A stretch of DNA of 64,000 nt from assembly GCF_029873215.1 (NCBI RefSeq), contig NZ_CP123620.1, positions 2,170,001 through 2,234,000 of the forward strand, written 5' to 3'. A model generated the notes under the pieces. It was given only the letters and a program-made list of their open reading frames with translations, had not been told where the DNA came from and made no database searches. This document shows positions 1 to 64,000 of this stretch, piece by piece (positions within the stretch are counted from its first letter, which is position 1; every line of letters begins with the position of its first letter). The position numbers and the translations under genes were made by a program. This DNA is from Nocardioides sp. BP30 (lineage in GTDB: Bacteria > Actinomycetota > Actinomycetes > Propionibacteriales > Nocardioidaceae).

Positions 1-37
1 GAAGAGGTCACTGGTTCAAACCCAGTATCGTCCACCA
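1..37 (+). tRNA. tRNA-Val, 3' part (cut by window edge)
   Basis: The T stem ACTGG/CCAGT (10-14 and 22-26) encloses the loop TTCAAAC. It is followed by the 3' acceptor strand ATCGTCC, discriminator A and an encoded CCA ending at 37. The 5' part lies outside the window, so the anticodon is not visible. The variable and T-arm sequence is nearly identical to that of the tRNA-Val at 8202-8276, which makes valine the most likely identity. Confidence 0.85.
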
Positions 38-40
38 CTT

Positions 41-70
41 CGAACGGCCTCGCAGATGCGGGGCCGTTCG
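41..70 (+). terminator. hairpin after tRNA
   Basis: The 9-bp arms CGAACGGCC (41-49) and GGCCGTTCG (62-70) enclose a 12-nt loop directly behind the tRNA. There is no strong T tract, as is common in high-GC actinobacteria. Confidence 0.6.
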
Positions 71-201
71 TCATGCCCCGTGGCCGACGTGATCGGCGAC
101 AGGGATCGAGTCGGCCACGGCAGCGGAGCTGAAGCGGCCACAGCCCTCTTCGGCCGCGGGTCGATCCGCGGTTGCCGGGCACGCCTTGAGAGACTGCGGA
201 C

Positions 202-819
202 GTGCCCGAGCCAGTCGTCCGCGTGTGCCGGATCGCGGAGGTCCCACGCGACCCGGGACTGCTCACCGAAGCGGAGGTACGCCGCGTCCGCCGTCTCGTG
301 CACCGGGCCGATCGAGAGGCCTACCGAGCAGCGCACGTGCTCGCGCGACTGGTCGCCGCGGAGCTCGCCGGGGTCGCGGCGGCGTCGGTGGTGCTGGTCC
401 AGCGGTGCCCGAGCTGCGGCGCCACCGATCACGGCAGGCCCGCGGTCGCCGGGATGCCGCACGTGCACGTCAGCCTGAGCCACACCCGCGGGGTCGTGGC
501 CGCTGTGGCAGCGACGACCGTCTGCGGCATCGACGCGGAGACCGTCCGTGCCCGCGTGCCGGTCGAGGCTCTGACCGACCGCGAGCGGAGGTGGGTCGCT
601 CGGCAGCCGGACCCCGGTACCGCATCCGTGGCGCTGTGGGTGCGCAAGGAGGCGTGGGCCAAGGCCAGCGGGGAGGGGCTCGACCAGGCGATGTCCCGTG
701 ACGTCCTCGATGCCGGCTGGTTGACCGGCGAGGTCTCCACCGCGGAGTACGCCGCGGCCTGGGTGGTGCTCGCCGACACGACGCCGGCACCCGCGAGCGT
801 CGGGGCCGACCCCCGCTAG
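202..819 (+). CDS. 4'-phosphopantetheinyl transferase (Sfp-type)
   Basis: This enzyme transfers the 4'-phosphopantetheine arm of CoA to a serine of carrier proteins (ACP, PCP) in the cytosol. The 205-residue protein shows the Sfp-family landmarks: HGRP around 77-80, the SLSH substrate loop at 91-94, the metal-binding GIDAE (D111, E113) and the WVRKEAWAK block with K149, E150 and K154. GTG at 202 starts the conserved region, with only a weak ribosome site ahead. It precedes the aminotransferase gene by 9 nt. No polyketide or peptide synthase is in the window, so the target (fatty-acid ACP or a distant cluster) cannot be named. Confidence 0.9.
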   Translation: MPEPVVRVCRIAEVPRDPGLLTEAEVRRVRRLVHRADREAYRAAHVLARLVAAELAGVAAASVVLVQRCPSCGATDHGRPAVAGMPHVHVSLSHTRGVVAAVAATTVCGIDAETVRARVPVEALTDRERRWVARQPDPGTASVALWVRKEAWAKASGEGLDQAMSRDVLDAGWLTGEVSTAEYAAAWVVLADTTPAPASVGADPR

Positions 820-822
820 GGT
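817..822 (+). promoter_or_regulatory. -10 element TAGGGT, leaderless start
   Basis: TAGGGT overlaps the stop codon of the upstream gene and ends 6 nt before the ATG at 829. Transcription would start at or beside the start codon, giving a leaderless mRNA. The same spacing recurs at several genes in this window. Confidence 0.5.
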
Positions 823-828
823 CACTCC

Positions 829-1650
829 ATGCGCGCCTGGATCGACGGACAGCTCCTCGAGGACCCCACCGCCCCGGCCGTCAGCGTCTTCGACCACGGT
901 CTCACCGTGGGGGACGCCGTCTTCGAGGCGATCAAGGTCGTCGACGGGGAGGCGTTCGCGCTGACGCGGCACCTCGAGCGGCTGCAGCGCTCGGCGACAG
1001 GCCTCGGGATCGGTCCGGTGGACGACGCGGCCCTGCGTGAGGGCGTCAGCGCCGTCCTGGCCGCCGAGCCGGTGGGCCTGGGCCGCATCCGGATCACCGT
1101 GACCGGCGGGCCGGCGCCGCTCGGCTCGGGCCGTGGCGATGCGGCGCCAACCATCATCGTCGCGGTGAGCGAGGTGCCTGCGTTCGCCGAGACCACCCGG
1201 GTGATCACGGTGCCGTGGCCGCGCAACGAGCGCGGCGCGCTGGCCGGCCTGAAGACCACGTCGTACGCCGAGAACGTGGTGGCGCTGGCCGAGGCCGCGC
1301 GTCGCGGTGCCGGCGAGGCGGTCTTCGCCAACACGGTGGGCAACCTGTGCGAGGGCACCGGCACGAACGTCTTCTACGTCGTCGACGGCGAGCTGCGCAC
1401 GCCGACGCTGGCGAGCGGCTGCCTGGCGGGAGTGACGCGGGCGCTGATCCTGGAGTGGTATGGCGGCGTGGAGGTCGACGAGCCCATCGGCGTCGTGGCC
1501 GATCAGGCCAGCGAGGTCTTCCTGGCCTCGACCCTGCGCGACGCGCAGGCGGTGCTCGACTGGGACGGGAAGGAGCTTGCGTACGGTCCTGTCACCCGGG
1601 CGGTACGCGAGGTATGGCGGGAGCGGGAGCCCGAGCTGCTCGGGCGCTGA
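829..1650 (+). CDS. Aminotransferase class IV (aminodeoxychorismate lyase-like)
   Basis: A fold-type IV PLP enzyme of 273 residues. K142 in the GLKTTSYAENV stretch is the expected Schiff-base lysine, and E175 in GNLCEGTGTN is the conserved cofactor-ring glutamate. The family contains PabC (4-amino-4-deoxychorismate lyase, folate/p-aminobenzoate route), branched-chain aminotransferases and D-amino-acid transaminases. Its length and the DHGLTVGDAVFEA N-terminus fit PabC best, but specificity cannot be fixed from sequence alone. The start is supported by the TAGGGT element 6 nt upstream. Its stop abuts the convergent SsgA-like gene. Confidence 0.85.
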   Translation: MRAWIDGQLLEDPTAPAVSVFDHGLTVGDAVFEAIKVVDGEAFALTRHLERLQRSATGLGIGPVDDAALREGVSAVLAAEPVGLGRIRITVTGGPAPLGSGRGDAAPTIIVAVSEVPAFAETTRVITVPWPRNERGALAGLKTTSYAENVVALAEAARRGAGEAVFANTVGNLCEGTGTNVFYVVDGELRTPTLASGCLAGVTRALILEWYGGVEVDEPIGVVADQASEVFLASTLRDAQAVLDWDGKELAYGPVTRAVREVWREREPELLGR

Positions 1651-2082
1651 TCAGTCGGCGATGCCGAGCAGGTCGGCGATCAGGCCGTCCATGTCCAGGT
1701 GGTCGGTCTCGGTGCCGACCGGAACCGTCGCGAACGTGCGCGACAGGAACGTCTGCAGCTCGTGGGTGCACGCCTGCGCGACCAGCCGTCCATCGGGGGA
1801 GGAGAAGTCGAGCACCGCCACCGCGCGGGCGTCGTCGTCGATGCTCGGATAGATCTTGACGTCGCCCTCGCCCGCCGGCGCGGCCAGCCCCTTCAGCAAC
1901 AGCGTGCGGGCCAGGACCCACTCGACGTCGCCGGTGCCGGAGTGGAAGGTCATGCTGACCGCGTACGGGTCGTCGCGCCGGTAGCCCAGGGTGGTCGGCA
2001 CGTCGACGTTGCGGCCCCACGGGTCGACGCAGGCCAGGGTGATGTCCTGGGAGAGCACCGGAGTGGTCGGCTGCTGTGTCAT
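1651..2082 (-). CDS. SsgA/SsgB-like sporulation and cell-division protein
   Basis: The 143-residue protein matches the SsgA-like (SALP) family of actinobacteria, small cytosolic proteins that steer septum placement; SsgB recruits FtsZ in Streptomyces. Visible landmarks are the DPYAVSMTF strand, EWVLARTLLLKGL, a GEGDVKIYP turn and a C-terminal LDMDGLIADLL helix. The ATG at 2082 has a good ribosome site (GAGGAGCG). Non-sporulating relatives keep one SsgB-like copy, so a division role is more likely than true sporulation. It converges with the aminotransferase gene. No gene was found in the following 219 bp (2083-2301). Confidence 0.88.
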   Translation of the reverse strand: MTQQPTTPVLSQDITLACVDPWGRNVDVPTTLGYRRDDPYAVSMTFHSGTGDVEWVLARTLLLKGLAAPAGEGDVKIYPSIDDDARAVAVLDFSSPDGRLVAQACTHELQTFLSRTFATVPVGTETDHLDMDGLIADLLGIAD

Positions 2083-2301
2083 CGTTCACGCTCCTCGTCG
2101 CTGATGTCGACCATGAGACGGCTCCGACCGGTACCCATGATGCGGGTTTGCGGCAAAGTGACTCTGGTCGCTGATCGGGCCCTCGGTGTCGACCCTCTCC
2201 GCAGTGTTCAACGTGCGTGCGGCCAGAGAGGTACGGCGATCGTGCCGACGGCGTGGATCGACCGGCGCGAGGCGTGGCCGAGGGCCGGCTCGCGGCATGG
2301 C

Positions 2302-3096
2302 TCAGCGGTAGGGGCGGGCCCCGCCGCCGGAGAAGCCGGCACCGTGGGCGCAGGATCCGAACCGTGCCGGCACGGCGTCGGGCTCCTCGGAACGCCCCCA
2401 ACGGTGGCGGTCGTACCCGGGCCGGACCGCGGGGGCCTCGCCGGCCGGGTACGCCGCCGGCGGGACGGGGGAGAGCGGCTGCATCACCACGGCGGGTATC
2501 GCCACGGCGGGCACCGCCACGGCCGGCACCGCCACGGCCGGCACCGCCACGGCGGGCACCGCCACGGCCGGCGGTGTCGCGGGAGGCGGGCTGGTCGGGG
2601 GCGTCGCGACCGGAGGGTCGGTCACCGGGGGCGTCGTCGCCGGAGGCACGGGCGGGTGCTGGGGGTGAGGGTGCTGGGGGTGAGGGTGCTGCGGGTGCCC
2701 GCTCGCCGGGTGGTGCTGATGGGGGTGCCGGGTCTGCTGCTGCGCCGCATCGGCTGTCCGGGACCCGGCATCGCTCCCCTGGGACACGATCGCGACGGCC
2801 TCGACGGCCGCTGCGCTCGGGCCGACGCTGCCGGAGGTGCCGGAGGTGCCGGTGGCTGTGGCAGGGATCGTCGCGTGCTCGGGCACGCCGACGTCGCGCG
2901 TCGTCGTACGGACGAGCGCCGGGCCGGAGACGACGGTGCGCGCGGGGACGAGCTCCGCGCCGGCGATGAGGTGCCAGCCCGGCAGCGGTGGGAGCCGACG
3001 CGCGGGCGGGTTGCCGAGCGGGAGGTGCAGCACCACCACACAGGCGAGAGCGACGGCGATGAACGCCGCGAGAGATGCCCTGTTGCTCGTTGTCAT
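2302..3096 (-). CDS. Secreted/anchored Pro-His-Ala-rich repeat protein
   Basis: A 264-residue protein of unknown function. Residues 8-27 form one hydrophobic segment (signal peptide or anchor). A Ser/Thr/Ala-rich stretch follows, then a His-Pro-Gln block (three 5-residue HPQHP-type units) and a Pro/Thr linker. After that come five to six copies of a 5-residue AVAVP-type unit encoded by 15-bp DNA repeats, and a charged tail. Third-position GC supports this strand rather than the long antisense frame. The composition suggests an extended, cell-wall-spanning stalk. The ribosome site is weak. No similarity-based function can be offered. Confidence 0.65.
   Translation of the reverse strand: MTTSNRASLAAFIAVALACVVVLHLPLGNPPARRLPPLPGWHLIAGAELVPARTVVSGPALVRTTTRDVGVPEHATIPATATGTSGTSGSVGPSAAAVEAVAIVSQGSDAGSRTADAAQQQTRHPHQHHPASGHPQHPHPQHPHPQHPPVPPATTPPVTDPPVATPPTSPPPATPPAVAVPAVAVPAVAVPAVAVPAVAIPAVVMQPLSPVPPAAYPAGEAPAVRPGYDRHRWGRSEEPDAVPARFGSCAHGAGFSGGGARPYR
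2491..2580 (-). repeat. Six 15-bp tandem repeats
   Basis: Units of GGCNGGCACCGCCAC at 2491, 2506, 2521, 2536 and 2551, plus a degenerate sixth at 2566. They are in frame inside the repeat protein and encode AVAVP. The length 15 keeps the frame, so copy number can change without a frameshift. Confidence 0.9.
2654..2698 (-). repeat. Three 15-bp tandem repeats
   Basis: GGGTGCTGGGGGTGA occurs exactly at 2654 and 2669, with a variant copy at 2684. In the reverse frame the units encode the His/Pro/Gln block of the same protein. Confidence 0.85.
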
Positions 3097-3277
3097 CCGC
3101 CCCGCCCAGCACTAGGGAACGCCTCTTTATTGTGCCCCCGATCGGGACCCGCGGGAAGCGCTCGCCGGCCGGCGTGGCAGCCCGTGCGCGTCAAGGTCGG
3201 TATTTCTGCCGATACCACCCGTGCGCTGCGCATGCGTGTAATCGAGGGACCAGCGGCGGTGGTCGGGAAGGACCTTC

Positions 3278-3658
3278 ATGGCGGACGCGACCGATCGATT
3301 CTTCGACGAGCTGGGCCGGCGAGGGCACGAACCGATGCTCACCAGGCTCAGCGCGACGCTGCGCTGGGACATCGTCGACGGCGAGCACGTCGAGCATCGG
3401 CGGGTCCGCGTGGACAGGGGTGCCATCAGCGTCACCTCGAGCGGTGAGTCCGCTGACTGCGTGATCACCGCCGAGCGAGCCGTCTGCAACGACGTCATCG
3501 GAGGCCGCACCAGCGCGCTGGCGGCGCTGCTGCGCGGCGCCGCGGTGATCGAGGGGGACCCCGAGCTGATGGTGCTGGCGCAACGGCTGTTCACCCGCCA
3601 GCGCGCCGGCGCGGTCGGCCGCGGTCATCTGCCCGACGGACGTCCCGCCGATGCCTGA
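3278..3658 (+). CDS. SCP2 sterol-carrier-domain protein
   Basis: The 126-residue protein consists of one SCP2-like lipid-binding domain. It has the characteristic tail of a hydrophobic strand (CVITAE), then IGGRTSALAALLRG and IEGDPELMVLAQRLF. SCP2 domains hold lipid or acyl ligands in a hydrophobic tunnel; no catalytic residues are expected. The start is taken at ATG 3278, nearest the conserved part. Its last 8 nt overlap the glucosidase gene downstream, so the two are probably co-translated, although no functional link is known. The 181 bp upstream holds no gene. Confidence 0.75.
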   Translation: MADATDRFFDELGRRGHEPMLTRLSATLRWDIVDGEHVEHRRVRVDRGAISVTSSGESADCVITAERAVCNDVIGGRTSALAALLRGAAVIEGDPELMVLAQRLFTRQRAGAVGRGHLPDGRPADA

Positions 3659-5747
3659 GGACGTCGTCCAGATCCTGCACGGCAACACCTTCGTGGTCAG
3701 TGACGCGCAGGGGGACATCCAAGCCTCCGCGACCGACCCCACCGGACTGTTCGCGTTGGACACGCGATTTCTCTCGCGCTGGGTCCTGACGGTGAACGGT
3801 GAGCGGTTGACCGCTCTGTCGACCGACGACCTGCACTACTTCGAGACCCGGTTCTTCCTGGTCCCAGGCTCGGGCACCGTCTATGTCGACGCGAAGATCA
3901 CCGTCCTGCGCCAGCGGGAGGTCGCGGACGGGTTCCGCGAGCAGCTGACGATCCTCAACCACGACGTCGAGCCGGTCACGCTGCTGATCCGAGTCGACGC
4001 TGCCGCCGACTTCGCCGACCTGTTCGAGGTCAAGGACGCCCTCACCAAGAAGGGCACCTGCTCGGTCGACGCCGCGGGCGGTCGGCTCGTGATGGACTAC
4101 CGGCGCGAGAGCTTCCACCGTACGACGACCGTGTCCTCGACCGAACCCGCCGACGTCGACGTCGGCGGCCTGCAGTTCTCGGTGTCGATCGCTCCGCACG
4201 GCTCATGGAGTACCGAGTTGAACGTTCGTGTCGCCAGCCTCGGTCCCGGCGGCCGTCAGCTGCGGAACCGAGCGTCCATGCACGAGGAACGGGAGCACGC
4301 GCTGGCGGACCTGGAGCGGTGGCTCGCCGACGCACCGCGCCTGACCTGCGACTGGGAAGCCCTCGTCGCGACGTACCGACGCAGTCTGGTCGACCTGGCC
4401 GCGCTCCGCTTCTCGCCGCTGATCGCGAACTCGCAGACCCTCCCGGCGGCGGGGCTGCCCTGGTTCATGACGCTGTTCGGCCGTGACAGCATCTTCACCA
4501 GCCTGCAGGCTCTGCCGTTCAACTCCGAGCTCGCCTCGACGACGTTGCGGGTGTTGGGCGATTGGCAGGGGAACCGGGTGGACGACTTCCGGGACGAGGA
4601 CCCGGGGCGGATCCTGCACGAGGTCCGCTACGGCGAGCTCACGGCGTTCCAGGAGCGGCCACACTCCCCGTACTTCGGCAGTGCCGATGCCACGCCGCTC
4701 TACGTGGTCCTGCTGGACGAATACGAGCAATGGACCGGCGACGCGGAGCTGGTCCGTGTGCTGGAGATGGAGGCCCGAGCCGCCCTGCGCTGGATCGACG
4801 ACTACGCCGACCTGCAGGATAACGGCTACGTCGCCTACCGACGGCGCAATCATGAGACCGGTCTGGAGAACCAGTGCTGGAAGGACTCCTGGGACTCGAT
4901 CTGCTACAGCGACGGCGCGCTGCCGGGCTTCCCGCGAGCCACCTGCGAGCTCCAGGGCTACGCCTACGACGCGAAGATGCGTGGCGCTCGGCTCGCGCGG
5001 CTGTTCTGGAACGACGACGCCTACGCGGACGAGCTCGAGCGCCAGGCCGCCGACCTCAAGACCCGGTTCAACCGCGACTTCTGGGTCGAGGACGGGGAGT
5101 ACTACGCGCTGGCCCTGGACGCCGACGGAGCGCAGGTGGACGCACTCGCCTCCAACATCGGGCACCTGCTGTGGAGCGGGATCGTCGACGCCGACAAGGC
5201 GGCCGCGATCGCCGGACACCTGCTCGGGCCGCGGCTGTTCTCCGGCTGGGGAGTGCGAACGCTCGCGGAGGGGGAGGCGCGGTACAACCCGATCGGCTAC
5301 CACGTAGGCACCGTGTGGCCCTTCGACAATTCGTTCATCGCATGGGGTCTGCGGCGCTACGGGTTCAAGTCCGAGGCCGCCCGGGTCGCGGCAGGCATCC
5401 TCGACGCGGCGCACTTCTACGACGGTCGGCTGCCCGAGGCGTTCGGCGGCTATGAACGCACCTTGACCAAGTACCCGGTCCGGTACCCCACCGCCTGCAG
5501 CCCGCAGGCGTGGTCCACCGGTACGCCGCTGCTCCTGCTGCGCACGATGCTGGGGCTCGAACCGGTGGGTGACCACCTGATCGTCGATCCGGCGCTGCCG
5601 GTCGGCATCGGGCGCATCGAGCTACTGGACATCCCGGGCCGGTGGGGTCGCATCGACGCCTTCGGGCGCGGTCGGGTCGAGGTGGATCAGGGGACGACGC
5701 TGCGTCCCCAGCTCGGCGACCCCACCGGCCGGCCTCGCCCTGACTAG
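3651..5747 (+). CDS. Amylo-alpha-1,6-glucosidase / glycogen-debranching-type protein
   Basis: A 698-residue protein of the bacterial family with an N-terminal glycogen-debranching domain (residues about 10-200) and an (alpha/alpha)6 glucosidase-type catalytic domain (about 280-660). Landmarks include DPTGLFALDTRFLS near the N-terminus, WFMTLFGRDSIFTS, RYGELTAF, a WKDSWD block and GYHVGTVWPFDN near the C-terminus. Members act on alpha-glucans in the cytosol or have an unknown sugar target. No signal peptide is seen. The convergent GT4 gene suggests a carbohydrate-handling neighbourhood. The start overlaps the SCP2 gene. Confidence 0.88.
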   Translation: MPEDVVQILHGNTFVVSDAQGDIQASATDPTGLFALDTRFLSRWVLTVNGERLTALSTDDLHYFETRFFLVPGSGTVYVDAKITVLRQREVADGFREQLTILNHDVEPVTLLIRVDAAADFADLFEVKDALTKKGTCSVDAAGGRLVMDYRRESFHRTTTVSSTEPADVDVGGLQFSVSIAPHGSWSTELNVRVASLGPGGRQLRNRASMHEEREHALADLERWLADAPRLTCDWEALVATYRRSLVDLAALRFSPLIANSQTLPAAGLPWFMTLFGRDSIFTSLQALPFNSELASTTLRVLGDWQGNRVDDFRDEDPGRILHEVRYGELTAFQERPHSPYFGSADATPLYVVLLDEYEQWTGDAELVRVLEMEARAALRWIDDYADLQDNGYVAYRRRNHETGLENQCWKDSWDSICYSDGALPGFPRATCELQGYAYDAKMRGARLARLFWNDDAYADELERQAADLKTRFNRDFWVEDGEYYALALDADGAQVDALASNIGHLLWSGIVDADKAAAIAGHLLGPRLFSGWGVRTLAEGEARYNPIGYHVGTVWPFDNSFIAWGLRRYGFKSEAARVAAGILDAAHFYDGRLPEAFGGYERTLTKYPVRYPTACSPQAWSTGTPLLLLRTMLGLEPVGDHLIVDPALPVGIGRIELLDIPGRWGRIDAFGRGRVEVDQGTTLRPQLGDPTGRPRPD

Positions 5748-6850
5748 AGGCCGGTGGCGAGCCGATGTCCCAGGGCGGGCGGCCGAACCACTGGCGCCGC
5801 TGCCTCGTCGAGCGGGTAATAGGAGTGCGCCGGACGGGACAGGAGCTCCTCGTAGAGCCGGACGTGGTCGGCGACCATCCGCTCACTGCTGAACCACCGA
5901 GCGGCGACCGCACGACAGGTCGATCGGTCGAGCTCCGGGGCGTCGAGCAGCGCCGCAGCCAACCCCGGGATACCCCGGCGGAGGTGGCCGGTGACGCCGT
6001 CCTCGACCAGCTCGGGCGCAGATCCGACCGGTGTGGCGACCACGGGGGTTCCCGTCGCGAGGGCCTCGATCATGACCAGGCCGAACGGTTCAGCCCACTG
6101 CATGGGGTTGAGCAGGGCGAACGAATCGCCGACGAGCTCCAGCTTCTCGTCGTGGCCCAACTCTCCGAGGAACTCGACGTCCGAGCACAGCAGCGGCTTC
6201 ACCTCGGCCTCGAAGTAGGCCAGCTCTGCTGGCTCACGCAGCTTCGCGGCCATGCGTAGCGGCACGCCGGCCGCGCGCGCGACGAGGGCGGCCTCGCGCG
6301 GTCCCTTCTCAGGGGACATCCGTCCCAGGAAGCTGGCATAGCCCCCGCTGCCCCGGCCCACCGGCACCGAGCCCACGTCCAGGCCGTGGTGGATCACGCC
6401 GGCCAGGGGAATGCCCTCGGCGGTCGCCGCCTGGTGATGCGAGATCGCAACCAGGGCCACGCCCCGGAAGGCACGATAGAGCGGGGCCAGCATCGCGTCG
6501 AAGGGGCCGTGAGCGGTGGACACCACCGGCGTGCCGACCGGCGCCCGAGCGCAGAGCGGACCGGTGAGGGTGTGGTCGTGCACGACGTCGACGTCCGACA
6601 TGGCGGCGTAGGCCCTGATGACATGGCGCAACTCGGTGTTGGTGTCGACGCAGACCGGTGCATCCTCCAGCGCCTCCTCGGTCCCGCTGACCCGGGGCAC
6701 CGGACAGGTGCTGTTGCTCGCGGCCGCGAGCAGCACCTCATGACCGGCGCCGACCAGCCCGCGGGCCAGCCGATCGATGACGGACTCCGTGCCTCCGTAG
6801 GCGCGAGGGGGGATGGGGAGCCCCGGAGGGGCGATGAGACCGATGCGCAT
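5744..6850 (-). CDS. Glycosyltransferase family 4 (GT-B)
   Basis: A 368-residue GT-B transferase. The N-terminal domain shows the Gly-rich GGTE loop after LPIPPRAY, and the C-terminal domain has the retaining-GT4 EX7E motif in EPFGLVMIEALATG, which binds the nucleotide-sugar donor. The ATG at 6850 is preferred because GGGAGG sits 7 nt upstream; a TTG further out falls on the ribosome site itself. The last 4 nt overlap the convergent glucosidase gene. Acceptor and donor cannot be deduced. Confidence 0.88.
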   Translation of the reverse strand: MRIGLIAPPGLPIPPRAYGGTESVIDRLARGLVGAGHEVLLAAASNSTCPVPRVSGTEEALEDAPVCVDTNTELRHVIRAYAAMSDVDVVHDHTLTGPLCARAPVGTPVVSTAHGPFDAMLAPLYRAFRGVALVAISHHQAATAEGIPLAGVIHHGLDVGSVPVGRGSGGYASFLGRMSPEKGPREAALVARAAGVPLRMAAKLREPAELAYFEAEVKPLLCSDVEFLGELGHDEKLELVGDSFALLNPMQWAEPFGLVMIEALATGTPVVATPVGSAPELVEDGVTGHLRRGIPGLAAALLDAPELDRSTCRAVAARWFSSERMVADHVRLYEELLSRPAHSYYPLDEAAAPVVRPPALGHRLATGL

Positions 6851-6986
6851 GTGACGTCCTCCCAAGCGGATGGTGCAGACCGCCGCCGAGCGGACCTGCT
6901 GGCCTCATGGCAGCAGGCGGGAGCCGTGGTCGCTATCGGCAAAAGGACCTACATCGTCGGCGGAGCCGCTGTCCACGCGGAGGGCG

Positions 6987-7002
6987 CTGTCCGGGCGGAC
7001 AG
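6987..7002. promoter_or_regulatory. Palindrome CTGTCCG-GG-CGGACAG
   Basis: Perfect 7-bp arms separated by GG, lying 3 bp before the MarR-type palindrome in the divergent region between the GT4 and hydrolase genes. It may be a second regulator site. Confidence 0.45.
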
Positions 7003-7005
7003 GAT

Positions 7006-7026
7006 CTATACAACGTAGTTGTATAG
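7006..7026. promoter_or_regulatory. MarR-type operator CTATACAAC-GTA-GTTGTATAG
   Basis: A perfect inverted repeat with 9-bp arms and a 3-bp spacer, AT-rich in a GC-rich genome. It overlaps -10-like hexamers (TATACA at 7007, TATAGT at 7022) and ends 7 nt before the AGGAGG of the hydrolase gene. Its shape (TTGTATA half-sites) fits MarR-family operators, and a MarR gene is second in the operon, so autorepression is the simplest reading. Confidence 0.7.
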
Positions 7027-7048
7027 TTTCGGCAGGAGGTCACATCCC

Positions 7049-7699
7049 ATGAAACTGACCAAGTACACCCACGCCAGCGTCTCGTTCGAGAGCGACGGAG
7101 CTCGCCTGCTCCTGGATCCGGGCACCTTCGGCCCCGAGAGTGCCGAGCAGTTGGACCTGGCCGACGCCGTCCTGATCACCCACGAGCACTTCGACCACCT
7201 CGACGTCGAGAAGGTCGGAGCCGCACTGCAGCGGCGGCCCGAGCTGGAGGTCTACGGTCCGTCCTCGATCGTCCCGTCACTCACGGCGGCCGGCGGCCGG
7301 AAGGGCCAGCTGCATGTCCTCACCCCGGGTCAGGAGCTCGTCGTCTCCGGCGTACACGTGCAGGTCTTCGGCGGCGCCCATGCGCCGATCCATCCGGACA
7401 TCCCCGTCCCGCAGAACCTGGGCTACCTGCTCGACGAGGCGGTCTTCCATCCGGGTGACTCCTACGTCGTGCCGGGTGTGCCGGTGCACACGCTGCTGGT
7501 TCCGACGAGTGGACCGTGGACCAAGGTGGGGGAGGCCATCGACTTCGTGCGGGCGGTCGCGCCGCGCCAGACGGTGCCCATCCACGACGTCATGCTCAGC
7601 GAGATCGGGCAGGCATCGGTCGCGATGTTCCTGGGCGAGGGCGGTCCGACGGGAGTGGCGCTGCACCGGCTCGAGCCCTCGCAAGGCCTGGACCTCTAG
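7049..7699 (+). CDS. MBL-fold metal-dependent hydrolase (UlaG-like)
   Basis: A 216-residue metallo-beta-lactamase-fold protein with the metal ligands H45, H47, D49 and H50 (THEHFDHLD), a histidine in FGGAHAPIHPD and an aspartate in FHPGDS. It resembles the UlaG/RomA-type cytosolic hydrolases often annotated as L-ascorbate-6-phosphate lactonase-like; the true substrate is unknown. ATG 7049 is chosen because AGGAGG lies 9 nt upstream and MKLTKYTHAS is the usual family N-terminus. It sits 9 nt before the MarR gene and behind its probable operator. Confidence 0.9.
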   Translation: MKLTKYTHASVSFESDGARLLLDPGTFGPESAEQLDLADAVLITHEHFDHLDVEKVGAALQRRPELEVYGPSSIVPSLTAAGGRKGQLHVLTPGQELVVSGVHVQVFGGAHAPIHPDIPVPQNLGYLLDEAVFHPGDSYVVPGVPVHTLLVPTSGPWTKVGEAIDFVRAVAPRQTVPIHDVMLSEIGQASVAMFLGEGGPTGVALHRLEPSQGLDL

Positions 7700-7708
7700 G
7701 GGCTCGCG

Positions 7709-8128
7709 GTGGACGAGGAACGGGACCGCGCACTCGCCGAGGAGCTGCGGCTGGCCGTCGGGTCGCTGGTCCGCGCCACCAGGGCACAAACGGATGAGCT
7801 GTCCCGCGCCCACGCCGAGTCGCTGGCCCAGCTCGAGCGCCAGGGCGGTCGGACCATCGCCCTGCTGGCGGCCGAGCGGGGCGTGAGCCACCAGGCGATG
7901 AGCAAGGCCGTCGCCGAGCTGGAACGCATGGGGCTGGTCGAGCGGCACCCCCACCCCTCGGACGCCCGCGCCTTCGTCATCGAGCTGAGTGCGAGCGGCC
8001 GGCACGCCCTGCGGCGCGATCGGGACGCCCGCCGTGACAGCCTGGCGCGTGCCATCGCCGGCCTCGACGAAGCCGATCGTGCCCTGCTGGACGCGGTTCC
8101 GCGGCTGCTGCGTCGGCTGATGCCCTAG
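7709..8128 (+). CDS. MarR-family transcriptional regulator
   Basis: A 139-residue winged-helix protein. The recognition helix is in GVSHQAMSKAVAELERMG and the wing in RHPHPSDARAFVIELS (the DxR wing signature). Flanking helices provide the dimer interface. GTG at 7709 follows the hydrolase stop by 9 nt. It probably represses its own operon through the palindrome at 7006-7026, with an unknown small-molecule inducer that may be related to the hydrolase substrate (inference). Confidence 0.9.
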   Translation: MDEERDRALAEELRLAVGSLVRATRAQTDELSRAHAESLAQLERQGGRTIALLAAERGVSHQAMSKAVAELERMGLVERHPHPSDARAFVIELSASGRHALRRDRDARRDSLARAIAGLDEADRALLDAVPRLLRRLMP

Positions 8129-8153
8129 CCGACACGCGGGTCGGGACACGACG

Positions 8154-8197
8154 ACGAAGGCCCCGGACCTGCGTCGCCGCAGGGCCGGGGCCTTCGT
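8154..8197. terminator. Bidirectional hairpin terminator
   Basis: ACGAAGGCCCCGG pairs with CCGGGGCCTTCGT, extended inward by CCTGCG/CGCAGG across a mismatch. It lies between the MarR gene and the tRNA gene and can serve both. Confidence 0.8.
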
Positions 8198-8201
8198 CTC
8201 G

Positions 8202-8276
8202 TGGTGGGTGATACTGGGTTCGAACCAGTGACCTCTTCGGTGTGAACGAAGCGCGCTACCACTGCGCCAATCACCC
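8202..8276 (-). tRNA. tRNA-Val (anticodon CAC)
   Basis: A complete 75-nt cloverleaf: acceptor GGGTGAT/ATCACCC, anticodon stem CTTCG/CGAAG with loop TTCACAC (anticodon CAC, decodes GUG), T stem ACTGG/CCAGT with loop TTCGAAC, discriminator A and encoded CCA. Confidence 0.97.
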
Positions 8277-8337
8277 GTGACGTTGCTGAACACTAGCGCA
8301 TCCCGCGTCCCACCTCACATTCGGGGCGCGCCCCGCA

Positions 8338-9915
8338 TCACCCCTGCGTGGCGGAGCGGACCACCTCATCCAGGGCGACCACGAGCAGCGCCACGTCGTC
8401 GTCGCTGGCGCCGTACTTCTCCAGCAGCCGATCGGCGATCGCCTCGGTCCCGCAGTCGCCGAGCGTGGCCAGGAACGTGGCGACCTCGAGGAGGCTGTCG
8501 TCCAGCGGTACGTCGCGGCGTTCGACCAGGCCGTCGGTGAACAGGAGGAAGCGGTCGCCGGGGAGCAGGTCCACGACGTGCTCCTCGTGGGTCGTGCCGA
8601 GCCCGAGCAGCACGCCTCGGTAGGAGAGCAGAGTTGCCTCGCCGTCGCGCACCCGGATGAGCGGCGGGTGCCCGGCGCTGACCAGCCGCATCGTGCGGCG
8701 CTCGGCGTCGATCATCCCGATGCACGCGGTAGCGATCACGCCGGGCTCGTTGCGGATCAGCACCCGATCGATCCGACGCATGATCTCGGCGGGGCCGTAG
8801 TCGTCGTAGGCGTAGGCGCGCAGGGAGTAGCGCAGCTGCGCCATCACCACGGCGGCCTCCAGCGAGTGACCCTGCACGTCCCCGATCGCGACGAACAGGT
8901 TGGCGCCGACCTCGAAGGCGTCGAAGAAGTCGCCACCGACCTCGGCATGCCGCTCGGAGGCGCGGTAGCGGGCGCCGATCGTCACTCCGTCGGGCTCCGG
9001 CAGCGAGGAGGGCAGCAGGCTGCGCTGCAGCAGCACGGCCGTGCGGTGCTCGCGCTCGAGGGTGCGGAGGTTGTCGAAGGCTACCGACGCCAGCTGCGCG
9101 AGACGCTCCAGGAGCAGGTCGTTGCCGTCCTCGTCGGAGGAGGCCGGGACGGCCACCAGGCCGACGCGCTCGTCGTCCACGACGATGGGGCTCACCCGCC
9201 ACACCTCCTCGGGAAGCGTCGGCAGGATCGTGGACCAGGCCTCCTCCCGTGGCCGCACCATGCCCGCGTCGGGGAGGCCGGCCAGCAGCTCTGCCAGGCC
9301 CTCGTGCGTCAGCGGCCCGGTGATGTCGACCGTGCCGCCGGGTGCGGCGGCGGAGCGATGGGCACCGGGCCGGTCGACGAGCACCGCCACCGCCGGCTCG
9401 TCCAGCACCTCCGCGGCGGCCCGGGCGACGCCGTCGGTGAGGCGCGCGACGCTGGCCGCGACGTTCAACCGCACGGCAGCGCGGTTGAGGCGGCTCATCC
9501 GGCCTGCGAGCTCCTCGGCGCTTCGGCGCGCGCCCGAGGAGCGCAGCAGGGTGCGGATCGTCGAGAGCAGCTCCTGCGGCTCGATGGGGTCGACCAGGTA
9601 GGCGTCCGCGCCGCTGTCGAGACCGGCGACCCGATCGAGCGTCTCCATGGCCACCGCCGAGACGTGCACGACCGGGATGCCCGAGCGCTCGGGGTCGTGC
9701 CGCAGATCGCGGGTGATGTCCAGGCCGCTCCCGTCGGGCAGGTGTACGTCGAGGACCGCGAGGTCGATGTCCTGCTCGGCGAGGATCCGGCGCGCGCCGG
9801 CCGCGGTGTCGGTCTCGACGATCCGATACCCGCTGCGGCGCAGCCAACTGGCGATGACGTAGCGCTTGGCGGGTGTGTCGTCGCAGACGAGCACCAGCGG
9901 CAGGCGCTCAGGCAT
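8338..9915 (-). CDS. Receiver-GAF-PP2C phosphatase (RsbU-like), last gene of stressosome operon
   Basis: A 525-residue phosphatase. A receiver domain (1-125) has acidic D12/D13 and phospho-acceptor D56; the usual conserved lysine before proline is replaced by aspartate (VDP). A GAF-like segment spans about 150-290, and a SpoIIE/PP2C domain spans about 310-520 with GGDFFD, IGDVQGH, FTDGL and DDVALLV metal-site motifs. It likely dephosphorylates STAS anti-anti-sigma proteins such as those encoded at 14865-15543, freeing the sigma factor (role inferred from RsbU). It overlaps the kinase gene by 8 nt, suggesting the kinase phosphorylates its receiver. Confidence 0.9.
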   Translation of the reverse strand: MPERLPLVLVCDDTPAKRYVIASWLRRSGYRIVETDTAAGARRILAEQDIDLAVLDVHLPDGSGLDITRDLRHDPERSGIPVVHVSAVAMETLDRVAGLDSGADAYLVDPIEPQELLSTIRTLLRSSGARRSAEELAGRMSRLNRAAVRLNVAASVARLTDGVARAAAEVLDEPAVAVLVDRPGAHRSAAAPGGTVDITGPLTHEGLAELLAGLPDAGMVRPREEAWSTILPTLPEEVWRVSPIVVDDERVGLVAVPASSDEDGNDLLLERLAQLASVAFDNLRTLEREHRTAVLLQRSLLPSSLPEPDGVTIGARYRASERHAEVGGDFFDAFEVGANLFVAIGDVQGHSLEAAVVMAQLRYSLRAYAYDDYGPAEIMRRIDRVLIRNEPGVIATACIGMIDAERRTMRLVSAGHPPLIRVRDGEATLLSYRGVLLGLGTTHEEHVVDLLPGDRFLLFTDGLVERRDVPLDDSLLEVATFLATLGDCGTEAIADRLLEKYGASDDDVALLVVALDEVVRSATQG

Positions 9916-11236
9916 GGCCGCCGCCGTGGGGCAACCACAGGGAGAAGCAGCTGCCCTCGCCGACCACGCTGCTCACCTCGATGCGGCCGCCGAGAGCCGT
10001 CGCCACCACCTGCGCGAAGGGGAGACCGAGCCCGGTGCCCTTGGCGCTGGCGTGCAGGGGCGAGGTGGCCTGGTAGAACTCCTCGAAGATGTGCGGCAGG
10101 TCGTCCTCGGCGATGCCGACGCCGGTGTCGCGGACCTCGAACAGCACGTCGCCGGCTTGTGCCCGCGCGCCGAGAACGACCGAGCCCGCGGAGGTGAACT
10201 TGGCGGCGTTGCTGAGCAGGTTGCGCAGCACGTGGCGCAGCAGGTCGGGGTCGGTGTCGATCATGTCGATCCCGTCGACCTCGAGGCGCAGCGTCACGTC
10301 CGGACGCAACAGCGGCTCGATGACAGCGCGCAGCTCGCCGAGCAGCGCTGGGACCGACGTCGGCACCGGCGTCGGCTCGAGCCGACCGGACTCGGCGCGG
10401 GCCAGGTCCAGGAGCTCCTCGACGAGCCGTTGCAGGTCACCGGCGCTGGTGCGGACGTACTGCACCTGTTCGGTGTGCTCCGGGGTCAGGCGGTCCGTCT
10501 GGTGCGGATCGAGGAGCAGGCCGGTGAGGCCGAGGATGGAGTTGACCGGGGTGCGCAGCTCGTGGCTGATGCTGCGCAGGAAGCGCGTCTTGGCCTCGCT
10601 GGCCTGGCGCAGCTGCAGGTTCTTGTCGTCGATCTCGGCGTAGAGCGCGACGACGCCCTGGTTGGTGCGGTCCAGCTCGGCCGAGAGCTCGGCGTAGAGC
10701 GCCATCACGCCGCGGTTGGTCTCCTCGAGCTCGTTGTTGACCACCTCGAGCTCGCGCCGCTGGGCCCGGACCTCCTCCAGCGCGTTGAGCAGGTCACGGT
10801 TCTGCTCGCGCAGCTCCTCGGCGGGTGAGGACGGCAGCTGGGCGAGCAGGCTGCGGCGCAGCCGGTCGAGGACGGCGGTGCCGGGGATCGGTGCCGGGAT
10901 GGCCTTCTCCAGGATCAGACCGACCCCGCGGCCCGCGTCGTACCCGGCCTGGTCGTCGACCAGGCGGGAGACGGCGGTGACGGCGGCCGGCCACTGCTCG
11001 GGCGGCAGGTCGGACTCCAGCCGCACCTGCAGCATGCCGGCGCGCACGTCCAGCGAGACGATGCCGCCGCCGGAGGAGACGATCTCGCGACCGAGCTCGC
11101 TGATCGCTGTCGCCACCCGGAGGGCGTCCAGGCGATCCAGGCCCAGGCCGACCGCACACTCGCGGCCCAGCTGGCGCGCCACGAAGAGGTCGTCCTCGGT
11201 GCGCAGCGCTACCTGCGTCAGGGCGGTGGTGCTCAT
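9908..11236 (-). CDS. Sensor histidine kinase with coiled-coil linker
   Basis: 442 residues, no membrane segment. The N-terminal 130 residues look like a degenerate RsbT/RsbW-type ATPase fold (ATAISELGREIVSSG). Residues about 140-215 form a coiled coil with an 18-residue duplicated unit (TNRGVMALYAEL, TNQGVVALYAEI). The kinase core has H225 in SISHELRTP, an N box (LRNLLSNAAKF) and the G boxes DTGVGI and GTGLGL. It is cytosolic and therefore probably reads the stressosome or an internal signal. The start overlaps the preceding stop (ATGA). The likely partner is the downstream receiver-phosphatase. Confidence 0.9.
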   Translation of the reverse strand: MSTTALTQVALRTEDDLFVARQLGRECAVGLGLDRLDALRVATAISELGREIVSSGGGIVSLDVRAGMLQVRLESDLPPEQWPAAVTAVSRLVDDQAGYDAGRGVGLILEKAIPAPIPGTAVLDRLRRSLLAQLPSSPAEELREQNRDLLNALEEVRAQRRELEVVNNELEETNRGVMALYAELSAELDRTNQGVVALYAEIDDKNLQLRQASEAKTRFLRSISHELRTPVNSILGLTGLLLDPHQTDRLTPEHTEQVQYVRTSAGDLQRLVEELLDLARAESGRLEPTPVPTSVPALLGELRAVIEPLLRPDVTLRLEVDGIDMIDTDPDLLRHVLRNLLSNAAKFTSAGSVVLGARAQAGDVLFEVRDTGVGIAEDDLPHIFEEFYQATSPLHASAKGTGLGLPFAQVVATALGGRIEVSSVVGEGSCFSLWLPHGGGHA

Positions 11237-12273
11237 GCAGCCGTCCGCAGCACCAGGACGCCGGCATCGTCGCGGCGGCTCGCGGCGGCTCGGACCAGCG
11301 CAGCGCAGACCACGCCCGGGGCGTGCGTCAGGACGTCGGGCATGTCGGCCGGCGACCAGCGCTGGGACAGGCCGTCGGTGTGCATCACCACCAGGCTCGC
11401 CGGTTCCACGGGGTAGGTCGTCTCCCGCAGCCGCGGAGCGCGGTGGCCCGCGATGCCGGGCTGGGCGGGGAGGGTGCGGGTGCCACCGGGGCCGACCAGC
11501 CGGGCGGCGACGTTCCCGATGCCGGCGTGCACCAGCCGCCGCGTCGCCGGGTCGTAGCTGACCACCGTGACCGCCGCACCGCGCGTGCCGCCGAGCGAGG
11601 CGTGGATCCGCTCCAGGACGGCGGCGGGCGAGACGCTGTCGAGGGACATCAGCACGTCGGCCGCGCGCTGCGACGCCGCGGCGGCCAGAGGCCCGTGCCC
11701 GAGGCCGTCGGCGACCATCACCAGCTGGATTTCGTCGGTCGTGCGGTGGGCAGCGGTGTCACCGCACGGGCCCTCGCCGGACAGCGGCCGGGTGAGCGCT
11801 GCCACGTCAGCGCCGCCGCCCTGCTCGAGGTGATCCCGCGTCCCCGCCGGGTCGGGGCCCATGATCGCCTGCGCGATCGTCCCCAGCGCCGGGACGGAGT
11901 AGACGTCGAACGCCGAGGCGAGCCGCTGGCAGGCGCCCAGCCCGATCCCGAGCGTTCCGCGGGTGGAGGCGCCGTCGGAGATCAGCGCGTCGATGTTGCG
12001 GCTGCCCGGACCCGCGTCGATCGCCAGCACCCGGACGGCCGCCCGGTCGCCCTCGCCGAGCACGCGCAGCACGAGCTCGCCCCCGCCGGCGTGCTTCACC
12101 AGGTTGGTGGCGAGCTCGGTCACCACGATGCCGACCTCGGCCACCCGCTCCGGGTCGAGACCCAGGTCGGAGGCCAGGGCGGCCGCCGCCCGTCGTACGG
12201 CGGGGACTGCCGCGCTCTCGGTCACGTTCCACCAGCTGTCACCGGTGGCGCCGGGCAGCGCGGCCACCCTCAT
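11233..12273 (-). CDS. Fused RsbT-like ATPase and RsbX-like PP2C phosphatase
   Basis: 346 residues combining two stressosome activities. An HATPase domain (about 15-135) has N57 in TELATNLVKH and a G-rich lid (GTLGIGLGACQRL). A SpoIIE/RsbX-like phosphatase domain (about 155-345) has ADGLGHG (D189), HTDGL and DDAGVLV. RsbX removes phosphate from RsbS/RsbR to reset the complex, so the C-terminal half probably has that role. ATG 12273 overlaps the rsbT stop as ATGA and is preferred over the ATG three codons upstream. It sits between rsbT and the kinase. Confidence 0.85.
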   Translation of the reverse strand: MRVAALPGATGDSWWNVTESAAVPAVRRAAAALASDLGLDPERVAEVGIVVTELATNLVKHAGGGELVLRVLGEGDRAAVRVLAIDAGPGSRNIDALISDGASTRGTLGIGLGACQRLASAFDVYSVPALGTIAQAIMGPDPAGTRDHLEQGGGADVAALTRPLSGEGPCGDTAAHRTTDEIQLVMVADGLGHGPLAAAASQRAADVLMSLDSVSPAAVLERIHASLGGTRGAAVTVVSYDPATRRLVHAGIGNVAARLVGPGGTRTLPAQPGIAGHRAPRLRETTYPVEPASLVVMHTDGLSQRWSPADMPDVLTHAPGVVCAALVRAAASRRDDAGVLVLRTAA

Positions 12274-12686
12274 CGTCTCCACTTGACGACCGTGACGCGC
12301 GTGCCGCGGCCCGCGGCGGTGTCGAGGTCGAACTCGTCGACGAGCCGGCGGGTACCCGACAGACCCAGGCCCAGACCACTGCCACTCGTCCAGCCGTCGG
12401 TGAGCGCCAGGTCGACGTCGGCGATGCCCGGTCCTTCGTCGCTGAAGACCACCTGCACGCCGATCAGGCCGGCGCGCTCCAGGAGGCGGACGGTCGCGTC
12501 GCCACCGCCGCCGTACACGAGGGTGTTGCGGGCCAGCTCGCTGGCCGCCGTCACCAGCTTCGTCTGGTCGACCAGGGAGAGCTTCGCCGCCATGGCGACG
12601 TCGCGCACCGACTGGCGCACCCGTACGACGTCGGAGTCGGCGTGCACCTCGATGACGGTGCCGGTCTCACTCGGCGAGGTCGTCAT
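12270..12686 (-). CDS. rsbT: RsbT-like switch kinase
   Basis: 138 residues, a single GHKL ATPase domain with N54 in SELARNTLVYGGGG, DEGPG at 83-87 and a GSGLGLGLSG lid. In the known system RsbT is held in the stressosome, phosphorylates RsbS and RsbR on stress, and then activates the PP2C phosphatase. The order rsbR-rsbS-rsbT with overlaps (20 nt with rsbS, 4 nt with the next gene) supports the assignment. Confidence 0.93.
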   Translation of the reverse strand: MTTSPSETGTVIEVHADSDVVRVRQSVRDVAMAAKLSLVDQTKLVTAASELARNTLVYGGGGDATVRLLERAGLIGVQVVFSDEGPGIADVDLALTDGWTSGSGLGLGLSGTRRLVDEFDLDTAAGRGTRVTVVKWRR

Positions 12687-13074
12687 CGCGGGTCACGTCC
12701 CCTCCGCGGGCGGGCGCGCTGATGCTGCGGCTCAGCATCCGGATGCCGCGGTCCACGTCGAGTGCTGTGCGGACTCCCGACAGGGTCAATCCCAGCTCGA
12801 CCAGCGTGATCGCCACGGCCGGCTGCATGCCGACGACGACCGTCTCGGCGTCGAGCACTCGCGAGACGGCTGCCGTGGTCGAGATCATCCGGCCGATGAA
12901 GCTGTCCACGATCTCCAGCGCCGAGATGTCGATCAGCACACCCTTGGCGCCCGTCTCGACGATCCGGTTGCTGAGGTCGTCCTGGAGCATCAGGGCGGTG
13001 TGGTCCTGCAGGTCCACCTGGATGGAGACCAGCAGCATGTCGCCGATCCGCAGGATCGGGATCCGCTCCATCAT
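12667..13074 (-). CDS. rsbS: RsbS-like STAS scaffold protein of the stressosome
   Basis: 135 residues, STAS domain only. S58 in the VDSFIGRM loop aligns with the phosphorylated serine of Bacillus RsbS. The longer upstream reading frame has no plausible start. ATG 13074 overlaps the rsbR stop as ATGA, which sets the start. The C-terminal 20 residues (acidic, after SISAPARGG) extend beyond the STAS fold. Confidence 0.93.
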   Translation of the reverse strand: MMERIPILRIGDMLLVSIQVDLQDHTALMLQDDLSNRIVETGAKGVLIDISALEIVDSFIGRMISTTAAVSRVLDAETVVVGMQPAVAITLVELGLTLSGVRTALDVDRGIRMLSRSISAPARGGDVTRDDDLAE

Positions 13075-13907
13075 GCCCTGCTGACCACGTCGAGGCCCGA
13101 CCGACGCATCGCCAGGAGCATCGCGTCCGACAGGCTCGCCTTGGTGTGGATGTCGCCGAACTCGATCCCGAGCGCCACGACCGTCTGGGCGATCTGGGGC
13201 CGGATCCCGGAGACGATGCACTCGGCGCCGAGCAGGCGCGCGGCCTGGACCGTCTTGAGCAGGTGCTGGGCGACCTGGGTGTCGACGGCGGCGACGCCGG
13301 TGATGTCGATGATCGCGTGCTCGGAGCCGGTGTCCACCAGGGCCTGCAGCAGCGCCTCCATCACCACCTGGGTGCGGGCGGAGTCGAGGGTGCCGACCAG
13401 CGGCAGCGCCACGATGCCGTCCCACAGCTTGACGACAGGCGTGGAGAGCTCGAGGAGGGTCTCGGCCTGCTGGGCGATCACCGTCTCGCGGGCACTGGCG
13501 TAGGTCTCCAGCATGTAGAGCCCGAGATCGTCGACGACGCGCGAGAGGCTGGCGAACGCCTGGTAGGCGGCGAGGTCCCCGCGCTGCTCGAGCAGGGTGA
13601 GGGTCGCCGTCTTGAGTGCGAAGACGCTCACCGCCGCCTCGGTGGGTGAGAAGCCCTGGCGGGCGCGGGTGCGGCCGAGGTCGGCGAGCAGCGCACGCAA
13701 CCCGTCGTAGGTCGTGCTGCGGATGTCGCTCTCGCGGCCGTCGGCGGAGGTGAGGCCGTCGAAGATCTCACGGATGTCGTTGGTCAGCTCGCTCGCGGTC
13801 ATGCGGCCGGCGAGCGAGGTCTCGACGATCTCGGTCCAGGCGGGGATGAGCTCGTCCCGGTTCTGGCGGAGCAGGTCGATCCAGTCGTGCTCGGGTTGTG
13901 ACGACAC
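13071..13907 (-). CDS. rsbR: RsbR-like stressosome sensor
   Basis: 278 residues: an N-terminal helical, globin-like sensory region (1-150), a linker helix, and a C-terminal STAS domain (about 155-270). T173 (GTLDSAR) and T210 (AVDTQVAQH) align with the two phospho-threonines of Bacillus RsbR. It builds the stressosome core with RsbS. GTG 13907 has a GAAGGA ribosome site. It is the first gene of the leftward six-gene operon. The signal is unknown; the N-terminal domain lacks an obvious haem or flavin motif. Confidence 0.92.
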   Translation of the reverse strand: MSSQPEHDWIDLLRQNRDELIPAWTEIVETSLAGRMTASELTNDIREIFDGLTSADGRESDIRSTTYDGLRALLADLGRTRARQGFSPTEAAVSVFALKTATLTLLEQRGDLAAYQAFASLSRVVDDLGLYMLETYASARETVIAQQAETLLELSTPVVKLWDGIVALPLVGTLDSARTQVVMEALLQALVDTGSEHAIIDITGVAAVDTQVAQHLLKTVQAARLLGAECIVSGIRPQIAQTVVALGIEFGDIHTKASLSDAMLLAMRRSGLDVVSRA

Positions 13908-14026
13908 GTCTTGCCATCCTTCGTCGCAGGAGTTGCACGGTAAAGGATCTCACCGCCTGCGTATCTTGGCAGAGCGCTGCGACATTCGCCCGACCGAGCC
14001 GTCCGCGGCGCTCATGAGATCGCGTT

Positions 14027-14052
14027 GTTTAAGGATCCGGCCTCTCGGGCAG
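14027..14052 (+). promoter_or_regulatory. Candidate SigB/SigF-type promoter GTTT-N16-GGGCAG
   Basis: GTTT at 14027-14030 and GGGCAG at 14047-14052, separated by 16 nt, resemble the GTTT-N14-17-GGGTA promoters of SigB/SigF-type factors. It points toward the small ORF and the sigma operon, so autoregulation of the sigma factor encoded at 16062 is plausible. Confidence 0.5.
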
Positions 14053-14092
14053 TGATGGCCTCGACCGCTGTAGGACCAGGAGGGGAGGGGTC

Positions 14093-14227
14093 ATGAGGAA
14101 GGCTGTTGCCGAGATGGGTGCGCATGGCCACGACTGGCGTGTTGCCGAGGTGGTCTTCGATGACGGTGTCGCCGTACGGCAGTTCGAGTGCTGGTGCGGG
14201 GCCACCGACATGGACACCGCGGCATGA
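14093..14227 (+). CDS. Small protein (44 aa) with CWC motif
   Basis: ATG 14093 is preceded by a long purine-rich ribosome site (AGGAGGGGAGGGG). The 44-residue product contains HDW near residue 14, an FDDGVAVRQFECWCG stretch with two cysteines spaced CxC, and no membrane segment. It is the first frame behind the candidate stress promoter and before the RsbW gene. Function unknown; it might be a stress-induced small protein. Its stop is overlapped by an ATG in the RsbW frame, but the following 210 bp use rare codons and are probably untranslated. Confidence 0.5.
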   Translation: MRKAVAEMGAHGHDWRVAEVVFDDGVAVRQFECWCGATDMDTAA

Positions 14228-14439
14228 CGCGTCAGGTCGCTGCCCGAACGCGACGCGCGCGATTCAGACGTATCTCCGCCCCGGCCGCGGGCCGGCGGAG
14301 GCGATCGCGCTTCCAACAGTGTGTGACCGTCTCTTCGCTCGTGAACGAGAGGAACCCCGCCCGTGGCACAGCCAGCGAGCCGGTCAGTAGTGTTGCCTTC
14401 GAAGGTGCCAGTGGAATTGCCGGTGGAGTTGTGGGCGCT

Positions 14440-14868
14440 GTGATCGAACGTCGGGAGTCTCTCGAGCTGCCTGCCGTCGCCGATTCGATCGGCACGGCAC
14501 GGACAGCCGTCGCCAGGTTCGCTGCGGACCTGCCGCAGTCGCTGCGCGACGATGCGGCACTGCTGGTCTCGGAGTTGATGAGCAACGCCGTGCGGCACGG
14601 TGCCGGCATCGCCGTGCTGACCCTCTCGCTCTCCGAGGAGATGCTGACGGTCGCGGTGCACGACGACGGCGCCGAGCTGCCGATGATGGGTGCCGGCATC
14701 AGCGATCCGGCGGCCGCCTCGGGCCGTGGGCTCGGCATCGTCGAGCGGCTGGCGGCGCAGTGGGGCGTGGACGTCGATCGAGGCGCCCCGGGCAAGACGG
14801 TGTGGTTCCGGCTCGCGGTCGCGAAGGCGACCTGGGGTCAAGCGGATAGGGAAGGCGAGAAGGTATGA
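14440..14868 (+). CDS. RsbW-like anti-sigma/serine kinase
   Basis: 142 residues from GTG 14440, a GHKL ATPase with an ELMSNAVRHG N box, DDGAELP G1 region and GRGLGIV lid. It would phosphorylate the STAS protein encoded immediately downstream (ATGA overlap) or bind a sigma factor. The frame stays open upstream to 14188, but that part is rich in AGA, CGA, AGG and ATT codons and Arg residues, unlike its neighbours, so the short form is preferred. Alternative starts are GTG 14431 and GTG 14341. Confidence 0.82.
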   Translation: MIERRESLELPAVADSIGTARTAVARFAADLPQSLRDDAALLVSELMSNAVRHGAGIAVLTLSLSEEMLTVAVHDDGAELPMMGAGISDPAAASGRGLGIVERLAAQWGVDVDRGAPGKTVWFRLAVAKATWGQADREGEKV

Positions 14869-15203
14869 AGCTCACGATCACGCGGCGGGACTCGGAGGGC
14901 GCCAGCACCCTGGCTCTCGAGGGATCCGTCGACCTGGTCACCCGCCAGGCGTTGGTCGAGGCCGGACGGGACGTCCTGGCCGAGGGCAAGGCGCTGACCC
15001 TGGACATGGCAGCGGTGGACTTCATCGACTCGACGGGGCTGGGTTCGCTGGTCGAGCTCTCCCGCGAGGCCGCCGCCCGCGACGCCGTCATGGTCGTCGC
15101 GCCGCGCTCGCCCCGGGTCGAGCGTGTCTTCGAGCTCACCGGCCTGGATCGGGTGTGGGCCGCTGCGCCGTCGCTGGTCAGTGCCAGCACGGTGGATCGT
15201 TAG
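14865..15203 (+). CDS. STAS anti-anti-sigma factor (RsbV-like)
   Basis: 112 residues with the phospho-acceptor S56 in FIDSTGLGSLVEL. When unphosphorylated, such proteins bind the anti-sigma kinase and free the sigma factor. ATG 14865 overlaps the kinase stop (ATGA), so kinase and substrate are translationally coupled. Confidence 0.92.
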   Translation: MKLTITRRDSEGASTLALEGSVDLVTRQALVEAGRDVLAEGKALTLDMAAVDFIDSTGLGSLVELSREAAARDAVMVVAPRSPRVERVFELTGLDRVWAAAPSLVSASTVDR

Positions 15204-15206
15204 GAT
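15201..15206 (+). promoter_or_regulatory. -10 element TAGGAT, leaderless start
   Basis: TAGGAT ends 7 nt before GTG 15214 and overlaps the stop codon of the upstream STAS gene. It could give the second STAS gene its own leaderless transcript. Confidence 0.4.
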
Positions 15207-15213
15207 GGGCGTC

Positions 15214-15543
15214 GTGCCCCTCTTCGCAGCCACGCGCGAGATCGACGCGACCGGCCAGGACGTCCTGGTGGTGACCGGTGACGTCGATCTGGCGACCGCC
15301 CACGAGTTCGTCGCCGCCGCCGACGCCTGGACGGCGGGCGGCGGGAGCGGTCCGGTGCGGCTGGACCTGAGCGGGGTGACCTTCCTGGACTCGACCGGGA
15401 TCAGTGCGCTGCTCGAGATCCGCCGCGCCGCCGCTGGCGTCGGGACCGATGTGGTGGTGGTCGGGCAGTCGGCCGCGGTCGACCGGGTCCTCGCCGTCGC
15501 AGGCATCACCGACCTGTTCGCAGCTCGACAGGGCGACGCGTGA
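15214..15543 (+). CDS. Second STAS anti-anti-sigma factor
   Basis: 109 residues from GTG 15214, chosen because TAGGAT sits 7 nt upstream; ATG 15205 is the alternative. The phospho-acceptor is S60 in FLDSTGISALLEI. It is only moderately similar to the first STAS protein, so the two may answer different kinases or phosphatases. 102 bp of non-coding sequence follow. Confidence 0.88.
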   Translation: MPLFAATREIDATGQDVLVVTGDVDLATAHEFVAAADAWTAGGGSGPVRLDLSGVTFLDSTGISALLEIRRAAAGVGTDVVVVGQSAAVDRVLAVAGITDLFAARQGDA

Positions 15544-15645
15544 CGCGCGTCGACGTACGGGGCTGATCGGTCGGCTCCCGCCCGGTCGATCCGGGCGCGG
15601 AGATCGCCGAGACCCGGGTGCCGCGCAAGCAGTGATGAGGTAGCA

Positions 15646-16065
15646 ATGATCTTCCCTGGCAACGTCTCCTGGCCCTCGTCGGTCGTGACGGTGAAGGTGC
15701 CCGCTCACCCCGACTTCGTGGCCTCGATCCGAGCGATGAGTCGGTCGGTGGCGGTCCTCGCCGACCTGGCCCTGGAGGATGCCGAGGAACTCCAGATGGC
15801 CGTCGACGAGTCGGCGATCCTGTTGCTTCCCTTGGTCGACGACGCCGGGTCGGCCGAGTCGCGGATGCTCACCGCTACCTTCGAGGTCGAGGAGGGCTGC
15901 GTCGGCATCGTGATGAGCGCGCCGTGCCGGCCGGGCAGCGCCGTCGACCGCACCGGCATGCCGTGGATGATGCTGACGGCCATCGATGCGGAGGTGTCGG
16001 TCTCCTCACAGGGCGGCGAGGCCGCGATCAAGGTCACGCGGCGCCGCGAGGACATCTCTTCGTGA
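15646..16065 (+). CDS. UsfX/RsbW-like anti-sigma factor
   Basis: 139 residues. The fold matches the RsbW family but the ATP site is degenerate: the N-box region reads AVDESAILLLPL and no DxGxG follows. This matches the UsfX subgroup that holds SigF in mycobacteria. It overlaps the sigma gene by 4 nt (GTGA), the usual layout of a cognate pair. The ribosome site is GAGGTAGC. Confidence 0.85.
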   Translation: MIFPGNVSWPSSVVTVKVPAHPDFVASIRAMSRSVAVLADLALEDAEELQMAVDESAILLLPLVDDAGSAESRMLTATFEVEEGCVGIVMSAPCRPGSAVDRTGMPWMMLTAIDAEVSVSSQGGEAAIKVTRRREDISS

Positions 16066-16835
16066 CGCAGAACCAGTCCCGCTGGTCCTCCAAGAAGGCT
16101 GAGGAGGTCGGGCGGCTCTTCGATCGATTGTCGGCGCCCGGGATCGGGGTCGAGGAGTATCGCGCGGTCCGCGAGGAGATCATCGAGGCGAACCTCCCGC
16201 TCGTGGGCTACCTGGCCCAGCGCCTGGCAGGCCGCAAGGGTTCGCTCGAGGACCTCGTCCAGGTCGGATCGGTGGGCCTGATCAAGGCCGTCGACCGGTT
16301 CGAGCCGCAGCGCGGCTACGAGTTCGTCGCCTATGCCGCACCGATGATCCTGGGCGAGATCAAGCGCTACCTGCGCGACTCCGGCTCGCTGGTCCGGGCA
16401 CCTCGGCGTGCCCAGGAGCTGCAGGGCGCGGTCATCGAGGCGCGGGAGCGGCTGAGCCAGGAGCTGGGCCGCGCGCCGACGATCTCCGAGCTCGCCCAGC
16501 GCATCGGCGCCAGCCCCGAGGACGTGGTGGAGACGATCGAGGTCGGCCGCAGCCGCGAGGGCCATCCGCTCGAGCCGCTGATGGATCCCGCGGGCGGCTC
16601 GCTGCAGCAGCTCATCGCCGCCGAGGAGCGCGGATACGTCAACGTGGAGGCCCGGGTCGACCTCAGCGACGCGATCGCCGAGCTGAGCGAGTCCGAGCGT
16701 CAGGTGGTCACGTTGCGCTTCACCGACGGCAAGACCCAGGCCGAGATCGCGCGCGTCCTCGGCGTCTCGCAGATGCAGGTCTCGCGGCTGTTGCGACGCA
16801 GCCTGACGAAGATGCGACTCCTGCTCGACGAGTGA
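16062..16835 (+). CDS. SigB/SigF-family RNA polymerase sigma factor
   Basis: 257 residues with region 2 (NLPLVGYLAQR, DLVQVGSVGLIKAVDRF, GYEFVAYAAPMILGEIKR), region 3 and region 4 (ESERQVVTLRF, then the HTH QAEIARVLGVSQMQVSR). GTG 16062 overlaps the anti-sigma stop. It is the output of the partner-switch cascade encoded on both sides of 14 kb and probably transcribes the general-stress regulon, including its own operon through the site at 14027. Confidence 0.93.
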   Translation: MTQNQSRWSSKKAEEVGRLFDRLSAPGIGVEEYRAVREEIIEANLPLVGYLAQRLAGRKGSLEDLVQVGSVGLIKAVDRFEPQRGYEFVAYAAPMILGEIKRYLRDSGSLVRAPRRAQELQGAVIEARERLSQELGRAPTISELAQRIGASPEDVVETIEVGRSREGHPLEPLMDPAGGSLQQLIAAEERGYVNVEARVDLSDAIAELSESERQVVTLRFTDGKTQAEIARVLGVSQMQVSRLLRRSLTKMRLLLDE

Positions 16836-16861
16836 GCTCTCGCCCGGCCTACGCCTGGCCA

Positions 16862-16882
16862 CGCCCGGCCCACGGCCGGGCG
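16862..16882 (+). terminator. Hairpin after sigma gene
   Basis: CGCCCGGCC and GGCCGGGCG, 9-bp arms with loop CAC, 27 nt after the sigma stop. No T tract. Confidence 0.55.
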
Positions 16883-16999
16883 AACCGAGACGTAGCGCCG
16901 CCTCGGCGCGAACTCGGGCGGCATATCTGTGTCAGGAACGGCACGTTCCTCCGTCTCACTCCCGTCCCCGGATCATCCCGGGCGGCAGGGGGAGGAGAC

Positions 17000-18028
17000 A
17001 TGGACGCAGAGGAAGCAGCTGCGGGAGCGACGTCCGGTGGCGCCCGCAGGTCGCTGGAGATCATCCGCACCAACGATCCGGCGGAGGCCTCGGCCAGGGC
17101 CGCCGGCCACTTCTACCCGAACCGGATCGAGGCGCCCACGGCCGACGGCTTCGGGATGGAGATGCGCGTCGTCGACCTGGGCGTGATCGCCGCGGCGCTG
17201 GTGCGCTTCGACACCGAGACCTCTTACAGCATCCTGGAGAGGGAGGACGCCTACCACGTCACCGTGGGGCTCAGCGGAGCCGTCGACGTCTGGATCCAGC
17301 GCCGCCACCTCGTCGCCGATCCGTCGGTGGGTGTCGTCGCCGGGCCCTCCACTCCGGCCCGGGTGAGCGGCTGGCGATCCGGCCGGGACTGGCTCCTGGG
17401 CGTCAAGGTCGGCAGGCCGGCTCTCGAGTGCCAGCTGCGGGCACTGATCGGCCGCGACGTGGAGGAGGAGATCCGCTTCGACGTCGAGATGCGGCTCGAC
17501 CGCGGCATCGGTCCGCAGTGGTTGCGGCTGGCTCAGGGCCTCCTGGACGACGCCGCCGACCGCACCGGCGAATCGGACGCCATCGGCTGGCACCCGCTCC
17601 TGGCCGCGCGGACCTCGGATGCGGTCATGACCGGGCTGCTGCTCGCCTGCGACAACCAGTTCAGCGACTTCCTGTGGCGTGCGGGGCGTCAGGCCGGTCC
17701 CGCGTCGGTCCAGCGCGCGATCGAGATCATCGAGGAGCGCCCGAACGAGCCGCTGACCATCTCGGGCATCGCCGCCGAGGTCGGGATCAGCGTTCGCGCG
17801 CTGCAGAGCGGCTTCCGGCAGACCCTGGGCGTCACCCCGGGCTCCTACCTCACCCAGGTCCGACTCGAGCGGGCCCACCGGACGCTGCGCGAGGCGCCGC
17901 GCGGCAGCCTGTCGGCGACCTCGGTGGCCCTGATGTGGGGATTCGGCAACTACGGCCGCTTCTCGGCGAAGTACCGGGAGCGGTACGGCGAGACGCCTGC
18001 CGCGACCTTGCGATCGGGCCGCGGCTGA
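17000..18028 (+). CDS. AraC-family transcriptional regulator
   Basis: 342 residues. The N-terminal about 200 residues match the AraC-binding-like domain of the type that precedes HTH_18. The C-terminal about 100 residues carry two helix-turn-helices (LTISGIAAEVGISVRALQ and the second around VALMWGFGNYGRFSAKY). ATG 17000 is chosen for the GGAGGAG ribosome site; upstream residues of the open frame are Arg/Pro-rich and unlike the family. The gene is isolated between two hairpins, so its target is not evident from context. Confidence 0.9.
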   Translation: MDAEEAAAGATSGGARRSLEIIRTNDPAEASARAAGHFYPNRIEAPTADGFGMEMRVVDLGVIAAALVRFDTETSYSILEREDAYHVTVGLSGAVDVWIQRRHLVADPSVGVVAGPSTPARVSGWRSGRDWLLGVKVGRPALECQLRALIGRDVEEEIRFDVEMRLDRGIGPQWLRLAQGLLDDAADRTGESDAIGWHPLLAARTSDAVMTGLLLACDNQFSDFLWRAGRQAGPASVQRAIEIIEERPNEPLTISGIAAEVGISVRALQSGFRQTLGVTPGSYLTQVRLERAHRTLREAPRGSLSATSVALMWGFGNYGRFSAKYRERYGETPAATLRSGRG

Positions 18029-18184
18029 GCCCGGTGAGGTCGAGCGCGCCGGACCGCTGGCGACTGGTGTAAGCAACGTTGCTTCATCGCGTCTTCACTG
18101 AGGGCCAGCACGACTGGCCCGCCGCCGGTGCGATATCGCGGGGGCGATGGGGTCGCACCGGCGGCGCCCTGGCGGGGCCGCTGT

Positions 18185-18225
18185 CATGGCGGGGCCCGGT
18201 TCCGAGAGGACCGGGCCCCGCCATG
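18185..18225. terminator. Strong bidirectional terminator hairpin
   Basis: A perfect 16-bp stem (18185-18200 with 18210-18225; outer bases CATGGC/GCCATG) and a 9-nt loop, placed between the convergent AraC and sortase genes. Confidence 0.85.
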
Positions 18226-18239
18226 CACTGGGCCGACGC

Positions 18240-18971
18240 TCAGGCGCGTCCCGGGCGGTGCCGGTCGACGTGGTCCAGCACGCCGAAGGCAACCAGCCGG
18301 TTGTCGGTATGGAACAGCTCCGCGCAGGTCGTCAACGTGATCAGCCGCTCTCCGGCGGCCTGGGGCGGCTCCACCCCGCCGTCCGGATTGCGGGGGAGCG
18401 GCGTGGTGACCCAGGAGGCGGTCATCGGCACCACGAGCGCGGAGCCACTCGTCAGCAGCCGGTAGACGTAGGTGCGGCTGCGGGTGACGACCTTGATCAC
18501 CGATCCGGGACGCAGCTCGGGCATCCGTCGCAGCGGCTCACCATGGGTGACCCGGTGGGCGGCGAGGACGTAGTTGCCCACGTCGCCCGGCCCGGCGGTG
18601 CCGACGAAGTGTCCGAAACCGGTGGCGAGGACGTCGCTCCCGGTGCCCTCGAGCACCGGGACGGCGTAATCGGGACCGAAGTCCGGGATCTGCACGATGG
18701 CGTCGGCCACGCCGAACCGCGTTCGCACCCCCTCCCCGGTCGAGCCGCGCCAGCCCGACCGCAGCTGGGCCAGCGTCTGGTCGCGATGTCGGTGGGAGAC
18801 CCAGGTCGTGCCCCAGAACTCCCAGGCCACGTAGCCCAACACGGCCAGCCCCGCGCCGAGCAGCCCGATGCCGAGCAGGACCCAACGGGACCGGGTCGGG
18901 TGTGCGGGCGGCCGCTGCGCGGGGCCGTGCTCGATCCGGCCCCGAGGTCCGGCGTGCACACCGGACCTCAC
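18240..18971 (-). CDS. Class E-like sortase
   Basis: 243 residues with a proline/arginine-rich cytosolic N-terminus, one membrane helix (about 30-50) and an extracellular sortase domain. The catalytic Cys is in LTLTTC and the Arg in HTDNR about ten residues later; a catalytic His is in YVLAAHR. Class E sortases of actinobacteria attach LAXTG/LPXTG proteins to the wall and often do the housekeeping job, including attaching the pilus base. GTG 18971 overlaps the stop of the class C sortase gene (GTGA). Last gene of the pilus operon. Confidence 0.88.
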   Translation of the reverse strand: MRSGVHAGPRGRIEHGPAQRPPAHPTRSRWVLLGIGLLGAGLAVLGYVAWEFWGTTWVSHRHRDQTLAQLRSGWRGSTGEGVRTRFGVADAIVQIPDFGPDYAVPVLEGTGSDVLATGFGHFVGTAGPGDVGNYVLAAHRVTHGEPLRRMPELRPGSVIKVVTRSRTYVYRLLTSGSALVVPMTASWVTTPLPRNPDGGVEPPQAAGERLITLTTCAELFHTDNRLVAFGVLDHVDRHRPGRA

Positions 18972-19957
18972 GGCGCCGATCCCCGCCGCCTCGGGGCGGA
19001 CGTGTCGCCGAGCCGGCGCGTGGCCACCACGATGAGGAGGGCGGCGCCGAGGGCCTCCACGAGCCACCCGGGGAAGCCCGGACCGCCGGCCCGCCCGACG
19101 ATCGACCGCCGGGCCGAGGCTGTGTCGGCGTCAGGCACCCGGACACCCTCGACCAACAGCCGGTGCGTGTTGACCCCGATGGGAGCGCAGGTGACGAGGG
19201 TGAGCAGGTCCTTCCCGGCGACGGGCCGCAACGAGTCGGTCTGATCGGGCAGCACCGTTCGGATCCGGTCGACCCGATAGGTGATGGTCTGGTCGAGCAC
19301 CGTCACGCTGAACTCGTCGCCGTCACGCAGCTTGTCGATGTCGGTGAACATGGTGGCGTTGACCAGACCCGAATGAGCGGTCAGGACGCTGTGGGTGCCG
19401 GCTCCGCCGACCGGGAGCGCGGTGCCGTACAGGTGTCCGACGCCGCGATCGAGCGTCTCGGCAGCGGTGCCGTGGTAGATCGGCAGGCTGAGCCCGATCG
19501 AGGGCGCCGAGACGTAGCCGATCACGCCGCCCGCGCCGACGTCGAGCGTGTCGAGGTAGGCCCGGTAGGCGGCGTCGACCGTCGGCGCCGCGGCACCGGC
19601 ACCGTAGGGGTCCCGGAGCGGACCGGGGGGCAGGTGGTCGTTGTAGGCGTGGGCGGCCGCCAGTGCGCGCTGCTTGTCAGCGGGCAGCATCGACTCCACC
19701 GCCTTGGCGTAGCCGGAGACGACGGCGGCGTGGGAGCGGTCGGAGAACCAGCGGGCACTCGACGGGTAGAGCAGCACCCCGATGCCGACGAGGGCCAGCA
19801 GGACCACGCACGTACGGCGCCGCCCCCAGCGACCCAGGGCGGGCCGAGCCCAGCCGCGGGCACGGTGACGGGCGCGGTGACGGGCGCGGTGAGGCGCACG
19901 GGGACGGAGGCTGGCGGCCGTGCGCGGCACGCCGGCGGGACTGGACTGGATGCTCAT
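18968..19957 (-). CDS. Class C (pilus) sortase
   Basis: 329 residues with an Arg-rich N-terminus, membrane helix (about 45-65), sortase domain with His in LTAHSGL, catalytic Cys in LVTC and Arg in NTHRLLVEG, and a C-terminal membrane helix (about 300-320) before a charged tail. Two membrane helices and the domain order are typical of pilin-polymerising class C sortases. It would join the backbone pilin through the lysine of its pilin motif. ATG 19957 follows the last upstream stop and has a modest ribosome site. Confidence 0.9.
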   Translation of the reverse strand: MSIQSSPAGVPRTAASLRPRAPHRARHRARHRARGWARPALGRWGRRRTCVVLLALVGIGVLLYPSSARWFSDRSHAAVVSGYAKAVESMLPADKQRALAAAHAYNDHLPPGPLRDPYGAGAAAPTVDAAYRAYLDTLDVGAGGVIGYVSAPSIGLSLPIYHGTAAETLDRGVGHLYGTALPVGGAGTHSVLTAHSGLVNATMFTDIDKLRDGDEFSVTVLDQTITYRVDRIRTVLPDQTDSLRPVAGKDLLTLVTCAPIGVNTHRLLVEGVRVPDADTASARRSIVGRAGGPGFPGWLVEALGAALLIVVATRRLGDTSAPRRRGSAP

Positions 19958-20055
19958 CTGGCTGCGTGTCTCCGGAGCGGGGCTCTTCGTGCGCGGCGGG
20001 CCTGACCGACCGCGGGGCGACGGAAGTCGCCGCCCCGCGGACCGTCGGACGGGCG

Positions 20056-21561
20056 TCAGCTCGCCGTGCCGGTACGGCGGCGTCGGCCGAGGGCGATCAC
20101 GAGAGCGCCCGCCAGCGACAGGCCACCGCCGAGATAGACGAGCCGACCGCCCGGACCTCCGGTGAAGGGCAGGGCGAACCCGCTGTTGGACGGCACGTCC
20201 TGGACCTTCAGGTCGACGCCGACCGTCGAGGTCTGCGCTGTGACGTCGAACTTCACCGGGTCGGCCAGGAGCTCGTACCCCGCGGGGGCCTGGACCTCGG
20301 CCAGCCAGTAGTCGCGGTAGCCGGCGGAGCCTGCCGTGACCGTCTGGCCGTCGGCGAAGTCGGAGTAGCGCAGGCCCGAGATCGTCACCGTCCCGTCGGT
20401 GCCGGCGGTGAAAGTGGTCTGGCCGGCGAGGGCGATCGGGTTGTTGCCGGCTTCGGCGTCGGCCTGAGTGGCGTAGACGCTGAAGACGGCGCCACCGAGC
20501 GCCGTGCCGTCGGGGTCGGTCTTCTGCACGGTCAGCGAGCCCCACTTCGTCTGGACCGGCGGGGTGACGACCGGGCCGCCCGGCTGACCCGGGGTGATCG
20601 AGAAGCTGGCCTGGTTGGGGTAGAGCAGCGCCGTGTTGGTGATCTCGCCGACGGCATGGACAGTCGTGACGACCTTGACCAGGACCTGGCTGGTGTCGTG
20701 GGCGGCCAGGACCGCCCGACCGGCAGCCGTGAAGCTGACCGTCAACGTGCGGCTCGAGGCGTCGTAGTCGGCCGTGTAGTCGGTGCCCTGGGCCACGGTG
20801 GTGCCGTCGGCGAGGCTCACCGCCGTGCTCGCGTAGTCGAGCTTGGCGTCCAGCTGATCGGTGACCTTGTAGCCGTCGATCGTGTCGAGGTTCGGGATGT
20901 CGGCGGCGATGGTCCACGACAGCGGATCCCCGAGCTTGGTGGCGCTGGCGTCGGAGACGGTCTTGGCGACGGTGGTCGTCGCGTTCTTTGGGTAGACGTC
21001 GACGTCGTAGAGCCAGGAGTTGTGCGTGGTGGGGTCGGTCAGCGGGACCGAGACCAGGAAGGGCGCGGAAGGGGTCGCGCCGGCCGGCCACGAGGTCTCG
21101 GTGACCAGGTAGAGACCGAGCGGGAGGCCGGCCAGCGACGCCGTACCGCTGGCGTTCGTGGTGACCGGCGAGCCCTGCGCGCTCGTCAGGCCGTACCCGG
21201 CCGAGGTGATGGATCCGGTCGCGTCGGCAGCGTTGTAGGTCTTGCTGAGCGCGTCGGCCTTCTGCCAGCCGCTGTTGGTGGTCAGGTCGATGCCGCCGAC
21301 CTGCTGGACGCTGAAGGTCACTGCGGCGATCGGCGTCAGGCCACTGGTGTCCACCTGGGTGCCGTCGTGGGGCAGGCCCGTGGCGGTGTCCGGGGTGGCG
21401 AACTTGTGGATCGTGAGGGACCCCGCCTTGCTGGGGTCGGGGAGCGAGGCGGCTGTCGCCGCGTGGGCGGGTGCGACGGCGCCCAGGGCGCCCGCGGTGC
21501 TGAGCAGGGCGACGATCAGGAGGGTAAGGCCCCGGAGAGGTCGCTGGCGTGATCGGGTCAT
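20056..21561 (-). CDS. LPXTG-anchored major (backbone) pilin, SpaA/SpaH-like
   Basis: 501 residues: signal peptide (1-34), a first Ig-like domain, the pilin motif YPKN with K192 (intermolecular isopeptide lysine), a D2-type domain (about 200-340), a C-terminal Cna-B-like domain with the E box WLAEVQAPAGYELL, then sorting signal LPFTG (464-468), a hydrophobic helix and an Arg-rich tail. These features define a sortase-polymerised shaft pilin. Its class C sortase is the next gene. The ribosome site GATGAGAAG precedes the ATG. Confidence 0.93.
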   Translation of the reverse strand: MTRSRQRPLRGLTLLIVALLSTAGALGAVAPAHAATAASLPDPSKAGSLTIHKFATPDTATGLPHDGTQVDTSGLTPIAAVTFSVQQVGGIDLTTNSGWQKADALSKTYNAADATGSITSAGYGLTSAQGSPVTTNASGTASLAGLPLGLYLVTETSWPAGATPSAPFLVSVPLTDPTTHNSWLYDVDVYPKNATTTVAKTVSDASATKLGDPLSWTIAADIPNLDTIDGYKVTDQLDAKLDYASTAVSLADGTTVAQGTDYTADYDASSRTLTVSFTAAGRAVLAAHDTSQVLVKVVTTVHAVGEITNTALLYPNQASFSITPGQPGGPVVTPPVQTKWGSLTVQKTDPDGTALGGAVFSVYATQADAEAGNNPIALAGQTTFTAGTDGTVTISGLRYSDFADGQTVTAGSAGYRDYWLAEVQAPAGYELLADPVKFDVTAQTSTVGVDLKVQDVPSNSGFALPFTGGPGGRLVYLGGGLSLAGALVIALGRRRRTGTAS

Positions 21562-21648
21562 GAGGCGCTTCTCATCTTTCTGTACTGCCGGATTCGTGCT
21601 GGTGACGGTGGTGGGGTGGGTGCATGCCGCGGCCGCGGCGACGGCTGC

Positions 21649-24159
21649 CTACCTCTTCACCCGCCTTCCGGGGGTCCGGGTCCTCCGAGTACGGCGCCGG
21701 CCGCCGAGCACCACCGCCGCGCCGGCCAGGACGAGCAGTCCGATGCCGGCGAAGCCGAACGCGCGCGCGCCGTGACCGCCGGCGTGGGGCAGCGTGAACA
21801 CCCCGACGTCGTGCACCGTGAGCTCCGGTTGACCCGTCGCGGCGGTGCCGATCGCCAGCGTGGCGGCGGATGCACGCGGCACGGTGACGCTGCCGTCGGT
21901 CCCGACCGTGAAGGCGACCGGCTGGGCCAGCAGCGTGTACCCGTCGGGAGCCTGCGTCTCGGTGAGCCAGTAGCCACCCGGCGTGAGGCCGGTCATGACG
22001 AACTCCCCGCTCTGGCCGGGGACCGGCGCCACGCCGCCGGCGATGGTCGTCCCAGGTGCGCCGGAGGCGTCGGTCTGGAGCTGCCACTGCGAGCCGGTCA
22101 GGGTGATCGTGCTGCCGGCACCGTCGGTGCCCACCTTCCGCAGCAGCACGTCCTGTCTGGTCGCCTTGTTGGTCAGGGTGCAGCTGATGCTGGCGCCGGC
22201 CACCGGCGTCAGGGCGTAGGCGCCGGTGAGGGCGAGGTTCGCCGGCAGTCCGGCCTGGACCCCGTTGGCGTCGGTGCACGTGATCCTCCTGCCGTACGTC
22301 GCGGCCGTCGTGGTCCCGGCGGCCGCCTCGTCGAGGTAGTACGTCGTCCCCGCCGTGGCGGTGTAGGTCCCGGTGGTGCCGGTACCGCTCGTGACGGTGT
22401 TCCCGGTGCCGGTGGTGGTGGACGAGGAGGTGGAGTTGACGATCGGTCCCGAGCCGGAGCCGGTGTGGATGGCGACGGTGAACTCGTCGGTGTCGGCGAT
22501 GCGGCTGCCGTCGAGTGCCTTGACCAGCCTGATCGTCGGCGGCACCGCGCTGTTGGTCACGGTGCAGGTGATGTCGGCGCCGGCCACCGGTGTGATCGAC
22601 GTGCTCCCGAGGAAGGCCTGCCCCTGGGGCAGCCCGGTGCTCAGGCCACTGCTGTCGGTGCAGGTCAGCGAGCCGTTGTAGAGCGCCAGGATGGCGCCAC
22701 CCGCGGCCGCCTCGGTGAGGTAGTAGGTGGTCGTGCCGGTGGCCACGTAGGTGCCGGTGGTGCCGGTGCCCGGGGTGACGGTCGAGCCGCTGCCGGCGGT
22801 GGTCGCGTTGGTCTGGTTGCTGACGATGGTCCCGGTGGGCGAGCCCGTGCGCAGGGCCATGGTGAACTGGTCGCCGGCCCGCACGCGCGCGGTGCCCAGG
22901 GCCTTGACCAGTCGGATCCGCGGAGAGGCGAACCGCACCGTCGCCGGTGCGCCGGGCAGGAGCCCGGTCAACGTCATGTTGGACGTGGGCGAGTTGGTGT
23001 AGGTCGCCTCGGTGGCGGAGGTGACGTGGGCGGTGATCGTGCACGACGAGGCGCCCTTGGCCAGGTCCCCGCCCTTGACGGTGATCGTGCTGCCGCCGGC
23101 GGTCCCGGTGGTGCTGAAGGCCGTGCCGCTCACCTGGGTGCAGGTGCCGCCGAACGTGGTGTCGGCGAGGGTGAGCCCGCTGGGCAGCGTGTCCACGAAC
23201 CCCCAGTCGGACTTCGCCATCAGCTCGCTGGTGTTCGTCACCGTGAGCGTCAGCACCGAGGTCTGGCCCGGCGCGACCAGGGTCGGGGAGAAGGACTTGT
23301 CGACCGTCGGCGTGACGTCGAGGATCTGAGGCAGGTCGAAGGCGACGTCGTTCCCGAGCCCCGTCGCTGTCGCGTTGTACAGCGACAGCCCCAACGACGC
23401 CGTGGTGCCGGCCGGGATCTGGATCGCACCGGACTGCAGCCTGCTCACCTGGGTGCCGCTCGTGGCGGTGCCGCAGGGGTCGAGTCCCGTGCCCAGCACC
23501 GTGGCGGAGCCGTTGATCAGCAGGCTGAAGGTCTCGCTGGCGTGGCTGGCGTTGCAGTTGGTCTCGGCGAAGTAGGCGGAGACGGCGTAGTAGTGCCCGG
23601 CGACGGCCGGGATCGCGCTGGCGTTGACGGTCTTGAACTCCGTGCCGGCGGCGATCGCGCCCGAGGCCGCGTTGGTGTACTCCGCCAGGGCCTGGTTGGC
23701 CGTCGCCTGGGCGGCGGTCTGGCCCTGGGCGAGACCGAGCTGCTTGGCCAGCGACTGCAGACCGTTCCAGGCGCTGGGTTGGTTGTGCAGGCAGCCGGCG
23801 TCCGAGGTGGCCAGCGGCGAGGAGCCATTGAGGATCCAGCCGTCGCACTGGCCGCCGGCAGGGGTCCACTGCGGGTCGGCGGTGTAGGTCTGGTTGGCGG
23901 CGTCGGCCCCGCCGTTGTAGTCCAGGACGGAGATGGCGGCGCTGCTGGCGTCCTGGTGGGAGAAGGTCTCGGTGTAGACGGGCGTGCCGGCTGCTGGCAC
24001 GCCCGCGGCGAGCAGCCGCAGCGGGGTGTGCGGCGCCAGGGTCGCCGTGCCGGCTGCGCTGGATGGGCCGGGGTGGGCAGGGCGTGACAGCGCGAGGCCG
24101 AACGTGAGGCCGATCACCGTCGTGACGGTGAGCGCACGGCTCAGGACAGGGGTTCTCAT
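21649..24159 (-). CDS. Large surface adhesin, probable pilus tip protein
   Basis: 836 residues: signal peptide (about 1-38), a roughly 230-residue N-terminal domain with several cysteines (possible adhesive head), a DUF11-like Ig domain (about 265-410), two paralogous domains in tandem beginning with IRLVKAL (about 412-540 and 543-670), a Cna-B domain ending in YWLTETQAPDGYTLL, and a wall-sorting signal LPHAG (from 790) with hydrophobic helix and Arg-rich tail. The sorting motif has Ala in place of the canonical Thr. As first structural gene of the operon with no pilin motif, a tip role is likely. Confidence 0.82.
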   Translation of the reverse strand: MRTPVLSRALTVTTVIGLTFGLALSRPAHPGPSSAAGTATLAPHTPLRLLAAGVPAAGTPVYTETFSHQDASSAAISVLDYNGGADAANQTYTADPQWTPAGGQCDGWILNGSSPLATSDAGCLHNQPSAWNGLQSLAKQLGLAQGQTAAQATANQALAEYTNAASGAIAAGTEFKTVNASAIPAVAGHYYAVSAYFAETNCNASHASETFSLLINGSATVLGTGLDPCGTATSGTQVSRLQSGAIQIPAGTTASLGLSLYNATATGLGNDVAFDLPQILDVTPTVDKSFSPTLVAPGQTSVLTLTVTNTSELMAKSDWGFVDTLPSGLTLADTTFGGTCTQVSGTAFSTTGTAGGSTITVKGGDLAKGASSCTITAHVTSATEATYTNSPTSNMTLTGLLPGAPATVRFASPRIRLVKALGTARVRAGDQFTMALRTGSPTGTIVSNQTNATTAGSGSTVTPGTGTTGTYVATGTTTYYLTEAAAGGAILALYNGSLTCTDSSGLSTGLPQGQAFLGSTSITPVAGADITCTVTNSAVPPTIRLVKALDGSRIADTDEFTVAIHTGSGSGPIVNSTSSSTTTGTGNTVTSGTGTTGTYTATAGTTYYLDEAAAGTTTAATYGRRITCTDANGVQAGLPANLALTGAYALTPVAGASISCTLTNKATRQDVLLRKVGTDGAGSTITLTGSQWQLQTDASGAPGTTIAGGVAPVPGQSGEFVMTGLTPGGYWLTETQAPDGYTLLAQPVAFTVGTDGSVTVPRASAATLAIGTAATGQPELTVHDVGVFTLPHAGGHGARAFGFAGIGLLVLAGAAVVLGGRRRTRRTRTPGRRVKR

Positions 24160-24222
24160 GGATCCTCCGTGGGCAGGCGTGCGCGGGGTGGGGGCACGGC
24201 TGCCTGCGACTGGTGGGCACGG

Positions 24223-24240
24223 GCGCGGCTGTTGCCGCGC
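24223..24240 (-). terminator. Small hairpin between ECF sigma and pilus genes
   Basis: GCGCGGC and GCCGCGC arms with a 4-nt loop, 38 nt after the sigma stop. It may partly uncouple sigma and pilin transcription. Confidence 0.4.
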
Positions 24241-24277
24241 CGCACGCGGGCTGGGTGGTGGGTCGGCTGGGCTACGG

Positions 24278-24856
24278 TCAGCAGGCCAGGCGCGTGCTGA
24301 CGTCGCCGTACGCCGCCCGCAGCGCCTTGCGGGCGCGGAAGAGCACCACCGCGGTGGTGCTGCGGCTGGCGTCGAGGGCCTCGGCGACCTCGGGCAGCGA
24401 CATGCCCTCGACGGCGCTGAGCCACAGGGCTCGGCGGTAGCGTGGATTCACCTTCGTCATCGCCGAGCGCACCTCGTCGGCATCCTCGAGCCGATCGAGC
24501 TCGTCGGCCGTCGAGTCGGCGGCGAGGTCGAGCTCGTGCTCGCCGAGCGTCTCGAGATGGATCAGGTAGGAGTCGCGGCGCAGACGGTCCACGTGCAGGT
24601 TGCGCACGGCCTGCATCAGGTAGCTCTTGAACGAGTCGATCGGGTGACCGGCGACGATCCGCTGCCAGCTTCGCAGGAACGCCTCGGAGACCAGGTCCTC
24701 TCCGGATCCGTCACCGCCGCGCAGTCGATGGGCGAGCCGCAGCGCCATCGGCGCGTGTCGCAGGTAGAGCTCCTCGGTGGCCTGCCCGTCCAGGTCGTGC
24801 CCGGTGCGGATCTGGGTGACCAGCTCGGCGTCCGCTGTCGCGGCGAGCGGTCTCAC
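24278..24856 (-). CDS. ECF-type sigma factor
   Basis: 192 residues with sigma region 2 (EELYLRHAPMALRLAHRL, SEAFLRSWQRI) and region 4 (NPRYRRALWLSAVEGMSLPEVAEALDASRSTTAVVLFRARKAL). No anti-sigma gene is adjacent, so control may be transcriptional or translational. GTG 24856 overlaps the stop of a 31-codon upstream ORF with a strong ribosome site. It lies just upstream of, and co-directional with, the pilus genes and is the best candidate to drive them. Confidence 0.9.
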   Translation of the reverse strand: MRPLAATADAELVTQIRTGHDLDGQATEELYLRHAPMALRLAHRLRGGDGSGEDLVSEAFLRSWQRIVAGHPIDSFKSYLMQAVRNLHVDRLRRDSYLIHLETLGEHELDLAADSTADELDRLEDADEVRSAMTKVNPRYRRALWLSAVEGMSLPEVAEALDASRSTTAVVLFRARKALRAAYGDVSTRLAC

Positions 24857-24948
24857 CGGCGTGCCCGGTCCCCGACGTCGGTGACGCCGGTGCGAAGCGT
24901 TGCTGGATCGGGTCGCCCGCTTCGGCGCGCGGCATGGATCGACTGCAT
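24853..24948 (-). CDS. 31-aa upstream ORF coupled to ECF sigma
   Basis: ATG 24948 follows GGGGGAGGAATTC, the strongest ribosome site of this operon, and the frame ends in TGA overlapping the sigma GTG (GTGA). The product is Arg-rich with no recognisable domain. The sigma gene has no good site of its own, so the small ORF probably delivers ribosomes to it. A TAGGGT -10-like hexamer lies upstream at 24994-24999. The rest of 24949-25095 shows nothing else. Confidence 0.45.
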   Translation of the reverse strand: MQSIHAARRSGRPDPATLRTGVTDVGDRARR

Positions 24949-25095
24949 GAATTCCTCCCCCAAGGAACGGCCCCCCATGAAGCCGCGGGACCGACCCTAG
25001 GAGCGGCCGGCGAGGATCCGACAGCCGTTACGCGCGACGTCCGTGGCCACTTTGCGCCGACGAGCGGCCGTCGGCTGCGACCGCTCATCGCCGCC

Positions 25096-25383
25096 TCAAC
25101 TCACGGGAGCCGGATGGAGCAGGGGGAGGATCTCGTGACGGCGGCTGACGTTGCCGAGCTCGGCACGGTCGTAGGCCAGCTCCCGCGCAGCTGCGGCCAG
25201 CGCCGAGGCGGCATCGGCGAAGGGCCCGGTCACGAAGGTGGTGCCGGCCAGCAGATCCCAGGTCACGATGACGTGCGGCCGGTCAAGGTCCTCCAACTCC
25301 TGCTTGACCACGGCCTCCACGAGCAGGGTGAGCCAGCTCTCGACGTCGGGCTGCGCGCCGTCCGGCGATGTCTCGATGGCCAT
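25096..25383 (-). CDS. Hypothetical protein (95 aa)
   Basis: A soluble, acidic protein with a strong ribosome site (GGAGGAAC before ATG 25383). It begins with a VESWLTLLVEAVVKQELEDL helix, then a strand-rich HVIVTWDLLAGTTFVTGPF segment and an Ala-rich helix. No family is recognised. It lies downstream of the acyl-CoA dehydrogenase, separated by a hairpin. Confidence 0.65.
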   Translation of the reverse strand: MAIETSPDGAQPDVESWLTLLVEAVVKQELEDLDRPHVIVTWDLLAGTTFVTGPFADAASALAAAARELAYDRAELGNVSRRHEILPLLHPAPVS

Positions 25384-25443
25384 GCCGTTCCTCCTGCTGC
25401 GATGGTGCTTTCACAACAGGGACGCGGAGACCCGGGAGTCGAT

Positions 25444-25476
25444 GACAGTGGACGGGCGCCCGGCCCGCCCACTGTC
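25444..25476 (-). terminator. Hairpin after acyl-CoA dehydrogenase
   Basis: The 14-nt arms GACAGTGGACGGGC (25444-25457) and GCCCGCCCACTGTC (25463-25476) pair with one mismatch, around a 5-nt loop. Confidence 0.65.
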
Positions 25477-25490
25477 GACGCTGGGGCCGC

Positions 25491-26648
25491 TCAGAGGCCC
25501 ATCTGCTTGGCGATGATCATCTTCATCACCTCCGAGGTCCCGCCGTAGATCCGGTTGACGCGGCTGTCGGCGTACAGCCGCGCGATCGGGTACTCGTTCA
25601 TGTAGCCGTAGCCGCCGTGCAGCTGCAGGCAGCGGTCGATGACCTCGGCCGCGGCCTCGGTGCAGAACAGCTTCGCCGAGGCAGCCTCGGCGGGGCTCAG
25701 CTCGTCGGCGTCCAGCGCCTCCAGGGCGCGATCGGCCACGGCCTGCATCGCGTCGACCTTCGCCTGGCACGCGGCGAGCTCGAACTTGGTGTTCTGGAAG
25801 GACGCCACCGGCTGGCCGAACACCTGCCGTTCCTGGGTGTACTTCTGCGCGAACCACACCGCCGCCTGCGCCTGCGCGTACGCGCCGTAGGCGATGCTCA
25901 ACCGCTCCTGGGGCAGGTTCTGACCGAGGTAGGAGAAGCCCTTGTCCTGCTCGCCCAGCAGGTTCTCCGCCGGCACGATGACGTCGTTGAAGGCGAGCTC
26001 CGCGGTGTCGGAGGTGCGCAGGCCGAGCTTGTCCAGCTTGCGGCCCACGGTGTAACCCTCAGACGCGGTGTCGACCACCAGCAGCGAGATGCCGAAACGG
26101 CGGTCGTTCTCCAGCGGTGCCGACGTGCGGGCGCACACGATCACCCGGTCCGCGTGCACGCCTCCGGTGATGAACGTCTTGGCGCCGTTGAGCACGTAGT
26201 GGGTGCCGTCGTCGGAGAGGCGCGCCGTGGTGCGCATCCCGGCGAGGTCGGAGCCGGTGCCGGGCTCGGTCATCGCGATCGCGAACATGGTCTCGCCCGA
26301 GACGAAGCCCGGCATCCATGCCTGGAGCTGCTCGGGCGTGCCGAGCTTGAGCAGGTAGGGCAGGCACAGGGCGACGTGCACCCCCGAGCCCCCGAAGCCG
26401 ACGCCGGCGCGGGCCGTCTCCTCGGTCTGGATGGCCGCGTACTTGAACGAGCTGATCCCCGCCCCGCCGTACTCCTCGGGGACCTCGATCCCGAACAGGC
26501 CGAGGTCGGCGAGCTTGCCGTAGAACTCGCGCGGGACGAGGCCCGCCTCGAACCACTCCTGGTAGTGCGGGACGACCTCGGCCTCGATGAAGGCACGGAG
26601 GGTCTTGCGGAACGTCTCGTGGTCGTCGTTGAAGACCGTACGTCGCAT
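25491..26648 (-). CDS. Acyl-CoA dehydrogenase
   Basis: 385 residues, full family length. Visible are the N-terminal helical domain, the FAD-binding FAIAMTEPGTGSDLAGMRT strand region, the middle domain (NGAKTFITGG), and the C-terminal helical domain ending in RIYGGTSEVMKMIIAKQMGL with the conserved GGTSE. It oxidises acyl-CoA to enoyl-CoA with FAD and passes electrons to ETF. It is divergent from the LAL regulator, with a copy of the 17-bp palindrome in between. Chain-length specificity is not deducible. Confidence 0.93.
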   Translation of the reverse strand: MRRTVFNDDHETFRKTLRAFIEAEVVPHYQEWFEAGLVPREFYGKLADLGLFGIEVPEEYGGAGISSFKYAAIQTEETARAGVGFGGSGVHVALCLPYLLKLGTPEQLQAWMPGFVSGETMFAIAMTEPGTGSDLAGMRTTARLSDDGTHYVLNGAKTFITGGVHADRVIVCARTSAPLENDRRFGISLLVVDTASEGYTVGRKLDKLGLRTSDTAELAFNDVIVPAENLLGEQDKGFSYLGQNLPQERLSIAYGAYAQAQAAVWFAQKYTQERQVFGQPVASFQNTKFELAACQAKVDAMQAVADRALEALDADELSPAEAASAKLFCTEAAAEVIDRCLQLHGGYGYMNEYPIARLYADSRVNRIYGGTSEVMKMIIAKQMGL

Positions 26649-26761
26649 GGCGGGTTTCCTTCCTGCAGTCCTGCCAGCACCTTAGGCCAGAGCTCGTGCG
26701 CTGCACGTGGGCGACGCCGGCCGGGGTGCGGCGAGCAGGTATCTGCCAGGTCAGGGAAAAT

Positions 26762-26778
26762 TCACCCGGAAAAGGTGA
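26762..26778. promoter_or_regulatory. 17-bp palindrome site 1 (TCACCCG GAA AAGGTGA)
   Basis: The left half is identical to the consensus TCACCCG and the right half differs at two positions. Toward the LAL gene it is followed after 21 nt by TACCGT (26800-26805), a possible -10. Confidence 0.5.
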
Positions 26779-26928
26779 GCGGGGCGCCGGACCCGGATCT
26801 ACCGTGGTTGCGGGACACACACACGCGGCACCGATCCAGATGCGGATCGAGTCCACGTGACACGCCAGTAGATGAACCGATCGGGCGGGGGAGTCTGCCG
26901 GCTTCCCCGGGTTCGAGGGGAGCGAAGG

Positions 26929-29643
26929 GTGGACCGACGTCGTGCGTCAGGCCTCACGGACGTGACGGGCAGGCGAGAGACGGCCGAGCAGGGGGACGAT
27001 CCCCAGCCGCGGGCCCGGGTGCCACGACCGCGCGAGGCGCTCGATGCGATGCCGCGGCTGCCCCGGGTCTACGTACCGCGGATCCGGGTGTCACGACGTC
27101 TCGACCAGGCGCGGGACTGTGCCGTCACCCAGGTCGTCGCCCCGGCCGGAGCGGGCAAGACCTTCAGCGTCGCCGGGTGGATCGGTGCGGCGTTCACCGC
27201 CGGTGAACCCGCCGCCAGGTGGCTGCACGCCGACGAGACGTGGGGGCCCGATCGCCTGCGCGAGGTGCTGGACCACGCAGCCGCTGAGCGGGTCGTCGAG
27301 GGGGCCGGTGAGGGGGCCGGTGGGCGCAGCGGGGCCTCCGGCAGCGCCAGACCACCGGGCCGCGTCGTGATCGACGACGCCCACCTGCTGCCGGCGGCCT
27401 CGTGCCGCGCGCTGGCGGAGAGGCTCAACGAGGATCCCGAGTCGATGCGGCTGGTGCTGCTGAGTCGATGGGACCTGCCCATCGCCCATCTGGTGCCCGA
27501 GCTGCTCGGCCACTTCGCCATGATCCGCGGCGACGTCCTGCGACTCGACGAGCAGGAGGCCCGTGCCCTGATCGTGGAGCACGCCCGCACGGCCGACCCG
27601 ACGGTCGTCGAGGCGATCACCAGCTATGCCCAGGGCTGGTGCGCAGCGGTGGTGCTCGCCTCGCGTGCCGTGGCGGTGAGCCCGGACCCGGTGGCCGCGG
27701 CCCGGCGGTGCACGACGGGCGACAGCCGCTTCGGCGACCGGATCGCGAGCGACGTCTTCGCCTCGCTCTCGCCGCGCACCCGCCACCTGCTGCTGTGCCT
27801 CTCGGCGGAGCAGGTCGTGACCCCTGCGACGGCCGCTCACCTGGCGAACGACGCGATGGCCGGTGAGATCCTGGCCGACCTCGACGGCACCGGCCTGCTG
27901 GTCTCCCGGATCGTGACCGACGATGCCGAGGAACCCGTCCGCTACCGACTCCATCCCCTGCTCAACGAGGTGGTCCGGCGACGGTTGATCACCGACGGTG
28001 TCGACGTCATGGGCGCCCGCGCGACAGTCGTCCGGGCTGTGCTGCTGGACGCCGCGGGCGGCGCCACCGATCGAGCGCTCCCGCGGCTGGAGACCGTCAG
28101 GGCCTTCGAGGAGGGGGCCGCGTTCCTCGCCGACTACGGCGCGGCGATGGTGATGCGCGGCGAGGGTGCCGCCCTGGCGGCGTTCGCCCGCGACCATCCC
28201 GATCAGGTCGAGAGCTGCCCGGACCTGTGGTTCCCCCTGGCCATCGAGCGGTGGGTCGCCGGCGACACCGCCGCCACCGAGCGCCTGCTCGACCAGTGCC
28301 TGGCGCACGGCGGGTGTCTGCGCGAGGAGGAGCTCGCCTGTGCTCGGCTGATGCGGGCCCGGCTCGGACGTGAGCCGTTGCTCCCGGCGGTCGGATTCGC
28401 CCGCGGCGTGGTGCTCGCGGAGAAGGCCAGCGACGTCAGCGCGGAGATCCTGCCGCAGCTGCTCACCGAGCTGGCGATGACGCAGTCGTGGCTCGGCGAC
28501 CTGCACGAGGCCGAGGTGAACCTGGTGGCGGCCGTCGGGCTGGCCAGGACCCGCGAGCTCCCGGCCCTGCGGGCCGCGGCCCTGAGCCACCTGGCGCTGG
28601 CGCAGTACATGCTCGGGCGCGAGCGGGCCTGCACCGAGGTCGCCGGGGAGGCGCTGTCCCGGCTCGACGCCGCGCGTTCCTGGTCGCCGCAGTTCACCCG
28701 GTGGCGGCTCGAGCTCGCCCTCGGCCTGGCCCGGACCGTCGACGTGCCCTGGGATGTCCCACCCGCGCTGCAGGATGCCCGGGTCCATCCGGCCGACCTG
28801 TGCAGTGTGTTCTGGCTGCGGGTGCACAACGCCCACGCGGCGCTCACGGCCGGCTCGATCGCGGACGGCCGAGCGCTGCTCCAGCAGCCCCTCGACCTGC
28901 CCGAGTCCTCGGCCCTGCCCGACCACCTGCTGGTGGTGTGGTTGGTCGAGGAGGCGACGCTCGCCGCCCTCGCGGGCGACAGGACCTCGTTGAAGGCGGT
29001 CGAGGTCCGGCTCGCCGCCGGCGGCTTCCGCGGTGAGGCGGGCTGGGTGGGGGCGCTGCGGGCGGACCTGGAGGGCGATCGGCGTCTGGCTGCCGAGCTC
29101 CTCGAGACGGCTGCCGACGATGCCACCTTCGCTCAGCCGGTCATCCGCCCCGTCGCGCTGGTCGCCCGTGCGCAGCTGCTCGACGAGCTCGGCGAGGGCC
29201 GCGAGGCCCATGAGCTGCTGCGGCGCGCGGTGGTGGAGACGGAGGTACGCCGCAACGCGGCGCCCTTCCTCGGATGGACCCGACAGGGCACCCCGATCCA
29301 GACCCTGCTCGACCAGCTGGTCCAGCGCGGGCCGCGGCCGTGGGCCAAGGAGCTGGCCGATGCGATGGCGTGTGCGACCAGCATCGCGACCTACTTCGAC
29401 CCCGGTACGGCGACACCGGCCGAGGCCGTCGAGGAGCAGACCGTCCACCTGCCCCTGCTGAGCGCGCGTGAACGTGAGGTGCTGCGCCAGCTGGCACGCG
29501 GTGCCACCTACGCGGACATCAGCGCGACGCTGTTCGTCTCGGAGAACACCGTCAAGACCCACGTCAGCAACCTCTACGCCAAGCTCGGGGCGGCGCGACG
29601 CAGCGAAGCGCTCGCGCTGGCCCGATCCCACCACCTCATCTAG
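26929..29643 (+). CDS. LuxR-family LAL (MalT-like) ATP-dependent regulator
   Basis: 904 residues from GTG 26929. An N-terminal STAND-type NTPase has Walker A APAGAGKT (about 72-79) and Walker B VVIDDAHLL. A long alpha-helical, TPR-like middle region follows, then a C-terminal LuxR HTH (LSAREREVLRQL, ENTVKTHVSNLYAKLG). Such regulators multimerise with ATP and a ligand and activate promoters as dimers on palindromes. The start GTG 26929 has GAGGGGAGCGAAG upstream; ATG 26872 lacks a ribosome site. It heads the region containing the six palindromes and is the leading candidate to bind them (inference). Confidence 0.88.
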   Translation: MDRRRASGLTDVTGRRETAEQGDDPQPRARVPRPREALDAMPRLPRVYVPRIRVSRRLDQARDCAVTQVVAPAGAGKTFSVAGWIGAAFTAGEPAARWLHADETWGPDRLREVLDHAAAERVVEGAGEGAGGRSGASGSARPPGRVVIDDAHLLPAASCRALAERLNEDPESMRLVLLSRWDLPIAHLVPELLGHFAMIRGDVLRLDEQEARALIVEHARTADPTVVEAITSYAQGWCAAVVLASRAVAVSPDPVAAARRCTTGDSRFGDRIASDVFASLSPRTRHLLLCLSAEQVVTPATAAHLANDAMAGEILADLDGTGLLVSRIVTDDAEEPVRYRLHPLLNEVVRRRLITDGVDVMGARATVVRAVLLDAAGGATDRALPRLETVRAFEEGAAFLADYGAAMVMRGEGAALAAFARDHPDQVESCPDLWFPLAIERWVAGDTAATERLLDQCLAHGGCLREEELACARLMRARLGREPLLPAVGFARGVVLAEKASDVSAEILPQLLTELAMTQSWLGDLHEAEVNLVAAVGLARTRELPALRAAALSHLALAQYMLGRERACTEVAGEALSRLDAARSWSPQFTRWRLELALGLARTVDVPWDVPPALQDARVHPADLCSVFWLRVHNAHAALTAGSIADGRALLQQPLDLPESSALPDHLLVVWLVEEATLAALAGDRTSLKAVEVRLAAGGFRGEAGWVGALRADLEGDRRLAAELLETAADDATFAQPVIRPVALVARAQLLDELGEGREAHELLRRAVVETEVRRNAAPFLGWTRQGTPIQTLLDQLVQRGPRPWAKELADAMACATSIATYFDPGTATPAEAVEEQTVHLPLLSAREREVLRQLARGATYADISATLFVSENTVKTHVSNLYAKLGAARRSEALALARSHHLI

Positions 29644-31337
29644 GTGCCTTCCTTGGCCGGCGCCCGCACCGGTGCCACAGCGGTCAGCGCCTCCCCGATG
29701 CTCTCGTGGACCCGCCCGACCGTCCGCTGCTCGCGGAACCACGGCGAGCGGTCGAGGACGGCAGAGGTCTCCGGTGGCAGCGCGGTGACCATGAGCGTCG
29801 CGCCCGACTGCTCGAGATCGCTCGCGAGCGCCCGCAGCGCGTCGAGGAACGGCACGGTGACCTCGTGCACGGCGGAGCACTCCAGCAGCACGGCGCGGGT
29901 GGGCGGCTGCACGCTGGCCGCTGTCCGGAGCGCCGCGTCGACGGTGGCCTGGGCATTGCCGGCGTACAGCCCGCCGTCCAGGTGCAGGAGCAGCACGCCC
30001 GCGGGCGATGGGACGGGCGTCGGCGTCGTCGTCCAGCCACCCTCGGGCCGCGGGTAGAGGCGACGTACGCGCGGGCGGTTGACCTGGCGCACCACCAGCG
30101 CCAGCGTCAGCACCAGTCCCACGGCGACGCCGAGCAGCATGCCGCCGGTCAACCCGATCGCCGCCACCACCAGCGCCACCCACAGCTCCGCTCGATCGAT
30201 CCGCGCGTAGTCGGCGAAGTCGCTGGGGTCGAGCAGACCGAGGATCGCCACCAGCACCATCGCCGCCAGCACCGCCCGGGGGAGGTCGTCGAGCACCGGC
30301 GCGAGCACGAGCGCCACCAGCAGCGCCAGCACTGCGGTGGCGAGCTGGGCAACCTGGGATCGGGCGCCGGCCCGCAGGTTCACCGCCGATTGCGATAGGC
30401 CGCCGGCCGGCGGCAGCGTCTGGGTGAGCCCGCCGCCGAGGGCCGCCAGGCCCACCGCCACCAGCTCCTGGTCGACGTCGATCGAGGGCTCCTCCCGGCG
30501 CCTGTTCGTGCGCGAGACCAGCACCGTCTCCAGGAAGGCCATCACCGCGATGGCGAGCGCCGCCGGCAGGAGGCCGAGCACGTCGCCCGCGACCGGCAGC
30601 CGTACGGCGGGAAGGCCGCGCGGTACCTTGTCGATGAGTGCCACCCCGTGAGCCTCGACCGAGGTGAGCGCCACCAGTGCGATGCCGGCACCCACCACGA
30701 ACAGGGGCGCCGGGAGCCGAGGAGCGAGCCGGCGCAGCACCAGGAGCACGGCGACGCTACCCAGGCCGACGGCGACGGTCGCGCCGTTGGCGGTGTCGAG
30801 CTTGGGCAGCAGGTCGGCGATCCGGCCGAAGAAGCCGTCGTCGTCGGGGTCGGGGGCGACCCCGACCAGCGCCGGGAGCTGACTGGCCGCGACGGTGAGG
30901 CCGACGCCGATCCGGATGCCGCTCAGCGTCGCGGGGGAGACCATCTCGACCAGCGCGCCGATCCGGAGCAGTCGCATGCCGAGCAAGCACACGCCGACCA
31001 TGAAGGTCAGCGTCGCTGCCGCCTGCACCTGGTCGGTCACGGAGTCGACGGCGCCGCGCGGCAGCCCGGCCAGGGCCGAGGCGACCAGCACCGCGATCGT
31101 CGAGGTGGTCGACACGCTGAGCGCCCTGGCCCCGCCGAAGAGCGCGTAGACGACCATCGGCACCAGGCACGTGTACAGACCCACCTGCACCGGCAGTCCG
31201 GCGATGGTGGCGTAGGCCATCGCCTGCGGGATCACCACCGTGCCGGCGGTGAGGCCGGCGAGGACGTCGGTGCGCAACCAGGCCCGCCGGTACCCCCGCA
31301 TCGAGGGGCACCACCAGGCGGGCACGGTCCGTGGCAC
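29640..31337 (-). CDS. SulP-family anion transporter with STAS domain (copy 1)
   Basis: 565 residues. The family signature starts at WLRTDVLAGLTAGTVVIPQAMAYA; about 12 membrane segments follow, then a cytosolic STAS domain (from about 445, GVLLLHLDGGLYAGNAQ). SulP proteins move sulfate, bicarbonate or other anions. GTG 31337 is preferred because a CACGGT hexamer placed 23 nt after the palindrome would make it leaderless; GTG 31325 and ATG 31301 are alternatives. The stop shares a CTAG with the convergent LAL gene. Confidence 0.85.
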   Translation of the reverse strand: MPRTVPAWWCPSMRGYRRAWLRTDVLAGLTAGTVVIPQAMAYATIAGLPVQVGLYTCLVPMVVYALFGGARALSVSTTSTIAVLVASALAGLPRGAVDSVTDQVQAAATLTFMVGVCLLGMRLLRIGALVEMVSPATLSGIRIGVGLTVAASQLPALVGVAPDPDDDGFFGRIADLLPKLDTANGATVAVGLGSVAVLLVLRRLAPRLPAPLFVVGAGIALVALTSVEAHGVALIDKVPRGLPAVRLPVAGDVLGLLPAALAIAVMAFLETVLVSRTNRRREEPSIDVDQELVAVGLAALGGGLTQTLPPAGGLSQSAVNLRAGARSQVAQLATAVLALLVALVLAPVLDDLPRAVLAAMVLVAILGLLDPSDFADYARIDRAELWVALVVAAIGLTGGMLLGVAVGLVLTLALVVRQVNRPRVRRLYPRPEGGWTTTPTPVPSPAGVLLLHLDGGLYAGNAQATVDAALRTAASVQPPTRAVLLECSAVHEVTVPFLDALRALASDLEQSGATLMVTALPPETSAVLDRSPWFREQRTVGRVHESIGEALTAVAPVRAPAKEGT

Positions 31338-31372
31338 GGACCCACCGTGGCTGCGGCGTACGCCGGTCCACA

Positions 31373-31389
31373 TCACCCGGGTCGGGTGA
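31373..31389. promoter_or_regulatory. 17-bp palindrome site 2 (TCACCCG GGT CGGGTGA), perfect
   Basis: Perfect 7-bp arms in the divergent region between SulP copy 1 and the formylglycine-generating enzyme gene. Leftward, CACGGT follows after 23 nt; rightward, GAGCAT follows after 23 nt. Confidence 0.7.
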
Positions 31390-31488
31390 GCAGCCCGGGC
31401 GCGCGAACGGGTGAGCATGGGAACCGCACGCGGCGCGGCGTGCTGACGCCGATGGGCCGCGCAGCGCGGCACCCGAGGAGGACGCACC

Positions 31489-32460
31489 ATGGCACCCGAG
31501 CCCCAGCGAGTCCCTCCGCATGGCCGAGACGAGACTGTCGCAGGACCCGGGACCACGCCGATGGTGCTGGTCCCCGGCGGCGCGGATCGGATGGGAGCGC
31601 TCGGGTCCTACCCCGAGGAGGGTCCGGTGGTCGCGACGGCCGTGCCGGACCTGTGGTTCGACGCCCACCCCGTCACCAACGCGCAGTTCGCCTCCTTCGT
31701 GCTCGCGACCGGACACCTCACCGTTGCCGAGCGGGACCTCGACCCGACCGACTTCCCGGGCGCCGACCCGGCTCTGCTGGTGCCCGGCTCGCAGGTGTTC
31801 ACCCAGCCACCGGGACCTGTGGGCCTCGACGACTGGACCCGCTGGTGGCGCTGGCAGCCCGGGGCGCAGTGGCGGCACCCGGACGGACCGGGCAGCGACT
31901 GGCGCGGCTGCCCGGACCACCCCGTCGTGCACGTGGGTTGGGAGGACGCCGCGGCGTACGCCTCCTGGGCCGGGAAGCGGCTGGCTGCCGAGGCCGAATG
32001 GGAGCACGCCGCTCGGGGCGGGCTGGTCGGCGCCACCTACGCCTGGGGCGAGGAGCTGCGTCCGCAGGGTCGGATCATGGCGAACACCTGGCAGGGACCC
32101 TTCCCCTGGCGGAGTGAGGACCCGCGCGGCCACCACCGCACCTCACCGGTCGGCTCCTACCCGGCCAACGGGTACGGACTGTTCGACATGATCGGCAACG
32201 TCTGGGAGTGGACCAGCACACGCTGGAGCGCCGGCCACACGGAGCCGGGCGTCGAGCTGGCGGTCGCTCCCGTGCACAGCTGCTGCGGCAGCGTGACCCG
32301 GCTGCCGGAGCTGCAGGAGGGCGACCGGATGGTGACCAAGGGCGGCTCGCACCTGTGCTCGCCGTCCTACTGCCGTCGCTACCGGCCCGCCGCCCGGCAG
32401 GGGCACGGCGTGCGCGACACCACCTCACACGTGGGGTTCCGCTGCGTCCTGGCCGCCTGA
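31489..32460 (+). CDS. Formylglycine-generating enzyme (sulfatase-activating)
   Basis: 323 residues, FGE-sulfatase fold. Both active-site cysteines are present, C290 and C295 in GGSHLCSPSYCRRYR, along with NVWEWTSTRW, FDMIGN and the C-terminal HVGFRCVLA. The copper-dependent enzyme oxidises a cysteine in CXPXR of type I sulfatases to formylglycine. No signal peptide is seen, so it modifies its substrate in the cytosol before export. GAGGAGG precedes ATG 31489. No sulfatase is in the window. Its 3' end overlaps the convergent membrane-protein gene by 36 bp. Confidence 0.9.
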   Translation: MAPEPQRVPPHGRDETVAGPGTTPMVLVPGGADRMGALGSYPEEGPVVATAVPDLWFDAHPVTNAQFASFVLATGHLTVAERDLDPTDFPGADPALLVPGSQVFTQPPGPVGLDDWTRWWRWQPGAQWRHPDGPGSDWRGCPDHPVVHVGWEDAAAYASWAGKRLAAEAEWEHAARGGLVGATYAWGEELRPQGRIMANTWQGPFPWRSEDPRGHHRTSPVGSYPANGYGLFDMIGNVWEWTSTRWSAGHTEPGVELAVAPVHSCCGSVTRLPELQEGDRMVTKGGSHLCSPSYCRRYRPAARQGHGVRDTTSHVGFRCVLAA

Positions 32461-33807
32461 GGAAGCAGGCGGGCCAGGCTTGTGCCCAGGGTCGTGCGGC
32501 AGCTCGTGCGGCGCCAGGCGGGCGATCACCTCCAGGACCAGCAGGACCAGCGCCGCCACCACGATCAGCGTCAGCGTCCAGGCGCCCGTCGGGTGGTCGG
32601 CGAGGGCGTACACCACGAGGACGACGGCACCGATCGCCACCCGCACCGCCGTCCGGTTCCGGTGCAGGAAGACGCCGACGAACCCGGTGTCCAAGCCCAG
32701 CCGGTCCGAGCCCGACCGGACGGTGTCGAGCAGCCGGCCGCTGCCCCGCCGTACCGCTCGTGCCGAGGGGGAGGGGCCCGCCAGCCAGGCCACCAGCGCG
32801 ACCGCCAGCGTGAGCACCAGCAGCGCCCTGAGGTTGAACCGGATGAACCGGACGATGGTGTCGTAGAAGAGCTCGGCCGTCGTCTGGGAGATGTCCTGGC
32901 CGGAGAGAGCATCGAGGTAGAGGGTGCGCGCGCCGTTGAGCGCGATGCCGAGGACCAGCATCGAGCCGGCGACCACGAGTGCCGCCGTCGTGACCGTACG
33001 GCGCCGGTCGCGGGCGAGCGCGATCGCGGCGGCGAGGAGCAGCACACCGAGGACCGGCAGGGTGTGGGCCAGCGCCGACAGCGCCCGGAAGCCACGCTGG
33101 GCCTTGTCCAGGTCGGTCGACTCGAAGACGGTGAACCGGGCGTCGATCGTCGGGATGTTCGCGGCCAGCCCGAAGCCGGCCGCGACCAGCTGCTCCTTCA
33201 CCGTGGCGATGAAGGCTGCCAGGTCGATGGTGACGGCGCCGTCCTGGACCTGGGTGATCCCGTCGGTCTTGCCGGTCAGCACCGCGACCATCTGGCTGTG
33301 CGCCTGCCGGTTGGCCTCGTCCCAGGCGGTGGCGAAGGCACCCGAGGAGACGATCGTGTGGACCTGGGTGCCGATCCAGCCGTCGAGGGCGTCGGCGAGC
33401 GGCCGGCTCAACGCCCGCAGGCCCGCGGCCGCAGCGGGCGGGGCGCCGCGCTGCTGGAGGGCTGCAGCGGCGCTGGCGGTGAGGCCGCTGACGTCGATCC
33501 GGGAGGCGATCTCGCGGGTGATCCGGGTGCTGATGGCACGCTGGAGCTGCGGGTCGCGGGCCAGCGGAGCGACGGTGGAGACGTACCTGTCGGTGTCGGA
33601 GATCTCGTCGTGCGCCCATGCGGCGACGATGGACAGCGGCGCCACCACACCGAGCAGCACCAGGCACAGCGCCACGGTGGGGCCGCGCCACCACCCGCCC
33701 CGCGCCGTACGCCGGCCGGTGGGCTCCCCGAGGCGCGCCTCGAGTCCCGTGACCTCGGCACGGAGCCGCCGCAGTCGTTCCGCATCGCTCTCGGACGGCT
33801 CGCTCAT
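32425..33807 (-). CDS. Membrane protein, paralogue of 41360-42292
   Basis: 460 residues of unknown function. A short coiled N-terminus is followed by membrane helix 1 (about 50-70), an extracytoplasmic domain of about 175 residues (DTDRYVSTVAPLARDP, EANRQAHSQ, IDLAAFIATVK, FTVFESTDLD), then three to five helices. ATG 33807 has GGAGG upstream. The shorter paralogue shares the whole N-terminal architecture; this copy has an additional C-terminal pair of helices and a His/Pro-rich tail. Probably a stress-related envelope protein by context. Confidence 0.8.
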   Translation of the reverse strand: MSEPSESDAERLRRLRAEVTGLEARLGEPTGRRTARGGWWRGPTVALCLVLLGVVAPLSIVAAWAHDEISDTDRYVSTVAPLARDPQLQRAISTRITREIASRIDVSGLTASAAAALQQRGAPPAAAAGLRALSRPLADALDGWIGTQVHTIVSSGAFATAWDEANRQAHSQMVAVLTGKTDGITQVQDGAVTIDLAAFIATVKEQLVAAGFGLAANIPTIDARFTVFESTDLDKAQRGFRALSALAHTLPVLGVLLLAAAIALARDRRRTVTTAALVVAGSMLVLGIALNGARTLYLDALSGQDISQTTAELFYDTIVRFIRFNLRALLVLTLAVALVAWLAGPSPSARAVRRGSGRLLDTVRSGSDRLGLDTGFVGVFLHRNRTAVRVAIGAVVLVVYALADHPTGAWTLTLIVVAALVLLVLEVIARLAPHELPHDPGHKPGPPASSGGQDAAEPHV

Positions 33808-33862
33808 CGGACGTCCTCCGGGACCGGCCCGGCGAGGAATGTCGCGCCACGCCGCGACCGGT

Positions 33863-33879
33863 TCGCCCGTTTCGGGTGG
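33863..33879. promoter_or_regulatory. 17-bp palindrome site 3 (TCGCCCG TTT CGGGTGG)
   Basis: One change per outer arm relative to the consensus, with CCCG-N3-CGGG kept. Rightward, CACCCT follows after 22 nt and the small membrane-protein ATG lies 73 nt from the site. Confidence 0.5.
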
Positions 33880-33951
33880 CGGCGCCGCGGGGCCGCAGGT
33901 GCACCCTCGGACCAGTAGGCCCGCGCGGCATCCACTCGGGAGGAGACGGTC

Positions 33952-34137
33952 ATGGCCCACATCGCACGGTTCCACGTCCCCATCCGCGAGCACCGGGTGC
34001 CGCCGGGCGAGCGGCACAGCATCGGCACCATCGTCGCCGGCGTCGTGGCGATGCTGGCGCTCGCCGGCATGGTCGGTGGTCTGCTGGCCGCGGCCGCCTG
34101 GGCCGGCTCGCGACTGGTCCTCGGGGTGTTCTCCTGA
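33952..34137 (+). CDS. Small single-pass membrane protein (61 aa)
   Basis: ATG 33952 follows GGGAGGAGACGG. The product has a basic 22-residue N-terminus rich in His/Arg and one hydrophobic helix (about 24-58, rich in Gly/Ala). No family is recognised. It faces away from the 460-residue membrane protein with palindrome site 3 in between. Confidence 0.65.
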   Translation: MAHIARFHVPIREHRVPPGERHSIGTIVAGVVAMLALAGMVGGLLAAAAWAGSRLVLGVFS

Positions 34138-34165
34138 CCGCGACCAGCATCCACGGCGAGACCGC

Positions 34166-34600
34166 TCAGTAACCGGAACGGCGGTCGGAGCCGATCTGGA
34201 AGCACAGCGCCCAGATCACCAGCGCGTTGAAGCCGACCAGCACCAGGGACCAGAACGGGTAGTAGGGCAGGAACAGGAAGTTGGCGATCGCGCCGACGAC
34301 GCCGACGACGATGCCGCCGAGGCGTCCCCAGGTCTGGTTGGTCAGGATGCCCACGCCCACGGCGAGCGCGACAGCGCCCACCGCGATGTGGATCCAGCCC
34401 CATGCCGAGACGTCGAACTCGTAGGCATAGTCGATCCCCGTCACGTAGATCTTGTCGTCGGCCACGGCGGCTATCCCCTGCAGGACCTGGAGGATGCCGA
34501 TCATCGACAGCATGCAGGCGGCGAAGATCGCGGTGGACAGGGACAGCATCCCGCGGGCGGGGTTGTCGTCGTCGTCGCGGCGCGGACTGGTGGTGCTCAT
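34166..34600 (-). CDS. Four-helix membrane protein (DUF7144-like), copy A
   Basis: 144 residues with an acidic N-terminus and four membrane helices. Motifs GILQVLQGIAAV, AWGWIHIAVG and NFLFLPYYPFWSLVL recur in the neighbouring paralogue. The family name is from memory and uncertain. Function unknown. 46 bp separate it from copy B upstream, so the two are probably co-transcribed. Confidence 0.8.
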   Translation of the reverse strand: MSTTSPRRDDDDNPARGMLSLSTAIFAACMLSMIGILQVLQGIAAVADDKIYVTGIDYAYEFDVSAWGWIHIAVGAVALAVGVGILTNQTWGRLGGIVVGVVGAIANFLFLPYYPFWSLVLVGFNALVIWALCFQIGSDRRSGY

Positions 34601-34646
34601 CGGCGGACCTCCTGGGTCGGCGGGTCGGGACGGTCGAGGACGGTGG

Positions 34647-35060
34647 TCAGACGCGGCGGGGGATCATGGCGGCCAGGGCCCAGATCACGGCGATGTCGAA
34701 GACGATCAGCACGATCGAGGCCAGCGGGTAGTAGGGCAGGAACAGGAACGTCGCCACGAGCGAGAGGGTCGCGATGAGGATCCCGAGGACGTAGGCGAGT
34801 TCCTGACCGGCCACGATGCCGGCGCCGACGAGCGCGGCCACCACTCCCACGATCAGGAGGATCCAGCCCCACGCGGTGAGGTCCAGCTTGAAGGCGTAGC
34901 CCGACCGCAGGACGAAGACGTCGCCGCCGAGGACGGCTGCCAGCCCCTCGAGGGCCTGCAGGATGCCGAGCAGCACGAGCATCATCCCGGCGAACAGGGC
35001 CAGCCCGGCCGCAGCGAACGACGGGGACCTCTCGTAGCGAGTCGGGAACGGCTCGCTCAT
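34647..35060 (-). CDS. Four-helix membrane protein (DUF7144-like), copy B
   Basis: 137 residues, four helices, with GILQALEGLAAV, AWGWILLIVG and TFLFLPYYPLASIVL matching copy A position by position. Tandem duplication is the obvious origin. It follows the DUF1269 gene by 25 bp in the same direction and probably shares its promoter near 35667. Confidence 0.8.
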   Translation of the reverse strand: MSEPFPTRYERSPSFAAAGLALFAGMMLVLLGILQALEGLAAVLGGDVFVLRSGYAFKLDLTAWGWILLIVGVVAALVGAGIVAGQELAYVLGILIATLSLVATFLFLPYYPLASIVLIVFDIAVIWALAAMIPRRV

Positions 35061-35085
35061 GACGGCTCCACCACGTGGCTCTCGC

Positions 35086-35595
35086 TCAGGCCTCGACGGC
35101 GTCGGACTCGAACACGTCGCGCAGCGCTCGCTCCTGCTCGGCCGAGAGGTTGGTGAAGATCAGCTCCGAGGGCCCGTGCCCGGCGAAGGCGTCGTGGACC
35201 TTGTCCATCACCGCGTCCGACGTCATCACGAACAGGGCCGAGGTCCCGGGCGTCACCTCGTCGCGGATCTTGTTGATGAACCGGTCGTCGATCCCGACAT
35301 CCGTCAGCGACCCCGCGAGAGCGCCGGTGGCTGCGCCGATCGCCGCCCCGAGCAGCGGCACGAAGAAGATCAGCCCGAACAGCAGCCCCCAGAACGCGCC
35401 GCCGAGGGCCCCGCCGCCGGTGAGGTTGTTGAGCTGATGGGTCTTCGGCTTCTTCTTGCCGACCTCCCACGAGACAGTGGCGGCGTCGTGGACCTTGATC
35501 ACCTGCTCCTCGGCGAGCCTGGCCAGCGTGTGGGCCGCCTCGTCGGCTCCGTTCGGCGTGTCGAACCTCCAAACGGTCAGGGTTCCGTTGGCCAT
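35086..35595 (-). CDS. DUF1269-family membrane protein, copy 1
   Basis: 169 residues with N-terminal TLTVWRFDTPNGADEA, a Gly-rich hydrophobic hairpin (GGALGGAFWGLLFGLIFF and GAAIGAATGALAG) and a C-terminal soluble part. The hairpin of closely spaced glycines is typical of the family. Its function is unknown. A homologue is encoded at 40301. ATG 35595 has AAGGAGC upstream. A palindrome copy lies 72 nt before the start, overlapping the end of the SulP gene. Confidence 0.85.
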   Translation of the reverse strand: MANGTLTVWRFDTPNGADEAAHTLARLAEEQVIKVHDAATVSWEVGKKKPKTHQLNNLTGGGALGGAFWGLLFGLIFFVPLLGAAIGAATGALAGSLTDVGIDDRFINKIRDEVTPGTSALFVMTSDAVMDKVHDAFAGHGPSELIFTNLSAEQERALRDVFESDAVEA

Positions 35596-35666
35596 CGTGT
35601 GCTCCTTCGCTGTGAGTGCGCGGGATCCCGCTGACCTCAGCGTGGGCACAACGACTCTCGCGCTGC

Positions 35667-35683
35667 TCACCCGTTCTCGGTGA
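35667..35683. promoter_or_regulatory. 17-bp palindrome site 4 (TCACCCG TTC TCGGTGA)
   Basis: One mismatch to the consensus. It covers the stop codon of SulP copy 2 and lies upstream of the DUF1269 gene; leftward, CACGCT follows after 22 nt. Confidence 0.6.
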
Positions 35684-37379
35684 ACGAGGCGGCGATCGCC
35701 GCCTCGACGGTGCGGTAGATCGCCGGCTCGGCGGAGTCGGCGGCCCGCTCGAGCACGTCGCGGACCTGGCCGACGTCCTCGGCGAGCACGAGCTCGGCCC
35801 CACGGCGGCGCAGGTCGGCCCGAAGCTGGATGAGCATGCCGGTCGCGGTCACGTCGATCGACGGTGTGGTCCGGCCGTCGAGGATCACCAGCCGCAGGTC
35901 GTCGTCCGCGTCGGCGAACGCGCGCACCCGTTCGCGGACGTAGTCGGCGTTCGCGAAGACCAGGGCGGCCTCCACCCGGAGCACGAGTACGCCGGGGACC
36001 TCGGCGTACTCGGGGTTGCGGGTCGTGTCCACCCACGGGCCGGCCGGATGACCGGTCTGCGCGAGCTCGATGCCGCCGACGGGCGCCAGCGGTGCGAGGT
36101 GCGGGCGGGACGTGCGGTCGATGAGGAGCAGCAGCGAGACGCCGATCCCGATCACCAGCCCCGGGAGCGTGTCGAAGACGAGCACGCCGAGCATCGCCGC
36201 GACGGCGCCCACGAAGTCGGCTCGTGCGCTGAGCTGGTAGACCTTGGCCAGCTGACCCGCTCTGACCCGCCACAGCTGTCGCAGGGAGGCGAGGTCGACG
36301 AGCTCGATCACCGCGGCGATGACGATCGCCGCCAGCGTCGCCTCGGGCAGGTTCTCGAACAGGCCGGTCAGGAACAGCAGCGTCAGGACCGTCAGCACCG
36401 CGGCGGTCACGCCGGAAAGCTGCGAGCGCGCTCCCGCCGAGCCGTTGACAGCTGTCTTCGACAGCGAGCCGTTGACCACCATGCCCGAAGCCAGGCCAGC
36501 GCCCAGGTTGGCGCCACCGAGCCCGATGAGCTCGCGGTTGGCGTCGATCTCGTAACCGCTGCGGGCGGCGTACGTCTTGGCGGCGCCGAGGCCCTCGGCG
36601 AACCCGACCAGCATCACTCCGACAGCACCACCGAGCAGGTCGCGGAACTGGTCGAAGGACACGTCGGGGAAGCCGAGCCGGGGAAGGCCCGCCCCGATAT
36701 GCCCGACGATGTCCAGACCATGCTGGTCGAGGTCGAGCCCGGCGGTCAGGCCGATGCAGGCCAGCGCCACCACCAGGGAGCCGGGTAGGAGGGGCAGCCA
36801 GCGGCGGAGCACCAGGAGTGCGGTCAGGCTGGCCAGCCCGACCAGGACGGTGAGCCCGTCGGCATCGCCCAGGTGCCGCAGCACGTCCCAGGCCTTCTCG
36901 AAGAAGTCGCCCGAGCCCTTGCCCACGCCGAGCAGTGCGGGCACCTGGCCGACCATGATGGTCAGCGCCAGGCCGATGATGAAGCCCTTGAGCACCGGTT
37001 CGCTGATGAAGGCCGCCAGGAAGCCCAGGCGCAGCAACCCGGCCAACAGCGCCACGATCCCGGTGGCGACCGCGAGGCCGGCGGTGAGAACGGCCGCCTG
37101 GCCGTGCCCGGTGCCGACCGCCGCGACCACGCCTGCCGACAGCGCGGCGGTCGCCGACATCGGCGCCACGATGAGGTGGCGCGAGGAGCCGAGGAGCGCG
37201 TAGAGCAGCAGCGCCGGCACCGCGGCGTAGAGGCCGACCACCGGCGTGACACCGGCGATGGTGGCGTAGGCCAGCGACTCCGGCACCAGCACCGCCCAGA
37301 CCGTCAGGCCCGCGACCAGGTCGGACCGGACCCATCCGGCCGTGTACGCCGAGAAGGACGGGGCGATCAGCTTGGGCAC
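35667..37379 (-). CDS. SulP-family anion transporter with STAS domain (copy 2)
   Basis: 570 residues. The signature WVRSDLVAGLTVWAVLVPESLAYATIAG is followed by about 12 membrane segments and a STAS domain (from about 440, GVLVLRVEAALVFANADYVRERV). It is clearly diverged from copy 1, hence not a recent duplicate. GTG 37379 is chosen for AAAGGGA upstream and fit to the family N-terminus. Its leader carries a 14-bp hairpin, and a perfect palindrome lies 104 nt upstream. Confidence 0.88.
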   Translation of the reverse strand: MPKLIAPSFSAYTAGWVRSDLVAGLTVWAVLVPESLAYATIAGVTPVVGLYAAVPALLLYALLGSSRHLIVAPMSATAALSAGVVAAVGTGHGQAAVLTAGLAVATGIVALLAGLLRLGFLAAFISEPVLKGFIIGLALTIMVGQVPALLGVGKGSGDFFEKAWDVLRHLGDADGLTVLVGLASLTALLVLRRWLPLLPGSLVVALACIGLTAGLDLDQHGLDIVGHIGAGLPRLGFPDVSFDQFRDLLGGAVGVMLVGFAEGLGAAKTYAARSGYEIDANRELIGLGGANLGAGLASGMVVNGSLSKTAVNGSAGARSQLSGVTAAVLTVLTLLFLTGLFENLPEATLAAIVIAAVIELVDLASLRQLWRVRAGQLAKVYQLSARADFVGAVAAMLGVLVFDTLPGLVIGIGVSLLLLIDRTSRPHLAPLAPVGGIELAQTGHPAGPWVDTTRNPEYAEVPGVLVLRVEAALVFANADYVRERVRAFADADDDLRLVILDGRTTPSIDVTATGMLIQLRADLRRRGAELVLAEDVGQVRDVLERAADSAEPAIYRTVEAAIAASFTENG

Positions 37380-37411
37380 GATGGTCCCTTTCGACGCGTC
37401 GGGCGGACCTT

Positions 37412-37443
37412 CGCCGGTGAGCTCAGCGGTGAGCTCACCGGCG
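37412..37443 (-). promoter_or_regulatory. 5'-leader hairpin of SulP copy 2
   Basis: Perfect 14-bp arms (37412-37425 and 37430-37443) with loop GCGG. Each arm contains the 8-bp palindrome TGAGCTCA, so the element is also a 12-bp direct repeat starting GGTGAGCTCA. If transcription starts near 37447 the hairpin sits at the very 5' end of the mRNA. Confidence 0.65.
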
Positions 37444-37482
37444 TGCCCGCCGCAGCCTAGGCACCGCCGCGGCGACGGGTTG

Positions 37483-37499
37483 TCACCCGCATCGGGTGA
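37483..37499. promoter_or_regulatory. 17-bp palindrome site 5 (TCACCCG CAT CGGGTGA), perfect
   Basis: Perfect 7-bp arms. Leftward it is followed after 23 nt by TAGGCT, the presumed -10 of SulP copy 2. Confidence 0.7.
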
Positions 37500-37667
37500 G
37501 CGCAGACCGCACCGGCCCCAACGTGATGGCAGCGGTGGACGCGTCCCAGCATGGCCTCGAGACGGTGGGGCGACCCGGTGGCCGATCGCGCACGAGCGGC
37601 CCGTGCGCAGCGGCGTACTGCTCGTCCCCGGCCAGTTGCCCACGCAGGCGGGGCGTGCACGTGCTCC

Positions 37668-37684
37668 TCGCCTGAATCCGGTGA
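37668..37684. promoter_or_regulatory. 17-bp palindrome site 6 (TCGCCTG AAT CCGGTGA)
   Basis: The most degenerate copy (three changes). Rightward it is followed after 22 nt by TAGGTT (37707-37712), the presumed -10 of the AI-2E-type operon. Confidence 0.4.
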
Positions 37685-37760
37685 CCCCACCGGTCGGGCC
37701 CGCTCGTAGGTTGGGCCGTCGGCGGGGTTCGGCGGGGTTCGGCGCAGGGAGGGGGCGGCC

Positions 37761-37823
37761 ATGGCACCGGGGGACGGCAGGTCGCTGACCAGCATCGCCG
37801 TGCGGAGCGTGGGGACACGATGA
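37761..37823 (+). CDS. 20-aa upstream ORF coupled to next gene
   Basis: ATG 37761 has GGGAGGGGGCGG upstream and the frame ends in TGA overlapping the next ATG (ATGA at 37820). The product has no recognisable feature. It is likely a leader peptide that brings ribosomes to the following ORF, which lacks a good site of its own. Confidence 0.4.
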   Translation: MAPGDGRSLTSIAVRSVGTR

Positions 37824-38023
37824 CCAGGGCCCTGATCAGGGTGGACGGCGAGATCCCCGAGGACGTCACGAGTGCCTTCCCGCACCTGATCGCACGCCAG
37901 CAGCGGGCCTCGACGACCCTGATCGGGGACGTGATCGACCAGCAGGAGCTGCAGGGCGTGCTCAACCTGCTCAGCGCACTGGGGATCGACGTCGTCGAGG
38001 TGGTGACCATCCCCGATGACTGA
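37820..38023 (+). CDS. Small hypothetical protein (67 aa)
   Basis: A soluble protein predicted beta-alpha-beta (RALIRVDGEIPEDV, QQELQGVLNLLSALGIDVVEVVTIPDD). It overlaps the AI-2E-type gene by 8 nt, so the two are co-translated. Genes of this size with a DVVEVV end often precede membrane proteins in actinobacteria, but no function is known. Confidence 0.65.
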   Translation: MTRALIRVDGEIPEDVTSAFPHLIARQQRASTTLIGDVIDQQELQGVLNLLSALGIDVVEVVTIPDD

Positions 38024-39074
38024 GCGCCTGGTGCCGGGCGTTCCGAGGACGCCGCGCGTCCTGGTCGTCCTGCTCGAGGTCGCGGCGGCCGTCGTCGTCA
38101 TCGCCGGCGCCCGAGTCGCCTCGGCGCTGATCGGGCCGATCTTCCTGGCGCTGGTGGTGACGATCGCCGCCCATCCGCTCCGCGCCCGCCTCGACCGGCA
38201 CCTCCCGCGCTGGGTCTCGTCGCTGATCAGCCTGCTCGTGGTCAACCTGGTGATCGTCGGACTCGGCTGCGTCCTGATCGTCGCGGTCGCGCGCTTCGCC
38301 TCGCTGCTGCCGCAGTACGAGGCGACGTTCGACGAGCACCTCGACCAGCTCACCGCCCATCTGCGCACGCTGTCCGTCTCCCAGGACCAGATCCAGCACC
38401 TGCGCGACCACCTCGACCTGGGTCGGTTGACAGACGTCGTCACCTCGGCGCTCTCGGGGATCTTCGGCGCGCTCTCGGGGTTGCTGTTCATCCTCGCGCT
38501 GGTGCTCTTCATGACCATCGACGGCAGCGGCTTCCCGGCCCGGCTCGCCGAGGCGGCCGAGGCGCGCCCGGCGCTGGTGGAGGCGGTGGTGGGCTTCGCC
38601 CGGGGCACCCGGCGCTACCTGCTCGTCTCGACGGTCTTCGGGCTCATCGTGGCGGTCTGCGACACGGTGGCCCTGGCGATCATGGGCGTTCCGGCTCCGA
38701 TGCTGTGGGGGCTGCTGGCCTTCCTGACCAACTACATCCCCAACATCGGCTTCCTCATCGGACTGGTGCCGCCCGCGGTGCTGGCCGGCCTGGACTCCGG
38801 GCTGGGGCTCCTGATCGCCGTGGTGGTGGTCTACAGCCTGCTGAACCTGGTGATCCAGTCGGCCATCCAGCCGAAGGTGGTCGGCGATGCGGTGGGACTC
38901 TCGACGACCCTCACCTTCCTCTCGCTGGTGTTCTGGTCCTGGGTGATCGGACCGCTGGGCGCGATCTTGGCCATTCCGCTCTCGTTGTTCGTCAAGGCGC
39001 TGCTCATCGACGCTGACCCGGCCAGCCACTGGCTGCGACCCCTGGTGTCCAACCGCGCCCCCGCAGCGCCGTGA
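38016..39074 (+). CDS. AI-2E-family transporter (TerC/PerM-like permease)
   Basis: 352 residues with eight hydrophobic segments, a central soluble helical region (LPQYEATFDEHLDQL), and conserved loops FLTNYIPNIGFLIGLVPPAVLA and IQPKVVGDAVGLSTTLTFLSLVFWSWVIG. Members include the AI-2 exporter TqsA and sodium/proton antiporters, so the substrate is open. It starts inside the preceding small gene and overlaps the truncated SulP gene by 4 nt. Confidence 0.88.
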   Translation: MTERLVPGVPRTPRVLVVLLEVAAAVVVIAGARVASALIGPIFLALVVTIAAHPLRARLDRHLPRWVSSLISLLVVNLVIVGLGCVLIVAVARFASLLPQYEATFDEHLDQLTAHLRTLSVSQDQIQHLRDHLDLGRLTDVVTSALSGIFGALSGLLFILALVLFMTIDGSGFPARLAEAAEARPALVEAVVGFARGTRRYLLVSTVFGLIVAVCDTVALAIMGVPAPMLWGLLAFLTNYIPNIGFLIGLVPPAVLAGLDSGLGLLIAVVVVYSLLNLVIQSAIQPKVVGDAVGLSTTLTFLSLVFWSWVIGPLGAILAIPLSLFVKALLIDADPASHWLRPLVSNRAPAAP

Positions 39075-39613
39075 GCCCACCGGAACGCCCGTCCCAGGAA
39101 CGCCCGTCCCTGAAGACTCTGTACGGCGCGTCGTTGCGCCGGGCGCAGGCACGAGCGGGGCGGTGGCTGGGCCACGAGGCCCGCGAGATCGTCCCGCGCC
39201 GGCACCAATGGCGCCGCGACCTGCTCGCCGGCCTGCCCGGCGCGATCTCGAGCGTGCCGGACGGGATGGCCTCCAGCGTGCTGGCCGGTGTCGGGTCGGC
39301 CCATGGTCTCTACGCCTCCTTCGCCGGCCCCATCGTGGGCGGCCTGACGTCCTCCACCCGCTTGATGGTGGTGACGACGACCAGTGCAGCGGCGCTGGCG
39401 GCCGGGTCCGCACTCTCGGGTTACCAGGCCGGCCCGCAGCGCAACCACGCCCTGCTCTTGCTGACGGTGCTCGCCGGACTGCTGATGGTGGCAGCTGCTC
39501 TCCTCGGCCTCGGGCGCTACATCCGGTTCGTGTCGTATTCGGTGATGCTCGGGTTCCTCACCGGCGTGGCGGTCAACATGGTGCTCGGTCAGCTGCCCGA
39601 TCTGGCCGGGTAG
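39071..39613 (+). pseudogene. Truncated SulP-family transporter (N-terminal third only)
   Basis: 180 codons. After a basic N-terminus the SulP signature (WRRDLLAGLPGAISSVPDGMASSVLAG) and four to five helices are intact, but the frame stops at GQLPDLAG, about one third of family length. No frame downstream continues the transporter and a different gene begins 85 bp later, so an internal deletion, not a point frameshift, is likely. It starts by GTGA overlap with the permease gene, so it may still be translated. No STAS domain is present. Confidence 0.7.
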
Positions 39614-39641
39614 CGCTCGCGCGAAAAGGGGGATGCGAGCG
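39614..39641 (+). terminator. Hairpin at the SulP truncation point
   Basis: CGCTCGC and GCGAGCG arms with a 14-nt loop start immediately after the stop codon. Confidence 0.4.
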
Positions 39642-39698
39642 TGCCGCCGCGGGCGTTGACTCGTCGCGTCCCCGTCCGGGGATCGGGGGGAGGCGGTC

Positions 39699-40301
39699 TT
39701 GTCGGCGACGGTCCTGCTGCTGTTGGGCGCGGTGCTGTGCTTCCTGGGTGCCGTGTCGATCCGGCTCGGCGTGCTGGCCGCGGGGTTCGGCGGCGGCTGG
39801 ATCCTCGCCGAGGTGTTCGACGCCTCCGTGGCGGTTCGGGCGCTGGTCGGCCTCGTCGCGGCCCTGGCGGCGTTCGTCGCCACCCTCCTGGTCGCCAAGC
39901 TGCTGTTCTTCATCGGCGGCCTGTGCGCCGGCGCGGTGCTGGGTGCCAAGCTGTTCGTGGTGGCCGACTCGGGGGTCGGGCACGGCGACCCCGATGTGCT
40001 GCTGGCGTGCATCGTCGTACCGGCGATCGGGGTCCTGTGCGGCTTCCTGGCCGACCGTTGGCAGCGTGGCTTCCTGCGGCTGGCCACCGCAGCCGCCGGA
40101 GCTGCGCTGCTGCTCTCCGGCGTCGGCCGGATCGGATCGGGCGACACCGCGCAGCTGTGGCATCCCGACTCGGCCACCGGCAGCGTCCTGCTCGGGGTGT
40201 CGTGGGTCGTGCTCGCCGTCGTGGGGTACCGGGTGCAGCGCGGGCGCGCGCGGCAGGCACGACGGCACGCCGAGGCTCCCGCCGGGGGAAGGGGGCGGTG
40301 A
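39699..40301 (+). CDS. Multi-pass membrane protein (DUF4203-like)
   Basis: 200 residues with about seven hydrophobic segments and a basic C-terminus. The TTG start at 39699 is supported by GGGGGGAGG 6 nt upstream. The pattern of Gly-rich helices resembles the DUF4203/TMEM198-like family (assignment tentative). Its stop overlaps the next start (TGATG). Function unknown. Confidence 0.75.
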   Translation: MSATVLLLLGAVLCFLGAVSIRLGVLAAGFGGGWILAEVFDASVAVRALVGLVAALAAFVATLLVAKLLFFIGGLCAGAVLGAKLFVVADSGVGHGDPDVLLACIVVPAIGVLCGFLADRWQRGFLRLATAAAGAALLLSGVGRIGSGDTAQLWHPDSATGSVLLGVSWVVLAVVGYRVQRGRARQARRHAEAPAGGRGR

Positions 40302-40837
40302 TGTCCGGGTCCACCACCTTGACGGTCTGGGTCTACGACTCGGCGCTGGGCGCCGCCGCCGGCGAGGTCAGACTCAAGGACCTGGAGCAGCGCAACGCGC
40401 TGGTGGTGCACGACGCCGTCACCGTGACCTGGTTCCCGGGCGCGCACGAGCCACGGATCGGGCACGTCCGGCACCGGGCGTTGCTCAGCGCCGGCCAGGG
40501 CTCGATGCTCGGGGTCATCCTCGGCGCCGCGCTGTTCGTGCCGGTCGCCGGCGTGGCCGTGGGGGCAGGAGCCGGTGTGCTGATGAGCAGGCTGCACGGC
40601 GTCGGCATCGAGCGCTCGCTGCTGGAGGACCTGCGCGCCCGGCTGGCGCCCGGGCGCTCGGCGCTCGTGGTGCTCTCCAGTGAGGCCGATCCCGAGACGG
40701 TCAGGACGTTCGTGTCGCGCGGCCTGGCGCGCGGCGACGTGGAGCTGCTGTACGCGCGCCTCTCCGACGACGCGCCCGCCGAGCTGCGCGCACTCGTCGA
40801 GGAGGCGGTGGCGCGCGACGATTCCGGGTCGCCGTGA
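40301..40837 (+). CDS. DUF1269-family membrane protein, copy 2
   Basis: 178 residues: TLTVWVYDSALGAAAGEVRL at the N-terminus, a Gly-rich hydrophobic hairpin (GQGSMLGVILGAALFVPVAG, VGAGAGVLMS) and a C-terminal domain ending in ELRALVEEAV. Same architecture as the protein encoded at 35086. ATG 40301 shares one base with the upstream stop, and the K+ channel start overlaps its end (GTGA), so the three genes 39699-41349 form one operon. Confidence 0.85.
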   Translation: MSGSTTLTVWVYDSALGAAAGEVRLKDLEQRNALVVHDAVTVTWFPGAHEPRIGHVRHRALLSAGQGSMLGVILGAALFVPVAGVAVGAGAGVLMSRLHGVGIERSLLEDLRARLAPGRSALVVLSSEADPETVRTFVSRGLARGDVELLYARLSDDAPAELRALVEEAVARDDSGSP

Positions 40838-41349
40838 CCATCGCGCACCGGATCCGGCTCGCAGCCCTGCTGGGGGTCATCCTGGCGCTGTACTTCCTGG
40901 TTCCGGTCGACGACCAGGCTCGCGGCGGAATGGCGTTGCGGGTAGCGGTCACCGCCGGACTGTTGTTCGCTCTCGCCGCCCTGGTGCTCGCGCAGGTGCG
41001 GCTCTCCTTGGCGGTACCCGACCGGCACGTGGACGGACTGGTCGGCGCGATCGCGCTGGTCTGGGCCGGGTTCGCGCTGGGCTTCTACCTGCTGCAGGTC
41101 CATCATCCGCACCAGCTGGCGGGCATCCACACCCGCCTCGACGCGCTCTACTTCGCCGCCTCGACGATGCTCACCGTGGGGTACGGCGACATCCACGCCA
41201 CCGGTCAGGTCGCACGAGCGCTCGTGTTGATCCAGATGGCCTTCGACGTGGTGTTCGTCGCCGCTGCCGCCAGCCTCCTGACCACCCGACTGCGCCGGGC
41301 AGCCTCCACGGCGCGGGACCAGCGCCGCGTCCCGCCTGCCGAGGAGTGA
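40834..41349 (+). CDS. Two-pore-helix potassium channel protein
   Basis: 171 residues, four hydrophobic segments with a pore loop STMLTVGYGDI; TVGYGD (114-119) is the K+ selectivity filter. The C-terminus is short and charged with no RCK domain, so gating would be by voltage, pH or stretch. It belongs to the Ion_trans_2 group. Last gene of the three-gene operon. Confidence 0.9.
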   Translation: MTIAHRIRLAALLGVILALYFLVPVDDQARGGMALRVAVTAGLLFALAALVLAQVRLSLAVPDRHVDGLVGAIALVWAGFALGFYLLQVHHPHQLAGIHTRLDALYFAASTMLTVGYGDIHATGQVARALVLIQMAFDVVFVAAAASLLTTRLRRAASTARDQRRVPPAEE

Positions 41350-41359
41350 CGCGGCCTGC

Positions 41360-42292
41360 TCATGATGGGCGGGTGGCCTCGGGCCTGCGCGCCACCGCGC
41401 CGGCCAGCGCTGCCAGCGCGGCGACCACCACCGCCGAGGCCAGCACCACGAGCAGGCTGGTGCGGATGAACCGCACGATCGCGTCGTAGAACGCCTCGGC
41501 CGTGGTCCGGGAGATCTCCCGAGCCGAGACCGCGTCGAGGTAGACGTAGCGCGCAACGGCCAGGGCCAGCCACAGCAGCAGCATCGAGACCGCCACCACG
41601 ACGGCCGCCGCCAGCAACGTACGCCGCCGGCTGCGGGCGAGCGCGAGCGCGAGCACCAGCAGCGCGAGCCCGATGACCGGCAGGACGTAGGCCAGGTCGT
41701 TCAGGGTCCGGAAGACGCGCTGAAGGACCGAGAGATCGCGTGCCTGGAACACGGTGAACTCCACGTGCATCGTCGGGATCCTGGCCGCGAGCGGCAGTCC
41801 GGCGGCGACGAGCCGCTGCTTGACCAGCTCGATGAACGCGGCCAGGTCGATCCTCACCGCGTCGTCCTGGATTCGGGCGACGCTGCCCTCGCCGGTCAGC
41901 AAGGCCATCAGCTGCCGGTGCGCCTGCCGGTTCGCGGTGTCCCAGACGGTGCCGAAGGCGGTGCTGGCCACCGTCGCGCGGATCTGGCTGTCGAGTCGTT
42001 CACCGAGCGCCCCGCTGAGCGGGATGCCGCTGGTAGCGAGCCGGGAGGACACCTCCTCGGTGAGCCGGGTGGCGACGGCGTCCTGGACGTCGGGGTCGCG
42101 GGCGAGCGGGGCGACCGTCGCGACGTACCTGTCCGTGTCGGCGATCTCGTGGTGCGTCCACAGCGAGACGATCGCGAGCGGCGCCACCAGGCCGAGCAGC
42201 ACCAGGCACACGGCGGCGACGGCGGGTCGCCACCGGCCGGAGCGTGCGGGCGCTGTCACCGGCGCGGGTCGCGCCGCGAACCCCTGACTCAC
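41360..42292 (-). CDS. Membrane protein, short paralogue of 32425-33807
   Basis: 310 residues with one N-terminal helix, an extracytoplasmic domain (DTDRYVATVAPLARDP, TANRQAHRQ, IDLAAFIELVK, FTVFQARDL) and three C-terminal helices, collinear with the longer paralogue but lacking its last helices. GTG 42292 has GAGGA upstream. It follows the HdeD-like gene by 8 bp. Function unknown. Confidence 0.8.
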   Translation of the reverse strand: MSQGFAARPAPVTAPARSGRWRPAVAAVCLVLLGLVAPLAIVSLWTHHEIADTDRYVATVAPLARDPDVQDAVATRLTEEVSSRLATSGIPLSGALGERLDSQIRATVASTAFGTVWDTANRQAHRQLMALLTGEGSVARIQDDAVRIDLAAFIELVKQRLVAAGLPLAARIPTMHVEFTVFQARDLSVLQRVFRTLNDLAYVLPVIGLALLVLALALARSRRRTLLAAAVVVAVSMLLLWLALAVARYVYLDAVSAREISRTTAEAFYDAIVRFIRTSLLVVLASAVVVAALAALAGAVARRPEATRPS

Positions 42293-42300
42293 CGGCGTCC

Positions 42301-43014
42301 TCAGTCGACCGGGTGCAGGCCGACGGGCGGAGCAGCGGGTGGAGCGGTGGGTGGCGCCTGCCGGGCCAGCGAGCGCAGTCGCAGGCCGGCGGCGATCGCC
42401 ACCACGCCGATGGCGATCAGCCAGACGCACACCACCGCGACCAGCACCCCCAGGGTCAGCCTGGGATCGATCAGCAAGAAGCCGCCCGCGAGGAGGCTGA
42501 TCACACCGGTGGTCAGGTCCCAGCCGCGTCGGCCGCGCACCGGCGCGACCAGTGCGCCGAGGATGTCGACGATGCCGGCGAGCACCCACCACACGCCGAT
42601 GAGCACGCTGATCGCCACCAGCGTCTGGATCGGGTGTCGCAGGCAGAGCAGGCCGATGATCAGGCCGACAGCGCCGGAGAGTCCGATGACCACCCGCAGG
42701 CCACCGTCCAGGCCACCGTCCAGGCCGCCGTCCAGGCCGCGTCCGGCGACGGCGACGGTCAGCCGCATGACGCCGGAGACGATCAGCTGGATCGCTATCA
42801 GCACGGCGCAGACGGCCAGCGTCTCGTCGGGCCAGACCGCCAGCACGATGCCCAGCCCGGCACTCGCCACGCCGTACCCGACCACCAGCCCCCAGTGGTT
42901 GGCGATCTCTTCGAGCACGCGACCGCCTGGCGTGCCGCCGTACGGTGGTCGGCCGGCGGGTTGAGGACTGCGGTGGGTCGCGTCGTAGCTGCTCAAGGCC
43001 AGTCCCTCCGTCAC
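42301..43014 (-). CDS. HdeD/DUF308-family membrane protein
   Basis: 237 residues with a soluble N-terminus and six membrane helices arranged as repeats (ETLAVCAVLIAIQLIVSGVM, HPIQTLVAISVLIGVWWVLAG, DPRLTLGVLVAVVCVWLIAIG). HdeD in enterobacteria is linked to acid resistance; the mechanism is unknown. A loop carries GLDGG three times from 12-bp DNA repeats. First gene of a two-gene operon with the membrane protein at 41360. Confidence 0.88.
   Translation of the reverse strand: MTEGLALSSYDATHRSPQPAGRPPYGGTPGGRVLEEIANHWGLVVGYGVASAGLGIVLAVWPDETLAVCAVLIAIQLIVSGVMRLTVAVAGRGLDGGLDGGLDGGLRVVIGLSGAVGLIIGLLCLRHPIQTLVAISVLIGVWWVLAGIVDILGALVAPVRGRRGWDLTTGVISLLAGGFLLIDPRLTLGVLVAVVCVWLIAIGVVAIAAGLRLRSLARQAPPTAPPAAPPVGLHPVD
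42697..42732 (-). repeat. Three 12-bp tandem repeats
   Basis: CAGGCCACCGTC at 42697 and 42709, and CAGGCCGCCGTC at 42721, with a partial fourth copy. In frame in the HdeD-like gene; encodes GLDG units in a loop. Confidence 0.85.
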
Positions 43015-43103
43015 GGGCGCCGGGCGCCGTATCGATGGTGCTTCTGGCAGCCTACGACGATCGCACGCTCACGGGGACCGCCGCGAAGCTGCTTCCTCGG
43101 GTC

Positions 43104-43496
43104 TCACCACGTCAGCCCGTCCAACGGGGGATCGGCAGCGGTGGCCACACCCCAGACCTCGGTGGTCTGGTCGAGCCAGAACGTGCCCTCGTCGCCGCGC
43201 AGCGCCGGGCGCCCGAGCTCCACGTCGAGGACCCCGACCCGGAGTCGGCCGCGGGTGCGCAGGAAGACGATGTCGCCCCGCTGCGGGGTGCGCTCGGTGT
43301 CGACGATCATCTGCGTCCCGGCCGGCAGCCCCAGCGAGGCGAGCGCGTTGCTTCCCAGGCTGTGCACGTACTCCGCTCCGGGTCGTGGCCGACGGCGCAC
43401 CGGTCGTCCGGGTCGCCGGGAACGGGGCTCGGTCGGGTCGGGGACGCCCAGCGGCAGGGCCGGCTCGGCGGCGGCATCGCGCGATGTCGAACGCAC
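43104..43496 (-). CDS. S24/LexA-peptidase-like small protein under SOS control
   Basis: 130 residues from GTG 43496. After a Pro/Arg-rich N-terminus of about 45 residues comes an S24-like fold: LASLGLPAGTQMIVDTE, RGDIVFLRTRGRLRVGVL, FWLDQTTEVWGVATA. The substrate-strand pattern resembles LexA-type and signal-peptidase-like S24 domains, but a clear catalytic Ser/Lys pair is not evident and no HTH is present. GTG lies 7 nt after TAGGGT and inside an SOS box, so a leaderless LexA-repressed mRNA is likely. GTG 43367 is the alternative start. Confidence 0.65.
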   Translation of the reverse strand: MRSTSRDAAAEPALPLGVPDPTEPRSRRPGRPVRRRPRPGAEYVHSLGSNALASLGLPAGTQMIVDTERTPQRGDIVFLRTRGRLRVGVLDVELGRPALRGDEGTFWLDQTTEVWGVATAADPPLDGLTW

Positions 43497-43502
43497 GTTC
43501 GA
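43487..43502. promoter_or_regulatory. LexA-type SOS box TCGAAC-N4-GTTCGA
   Basis: A perfect 16-bp match to the actinobacterial LexA consensus. It covers the presumed transcription and translation start of the S24-like gene. The same box with one change lies before ruvC. Confidence 0.75.
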
Positions 43503-43503
43503 A

Positions 43504-43509
43504 ACCCTA
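43504..43509 (-). promoter_or_regulatory. -10 element TAGGGT of S24-like gene
   Basis: On the minus strand TAGGGT ends one base before the SOS box and 7 nt before GTG 43496. Confidence 0.5.
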
Positions 43510-43607
43510 GCAGCCGCAGAACTGCCGCGCGGGCGGCACGCGGCGGCCGATAGCATCGTCAGCGCGCCCGGAGAGCGACCGGGACCAGACCAGCACAGGA
43601 GAGCATC

Positions 43608-45590
43608 GTGTCCGAGATCAAGATCGTCGTACTCACCCCCGCGGGTCGTGAGGAACGGTCGGTCACGACCGGCACGAAGGCCTGGGAGCTCTTCCGCGAG
43701 CAGCCCGAGATCATCGCCGCCCGGGTCGGTGGCGACCTCAAGGACCTCTCCTATGAGCTCGTGGACGGCGAGGAGGTGGCAGGGGTCGAGATCGCCTCCA
43801 AGGACGGGCGCGACATCCTGCGCCACTCGACAGCGCACGTGATGGCCCAGGCCGTGCAGGAGATCTTCCCCGAGGCCCGGCTCGGCATCGGTCCGCCGGT
43901 TCAGGACGGCTTCTACTACGACTTCGACGTCGCGACACCGTTCGTGCCGGCCGATCTGGAGAAGATCGAGTCGCGCATGCGCAAGATCGTCAAGGAGAAC
44001 CAGCGCTTCTCCCGCCGGGTCACCACGGACGAGGACGCCCGCGCGGAGCTGGCCGACGAGCCCTACAAGCTCGAGCTGATCGGCCTCAAGGGCGGCGCTG
44101 CCGACGCCGCCGAGGGCGCGGGCGCCGAGGTCGGTGCCGGCGAGCTGACCATCTACGACAACCTCGATCGCAACGGCGCGGTGGCGTGGAAGGACCTGTG
44201 CCGCGGTCCGCACCTGCCGACCACCCGGCGGATCCCGGCGTTCAAGCTCATGCGCTCGGCCGCGGCGTACTGGCGCGGGGACGAGAAGAACAAGCAGCTG
44301 CAGCGCATCTACGGCACCGCGTGGGAGTCCAAGGAGGCGCTCGAGGAGCACCTGCATCGGATCGAGGAGGCCGAGCGCCGCGACCATCGCAAGCTCGGCA
44401 AGGAGCTGGACCTGTTCAGCTTCCCCGACGAGATCGGGTCGGGCCTGCCGGTCTTCCACCCCAAGGGCGGGGTGATCAAGCGCGAGATGGAGGACTACGT
44501 ACGTCGTCGCCACATCGAGGAGGGCTTCTCCTACGTCGGCACCCCGCACATCACCAAGGACGGGCTCTTCCACACCTCGGGCCACCTGCCCTACTACGCC
44601 GACACGATGTTCCCGCCGATGGAGTTCGAGGGCGCGAACTACCAGCTCAAGGCGATGAACTGCCCGATGCACAACCTGATCTTCAAGTCCAAGGGCCGGT
44701 CCTACCGCGAGCTGCCCGTGCGACTCTTCGAGTTCGGATCGGTCTACCGCTACGAGAAGTCCGGCGTGATCCACGGCCTCACCCGGGTCCGCGGCTTCGC
44801 CCAGGACGACAGCCACTCCTACGTCACCAAGGAGCAGGCGCCCGCCGAGGTCAAGCACCTGCTGGACTTCATGCTCAGCGTGCTGCGCGACTTCGGGCTC
44901 GACGACTTCTACCTGGAGCTCTCCACCCGCGACGACGCGAAGAAGGACAAGTTCGTCGGCTCCGACGAGGACTGGGCGGTCGCCACCCGGGTGCTCGAGG
45001 ACGTCGCCACCGAGACGGGGCTCGAGCTTGTCCCCGACCCGGGCGGCGCGGCCTTCTACGGCCCGAAGATCTCCGTCCAGGCCAAGGACGCGATCGGTCG
45101 CACCTGGCAGATGGGCACGGTGCAGTACGACTTCAACCAGCCGGCCCGCTTCGAGCTGGAGTACCAGGCCGCCGACGGCACCCGGCAGCAGCCGGTGATG
45201 ATCCACTCGGCCAAGTTCGGCTCGATCGAGCGGTTCCTCGGCGTGCTGGTCGAGCACTACGCCGGCGCGATGCCGCCGTGGCTGGCGCCGGTCCAGGTGC
45301 AGGCGATCCCTGTCGCCGACGCGTTCGCCGACTACCTCTACGGGGTCGCCGACCAGCTCAAGCGGGCAGGGATCAGGGTCGAGGTCGACGACTCCACGGA
45401 TCGCTTCCAGAAGAAGATCCGCAACGCCCAGCTGCAGAAGGTGCCCTTCATGCTCATCGCCGGAGGCGAGGACGTGGAGAAGGGCGCGGTCAGCTTCCGC
45501 TACCGGGACGGGCGCCAGGACAACGGCGTGCCGATCGCCGACGCGATCGCCCGCGTCGTCGCCGCGGTGGAGTCGCGCGAGCAGGTCTGA
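43608..45590 (+). CDS. thrS: Threonyl-tRNA synthetase
   Basis: 660 residues, class II synthetase. The order is TGS domain (1-65), editing domain with [11 protein letters not shown], the catalytic core with Zn ligand Cys in KAMNCPMHN, motif 2 [13 protein letters not shown] and motif 3 near [13 protein letters not shown], and the anticodon-binding domain (from about 555, [15 protein letters not shown]). It charges tRNA-Thr. GTG 43608 has AGGAGAG upstream, and a TAGCAT hexamer at 43551 is a possible -10. First gene of the conserved block. Confidence 0.98.
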
Positions 45591-45604
45591 GGTCACCTCG
45601 CGAC

Positions 45605-45635
45605 GGCCCGGTCCGACCCCGTGTCGGACCGGGCC
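45605..45635 (+). terminator. thrS terminator hairpin
   Basis: GGCCCGGTCCGAC pairs with GTCGGACCGGGCC, 13 bp, loop CCCGT. Confidence 0.8.
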
Positions 45636-45689
45636 GCCGTCATCTCCGGGGCTCGCAGGAGTTTCCGCAACACGGTGTCACGCGAACCC

Positions 45690-45717
45690 TTGTGACGGAG
45701 GGCACCCTCGATATACC
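45690..45717 (+). promoter_or_regulatory. Promoter of the diiron-oxygenase operon
   Basis: -35 TTGTGA (45690-45695), 16-nt spacer, -10 TATACC (45712-45717). An inverted repeat GTCAC-N10-GTGAC (45677-45696) overlaps the -35. Confidence 0.6.
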
Positions 45718-45725
45718 GTCGGTAT
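45713..45725. promoter_or_regulatory. TetR-type operator ATACC-GTC-GGTAT
   Basis: A perfect 13-bp palindrome overlapping the -10 and start site of the operon that ends with a TetR gene. A half-site ATACCGT lies at 48513, just before that gene. Confidence 0.6.
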
Positions 45726-45762
45726 GTCGGCTGTGTTTCCAACGATGTGACGGGGGTTCGAC

Positions 45763-46776
45763 ATGACCGCGGTGAAGCCGGAGCAGGCGCCTCACGGGCA
45801 GAAGCTGCAGGGCAAGCAGGGCTACTACGACACCTTGCGCACGCTGTCGCAGGCGTCGGTGGACCAGCACTTCGAGGCGTTCAAGGACATCGCCTGGGAC
45901 GACCCGGCCCTCGAGGTCCACCCCGGCGACGAGCGCTTCATCCTCACCGACGCCGACGAGATCGGCGCGAGCGACTGGTACAAGTCCTTGCCCAGGGCGC
46001 GTCAGATCGAGGTCGGCGCCTACCGCTACGCCCAGATCGCCAAGGTCGGCCGCCAGTTCGAGCAGGTGCTCATCGGCGGCGTGATGCACCACCTGATCCA
46101 GGCCGAGGACGGCAACCCCGAGTTCCGCTACGCGATGCACGAGGTCACCGAGGAGACCCACCACATCCAGATGTTCCAGGAGTCGGTGAACCGGTTCGTG
46201 GCCAACGCCGGTCTGGGCAGCGTCGCCGGCGCGCCGCGCTGGTTCACCAGGACGGCGCCGCTGGTGACCTCGGCCGGCACGTGGTTCCCCGAGCTGTTCT
46301 TCGTCGGCATCCTGGCCGGCGAGGAGCCGATCGACCATCTGCAGAAGAGCATCATGCGTGCCGGCGGCAGCCATCCGCTCATCGACCGGGTGATGCAGAT
46401 CCACATCGCCGAGGAGGCGCGGCACATCGGCTTCGCCCACCAGTACCTCGAGCACCACTGGGCGCAGCTCGGGCCGGTCAAGCGGCGGGTGCTGGCCTAC
46501 CTGTTCCCGGTCGTCATGCGGGCGCTGTGCGACGTCATCATGGTGCCCTCCAAGCAGGCCCGGCGCGACATGGGCATCCCCGACGAGGTGGCCGAGCAGA
46601 TCTGGTGGGACGCCGAGGAGTCGGCCAAGCTCCTGCGCGACCTGTTCGGCGACGTACGGCTCCTGGCCGACAACCTCGGCATCCGCCGCGGCGGGGCCAG
46701 GCTGCTGTGGAAGATGCTCAAGATCGACGGACGGCCCTCGCGACACCGCAGCGAGGTCGCCTCCGCGGCGTCCTGA
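45763..46776 (+). CDS. AurF-type diiron oxygenase
   Basis: 337 residues, mostly helical, with two ferritin-like iron-binding helices: EVTEETHHIQMF (E130/E131, H133/H134) and IHIAEEARHIGFA (E217/E218, H221), as in the p-aminobenzoate N-oxygenase AurF family. Members hydroxylate or N-oxygenate small molecules with O2; the substrate is unknown. The ferredoxin-reductase gene next to it is a plausible electron supply. It has its own promoter and palindromic operator. Confidence 0.87.
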   Translation: MTAVKPEQAPHGQKLQGKQGYYDTLRTLSQASVDQHFEAFKDIAWDDPALEVHPGDERFILTDADEIGASDWYKSLPRARQIEVGAYRYAQIAKVGRQFEQVLIGGVMHHLIQAEDGNPEFRYAMHEVTEETHHIQMFQESVNRFVANAGLGSVAGAPRWFTRTAPLVTSAGTWFPELFFVGILAGEEPIDHLQKSIMRAGGSHPLIDRVMQIHIAEEARHIGFAHQYLEHHWAQLGPVKRRVLAYLFPVVMRALCDVIMVPSKQARRDMGIPDEVAEQIWWDAEESAKLLRDLFGDVRLLADNLGIRRGGARLLWKMLKIDGRPSRHRSEVASAAS

Positions 46777-46844
46777 CCTCCCCGTCTGATCCACCACCGG
46801 CGGCGCCTCCGACGTCGCCGGTCTAGTCCCGGAGCGGAGCGCGC

Positions 46845-48503
46845 GTGCCCCACGTCGTCACCCAGTCCTGCTGCTCGGATGCGTCCTGCGTCGTGGCGTG
46901 CCCGGTCAACTGCATCCATCCGGCGCCCGGCGAGCCCGGCTTCGCCGAGGCCGAGATGCTGTACGTCGACGCCGACGCCTGCGTCGACTGCGGCGCCTGC
47001 GCCACCGCCTGTCCGGCGGACGCCATCGTCCCGCACACCTCGTTGACCGGCCCGCAGCTGCCGTTCCTGGCGCTCAACGCCGACTACTACAAGGTCTTCC
47101 CGCACGCGGACCGGACGCCGCTCGCGCTCGTGCACGAGCAGCGCCGGCTGCGCCGCCCGGGTCCCTTCCGGGTCGCCCTGGTGGGAGCCGGGCCCGCCGG
47201 TCTCTACACCGCCGACGAGCTCCTGCGGCACCCCGAGATCAGCGTCGACGTCTTCGATCGTCTGCCGACGCCGTACGGTCTGGTCCGCGCCGGTGTCGCC
47301 CCCGACCACCAGCACACCAAGCAGGTCGAGAAGCTCTTCGGCCAGATCGAGCGCCAGCCCGGATTCCGCTACTTCCTCGGTGTCGAGGTCGGCAAGGACA
47401 TCTCCCACGCCGAGCTGGCGGCGCGCTACCACGCGGTCGTCTACACGGTGGGCGCGGCCAGCGACAAGCCGCTCGACATCCCGGGCGACGACCACGCCGG
47501 CTCGCTCTCGGCCACCGACTTCGTCGGTTGGTACAACGGGCACCCGGACAAGCAGGATCTCGCCGTCGACCTCTCCGGCGAGCGCGTGGTGATCGTCGGC
47601 AACGGCAACGTCGCCCTCGACTGCGCGCGTGTCCTGGCCGAGGACCCGCGACTGCTCGCCTCGACCGACATCGCCACCCTGCCGCTCGGTGGCCTGCTGA
47701 CCAGCAACGTCCGCGAGGTGGTGGTCCTCGGCCGGCGTGGTCCCGCGCAGGCCGCGTTCACCGTGCCCGAGCTGGTGGGCCTGTCCGGTCACAGCGGCGT
47801 GAACGTCGTCATCGACACCGGCGGACACGAGCTGGTCGGCGAGGACGTCAAGACCCGGGTGCTGCGCGACCTGGCCCAGCGGCCGGTCGACCCTGCCCGG
47901 CGGACCATCGTGCTGCGCTTCCACGCCTCGCCGGTGGCGGTCCACGGCGAGGGCCGGGTCCGGGCGGTCGAGATCGCCCGCAACCGGCTGGTGGTCGACG
48001 AGTACGGCGTGCCCCGCGCCGTACCCACCGGGGAGACGGAGGTGCTGGCCGCGGGGATGCTGCTGCGTGCCGTCGGCTACCACGGCCTGCCGGTCACCGA
48101 CCTGCCCTACGACGCGGCACGCGGCACCGTGCCCAACGATCGCGGCCGGGTGCGGCCCGGCGTCTACGTCGCTGGCTGGGTCAAGCGCGGGCCGACGGGG
48201 TTCATCGGCACCAACAAGACCGACGCCGAGGAGACGGTGGACCGACTGCTCGACGACCTGGACGCGGGTGAGATCCCGGAGCCGGTCGGCACCACCCGCG
48301 GCCTGCGCAGCGTGATCCGCAGCCGCCAGCCGGGCATGGTCGACCTGGCCGGATGGCAGGCGATCGACCGCGAGGAGCGGCGCCGCGGGGCGGCGGCAGG
48401 ACGTCCCCGGGTCAAGATCGTGGACATGGAGGAGATGCGCCGGGTCGCCGCCACAGCCCACGCGCCGCGCTACGCCGGTCTGCGTCGCCGCGCGTCCGGG
48501 TAG
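46845..48503 (+). CDS. Ferredoxin-NADP reductase with N-terminal ferredoxin (FprB-like)
   Basis: 552 residues. The N-terminal 7Fe/8Fe ferredoxin domain (1-75) has the cysteine clusters C15-x3-C19 and C46-x2-C49-x2-C52-x3-C56. It is followed by an adrenodoxin-reductase-like FAD/NADP domain with VALVGAGPAGLYTADELL and VVIVGNGNVALDCARVL. It moves electrons between NADPH and iron-sulfur carriers. GTG 46845 starts 68 bp after the oxygenase gene. It probably reduces the diiron centre directly or through its own ferredoxin domain (inference). Confidence 0.92.
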   Translation: MPHVVTQSCCSDASCVVACPVNCIHPAPGEPGFAEAEMLYVDADACVDCGACATACPADAIVPHTSLTGPQLPFLALNADYYKVFPHADRTPLALVHEQRRLRRPGPFRVALVGAGPAGLYTADELLRHPEISVDVFDRLPTPYGLVRAGVAPDHQHTKQVEKLFGQIERQPGFRYFLGVEVGKDISHAELAARYHAVVYTVGAASDKPLDIPGDDHAGSLSATDFVGWYNGHPDKQDLAVDLSGERVVIVGNGNVALDCARVLAEDPRLLASTDIATLPLGGLLTSNVREVVVLGRRGPAQAAFTVPELVGLSGHSGVNVVIDTGGHELVGEDVKTRVLRDLAQRPVDPARRTIVLRFHASPVAVHGEGRVRAVEIARNRLVVDEYGVPRAVPTGETEVLAAGMLLRAVGYHGLPVTDLPYDAARGTVPNDRGRVRPGVYVAGWVKRGPTGFIGTNKTDAEETVDRLLDDLDAGEIPEPVGTTRGLRSVIRSRQPGMVDLAGWQAIDREERRRGAAAGRPRVKIVDMEEMRRVAATAHAPRYAGLRRRASG

Positions 48504-48526
48504 GCCCGGGCGATACCGTGGCTCGC

Positions 48527-49363
48527 ATGACCTCGCCTGGAGCTGACGTCGGTCGAGCCGGCGCGAGCGGTGCGACGGACGGCGCCTCTCCCGTGTCCGT
48601 GCCGGCATCCGCGCCCGGTGCCGGGTCCCCGGCCGACGGGGCCAGGGGAACCGGCAAGCCGGACGGTCGCCAGGCCCGCTGGGCGCGACACAACCAGGAG
48701 CGCCGCCAGCAGATCATCGCTGCCGCCGTCGCGGTGATCGCCGAGCGCGAGCCCGGCGCCGAGCTGCACGTCCAGCAGATCGCCCAGCGGGCGGGCGTCA
48801 ACCGGACGGTGGTCTACCGCTACTTCGAGGATCGCGCCGACCTCGACCTGGCCATCCAGCGCGCGATCGTCGCCCGGCTGTGGGAGCAGCTGCTCCCCGC
48901 GGTGACGCTGGACGGCACCGTGCCGCAGATCATCGATCGGATCGTCGGGACCTACGTCGGCTGGGCGGTCGGGCACCCGGCACTGCACCACGTCGTCGAC
49001 CACGACTACGGCAGCGGTGCGCTGGAGCAGGCCCTGGACGAGATCGCCCGTGAGATCGGCGGCATCGTCTCGTTCGCCATCGCCGCCTTCGGTGGCACGC
49101 TCGACTTCGACGAGGCCGAGCTCGACCCGTTGATGCACGGCCTGGTCGGCGCCGTCTTCGGCTCCGTACGGCGCTGGCTGAACCGGCCGCAGCGCGCGCT
49201 CAGCGCGGAGCGGCTGCAGACGACCGTGAGTCAGTCGGTCTGGTTCGTGCTGGACGGGCATGCGCGGGCCGCGGGCGTCACGCTCGATCCCGGCCTGACG
49301 GTGACCGAGCTCCTTGCCGCCAGGTCCGACCTCTCGCCCTCGGCGGATACAGTCGGTCCGTGA
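48527..49363 (+). CDS. TetR-family transcriptional regulator
   Basis: 278 residues. A disordered Gly/Ala/Pro-rich N-terminus of about 50 residues precedes the TetR HTH (RRQQIIAAAVAVIAE, IAQRAGVNRTVVYRYFEDRADL) and a ligand-binding helical domain. The long N-terminal tail is unusual. It lies 23 nt behind the reductase gene and probably represses the operon through the palindrome at 45713. The last 4 nt overlap the HIT gene (GTGA). Confidence 0.9.
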   Translation: MTSPGADVGRAGASGATDGASPVSVPASAPGAGSPADGARGTGKPDGRQARWARHNQERRQQIIAAAVAVIAEREPGAELHVQQIAQRAGVNRTVVYRYFEDRADLDLAIQRAIVARLWEQLLPAVTLDGTVPQIIDRIVGTYVGWAVGHPALHHVVDHDYGSGALEQALDEIAREIGGIVSFAIAAFGGTLDFDEAELDPLMHGLVGAVFGSVRRWLNRPQRALSAERLQTTVSQSVWFVLDGHARAAGVTLDPGLTVTELLAARSDLSPSADTVGP

Positions 49364-49926
49364 CCGGGGAGCAGACGATCGACGGGGCGCCGCACACCGC
49401 TGTCCACCAGGACGGGATCGGGCAGCCCGACACCCTCGAACGGCTGTGGACGCCGTACCGGATGGCCTACATCCGCGGCGAGAACAAGCCGGAGGACCCC
49501 TCGGCCGACCAGTGCCCCTTCTGTCGGATCCCCGCGATGGACGACGCGGACGGTCTGATCGTGCATCGTGGCCAGCTCGCCTACGCGGTGCTGAACCTCT
49601 ACCCCTACGCGCCCGGCCACGTGATGGTCTGCCCCTACCGGCACATCGCCAACTACACCGACACCACCGTGGAAGAGGCGGCCGAGATCGCCGCCCTGAC
49701 CAAGACGGCGGTGGAGACGCTCAAGCGGGTCTCGAAGCCGGCGGGCTTCAACATCGGGATGAACCAGGGTGTCGCCGGGGGAGCGGGCATCGCCGCCCAC
49801 CTGCACCAGCACATCGTCCCGCGCTGGGTCGGCGACCAGAACTTCATGCCGATCATCGGCCGCACCAAGACGCTGCCCGAGCTGCTCGGGGACACCCGGT
49901 CGCTGCTCGCCGAGGCCTGGGCCTGA
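49360..49926 (+). CDS. HIT-family nucleotide hydrolase/phosphorylase (Ap4A-type)
   Basis: 188 residues with a CPFC zinc pair near residue 52, YPYAPGHVMVCPYRH and the histidine triad HLHQHIVPRW. It cleaves dinucleoside polyphosphates such as Ap4A made by tRNA synthetases. In mycobacteria its homologue lies between thrS and pgsA, as here apart from the inserted cassettes. GTG 49360 overlaps the tetR stop, so the old gene has been joined to the inserted operon. Confidence 0.93.
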   Translation: MTGEQTIDGAPHTAVHQDGIGQPDTLERLWTPYRMAYIRGENKPEDPSADQCPFCRIPAMDDADGLIVHRGQLAYAVLNLYPYAPGHVMVCPYRHIANYTDTTVEEAAEIAALTKTAVETLKRVSKPAGFNIGMNQGVAGGAGIAAHLHQHIVPRWVGDQNFMPIIGRTKTLPELLGDTRSLLAEAWA

Positions 49927-49964
49927 GCTAGGCGCTTCACCGCACGTCCAGGGTCATCGGCGCT

Positions 49965-49994
49965 CACCGCGCGGCGCAAGCGTGCCGCGCGGTG
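49965..49994 (+). terminator. Terminator after HIT gene
   Basis: CACCGCGCGGC and GCCGCGCGGTG, perfect 11-bp arms, 8-nt loop. Confidence 0.8.
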
Positions 49995-50080
49995 GTCTAG
50001 TCCTGGCGCGACCGGCCCTTGCTGCGGCCGCGCTTAGATCACGGCTAGGTCACGCTTGTCCCACGAGCGCTCAAGTTCGC

Positions 50081-50109
50081 TTGTCAACCACCTGCGCGAT
50101 GAGTATGTT
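50081..50109 (+). promoter_or_regulatory. Promoter of the sugar ABC operon
   Basis: TTGTCA (50081-50086), 17-nt spacer, TATGTT (50104-50109): a near-consensus housekeeping promoter. Confidence 0.7.
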
Positions 50110-50122
50110 GCCGACGGCAACA
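50106..50122. promoter_or_regulatory. Operator TGTTGCC-GAC-GGCAACA
   Basis: A perfect palindrome with 7-bp arms overlapping the -10. A second inverted repeat, GTGAC-GGTA-GTCAC, follows at 50129-50142. The ROK repressor at the end of the operon is the likely binder of the first. Confidence 0.65.
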
Positions 50123-50173
50123 ATCAAAGTGACGGTAGTCACGTCATTGTTCTCGAGCAACGGAGGTCGAGGG

Positions 50174-51316
50174 ATGAACACGAGCAAGGCTGCCCGCATG
50201 GGTGCGCTCGTCGCGACGGGGGTGCTGGCGTTCGGTGCGCTGGCCGCCTGTGGCAGCAGTGATGACAACAACAGCGCCGGCTCGTCCGGCGGCAACTCCA
50301 GCTCGGCCGCCGGCGGCGGCTCGGGCAAGGCGGACGTCGGCGTGATCCTGCCCGACGCCACCACCTCCCCGCGGTGGGAGAGCCAGGACCGTCCGAACCT
50401 GCAGAAGGCGTTCGACGCTGCTGGTCTGAAGTCGGACATCCAGAACGCGCAGGGCGACACGGCCAAGTTCGGCCAGCTGTGCGACAGCATGATCGGTGAG
50501 GGCGTCACCGTCCTCATGATCACCAACCTCGACTCGGACTCCGGCGCGGCCTGCCTCAAGAAGGCCGCCGACGCCGGTGTCGCGACGATCGACTACGACC
50601 GCCTCACCCTCGGCGGCGGCGCGTCGTACTACGTCTCCTTCGACAACGTCGAGGTCGGCAAGCTGATGGGCCAGGGCCTGGTCGACGCCCTGGGCAAGGA
50701 GGGCAAGAAGAGCGGCAACGTCGTCACCATCGACGGTGCCACCACCGACAACAACGCTGCGCTGTTCAAGCAGGGCTACGACGGCGTGCTGAAGGCCAAC
50801 CCGCAGTACAAGGTCCTCGGTCAGCAGTCGGGTAACTGGGACGCCACCAAGGCGGGCCAGGTCTTCGACCAGCTCTACACCCAGAACAAGGGCAACATCG
50901 ACGGTGTGGTCGTCGCCAACGACACCATGTCCGGCGGTGTGATCGCTCGTCTGAAGGCCGACGGTGTCGCGGGCAAGGTCCCGACCACCGGTCAGGACGC
51001 CTCCACCGAGGGTCTGCAGAACATCCTGCGCGGCTACCAGGCCGGCACGGTGTACAAGAACACCTCGCTCGAGGCCGACGCCGCCTCCAAGCTCGCGATC
51101 GACCTGATCAAGGGCGACAAGAGCGCTGCCGCCGCCCTGGCGACCGGCACCGTTCAGGACACCAAGCTGAACAAGGCCGTGCCCTCGGTCCTGGCCACCC
51201 CGGTCTGGATCACCCAGGACACCGTCAAGCAGGTCGTCGCCGACGGCCAGGCCGACGCCTCGCAGATCTGCACCGGCAACGTCGCCAAGCTCTGCACCAA
51301 GTTCGGCGTCAAGTAA
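50174..51316 (+). CDS. Sugar ABC transporter substrate-binding lipoprotein (XylF-like)
   Basis: 380 residues with a lipoprotein signal (LAAC, C26), a Gly/Ser/Asn linker (27-52) and a type I periplasmic-binding fold of the ribose/xylose group (DVGVILPDATTSPRWESQDRPN, GVTVLMITNLDSDSG, ATIDYDRLTLGG, GNIDGVVVANDTMSGG, VPTTGQDASTEGLQNIL). The YDRL segment resembles D-xylose-binding XylF. It delivers the sugar to the permease encoded downstream. CGGAGG precedes ATG 50174. Confidence 0.92.
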   Translation: MNTSKAARMGALVATGVLAFGALAACGSSDDNNSAGSSGGNSSSAAGGGSGKADVGVILPDATTSPRWESQDRPNLQKAFDAAGLKSDIQNAQGDTAKFGQLCDSMIGEGVTVLMITNLDSDSGAACLKKAADAGVATIDYDRLTLGGGASYYVSFDNVEVGKLMGQGLVDALGKEGKKSGNVVTIDGATTDNNAALFKQGYDGVLKANPQYKVLGQQSGNWDATKAGQVFDQLYTQNKGNIDGVVVANDTMSGGVIARLKADGVAGKVPTTGQDASTEGLQNILRGYQAGTVYKNTSLEADAASKLAIDLIKGDKSAAAALATGTVQDTKLNKAVPSVLATPVWITQDTVKQVVADGQADASQICTGNVAKLCTKFGVK

Positions 51317-51334
51317 CACCCCCGCGTCCGTCGG

Positions 51335-51359
51335 GCCGGCACACCCCTATCGTGCCGGC
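51335..51359 (+). terminator. Intercistronic hairpin 1
   Basis: GCCGGCAC and GTGCCGGC, 8 bp, 9-nt loop, 18 nt after the binding-protein stop. Confidence 0.6.
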
Positions 51360-51372
51360 TCGGCGGTCAGGG

Positions 51373-51430
51373 ACGTTCCACGTCGCACCCCGGGCGCTCC
51401 GCAAGGAATCGCCCGGGGTGTGTGGAACGT
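51373..51430 (+). terminator. Intercistronic two-part stem-loop
   Basis: Outer 9-bp arms ACGTTCCAC/GTGGAACGT and an inner 11-bp stem CACCCCGGGCG/CGCCCGGGGTG around a 13-nt loop. Together with hairpin 1 it probably causes partial termination or 3' protection, so that binding protein exceeds ATPase and permease. Confidence 0.65.
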
Positions 51431-51467
51431 TCCAGGTACCTCAGCGCACCCCAAGCAAGGAGATCTC

Positions 51468-52268
51468 GTGAGCGTCGAAACGCCCGAGCGCACCGGCCCC
51501 ACCGGGCCGACCACTCAGCCGCTGCTGTCACTGCGCGGCATCCAGAAGAGCTTCGGCGCCGTACACGTGCTGCGTGGCGTCGACCTCGACGTCCGTCCCG
51601 GCCGCGTCACCGCGCTGGTCGGCGACAACGGTGCCGGTAAGAGCACCCTGATCAAGGGCATCGCCGGCATCCACCCCTTCGACGAAGGCGACTACCTCTT
51701 CGAGGGTGCGCCGGTGAAGGTGCACGGCCCCAAGGACTCCAACAACCTCGGCATCGAGGTCGTGTACCAGGACCTCGCGCTGTGCGACAACCTCGACGTG
51801 GTGCACAACATGTTCCTCGGCCGCGAGCTCACCAAGGGTGGCCTCATCGACGAGGACACCATGGAGCAGCGTGCCCGGGAGACCCTCGACGGCCTCTCGG
51901 TGCGCACGTTGAAGTCTGTCCGCACGCCGGTGGCGTCCCTGTCCGGCGGTCAGCGCCAGACGGTCGCGATCGCCCGGTCGGTGCTGTGGAACTCCAAGGT
52001 CGTCATCCTCGACGAGCCGACCGCCGCACTGGGCGTCGCCCAGACCGAGCAGGTCCTCAAGCTGGTCCGCCGCCTCGCCGACCGCGGTCTGGGCGTGGTG
52101 CTGATCAGCCACAACCTGAACGACGTGTTCGAGGTCGCCGACGACATCGCCATCCTCTACCTCGGCCAGATGGTCGGACAGGTCGAGACCAAGGACTACA
52201 ACCGCGAGCAGATCGTCCAGGCCATCACCACCGGGCAGCTCCCGGTCAAGAACGGGGGCGCAGCATGA
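51468..52268 (+). CDS. Sugar ABC transporter ATP-binding protein (XylG-type, single domain)
   Basis: 266 residues with Walker A GDNGAGKST (around 52-60), Q loop VVYQDLAL, signature SLSGGQRQ, Walker B VVILDEPTAAL and H loop ISHNL. Unlike the double-domain RbsA/XylG of enterobacteria it has a single ABC domain. GTG 51468 has AAGGAG upstream; it overlaps the permease gene (ATGA). Confidence 0.94.
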   Translation: MSVETPERTGPTGPTTQPLLSLRGIQKSFGAVHVLRGVDLDVRPGRVTALVGDNGAGKSTLIKGIAGIHPFDEGDYLFEGAPVKVHGPKDSNNLGIEVVYQDLALCDNLDVVHNMFLGRELTKGGLIDEDTMEQRARETLDGLSVRTLKSVRTPVASLSGGQRQTVAIARSVLWNSKVVILDEPTAALGVAQTEQVLKLVRRLADRGLGVVLISHNLNDVFEVADDIAILYLGQMVGQVETKDYNREQIVQAITTGQLPVKNGGAA

Positions 52269-53536
52269 GCACCACCACGACCACCCCTCCCACGGAGAAC
52301 TGGCACCCCGAGGACGAGGCGCCCACCACCATCGGTGGCATCGTCTCCGGCTACATCACCCGCCTCCGTGGCGGCGACGTCGGCTCGCTGCCGGCGATCC
52401 TGGGCCTCATCGCGCTGGTGGTCGTCTTCACCCTGCTGCGGCCCGACACGTTCCCCAAGGCCTTCAACATCGGCAACCTGATCGGCCAGTCGGCCGGTGT
52501 CACGGTGCTGGCGATGGGCCTGGTCTTCGTGCTGCTGCTCGGTGAGATCGACCTGAGTGCCGGCTACACCGGCGGTGTCTGCGCCGGCTCGCTCGGCCTG
52601 GCCATGACCCGGCACGGCTGGCCGCTGGTCCCCTCCATCCTCGCCGCGCTGGTCACCGGCCTGGTGATCGGTCTGTTCATCGGTGTCCTGGTCTCGCGAC
52701 TGGGCATCCCGTCGTTCGTCGTCACCCTGGCCACCTTCCTCGCCTGGCAGGGCGTGCTGCTGAAGATGACCGGTGCCGGCGGCACCATCCCGCTGCAGAA
52801 CGACTTCATCATCAAGCTCAACAACGGCAACCTGCCGGTGTGGCTGGGCTGGATCCTCGCGATCGCGATCGTGGTGGTCTACGTCGGCGGGTCCTTCCTG
52901 ACCAACCAGCGTCGCCGCCGCAACGGCCTGACCGCGCAGTCCACCCTGCAGTGGGCGCTCAAGGCGATCGTGCTGACCGTCATCGTGCTCGCGGTGACCT
53001 TCTACCTCTCCCGCGAGCGTGGCCCGCACCCGCAGATCAAGTCGATCAAGGGTCTGCCGATCGCGCTGGTGATCATGATCGGCCTGCTGCTGATCCTGAC
53101 CTTCGCGCTGAGCCGCACCACGTGGGGTCGCCACGTCTACGCCGTCGGCGGCAACGCCGAGGCCGCACGTCGTGCCGGCATCAACGTCGCCCGGATCAAG
53201 CTGAGCTGCTTCGTCGTCTCCTCGGTGATCGCGGCCATCGCCGGCATCATGCTGGCCTCGCGCACCAACTCGGTCGGCCCGCAGACCGGTGGTAACACCA
53301 CCCTGCTGTACGCGGTCGGCGCCGCCGTCATCGGTGGTACCAGCCTCTTCGGTGGCAAGGGCCGCATCATCGACGCCCTGATCGGTGGCACGGTGGTCGC
53401 CATCATCGACAACGGCATGGGCCTGCTCAACAAGACCCAGGGCACCGTGTGGATCGTGACCGGCGGCGTGCTGCTCATCGCTGCGAGCGTGGACGCGGTC
53501 AGCCGCCGACGCGCCAGCGCATCCGGGCGGGTCTGA
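52265..53536 (+). CDS. Sugar ABC transporter permease (XylH-like)
   Basis: 423 residues, about ten to eleven membrane helices, of the RbsC/XylH family (GEIDLSAGYTGGVCAG, GIPSFVVTLATFLAWQGVLL, YAVGGNAEAARRAGI, SVGPQTGGNTTLLYAVGAAVIGGTSLFGG). An Arg-rich loop around residue 215 and an added cytosolic N-terminus of about 40 residues are normal for XylH-type proteins. The order binding protein-ATPase-permease-ROK supports xylose or a related pentose/hexose. Confidence 0.93.
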   Translation: MSTTTTTPPTENWHPEDEAPTTIGGIVSGYITRLRGGDVGSLPAILGLIALVVVFTLLRPDTFPKAFNIGNLIGQSAGVTVLAMGLVFVLLLGEIDLSAGYTGGVCAGSLGLAMTRHGWPLVPSILAALVTGLVIGLFIGVLVSRLGIPSFVVTLATFLAWQGVLLKMTGAGGTIPLQNDFIIKLNNGNLPVWLGWILAIAIVVVYVGGSFLTNQRRRRNGLTAQSTLQWALKAIVLTVIVLAVTFYLSRERGPHPQIKSIKGLPIALVIMIGLLLILTFALSRTTWGRHVYAVGGNAEAARRAGINVARIKLSCFVVSSVIAAIAGIMLASRTNSVGPQTGGNTTLLYAVGAAVIGGTSLFGGKGRIIDALIGGTVVAIIDNGMGLLNKTQGTVWIVTGGVLLIAASVDAVSRRRASASGRV

Positions 53537-53543
53537 CCCGCCC

Positions 53544-54743
53544 ATGGTCGCGGCAGCGACTCTCTCGGGCACGGAGGAGCTGCGGCGGACGAACCTCCGG
53601 GCACTGCTGCGTGCGGTGCACACCCGGGGGCCGATGACCCGGGCGGAGCTCACCCGCCTGCTCGGACTCAATCGCAGCACCATCGGTGGCCTCACCGCCG
53701 CCTTGATCGACCTCGGCCTGGTGGCCGAGCGCACCGCTGCGGGTGCCGCCTCCGGCGGCGCCCGCAGCGGTCGGCCCTCGCACCTGGTCGTGCCGCGATC
53801 GGAGAACGCGGTCGTCGCCATCGACCTCGGCGTCGAGCGCGTCCAGGTCGCCCTGGTCGGCCTGGGCGGCACCGTCCTGGACCGGCGGGTACGGGCCCAC
53901 GCGCGCGGCGAGCACGACGTGCGCCACGTCGTGGAGCGGGTCGCCGCGATGGTCGAGGACATGGTCGCCGCCACCCCGCCGCGGCGCTTCCTGGGCATCG
54001 CCGCGTCGATCCCGGGCGCGGTCCGGCTCGAGGACGGCATGGTGCAGTTCGCGCCGAACCTCGGGTGGCACGGCGAGCCGTTCACCCAGATGCTCTCGCA
54101 TCGGCTGGGCCGGCCGGTGCGGGCCGGCAACGACGCCAACCTGGGCGTCCTGGCCGAGCACCTGCGAGGCGCCGCGCTGCAGCGGCAGCACGTCATCTAC
54201 CTCTCGGCGAGCGTCGGCATCGGCGGTGGCTTCCTCGTGGACGGTCGCCTCCTCGAGGGTGCCACCGGGTACGCCGGCGAGGTGGGCCACCTCCAGGTCG
54301 ACGCCAGCGGACCCGAGTGCCGGTGCGGTGGGATCGGCTGCTGGGAGCTCAAGGTCGGCGAGAACCGACTGCTCGCCCTGGCCGGTCGTGAGGCCGGAGG
54401 GGGACCGGAGGCAGTGGCCGAGGTGATCGCCGCGGCCGACGAGGGCGAGGACCGCGCCCGGCGGGCGATCCAGGAGGTCGCCGAGTGGACCGGCATCGGG
54501 CTGCGCTCCCTGATCAACGTCTTCAACCCCGAGGTGATCGTCCTCGGCGGCAGCCTGGCGCAGCTGTGGGAGACCGCCGCGCCGGTGATCGAGGAGATCC
54601 TGGGTCGGCGCGCGCTGCTCGCGCCGCGGGCCGCCGTCGCCGTACGCCCGGCGATGCTGGGTCAGGACTCCTCGCTGCTCGGAGCCGCGGAGCTGGCCTT
54701 CGAGCCGGTGTTGGACGACCCGCAGTGCGTGGCAGCATCCTGA
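53544..54743 (+). CDS. ROK-family transcriptional repressor
   Basis: 399 residues with an N-terminal winged HTH (LRALLRAVHTRGPMTRAELTRLLGLNRSTIGGLTAALIDLG) and a sugar-kinase-like ROK domain with the zinc motif CRCGGIGC preceded by GHLQV, and the phosphate-loop VAIDLGVERVQVA. As in XylR/NagC-type repressors it would release DNA on sugar binding. It follows the permease by 7 nt and likely controls the operator at 50106. Confidence 0.92.
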   Translation: MVAAATLSGTEELRRTNLRALLRAVHTRGPMTRAELTRLLGLNRSTIGGLTAALIDLGLVAERTAAGAASGGARSGRPSHLVVPRSENAVVAIDLGVERVQVALVGLGGTVLDRRVRAHARGEHDVRHVVERVAAMVEDMVAATPPRRFLGIAASIPGAVRLEDGMVQFAPNLGWHGEPFTQMLSHRLGRPVRAGNDANLGVLAEHLRGAALQRQHVIYLSASVGIGGGFLVDGRLLEGATGYAGEVGHLQVDASGPECRCGGIGCWELKVGENRLLALAGREAGGGPEAVAEVIAAADEGEDRARRAIQEVAEWTGIGLRSLINVFNPEVIVLGGSLAQLWETAAPVIEEILGRRALLAPRAAVAVRPAMLGQDSSLLGAAELAFEPVLDDPQCVAAS

Positions 54744-54760
54744 TCGCGGCGTGCGGCCGG

Positions 54761-54766
54761 TAGCCT
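54761..54766 (+). promoter_or_regulatory. -10 element TAGCCT before pgsA
   Basis: TAGCCT ends 9 nt before ATG 54776, giving an almost leaderless transcript. Confidence 0.4.
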
Positions 54767-54775
54767 GCTGCCGCC

Positions 54776-55396
54776 ATGCTCGAACGATTCCGCGCCTTCT
54801 GGACCAAGCTCCTCGCGCCCATCGCCCACCTGTTCATCCGCCTCGGGATCAGCGCCGACGCGGTCACCCTCGTCGGCACGCTCGGCGTCGTCGTCGGAGC
54901 GCTGGCGTTCTTCCCCACGGGACACCTGCTCATCGGCGTCCTGTTCATCACCTGCTTCGTCTTCAGCGACCTGATCGACGGCTACATGTCGCGCACGGCC
55001 GGCACGACGAGCAAGTTCGGTGCCTTCTTGGACTCCACCTTGGACCGGGTCGGGGACGGTGCGATCTTCGGCGGCCTCGCGCTCTACTACGCCGGTCCCG
55101 GTGACAGCCGGCTCTACCTGTGGCTCTCGCTGATCTGCCTGGTGATGGGCTCGGTGACCTCGTACGCCCGCTCGCGCGCGGAGACCCTGGGCTACCAGGC
55201 GAAGGTGGGGATCGCCGAGCGCTCGGACCGGTTGGTCTCGATCCTGGTGATGACCGGCTTCAACGGCCTGCTGGGCCTGCCGTGGCTGACCTACATCACG
55301 CTGTGGGCGCTCGCCTTCGCCTCCACCATCACCGTGGGCCAGCGGATCTGGGTCGTGCGTCAGCAGGCGCTCGCGGAGGCCGACGGTCAGCCCTGA
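54776..55396 (+). CDS. pgsA: CDP-alcohol phosphatidyltransferase (phosphatidylinositol phosphate synthase-like)
   Basis: 206 residues, six membrane helices. The CDP-alcohol signature is present as [10 protein letters not shown], eight residues, G, three, D, three, D ([15 protein letters not shown]), with Ser in place of the usual Ala before Arg. The similarity and position between HIT and pdxS point to the actinobacterial PIP synthase (PgsA1), which joins CDP-diacylglycerol and inositol phosphate. The acyltransferase and PimA genes that follow it in mycobacteria are missing here. Confidence 0.88.
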
Positions 55397-55426
55397 CCCC
55401 GAAGCGGCGCTGTGGGCAAAACGCCC

Positions 55427-55432
55427 TAGGAT
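55427..55432 (+). promoter_or_regulatory. -10 element TAGGAT, leaderless pdxS
   Basis: TAGGAT ends 7 nt before ATG 55440. It also explains why the in-frame ATG 55431, which lies inside the hexamer, is unlikely to be the start. Confidence 0.5.
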
Positions 55433-55439
55433 GGCCGCC

Positions 55440-56345
55440 ATGGCTGAAGGCACTCCTGGCACTGGCACCACTGGCACCACCCCCGTCAAGCGCGGCATGG
55501 CGGAGATGCTCAAGGGGGGTGTGATCATGGACGTGGTCACCCCCGACCAGGCGAAGATCGCCGAGGACGCCGGTGCGGTCGCGGTGATGGCGCTGGAGCG
55601 TGTTCCGGCCGACATCCGCGCCCAGGGCGGTGTCTCCCGGATGTCGGACCCGGACATGATCGACGGCATCATCGAGGCCGTCTCGATCCCGGTGATGGCC
55701 AAGGCCCGCATCGGCCACTTCGCCGAGGCGCAGGTGCTGCAGTCCCTGTGCGTGGACTACATCGACGAGTCCGAGGTGCTGACCCCGGCCGACTACGCCA
55801 ACCACATCGACAAGTGGGAGTTCACCGTCCCCTTCGTCTGCGGTGCGACGAACCTGGGTGAGGCGCTGCGCCGGATCACCGAGGGCGCGGCGATGATCCG
55901 TTCCAAGGGTGAGGCCGGCACCGGTGACGTCTCCAACGCGGTGACGCACATGCGCACCCTGCGCAAGGAGATCCGTCGTCTCGGGTCGCTGCCCAAGGAC
56001 GAGCTGTACGTCGCGGCCAAGGAGCTGCAGGCGCCGTACGACCTGGTGGCCGAGATCGCCTCGACCGGCAAGCTGCCGGTGGTGCTGTTCACCGCGGGTG
56101 GCATCGCGACGCCTGCGGACGCCGCGATGATGATGCAGCTCGGTGCCGAGGGCGTGTTCGTCGGCTCGGGCATCTTCAAGTCCGGCAACCCGGCGCAGCG
56201 CGCGGAGGCGATCGTCAAGGCGACCACCTTCTTCGACGACCCGGACGTGATCGCGAAGGTCTCGCGCGGTCTGGGTGAGGCGATGGTCGGCATCAACGTC
56301 GAGGAGATCCCGCAGCCGCACCGGCTCGCCGAACGCGGCTGGTGA
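55440..56345 (+). CDS. pdxS: Pyridoxal 5'-phosphate synthase, lyase subunit
   Basis: 301 residues, (beta/alpha)8 barrel. [30 protein letters not shown] is the family hallmark (K at the start of the first strand region); [15 protein letters not shown] carries the Schiff-base lysine. It condenses ribose-5-phosphate, glyceraldehyde-3-phosphate and ammonia from PdxT into PLP. PdxT is normally nearby; here it is 3.7 kb downstream. Confidence 0.98.
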
Positions 56346-56380
56346 TACCGGTCCGACGGTGCTTCACACCTTCCCGAGAG

Positions 56381-56386
56381 TAAAAT
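56381..56386 (+). promoter_or_regulatory. -10 element TAAAAT before the SipW module
   Basis: TAAAAT in an otherwise GC-rich gap between pdxS and the first surface-protein gene; no good -35 is seen at 17 nt. An imperfect GTGAC...GTCAC inverted repeat follows at about 56387-56414 and could be an operator. Confidence 0.4.
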
Positions 56387-56518
56387 GTGACTCACGCGGG
56401 ATGAATCGCGTCACGTCTCCCCAGGTCGCTCGTTCCTTCGATACCTGACTCGGTGAGGCGGCGCTCGACCGCACGACCCGACCACTTCATCGAGTCTCCT
56501 GATCACGAGGGGGACACC

Positions 56519-57052
56519 ATGAGGAAGTCGACCAAGGGCGCACTCGCCGCCGGTGGAGCCGCTGTGCTGCTGCTGGGCGGAGCGGGGTCGCTGGCGTACT
56601 GGACCGCGTCGGGCAGCGTCGCCGGCGGCACGATCACGGCCGGCTCGCTGGCCCTGACCACGCCGAGCTGTGGCAGCTGGACCTACGACACCAAGGAGGC
56701 CACGGCGGGGGCGACGTTCACGCCCGGCGGCACCGGCAACGGCTCGCTGCTGGTGCCCGGCGATGTGGTGAGCGAGACCTGTACGACGACGCTGACCGCC
56801 ACCGGCGAGCACATGCGCGGCACCATCGTCGCCAGCACGCCGAGCGACATCACGCCGTTCACCGTGAGCGTCAGCTCGATCACCGATGCGGTGACACCGA
56901 TCAGTGGCGGGGTCTTCACCGAGGCGAACAACGGCCACCAGCTGAGCGTGACGATCAGCGTGACGCTGCCGAGCAGTAGCGACAACTCCACGATCGCGAA
57001 CCAGAAGACGCTCGACGCCATCGCCCTGACCGCCACCCAGGCCCACAGCTGA
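56519..57052 (+). CDS. SipW-dependent exported protein 1
   Basis: 177 residues. The N-terminus is the alternate-type signal peptide (basic start, Gly/Ala/Leu helix, then SLAYWTASGSV) recognised by SipW-type signal peptidases. The mature part is a Thr/Ser-rich beta protein with two cysteines (TPSCGSW, SETCTTT) and a TATGEHMRGTI stretch also found in protein 2. TasA/camelysin-like fibre or matrix proteins share this type of signal. GAGGGGGA precedes ATG 56519. Confidence 0.8.
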   Translation: MRKSTKGALAAGGAAVLLLGGAGSLAYWTASGSVAGGTITAGSLALTTPSCGSWTYDTKEATAGATFTPGGTGNGSLLVPGDVVSETCTTTLTATGEHMRGTIVASTPSDITPFTVSVSSITDAVTPISGGVFTEANNGHQLSVTISVTLPSSSDNSTIANQKTLDAIALTATQAHS

Positions 57053-57080
57053 GCGAGGCTCGACACCGCCCCGGATCGTC

Positions 57081-57686
57081 ATGTCCTCCCGTCACACGCC
57101 GCGCCACCGCGCGACGGCTCGTCGTCCCCTGCTCCGTGCCGTCAGCGGCGCGGCGCTCGCGACGGTGACGGTGGTGCTGCTCGTGGGAGGACAGGGATCC
57201 CTCGCCTTGTGGAAGGCGAGCGCCACCCTGCCGACGGCGTCGACGGCGTCCGGGGCCCTCCGCCTGGTGGCGAACCCGGGGTGCGGCGGCTGGAGGTTCA
57301 CCCAGACCGGCGGCCCGGCCGCGTGGCAGGGCACGTCCTATCCGGCCTCGACGACCAACGCGAACGGCACGCAGTACGTCGAGCCGCACGATAGGCTGAC
57401 CCAGACCTGCACCTACAGGCTCAGCGCGACCGGCGAGCACCTGCGTGCCACGATCGCGCTGACCCAAGCGACGATCTCCTCCTCCGCCGCCACCACTGCC
57501 GGTGTCGCAGCGAGCGCGACGTACACGGTCAACGGGGCCGCCGCGACGAGCGTCACCGAGCTCGACGACAACGCCAGTCTGGTGGCCACCATCGTGCTGA
57601 CCGTCCCGGACCCCGTCTCCACGCTCCAGGGCACGTCGTTGACCGTCGGCGGCGCGACCGTCAGTCTTCAGCAGGTGCACGCGTGA
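57081..57686 (+). CDS. SipW-dependent exported protein 2
   Basis: 201 residues, paralogous to protein 1: basic leader, hydrophobic segment ending QGSLALWKASATL, cysteine pair (NPGCGGW, TQTCTYR) and SATGEHLRATI. It starts 28 bp after protein 1 and overlaps the signal peptidase gene by 4 nt (GTGA). Probably a partner subunit or minor fibre component. Confidence 0.8.
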   Translation: MSSRHTPRHRATARRPLLRAVSGAALATVTVVLLVGGQGSLALWKASATLPTASTASGALRLVANPGCGGWRFTQTGGPAAWQGTSYPASTTNANGTQYVEPHDRLTQTCTYRLSATGEHLRATIALTQATISSSAATTAGVAASATYTVNGAAATSVTELDDNASLVATIVLTVPDPVSTLQGTSLTVGGATVSLQQVHA

Positions 57687-58273
57687 GACTGTCGCGAGCC
57701 GGAGCGAGGTGGATCGGTCAGGTCGTCGCCTGGACGGTCATCCTGTTCGCGGCGGCGGTCCTCGCCGTCGCCGTGGTGATCCCGCGGCTGGGCGGGGCGA
57801 CGCCGTACACGATCCTCACCGGTTCCATGACACCGGGGATGCCGCCGGGCACGCTGGTGGTCGCCAGGCCGGTCGACCCGGCCACGCTCGCCGTCGGCGA
57901 CGTGATCACCTACCAGCTCACCTCCGGTGATCCGACGGTGGTGACCCACCGGATCGTGGCGCTGAGCGTCGCCAAGGACGGCTCCAGGCTGTTCCGGACC
58001 CAGGGGGACGCCAACGACGTCCCCGACGAGAAGTGGGTCATGCCCGTGCAGGTCCGCGGTCGGCGGTGGTACTGGGTCCCCGTCGTGGGCCGCCTCAACG
58101 TGCTCCTGGACGCTCGCGAGCATCAGTGGCTCCTCGACGCGGCCGTCGCGGCCCTGGGTGGCTATGCCCTGGTGATGTTCGCCGGCGCCGGCCGCGACCG
58201 CCTGCGACGCCGGTCCGCTGTCGAGCGCAGGGTGGGCGGGCGCCGCACTCCGGTGCGAGGGAGCGGCGGATGA
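57683..58273 (+). CDS. SipW-type signal peptidase I
   Basis: 196 residues with an N-terminal membrane helix (15-33), catalytic Ser48 in ILTGSMTPGMPPG, and His89 in VVTHRIVALS in place of lysine, which is the Ser-His arrangement of SipW/ER-type signal peptidases. A second helix lies near 155-170. It should process the alternate-type signals of the four neighbouring proteins. All junctions in this module overlap by 4-17 nt, apart from the 28-bp gap between the first two genes. Confidence 0.9.
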   Translation: MRLSRAGARWIGQVVAWTVILFAAAVLAVAVVIPRLGGATPYTILTGSMTPGMPPGTLVVARPVDPATLAVGDVITYQLTSGDPTVVTHRIVALSVAKDGSRLFRTQGDANDVPDEKWVMPVQVRGRRWYWVPVVGRLNVLLDAREHQWLLDAAVAALGGYALVMFAGAGRDRLRRRSAVERRVGGRRTPVRGSGG

Positions 58274-58998
58274 GAACGCTCGGTCGCGGCCCTGCCACCC
58301 CGGTGCTGGCGCTGTGCTCCGTCCTGATGGGTGCCGCGGCACCTGCTGCCGCCGATCCGGACCGGCTCGGCCTCAGCTGGGATGGGAGGACCTGGTCCGC
58401 CGCGCTGACCGGCAGCCTCTTCGGCACCAGCCCGATCGAGCGCTGGGTGCCAGGGGACAGCGACACCCAGCACTTCTATGTCCGTGACCAGGGCGGGGAC
58501 GCGGCACGGCTCGCCGTCGACTACACCATGCCGCCCTCCGCGCTCCTCTCGGCAGACGACCTCACCGTGACCGCGACAGTGGATGCGGGTGCACCCGTGA
58601 CGCTCGCCCCCGGCACGGGATGGATAGCCCTCGGCGGCACGTCCCTGGGCGAGGGTGCCACCAGCGACGTGGCTGTGACGGCCGTCTTCAACCCGGCGTC
58701 GACGAATGCGAGCATGCATGACTCGGCCTCCGTCGACTTCCGGGTGACGCTCAGTCAGATCGCGGGCCCCTCCGCCCAGACGGTCGGCGGAGGCGGCTCG
58801 CCGTCGCACGGCGATGCCGGCACCGGTGGTTCCGGCAACGCCGCGAAGAGCAGCGGGCCGGGCGGACTGCTGCCGAGCACCGGGGCACCCGAGATCGCCT
58901 GGGCCGTCGGCCTGGGCCTGTTCTGCCTCGGTGGGGGCGTGGGGATCGCCGCGTTGTCTCGGCGACGGGAGGAGGACTCCGATGCCGAGACGACCTAG
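58270..58998 (+). CDS. LPSTG wall-anchored protein of the SipW module
   Basis: 242 residues: a conventional signal peptide ending APAAADPD, a beta-rich domain with DSDTQHFYVRDQGGDAARLAVDY, a Gly/Ser linker and a sorting signal LPSTG (201-205) with helix and charged tail. It would be fixed to peptidoglycan by a sortase and may anchor the SipW-exported fibre. The start overlaps the peptidase stop (ATGA). Confidence 0.85.
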   Translation: MRTLGRGPATPVLALCSVLMGAAAPAAADPDRLGLSWDGRTWSAALTGSLFGTSPIERWVPGDSDTQHFYVRDQGGDAARLAVDYTMPPSALLSADDLTVTATVDAGAPVTLAPGTGWIALGGTSLGEGATSDVAVTAVFNPASTNASMHDSASVDFRVTLSQIAGPSAQTVGGGGSPSHGDAGTGGSGNAAKSSGPGGLLPSTGAPEIAWAVGLGLFCLGGGVGIAALSRRREEDSDAETT

Positions 58999-59578
58999 CA
59001 AGCGCAGGCGCATCCTTGCCGTGGTGGCCGTCGCCGTCGTGCTCGGAGCGCGGCCCGCGTGGGCCTACTGGACCGCACAGCAGACCATGCCGTCACAGAC
59101 GATCGACCTGGGCACGATCGACATCTCCGCGAGTCGCTCGGCCACGGTCGGACTCGACACCACGGCCCTGTACCCGGGAGCGTCGGTCGCTCAGGTCTAT
59201 CAGGTCACCAACGCCGGCACCCTGCCGCTGTCGTACTACGCCGAGGGCTGGGCCTCCGGAGCGCTCGGAGCCGCGCTGGTCATCAAGGTGACCGATGCGG
59301 GGGCGGTGACCGGATCGGGTGCCAGCGCGACCTGTGGTGGCACGCAGCTGGTCCCCTCCGCCTCGACCATGCCGACCGTCTCGCCCGGATCACCGATCGC
59401 CTATGCCAGCGCTTCTGCCGGCCGCTCCGTCACGGTGTGGCCCGCGGGCGGCCCGACGCCCGCCTCGACGACTATCTGCGTGCAGGCATCCTTGCCCACC
59501 TCGGCCGCGAGCGCGCTGCAGGGCCAGACGTCGAGCGTGAACATCCGGTTCGTGGGGGAGCAGGTGGGGCAGCCGTGA
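58982..59578 (+). CDS. SipW-dependent exported protein 3
   Basis: 198 residues from ATG 58982, overlapping the anchor gene by 17 nt. A basic start (RRPSKRRR), hydrophobic helix and WAYWTAQQ junction form the alternate signal. The mature part is all-beta (LYPGASVAQVYQVTNAGTLP is a camelysin/TasA-like strand pair), ends in SSVNIRFVGEQ and has two cysteines. Confidence 0.8.
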   Translation: MPRRPSKRRRILAVVAVAVVLGARPAWAYWTAQQTMPSQTIDLGTIDISASRSATVGLDTTALYPGASVAQVYQVTNAGTLPLSYYAEGWASGALGAALVIKVTDAGAVTGSGASATCGGTQLVPSASTMPTVSPGSPIAYASASAGRSVTVWPAGGPTPASTTICVQASLPTSAASALQGQTSSVNIRFVGEQVGQP

Positions 59579-60045
59579 GGGCCGGCAGGCGCCTGGCGGC
59601 CATGGTCTCGCTGGCGGTGGCGCTGATCTGCGGCCTCGTGGCGCCGCGGGCCTTCGCGTGGTGGACCGACACAGCGACGGTGACGACGACCGCTACCGCT
59701 CTGACGGTGCCCAAGGTGCCCGCCACCACGTGCGCCGTCGCCGGGAACGCCGTCACCGGATTCACCGCGACGATCGGCTGGACGGTGCAGACGGCCCCGG
59801 TCACGATGAGCTACACGGCCAAGGTACGGGGCAGCGCCGCCGCCGTCACGGTCACGACCAGTGGCTCATCGGCGTCCGTGCAGGTGACATCGAGCTTCCT
59901 GTCCTCGCTCGGCGCCTCGACGACCTACGTCGACATCACGACCGTCCTGCCGGGCGCCCCCAGCTGGACCTCGCCGACGCCGCACACCCGGGCCCTGACC
60001 GTCGGCGTCCTCGGAACCAGCCTGGCCTGCGGAGCCGACACCTGA
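59575..60045 (+). CDS. SipW-dependent exported protein 4
   Basis: 156 residues from GTG 59575 (GTGA overlap). The signal region ends in PRAFAWWTDTATV, the W-W/Y-W-T junction seen in the sibling proteins. The mature part looks like one fibronectin-type beta domain. Last gene of the module; pdxT starts 25 bp later. Confidence 0.75.
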   Translation: MRAGRRLAAMVSLAVALICGLVAPRAFAWWTDTATVTTTATALTVPKVPATTCAVAGNAVTGFTATIGWTVQTAPVTMSYTAKVRGSAAAVTVTTSGSSASVQVTSSFLSSLGASTTYVDITTVLPGAPSWTSPTPHTRALTVGVLGTSLACGADT

Positions 60046-60055
60046 GCGCTGACAC

Positions 60056-60061
60056 TAGGCT
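60056..60061 (+). promoter_or_regulatory. -10 element TAGGCT before pdxT
   Basis: TAGGCT ends 8 nt before GTG 60070, so pdxT has its own leaderless promoter independent of the SipW module. Confidence 0.5.
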
Positions 60062-60069
60062 TGCGTCCC

Positions 60070-60648
60070 GTGCCTGCGATCGGAGTCCTCGCCCTGCAAG
60101 GCGACGTGCGCGAGCACGTCGCGACCCTCACCGGCCTCGGCGTGGAGGCGTTCGGCGTACGCCGCAGCAGCGAGCTCGACCGGTGCGACGGCCTGGTCAT
60201 CCCGGGCGGTGAGTCGACGACGATCGCGAAGCTGGCGCGCATCTTCGAGCTGCTCGAGCCGCTGCGCGAGCGGATCGGGGCCGGCATGCCGACCTTCGGC
60301 ACCTGCGCCGGGATGATCCTGCTCGCGGACCGGATCGTCGACGGCACTGCCGGTCAGGAGACGATCGGCGGCCTCGACATCACGGTGCGGCGCAACGCGT
60401 TCGGCCGCCAGGTCGACTCGTTCGAGGAGGACCTCGACGTACGAGGCCTTCCCGAGCCGGTCCACGCCTTCTTCATCCGCGCTCCGTGGGTCGAGCAGGT
60501 GGGCGACAGCGTCGAGGTCCTCGCCAGCGCGGCCGGCCATCCCGTCGCTGTCCGGCAGGAGCATCTCCTCGCGACCAGCTTCCACCCGGAGGTCGGCGGC
60601 GACGCCCGGGTCCACGGTGTGTTCGTGGACATGGTGGCCGGTCGGTAG
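60070..60648 (+). CDS. pdxT: Pyridoxal 5'-phosphate synthase, glutaminase subunit
   Basis: 192 residues, class I glutamine amidotransferase: IPGGEST loop (45-51), nucleophile C79 in FGTCAGM, and H172/E174 in SFHPE. It hydrolyses glutamine and channels ammonia to PdxS. GTG 60070 gives the usual [15 protein letters not shown] start; the TTG at 60061 falls in the -10 hexamer. Confidence 0.97.
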
Positions 60649-60705
60649 GATCGGGCGACCCCCCAGCACCGAACATCCTGAAGTGACAACGCTGAAGTAG
60701 GAACT

Positions 60706-61476
60706 ATGTCTGGCCACTCAAAATGGGCAACGACGAAGCACAAGAAGGCTGCGATCGATGCGAAGCGCGGCAAGCTCTTCGCCAAGCTCATCAAGAACAT
60801 CGAGATCGCGGCGAAGGCCGGTGGCCCCGACCTGGCCGGCAACCCGACCCTCTATGACGCGGTCCAGAAGGCCAAGAAGCAGTCGGTCCCCAACGACAAC
60901 ATCGACCGTGCGGTCAAGCGCGGTGGCGGTCTCGACGGTGGCGGCGTCGACTACACCACCATCATGTACGAGGTCTATGGCCCCAGCGGCGTCGCGCTGC
61001 TGGTGGAGTGCCTGACCGACAACAAGAACCGGGCCGCGATGGAGGTCCGCACCGCCGTGACCCGCAACGGCGGCACCATGGCCGACCCCGGGTCGGTCAG
61101 CCGGCTGTTCAACCGCAAGGGCGTCGTCGTCCTCGCCAAGGACCAGGAGGGCAGGCAGGTCGACGAGGACAGCGTCCTCGAGGCCACGCTCGACGCCGGC
61201 GCCGAGGACGTCAACGACCTCGGTGAGGCCTGGCAGGTCGTCTCCGAGGCCACCGACCTGGTAGCGGTCCGATGGGCCGTGCAGGAGGCGGGGCTCGACT
61301 ACGACTCCGCCGACGTCGAGTTCGTGGCCAGCCTGGAGATCCCTGTCGCCGACGCCGCCACCGCCGGCAAGGTGATGAAGCTCGTGGACGCGATCGACGA
61401 CCTCGATGACGTGCAGAACGTCTTCTCCAACGCCGACATCCCCGACGAGGTGCTCGAGCAGCTCGACGAGGAGTGA
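60706..61476 (+). CDS. YebC/PmpR (TACO1)-family protein
   Basis: 256 residues with the invariant start [22 protein letters not shown], central [21 protein letters not shown] and the C-terminal [13 protein letters not shown]. Family members act as translation factors at proline-rich stalls or as regulators of adjacent genes. A possible -10 TAGGAT lies at 60646. It precedes ruvCAB as in most actinobacteria. Confidence 0.96.
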
Positions 61477-61505
61477 GCGCCTCGCCTCATCGCCGTCCGA
61501 GCGCC

Positions 61506-61540
61506 CCGACGGCCCCGCGTGTCCTACGCGGGGCCGTCGG
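61506..61540 (+). terminator. Terminator between yebC and ruvC
   Basis: A perfect 15-bp stem (61506-61520 with 61526-61540; outer CCGACGG/CCGTCGG) with a 5-nt loop. Confidence 0.85.
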
Positions 61541-61550
61541 TGTCTCCGGC

Positions 61551-61556
61551 TAGGCT
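61551..61556 (+). promoter_or_regulatory. -10 element TAGGCT of ruvCAB
   Basis: Directly followed by the SOS box, so LexA would cover the transcription start. Confidence 0.6.
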
Positions 61557-61572
61557 GCGAACAGACGTTCGA
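61557..61572. promoter_or_regulatory. LexA-type SOS box GCGAAC-N4-GTTCGA
   Basis: One difference from TCGAAC-N4-GTTCGA. ruvCAB induction by DNA damage through LexA is known in mycobacteria. Confidence 0.8.
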
Positions 61573-61587
61573 AGGGATGGTGGGCTG

Positions 61588-62220
61588 ATGCGCGTGCTGG
61601 GGATCGACCCGGGGCTGACCCGCTGCGGCATGGGCGTGGTCGACGGCGACGTCGGCAAGCAGCTGTCCCTGGTCGACGTCAACGTCATCCGCACCACCTC
61701 CACGCTCCCGGTCTGGGAGCGCCTGGTCTCGATCGAGAAGGGCATCGACGCCTGGATCGAGGAGCACCGTCCCGACGCGGTCGCCATCGAGCGGATCTTC
61801 GCGCGTTCGGACGTCTCGACGATCATGGGGACGGCACAGGCCAGCGGGCTGGCGATGGTGTGCGCGGCCCGGCGCGGGATCCCGGTGGCGCTGCACACGC
61901 CTTCCGAGGTGAAGGCGGCGGTCTCGGGCAGCGGGCGCGCCGACAAGGCGCAGGTGGGCGCGATGGTGACCCGCATCCTGCGACTCGCCGCGATGCCGAA
62001 GCCCGCGGACGCCGCCGACGCGCTCGCCCTGGCCATCACCCACATCTGGCGCGGTGGCGCGCAGAGCCGGATCGAGCAGGCGGTCGCGCGGGCCGATGCC
62101 GCCGACGGGAGCGGGTCCGGCGTCGCCGAGCGCAACCGGGCTCGCATCGAGGCCGCTCTCGCGCAGTCGCGCTCGACGCGCGCCCCCCGGTCAATCCGTA
62201 CGACGATGGGAACGAAGTGA
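61588..62220 (+). CDS. ruvC: Holliday junction resolvase
   Basis: 210 residues with the four acidic catalytic residues D7 (GIDPGLT), E68 (AIERIF), D141 and D144 (DAADALALA). A tail of about 40 residues after the catalytic core is longer than in E. coli. It cuts Holliday junctions held by RuvAB. ATG 61588 has GAAGGG upstream. The next gene overlaps by 4 nt. Confidence 0.98.
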
Positions 62221-62816
62221 TCGCATTCGTGCGCGGCACCGTGGCCGCGGTGACCCTGGCCAGCGCCGTCCTCGAGGTGGGCGGTGTGGGCCTGGAGCTG
62301 ATGTGCACGCCGGCCACCCTGGCCGGCCTGCGCACCGGCGCGGAGGCCACGCTGCCGACCAGCATGGTGGTCCGGGAGGACAGCCTCACCCTCTTCGGGT
62401 TCGCCGACGAGGACGAGAAGCAGATGTTCGAGCTGCTCCAGACCGCGTCGGGCGTCGGGCCGAAGCTGGCCCAGGCCATGCTCGCCGTACTCTCGCCGGA
62501 CGGTCTGCGGTCGGCCATCGCCGGCGACGACGTGAAGACGCTGACCCGCGTGCCGGGGATCGGCCAGAAGGGCGCCCAGCGGATCATCCTGGAGCTCAAG
62601 GACCGCATCGGTGCGCCGACGCGCGCCGCGTCGGCCACAGCTGTCGCGGCGCGGGTCGCGCCGTGGCGCGACCAGGTCACGCAGGGCCTGATGGGCCTGG
62701 GCTACCCCGTCAAGGATGCGGAGAAGGCGGTCGAGGCGGTGGCAGACCAGGCCGACGGCACCCCTGACGTCGGCGCGCTGCTGCGGGCCGCGCTTCGCAC
62801 GCTGTCGAAGGCCTGA
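62217..62816 (+). CDS. ruvA: Holliday junction DNA-binding protein
   Basis: 199 residues: OB-fold domain ([24 protein letters not shown]), two helix-hairpin-helix motifs ([35 protein letters not shown]), linker and the C-terminal UBA-like domain that contacts RuvB. GTG 62217 overlaps the ruvC stop. Confidence 0.98.
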
Positions 62817-62818
62817 GC

Positions 62819-63895
62819 ATGCCGTTCCACGAGGACGAGCTCGAGGCCGCCGAGGGAGCACACCTGCAGCGGCTGACAGCGGCAGAGGCGGAGGGGGACG
62901 AGCGCGCGATCGAGGCGGCGCTGCGCCCCCGCAACCTCGACGAGGTCGTCGGCCAGGGCCGGGTGCGGGCACAGCTCGGGCTGGTCCTGGAGGCGGCCAA
63001 GCAGCGTGGGCGTGCACCTGACCACGTGCTGCTCAGCGGGCCTCCCGGGCTGGGCAAGACCACGCTGGCGATGATCATCGCCGCCGAGATGGGCTCGCCG
63101 TTGCGGCTGACGAGCGGGCCGGCGATCACCCACGCCGGTGACCTGGCCGCGATCCTCAGCGGCCTCAACGAGGGCGACGTGCTCTTCGTCGACGAGGTGC
63201 ACCGGATGTCGCGCCCGGCCGAGGAGATGCTCTACCTGGCGATGGAGGACTTCCGGGTGGACGTCGTCATCGGCAAGGGCCCCGGCGCTACGGCCATCCC
63301 GCTCGAGCTGCCACCGTTCACCCTCGTCGGCGCCACCACCCGCGCCGGACTGCTGCCCGGTCCGCTGCGGGACCGGTTCGGCTTCACCGGGCACCTGGAG
63401 TTCTACGAGCCCGACGAGCTCGACCTCATCGTGCGACGGTCCGCGGGCCTGCTGGGCGTCGAGGTCAACGCGGAAGGCTCGGCGGAGATCGCCTCCCGAT
63501 CCCGGGGGACGCCCCGCATCGCCAACCGGCTCCTGCGGCGCGTCCGCGACTACGCCCAGGTCCGGGCCGACGGCATCGTCACGCTCGATATCGCGCGCAA
63601 GGCGCTCGACCTCTACGAGGTCGACCCGTTGGGTCTGGACCGCCTCGATCGCGGTGTGCTCGACGCCCTGTGTCGCCGGTTCGGTGGGGGACCGGTCGGC
63701 ATCTCCACGCTCGCGGTCGCCGTCGGCGAGGAGCGCGAGACCGTCGAGGAGGTCGCCGAGCCGTTCCTGGTGCGCAACGGCTTCCTGGCCCGGACGCCGC
63801 GCGGGCGCATCGCCACGCCCGCCGCATGGGCGCATCTCGGGCTGTCCGCACCGCCGGGCAACGCGAACGGCTGGGAAACACTCCTCGACGAGTGA
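62819..63895 (+). CDS. ruvB: Holliday junction branch-migration ATPase
   Basis: 358 residues, AAA+ motor: Walker A GPPGLGKT (K80), Walker [11 protein letters not shown], sensor 1 GATTRAG, the LRDRFGF arginine-finger region and a C-terminal winged helix ([18 protein letters not shown]). The start is 2 nt after the ruvA stop. Confidence 0.98.
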
Positions 63896-64000
63896 GTCGG
63901 ATCCCGCAGGACTGCGGTCCTGTCGCGTTGGCACGGCTACACTTGCGCGTCGGCTGGCCGCAGGCCTGCCTGAATCCCCAATTCCTGGAGTCTGAGTATC
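63896..64000. other. Region after ruvB
   Basis: 105 bp without a gene. It holds a short hairpin (CAGGAC/GTCCTG, 63907-63922) and a TACACT hexamer at 63938 that may be a -10 for the next, unseen gene. Confidence 0.4.

What the first reader, a model, noticed from the sequence alone, without database searches (positions are those of the whole stretch)
26762..37684. Six copies of a 17-bp palindrome TCACCCG-N3-CGGGTGA define a possible new regulon
Sites at 26762, 31373, 33863, 35667, 37483 and 37668 lie in front of the LAL regulator, SulP copy 1, the formylglycine enzyme, a small membrane protein, DUF1269, SulP copy 2 and the AI-2E-type operon. Two are perfect palindromes; the others differ at one to three positions. 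In seven outgoing directions a hexamer of the form nAnnnT (TAGGCT, TAGGTT, TACCGT, CACGGT, CACGCT, CACCCT, GAGCAT) follows 21-23 nt after the site, which would centre the box near -43, where activators replace the -35. The fixed spacing is hard to explain by chance. The LAL/LuxR protein encoded at 26929 is the natural candidate regulator, and its own gene carries a site. The genes share a theme of anion transport and envelope stress. I know of no described regulon with this box.
Basis: partly seen in the sequence, partly recalled or inferred. Interest (0 to 1): 0.9.

Follow-up and report, generated by a model that had tools for sequence, protein, structure and literature searches.

The report
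LAL-activator regulon with 17-bp box
A real set of switch sites lies in front of transport, sulfatase and other membrane-related genes in this actinobacterium and its relatives, probably read by a large MalT-like activator protein; a sister system is already known in Actinoplanes, so the kind is known but this branch of it appears undescribed.

Summary
All six sites exist; seven outgoing promoters carry an AnnnT hexamer with its A at box_end+23..25. Across 32 loci (684 kb) 155 boxes have spacer 3 against 1 for the reversed pattern; 137 of 155 are intergenic where 10.3% of sequence is. The hexamer follows 146 of 196 oriented boxes, control offset 17. Box numbers track the LAL protein: at least 7 boxes in 24 of 27 genomes with an orthologue, 15 of 169 without. 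Clusters picked by boxes alone contain a LuxR-HTH protein in 9 of 9 genus-mates and a LAL in 7 of 8 loci further away. Distant sites are boxed too.

The novelty claim is only partly right. Actinoplanes 'MalT' (LAL-like) activates most of a 51-gene region through TCATCC-N5-GGATGA, 34.4 nt from mapped starts (PMC7567727): same architecture, one base different per half-site. BldM of Streptomyces uses the same half-site with spacer 2. I call it a new variant of a known kind. Binding by the LAL is inferred, not shown.

The parts
26762..26778 (.). box 1 TCACCCGGAAAAGGTGA, in front of LAL gene
26800..26805 (+). -10-like TACCGT for LAL
26929..29643 (+). LAL / MalT-like regulator, 904 aa; P-loop near the N-terminus (by eye), C-terminal LuxR HTH (SENTVKTH)
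   Evidence: start codon not certain
29640..31301 (-). SulP copy 1 (Sulfate_transp + STAS)
31344..31349 (-). -10-like CACGGT for SulP1
31373..31389 (.). box 2 TCACCCGGGTCGGGTGA, perfect, divergent SulP1/FGE
31413..31418 (+). -10-like GAGCAT for FGE
31489..32460 (+). formylglycine-generating enzyme (FGE), LCSPSYCRRYR cysteines present
32425..33807 (-). 460-aa membrane-type protein, no Pfam family; recurrent in the clusters
33863..33879 (.). box 3 TCGCCCGTTTCGGGTGG
33902..33907 (+). -10-like CACCCT for the 61-aa gene
33952..34137 (+). 61-aa putative membrane protein, no Pfam family
34166..34600 (-). DUF7144 protein, probably in an operon with DUF1269
   Evidence: gene order
34647..35060 (-). DUF7144 protein
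35086..35595 (-). DUF1269 protein
35639..35644 (-). -10-like CACGCT for DUF1269
35667..35683 (.). box 4 TCACCCGTTCTCGGTGA, overlaps the SulP2 stop codon
35667..37379 (-). SulP copy 2
37454..37459 (-). -10-like TAGGCT for SulP2
37483..37499 (.). box 5 TCACCCGCATCGGGTGA, perfect
37668..37684 (.). box 6 TCGCCTGAATCCGGTGA
37707..37712 (+). -10-like TAGGTT for the 67-aa/AI-2E operon
37820..38023 (+). 67-aa protein family, no Pfam family; recurrent in the clusters
38016..39074 (+). AI-2E family transporter

Best explanation
The 17-bp palindrome TCACCCG-N3-CGGGTGA (equivalently TCACCC-N5-GGGTGA) is the operator of the LAL protein encoded at 26929-29643, a MalT-like STAND-type ATPase with a LuxR-type DNA-binding domain. 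When an unknown ligand and ATP switch it on, a dimer (or part of an oligomer) binds the palindrome centred near -43, takes the place of a -35 element and recruits sigma-70-type RNA polymerase to a -10 AnnnT hexamer that begins after a fixed gap of 21-23 nt. It thereby turns on a dispersed regulon: two SulP transporters, FGE and an arylsulfatase of the kind FGE activates (about 0.9 Mb apart), Sap, SHOCT proteins, DUF1269, DUF7144, a 67-aa protein with AI-2E, and an amino-acid-permease/arginine-deiminase pair. Shown by sequence: box, fixed spacing, placement, co-occurrence with the LAL, boxed genes far from it. Inferred: binding, activation, ATP/ligand control, physiological role. Related regulons with a TCATCC or mixed box exist in other actinomycetes, one tested genetically in Actinoplanes.
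For:: 32 loci (window, 28 chosen by LAL, 3 by box): 34/56/65 boxes with 0/1/2 mismatches; reversed control 0/0/1; other spacers 6-14 in all, nearly all with 2 mismatches except spacer 2 (2/5/6); 137 of 155 intergenic against 10.3% of sequence. A of AnnnT at +24 in 90 and +25 in 52 of 196 oriented promoters, 0-9 at other offsets. LAL orthologue (E<=1e-60) in 27 of 196 genus genomes, own included; mean boxes 12.8 against 2.96; at least 7 boxes in 24/27 against 15/169; clusters chosen by boxes alone in 9 genomes without the orthologue: LuxR-HTH protein in 9 of 9 genomes (pattern match), against 1 of 9 loci around lone exact sites. LAL and boxes together also in Promicromonospora, Brachybacterium, Ornithinimicrobium, Aeromicrobium; 59 distant LuxR loci (990 kb) hold 0/3/9; class sample, exact boxes in 8 of 9 LAL+ genomes, 79 of 385 LAL-; box-picked clusters elsewhere in the class, LAL in 7 of 8, same gene families and hexamer spacing. 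SHOCT/PLDc_N family in 14 of 14 LAL+ and 1 of 16 LAL- genomes tested; boxed copy in 13 of the 14, and all 14 boxed copies have the hexamer. G101, LAL+ with background box numbers, has AESTVKTH instead of SENTVKTH. AlphaFold model; top PDB matches a maltose-system (MalT) entry, 8bob, and a STAND-TPR protein, 6mfv. Actinoplanes MalT deletion and overexpression, same box geometry at mapped starts.
Against: No binding or expression data for this protein. Genome-wide counts in the own genome are not above the spacer-2 count, so weak sites cannot be called. Of the 15 genomes without the orthologue but with at least 7 boxes, 8 were not looked at. LAL+ genomes G006, G018, G101 have 3, 5, 2 boxes. 79 of 385 LAL- genomes of the class have an exact box. 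In the box-picked genus clusters 3 of 12 loci lack a LuxR protein (L152, whose neighbour L153 has it; L159, L162), and in G131 and G173 the one seen has only 179 and 381 aa. Two loci around weak LAL matches (L164, L176) have no box. 4 of the 12 boxes in the 59 distant loci sit in one Streptomyces locus (L210). Of the 7 closest SHOCT/PLDc_N matches only G063's is boxed; the other boxed copies are lower-identity family members, and in G066 and G100 one lies within about 20 kb of the LAL. Sap: 4 of 10 LAL+ copies boxed, 2 of these 4 with the hexamer. The sulfatase remnant (421850), 2990021, 1350330 forward and 33863 reverse lack a well-placed hexamer. FGE elsewhere has a box in 2 of 10 and 0 of 4 copies, none with the hexamer. 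The boxed permease/deiminase promoter has 2 mismatches and no transferase or kinase gene next to it.
Confidence: 0.86

Rival explanations
1. The boxes are bound by a BldM-like NarL/LuxR response regulator, not by the LAL; the LAL merely lies in the same island.
For: BldM homodimer sites are TCACcCgnncGgGTGA, identical half-sites (PMC4125116); this genome has other LuxR-HTH proteins (11 matches in all to the LAL query); a few spacer-2 boxes lie beside LAL genes.
Against: BldM spacer is 2, here 3 by 155 boxes to 13; box number follows the LAL orthologue; box-only clusters carry LuxR-HTH/LAL genes; G101 has a changed helix and background box numbers. I had no BldM sequence and did not test its presence in the genus.
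Confidence: 0.06
2. The box is an operator for repression (the LAL or another protein blocks the promoter) rather than activation.
For: A site overlapping the -35 could do either; a LAL that represses is reported (SCO6993, abstract in a search listing).
Against: The box itself occupies the -35 region and the gap to the -10 is fixed at 21-23 nt, the class II activator arrangement (class II recalled); the Actinoplanes relative is an activator by deletion and overexpression.
Confidence: 0.06
3. The palindromes are chance or composition effects of a GC-rich genome, or repeats of a mobile element.
For: Counts at 2-3 mismatches in window and genome are at or near background.
Against: Intergenic placement, spacer specificity, hexamer spacing and cross-genus recurrence; in the aligned promoters the half-sites and the hexamer stand out most, not a long repeat.
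Confidence: 0.02

Closest known systems
MalT (ACSP50_3915) regulon / MRLGR of Actinoplanes sp. SE50/110 (Droste et al. 2020, PMC7567727)
   Same: LuxR-family, MalT-like activator; 17-bp palindrome of two hexamers 5 nt apart overlapping -35; 3' end 34.4+/-1.0 nt from mapped starts (here inferred about 34-35); many membrane and unknown genes; amino acid permease and arginine deiminase.
   Different: Half-site TCATCC there, TCACCC here (mixed in G039, G044, G102, G131); regulon here includes SulP, FGE/sulfatase, AI-2E, DUF families and sites dispersed over the chromosome; maltose dependence untested here. Its gene tables (supplement) could not be read, so the full overlap is unknown.
BldM Group I sites of Streptomyces (PMC4125116)
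   Same: Half-sites TCACCCG/CGGGTGA; LuxR/NarL-type HTH (recalled)
   Different: 16 bp, spacer 2; orphan response regulator; developmental genes
E. coli MalT and MalT boxes
   Same: Large ATP-dependent LuxR-HTH activator; MalT-system entry 8bob is the top fold match and MalT domain III (1hz4) ranks 20th; box beside -35 as quoted in PMC7567727
   Different: Asymmetric GGGGA(T/G)GAGG boxes; maltose genes; NCBIfam MalT score 84.9 against cut-off 537

Membership tests
LAL (large ATP-binding LuxR) regulators | C-terminal LuxR/GerE HTH | tested here: met
   PF00196 E 9.6e-17, residues 844-897
LAL (large ATP-binding LuxR) regulators | about 900 aa with N-terminal P-loop/Walker motifs and helical repeats | tested here: met
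   PAGAGKT and VVIDDAH by eye, conserved P-G-G-K columns; AlphaFold mean pLDDT 81.7, long run of helices; top PDB folds 8bob (MalT system; E 1.2e-8, TM 0.45 by target) and 6mfv (STAND-TPR). Pfam finds no ATPase domain. ATPase activity not tested.
MalT equivalog (maltose activator) | NCBIfam MalT score above cut-off 537 bits | tested here: not met
   84.9 bits
Actinoplanes MalT/MRLGR-type regulon | 17-bp palindrome, two hexamers 5 nt apart, 3' end about 34 nt from the start site | tested here: met
   geometry met through AnnnT at +24/25; starts inferred, not mapped
Actinoplanes MalT/MRLGR-type regulon | half-site TCATCC | tested here: not met
   window boxes 0 of 6 half-sites TCATCC (3 boxes counted); mixed in L126, L127, L152, L153, L157, L158, L163 among others
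Actinoplanes MalT/MRLGR-type regulon | shared target genes | tested here: inconclusive
   AA_permease + arginine deiminase (PF02274 E 8e-134) behind a 2-mismatch box with hexamer at 1248022; the rest could not be compared
Actinoplanes MalT/MRLGR-type regulon | maltose-dependent activation | not testable with these tools
   needs expression data
BldM regulon | 16-bp site with spacer 2 | tested here: not met
   spacer 3 155 boxes, spacer 2 13

The most novel reading that the evidence does not exclude
A family of regulons spread over several actinomycete families, not recognised as such in the papers I could search, in which MalT-like STAND activators with an NTVKTH recognition helix read TCAYCC-N5-GGRTGA and jointly control a shuffled set of anion transporters, FGE/arylsulfatases, small DUF membrane proteins and arginine deiminase: a signal-gated starvation/envelope programme whose ligand is unknown.
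Probability: 0.7. Interest if true: 0.68.

Novelty: new variant of a known kind. Interest (0 to 1): 0.58.

Why it matters
LAL regulators are called poorly studied (PMC3282765, abstract in a search listing); to my recollection few have a known operator, and target families such as DUF1269, DUF6325, DUF7144, SHOCT and Sap have little or no assigned function. A defined box with a fixed promoter geometry gives target lists in several genera from sequence alone, links sulfatases to the enzyme that activates them, and ties a genetically tested but unexplained Actinoplanes regulon to a wider system. It makes the search for the LAL ligand directly testable with reporters.

Tried and rejected
Genome-wide counting at 2-3 mismatches: near background, not usable alone. 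The reversed-pattern control is too lenient: LAL-negative genomes average 2.96 boxes against 0.81 reversed, and spacer-2 boxes beat the reversed pattern too; I therefore rely on spacers, placement and hexamer. A single-sequence LAL scan of named genomes found nothing; the alignment scan worked (best 80 kept). A first look at upstream boxes ignored strand and undercounted; redone. I looked for an altered box in G101: no shared candidate, and none of the regulon families recognised by eye nearby. A split-LAL idea for G044/G039 was dropped: two LuxR proteins in tandem, each with its own HTH. The pattern used to find LuxR-HTH proteins missed at least the longer one of each pair, so 'no LuxR' statements are not certain. 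Literature: ten searches. One search found 207 papers holding both 7-mers, 20 of them listed and none opened. Searches gave the BldM paper; the Actinoplanes paper came up only. I saw no other description of this box in the listings. Non-open literature and supplements could not be read. Gene calls are from a home-made codon-usage finder, so starts and small genes may be off.
Full report
What was checked. The window lies at 2170001-2234000 of a single-contig 4.28 Mb genome. Its genus is probably Nocardioides: contigs of same-genus G handles have the same lengths as named Nocardioides contigs.

Is it more than chance? Not by counting loose matches: 14 in the window where 10.7 are expected; 48 in the genome, fewer than the 71 for a spacer of two. 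But 6 of the 7 sites with 0-1 mismatch are intergenic. When a weight matrix is built from other genomes only, all six window sites fall in the top 15 of the 378 kb scanned (window plus stretches around loose matches, not the whole genome). The others in the top 15 stand in front of SHOCT proteins (1350330, 182997), Sap (1435188), an arylsulfatase (3120978), a DUF7144 gene (1351270) and an amino-acid permease/arginine deiminase pair (1248022); one (712298) is inside a gene, one (421850) precedes a sulfatase remnant and one (2990021) an unrelated-looking gene, both without a proper hexamer.

Comparative test. The LAL protein has an orthologue (E<=1e-60) in 27 of 196 genomes of the genus, this one included. 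Boxes with at most one mismatch number 12.8 on average there and 2.96 in the other 169; at least seven boxes in 24 of 27 against 15 of 169. In 28 loci around LAL genes, three box-chosen loci and the window I found 155 boxes with the three-base spacer, 13 with two, 6-14 with the other spacers, and one for the reversed pattern; 137 of the 155 are intergenic. Lined up on the box, promoters show a sharp A at +24/25 and T four bases later: 90 and 52 of 196 at offsets 24 and 25, 0-9 at the others. If that T is -7, the box is centred near -43.

Does the box lead to the regulator? I took genus-mates without an orthologue: 7 of the 15 with at least seven boxes, and two with six whose listed sites lay close together. 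In 9 of 9 genomes a LuxR-HTH protein lies in the fetched cluster, though 3 of the 12 loci lack one (L152, which adjoins L153 that has it; L159; L162), and in G131 and G173 the protein seen is only 179 and 381 aa; G131 also has a weak LAL match elsewhere. Around nine lone exact sites one locus had one (L174). Further away in the class, 7 of 8 box-picked clusters contain a LAL and the same gene families (L313 is the exception; six of the eight are from one family). LAL and boxes also occur together in Promicromonospora, Brachybacterium, Ornithinimicrobium and Aeromicrobium, whereas 59 loci of distant LuxR proteins hold 12 boxes in 990 kb, 4 of them in one Streptomyces locus.

Action at a distance. 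In this genome the boxed SHOCT/PLDc_N gene is 2 Mb from the LAL. Its family is found in 14 of 14 LAL-positive and 1 of 16 LAL-negative genomes of a set of 30 that I chose; 13 of the 14 have a boxed copy, and all 14 boxed copies (of 23) have the hexamer. The boxed copies are mostly not the closest matches: of the 7 closest only G063's is boxed; and in G066 and G100 a boxed copy lies near the LAL. For Sap the picture is weaker: 4 of 10 LAL-positive copies boxed, two with the hexamer.

The recognition helix. 69 of 70 LuxR-type proteins collected from these loci keep N-T-[VI]-[KR]-[TS]-H; the exception is the LAL of G101, with AESTVKTH (a pattern that looks for this very shape, and some genomes are in it twice). 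G101 has two boxes genome-wide, and none of up to 3 mismatches between the genes of the 20 kb around its LAL. One case, suggestive only.

What the regulator is. PF00196 at the C-terminus, a P-loop near the N-terminus by eye, and an AlphaFold model (mean pLDDT 81.7) whose top PDB matches are a MalT-system entry (8bob chain C, E 1.2e-8, TM 0.45 by target) and a STAND-TPR protein. It scores far below the MalT equivalog cut-off, so it is MalT-like, not MalT.

What it controls. Recurrent boxed families: DUF1269, DUF7144, DUF308, BrkB, DUF6325, SulP, a 67-79-aa protein, AI-2E, PLD/cardiolipin-synthase-like, sulfatase, SHOCT, Sap; among unassigned genes of the same loci 16 of 241 and 32 of 194 have box and hexamer. 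The window FGE matches solved FGEs (6s07, 215.8 bits) and keeps an LCxxSYCxRYR segment; the boxed arylsulfatase has the CSPTR motif an FGE acts on (meaning of both motifs recalled). So this regulon probably couples a sulfatase with its activator. The theme of the rest is unclear; starvation, acid or envelope stress is a guess.

Against the literature. BldM Group I sites are TCACcCgnncGgGTGA (PMC4125116, passages seen): same half-site, spacer two. The close relative is the Actinoplanes MalT regulon (PMC7567727; abstract, passages, sections 13 and 15 and part 1 of 14 read): TCATCC-5nt-GGATGA at 17 mapped starts, 34.4+/-1.0 nt from them; 42 of 51 genes down in the deletion mutant, 39 up on overexpression; an operon with amino acid permease, arginine deiminase, ornithine carbamoyltransferase and carbamate kinase. 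This genome has a boxed permease/deiminase pair (2 mismatches; no transferase or kinase gene follows in the stretch read). G044 has a class II glutamine amidotransferase, a permease and mixed TCATCC/TCACCC boxes in one cluster with the DUF families, a natural bridge. Hence: known kind, new variant, wider than that paper reports. Weak points are the lack of any binding data, the home-made gene calls, and the uncorrected relatedness of the genomes.

Noticed in passing
L018:4006-4251 (genome 421505-421750): Boxed 81-aa remnant of a sulfatase (Pfam Sulfatase E 8e-4, below cut-off), cut short; no proper -10 hexamer.
   Followed up: partly
L016:4515-4730 and upstream (genome near 1351000): DUF7144 gene behind a boxed promoter whose reading frame appears broken.
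   Followed up: no
L144:11489, L146:11325, L147:8252, L143:16565, L136:5510: Boxes with spacer 2 instead of 3 occur beside LAL genes of some genomes, i.e. the BldM-type spacing.
   Followed up: no
L157:11702-15489, L158, L153: Tandem pair of LuxR proteins (a 700-750-aa MalT-like one and a 370-430-aa one) in clusters with mixed TCATCC/TCACCC boxes.
   Followed up: partly
L133, L136, L137, L139, L141, L143: Second adjacent LAL paralogue with a different HTH (VSENTVKTHLASIYRKL); its operator is unknown.
   Followed up: no
window 39266-41349: By eye (not scanned) further SulP-like, TM7S3-like, DUF1269-like and ion-channel-like genes downstream of AI-2E; no box of up to 3 mismatches between 37684 and 52605.
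   Followed up: no
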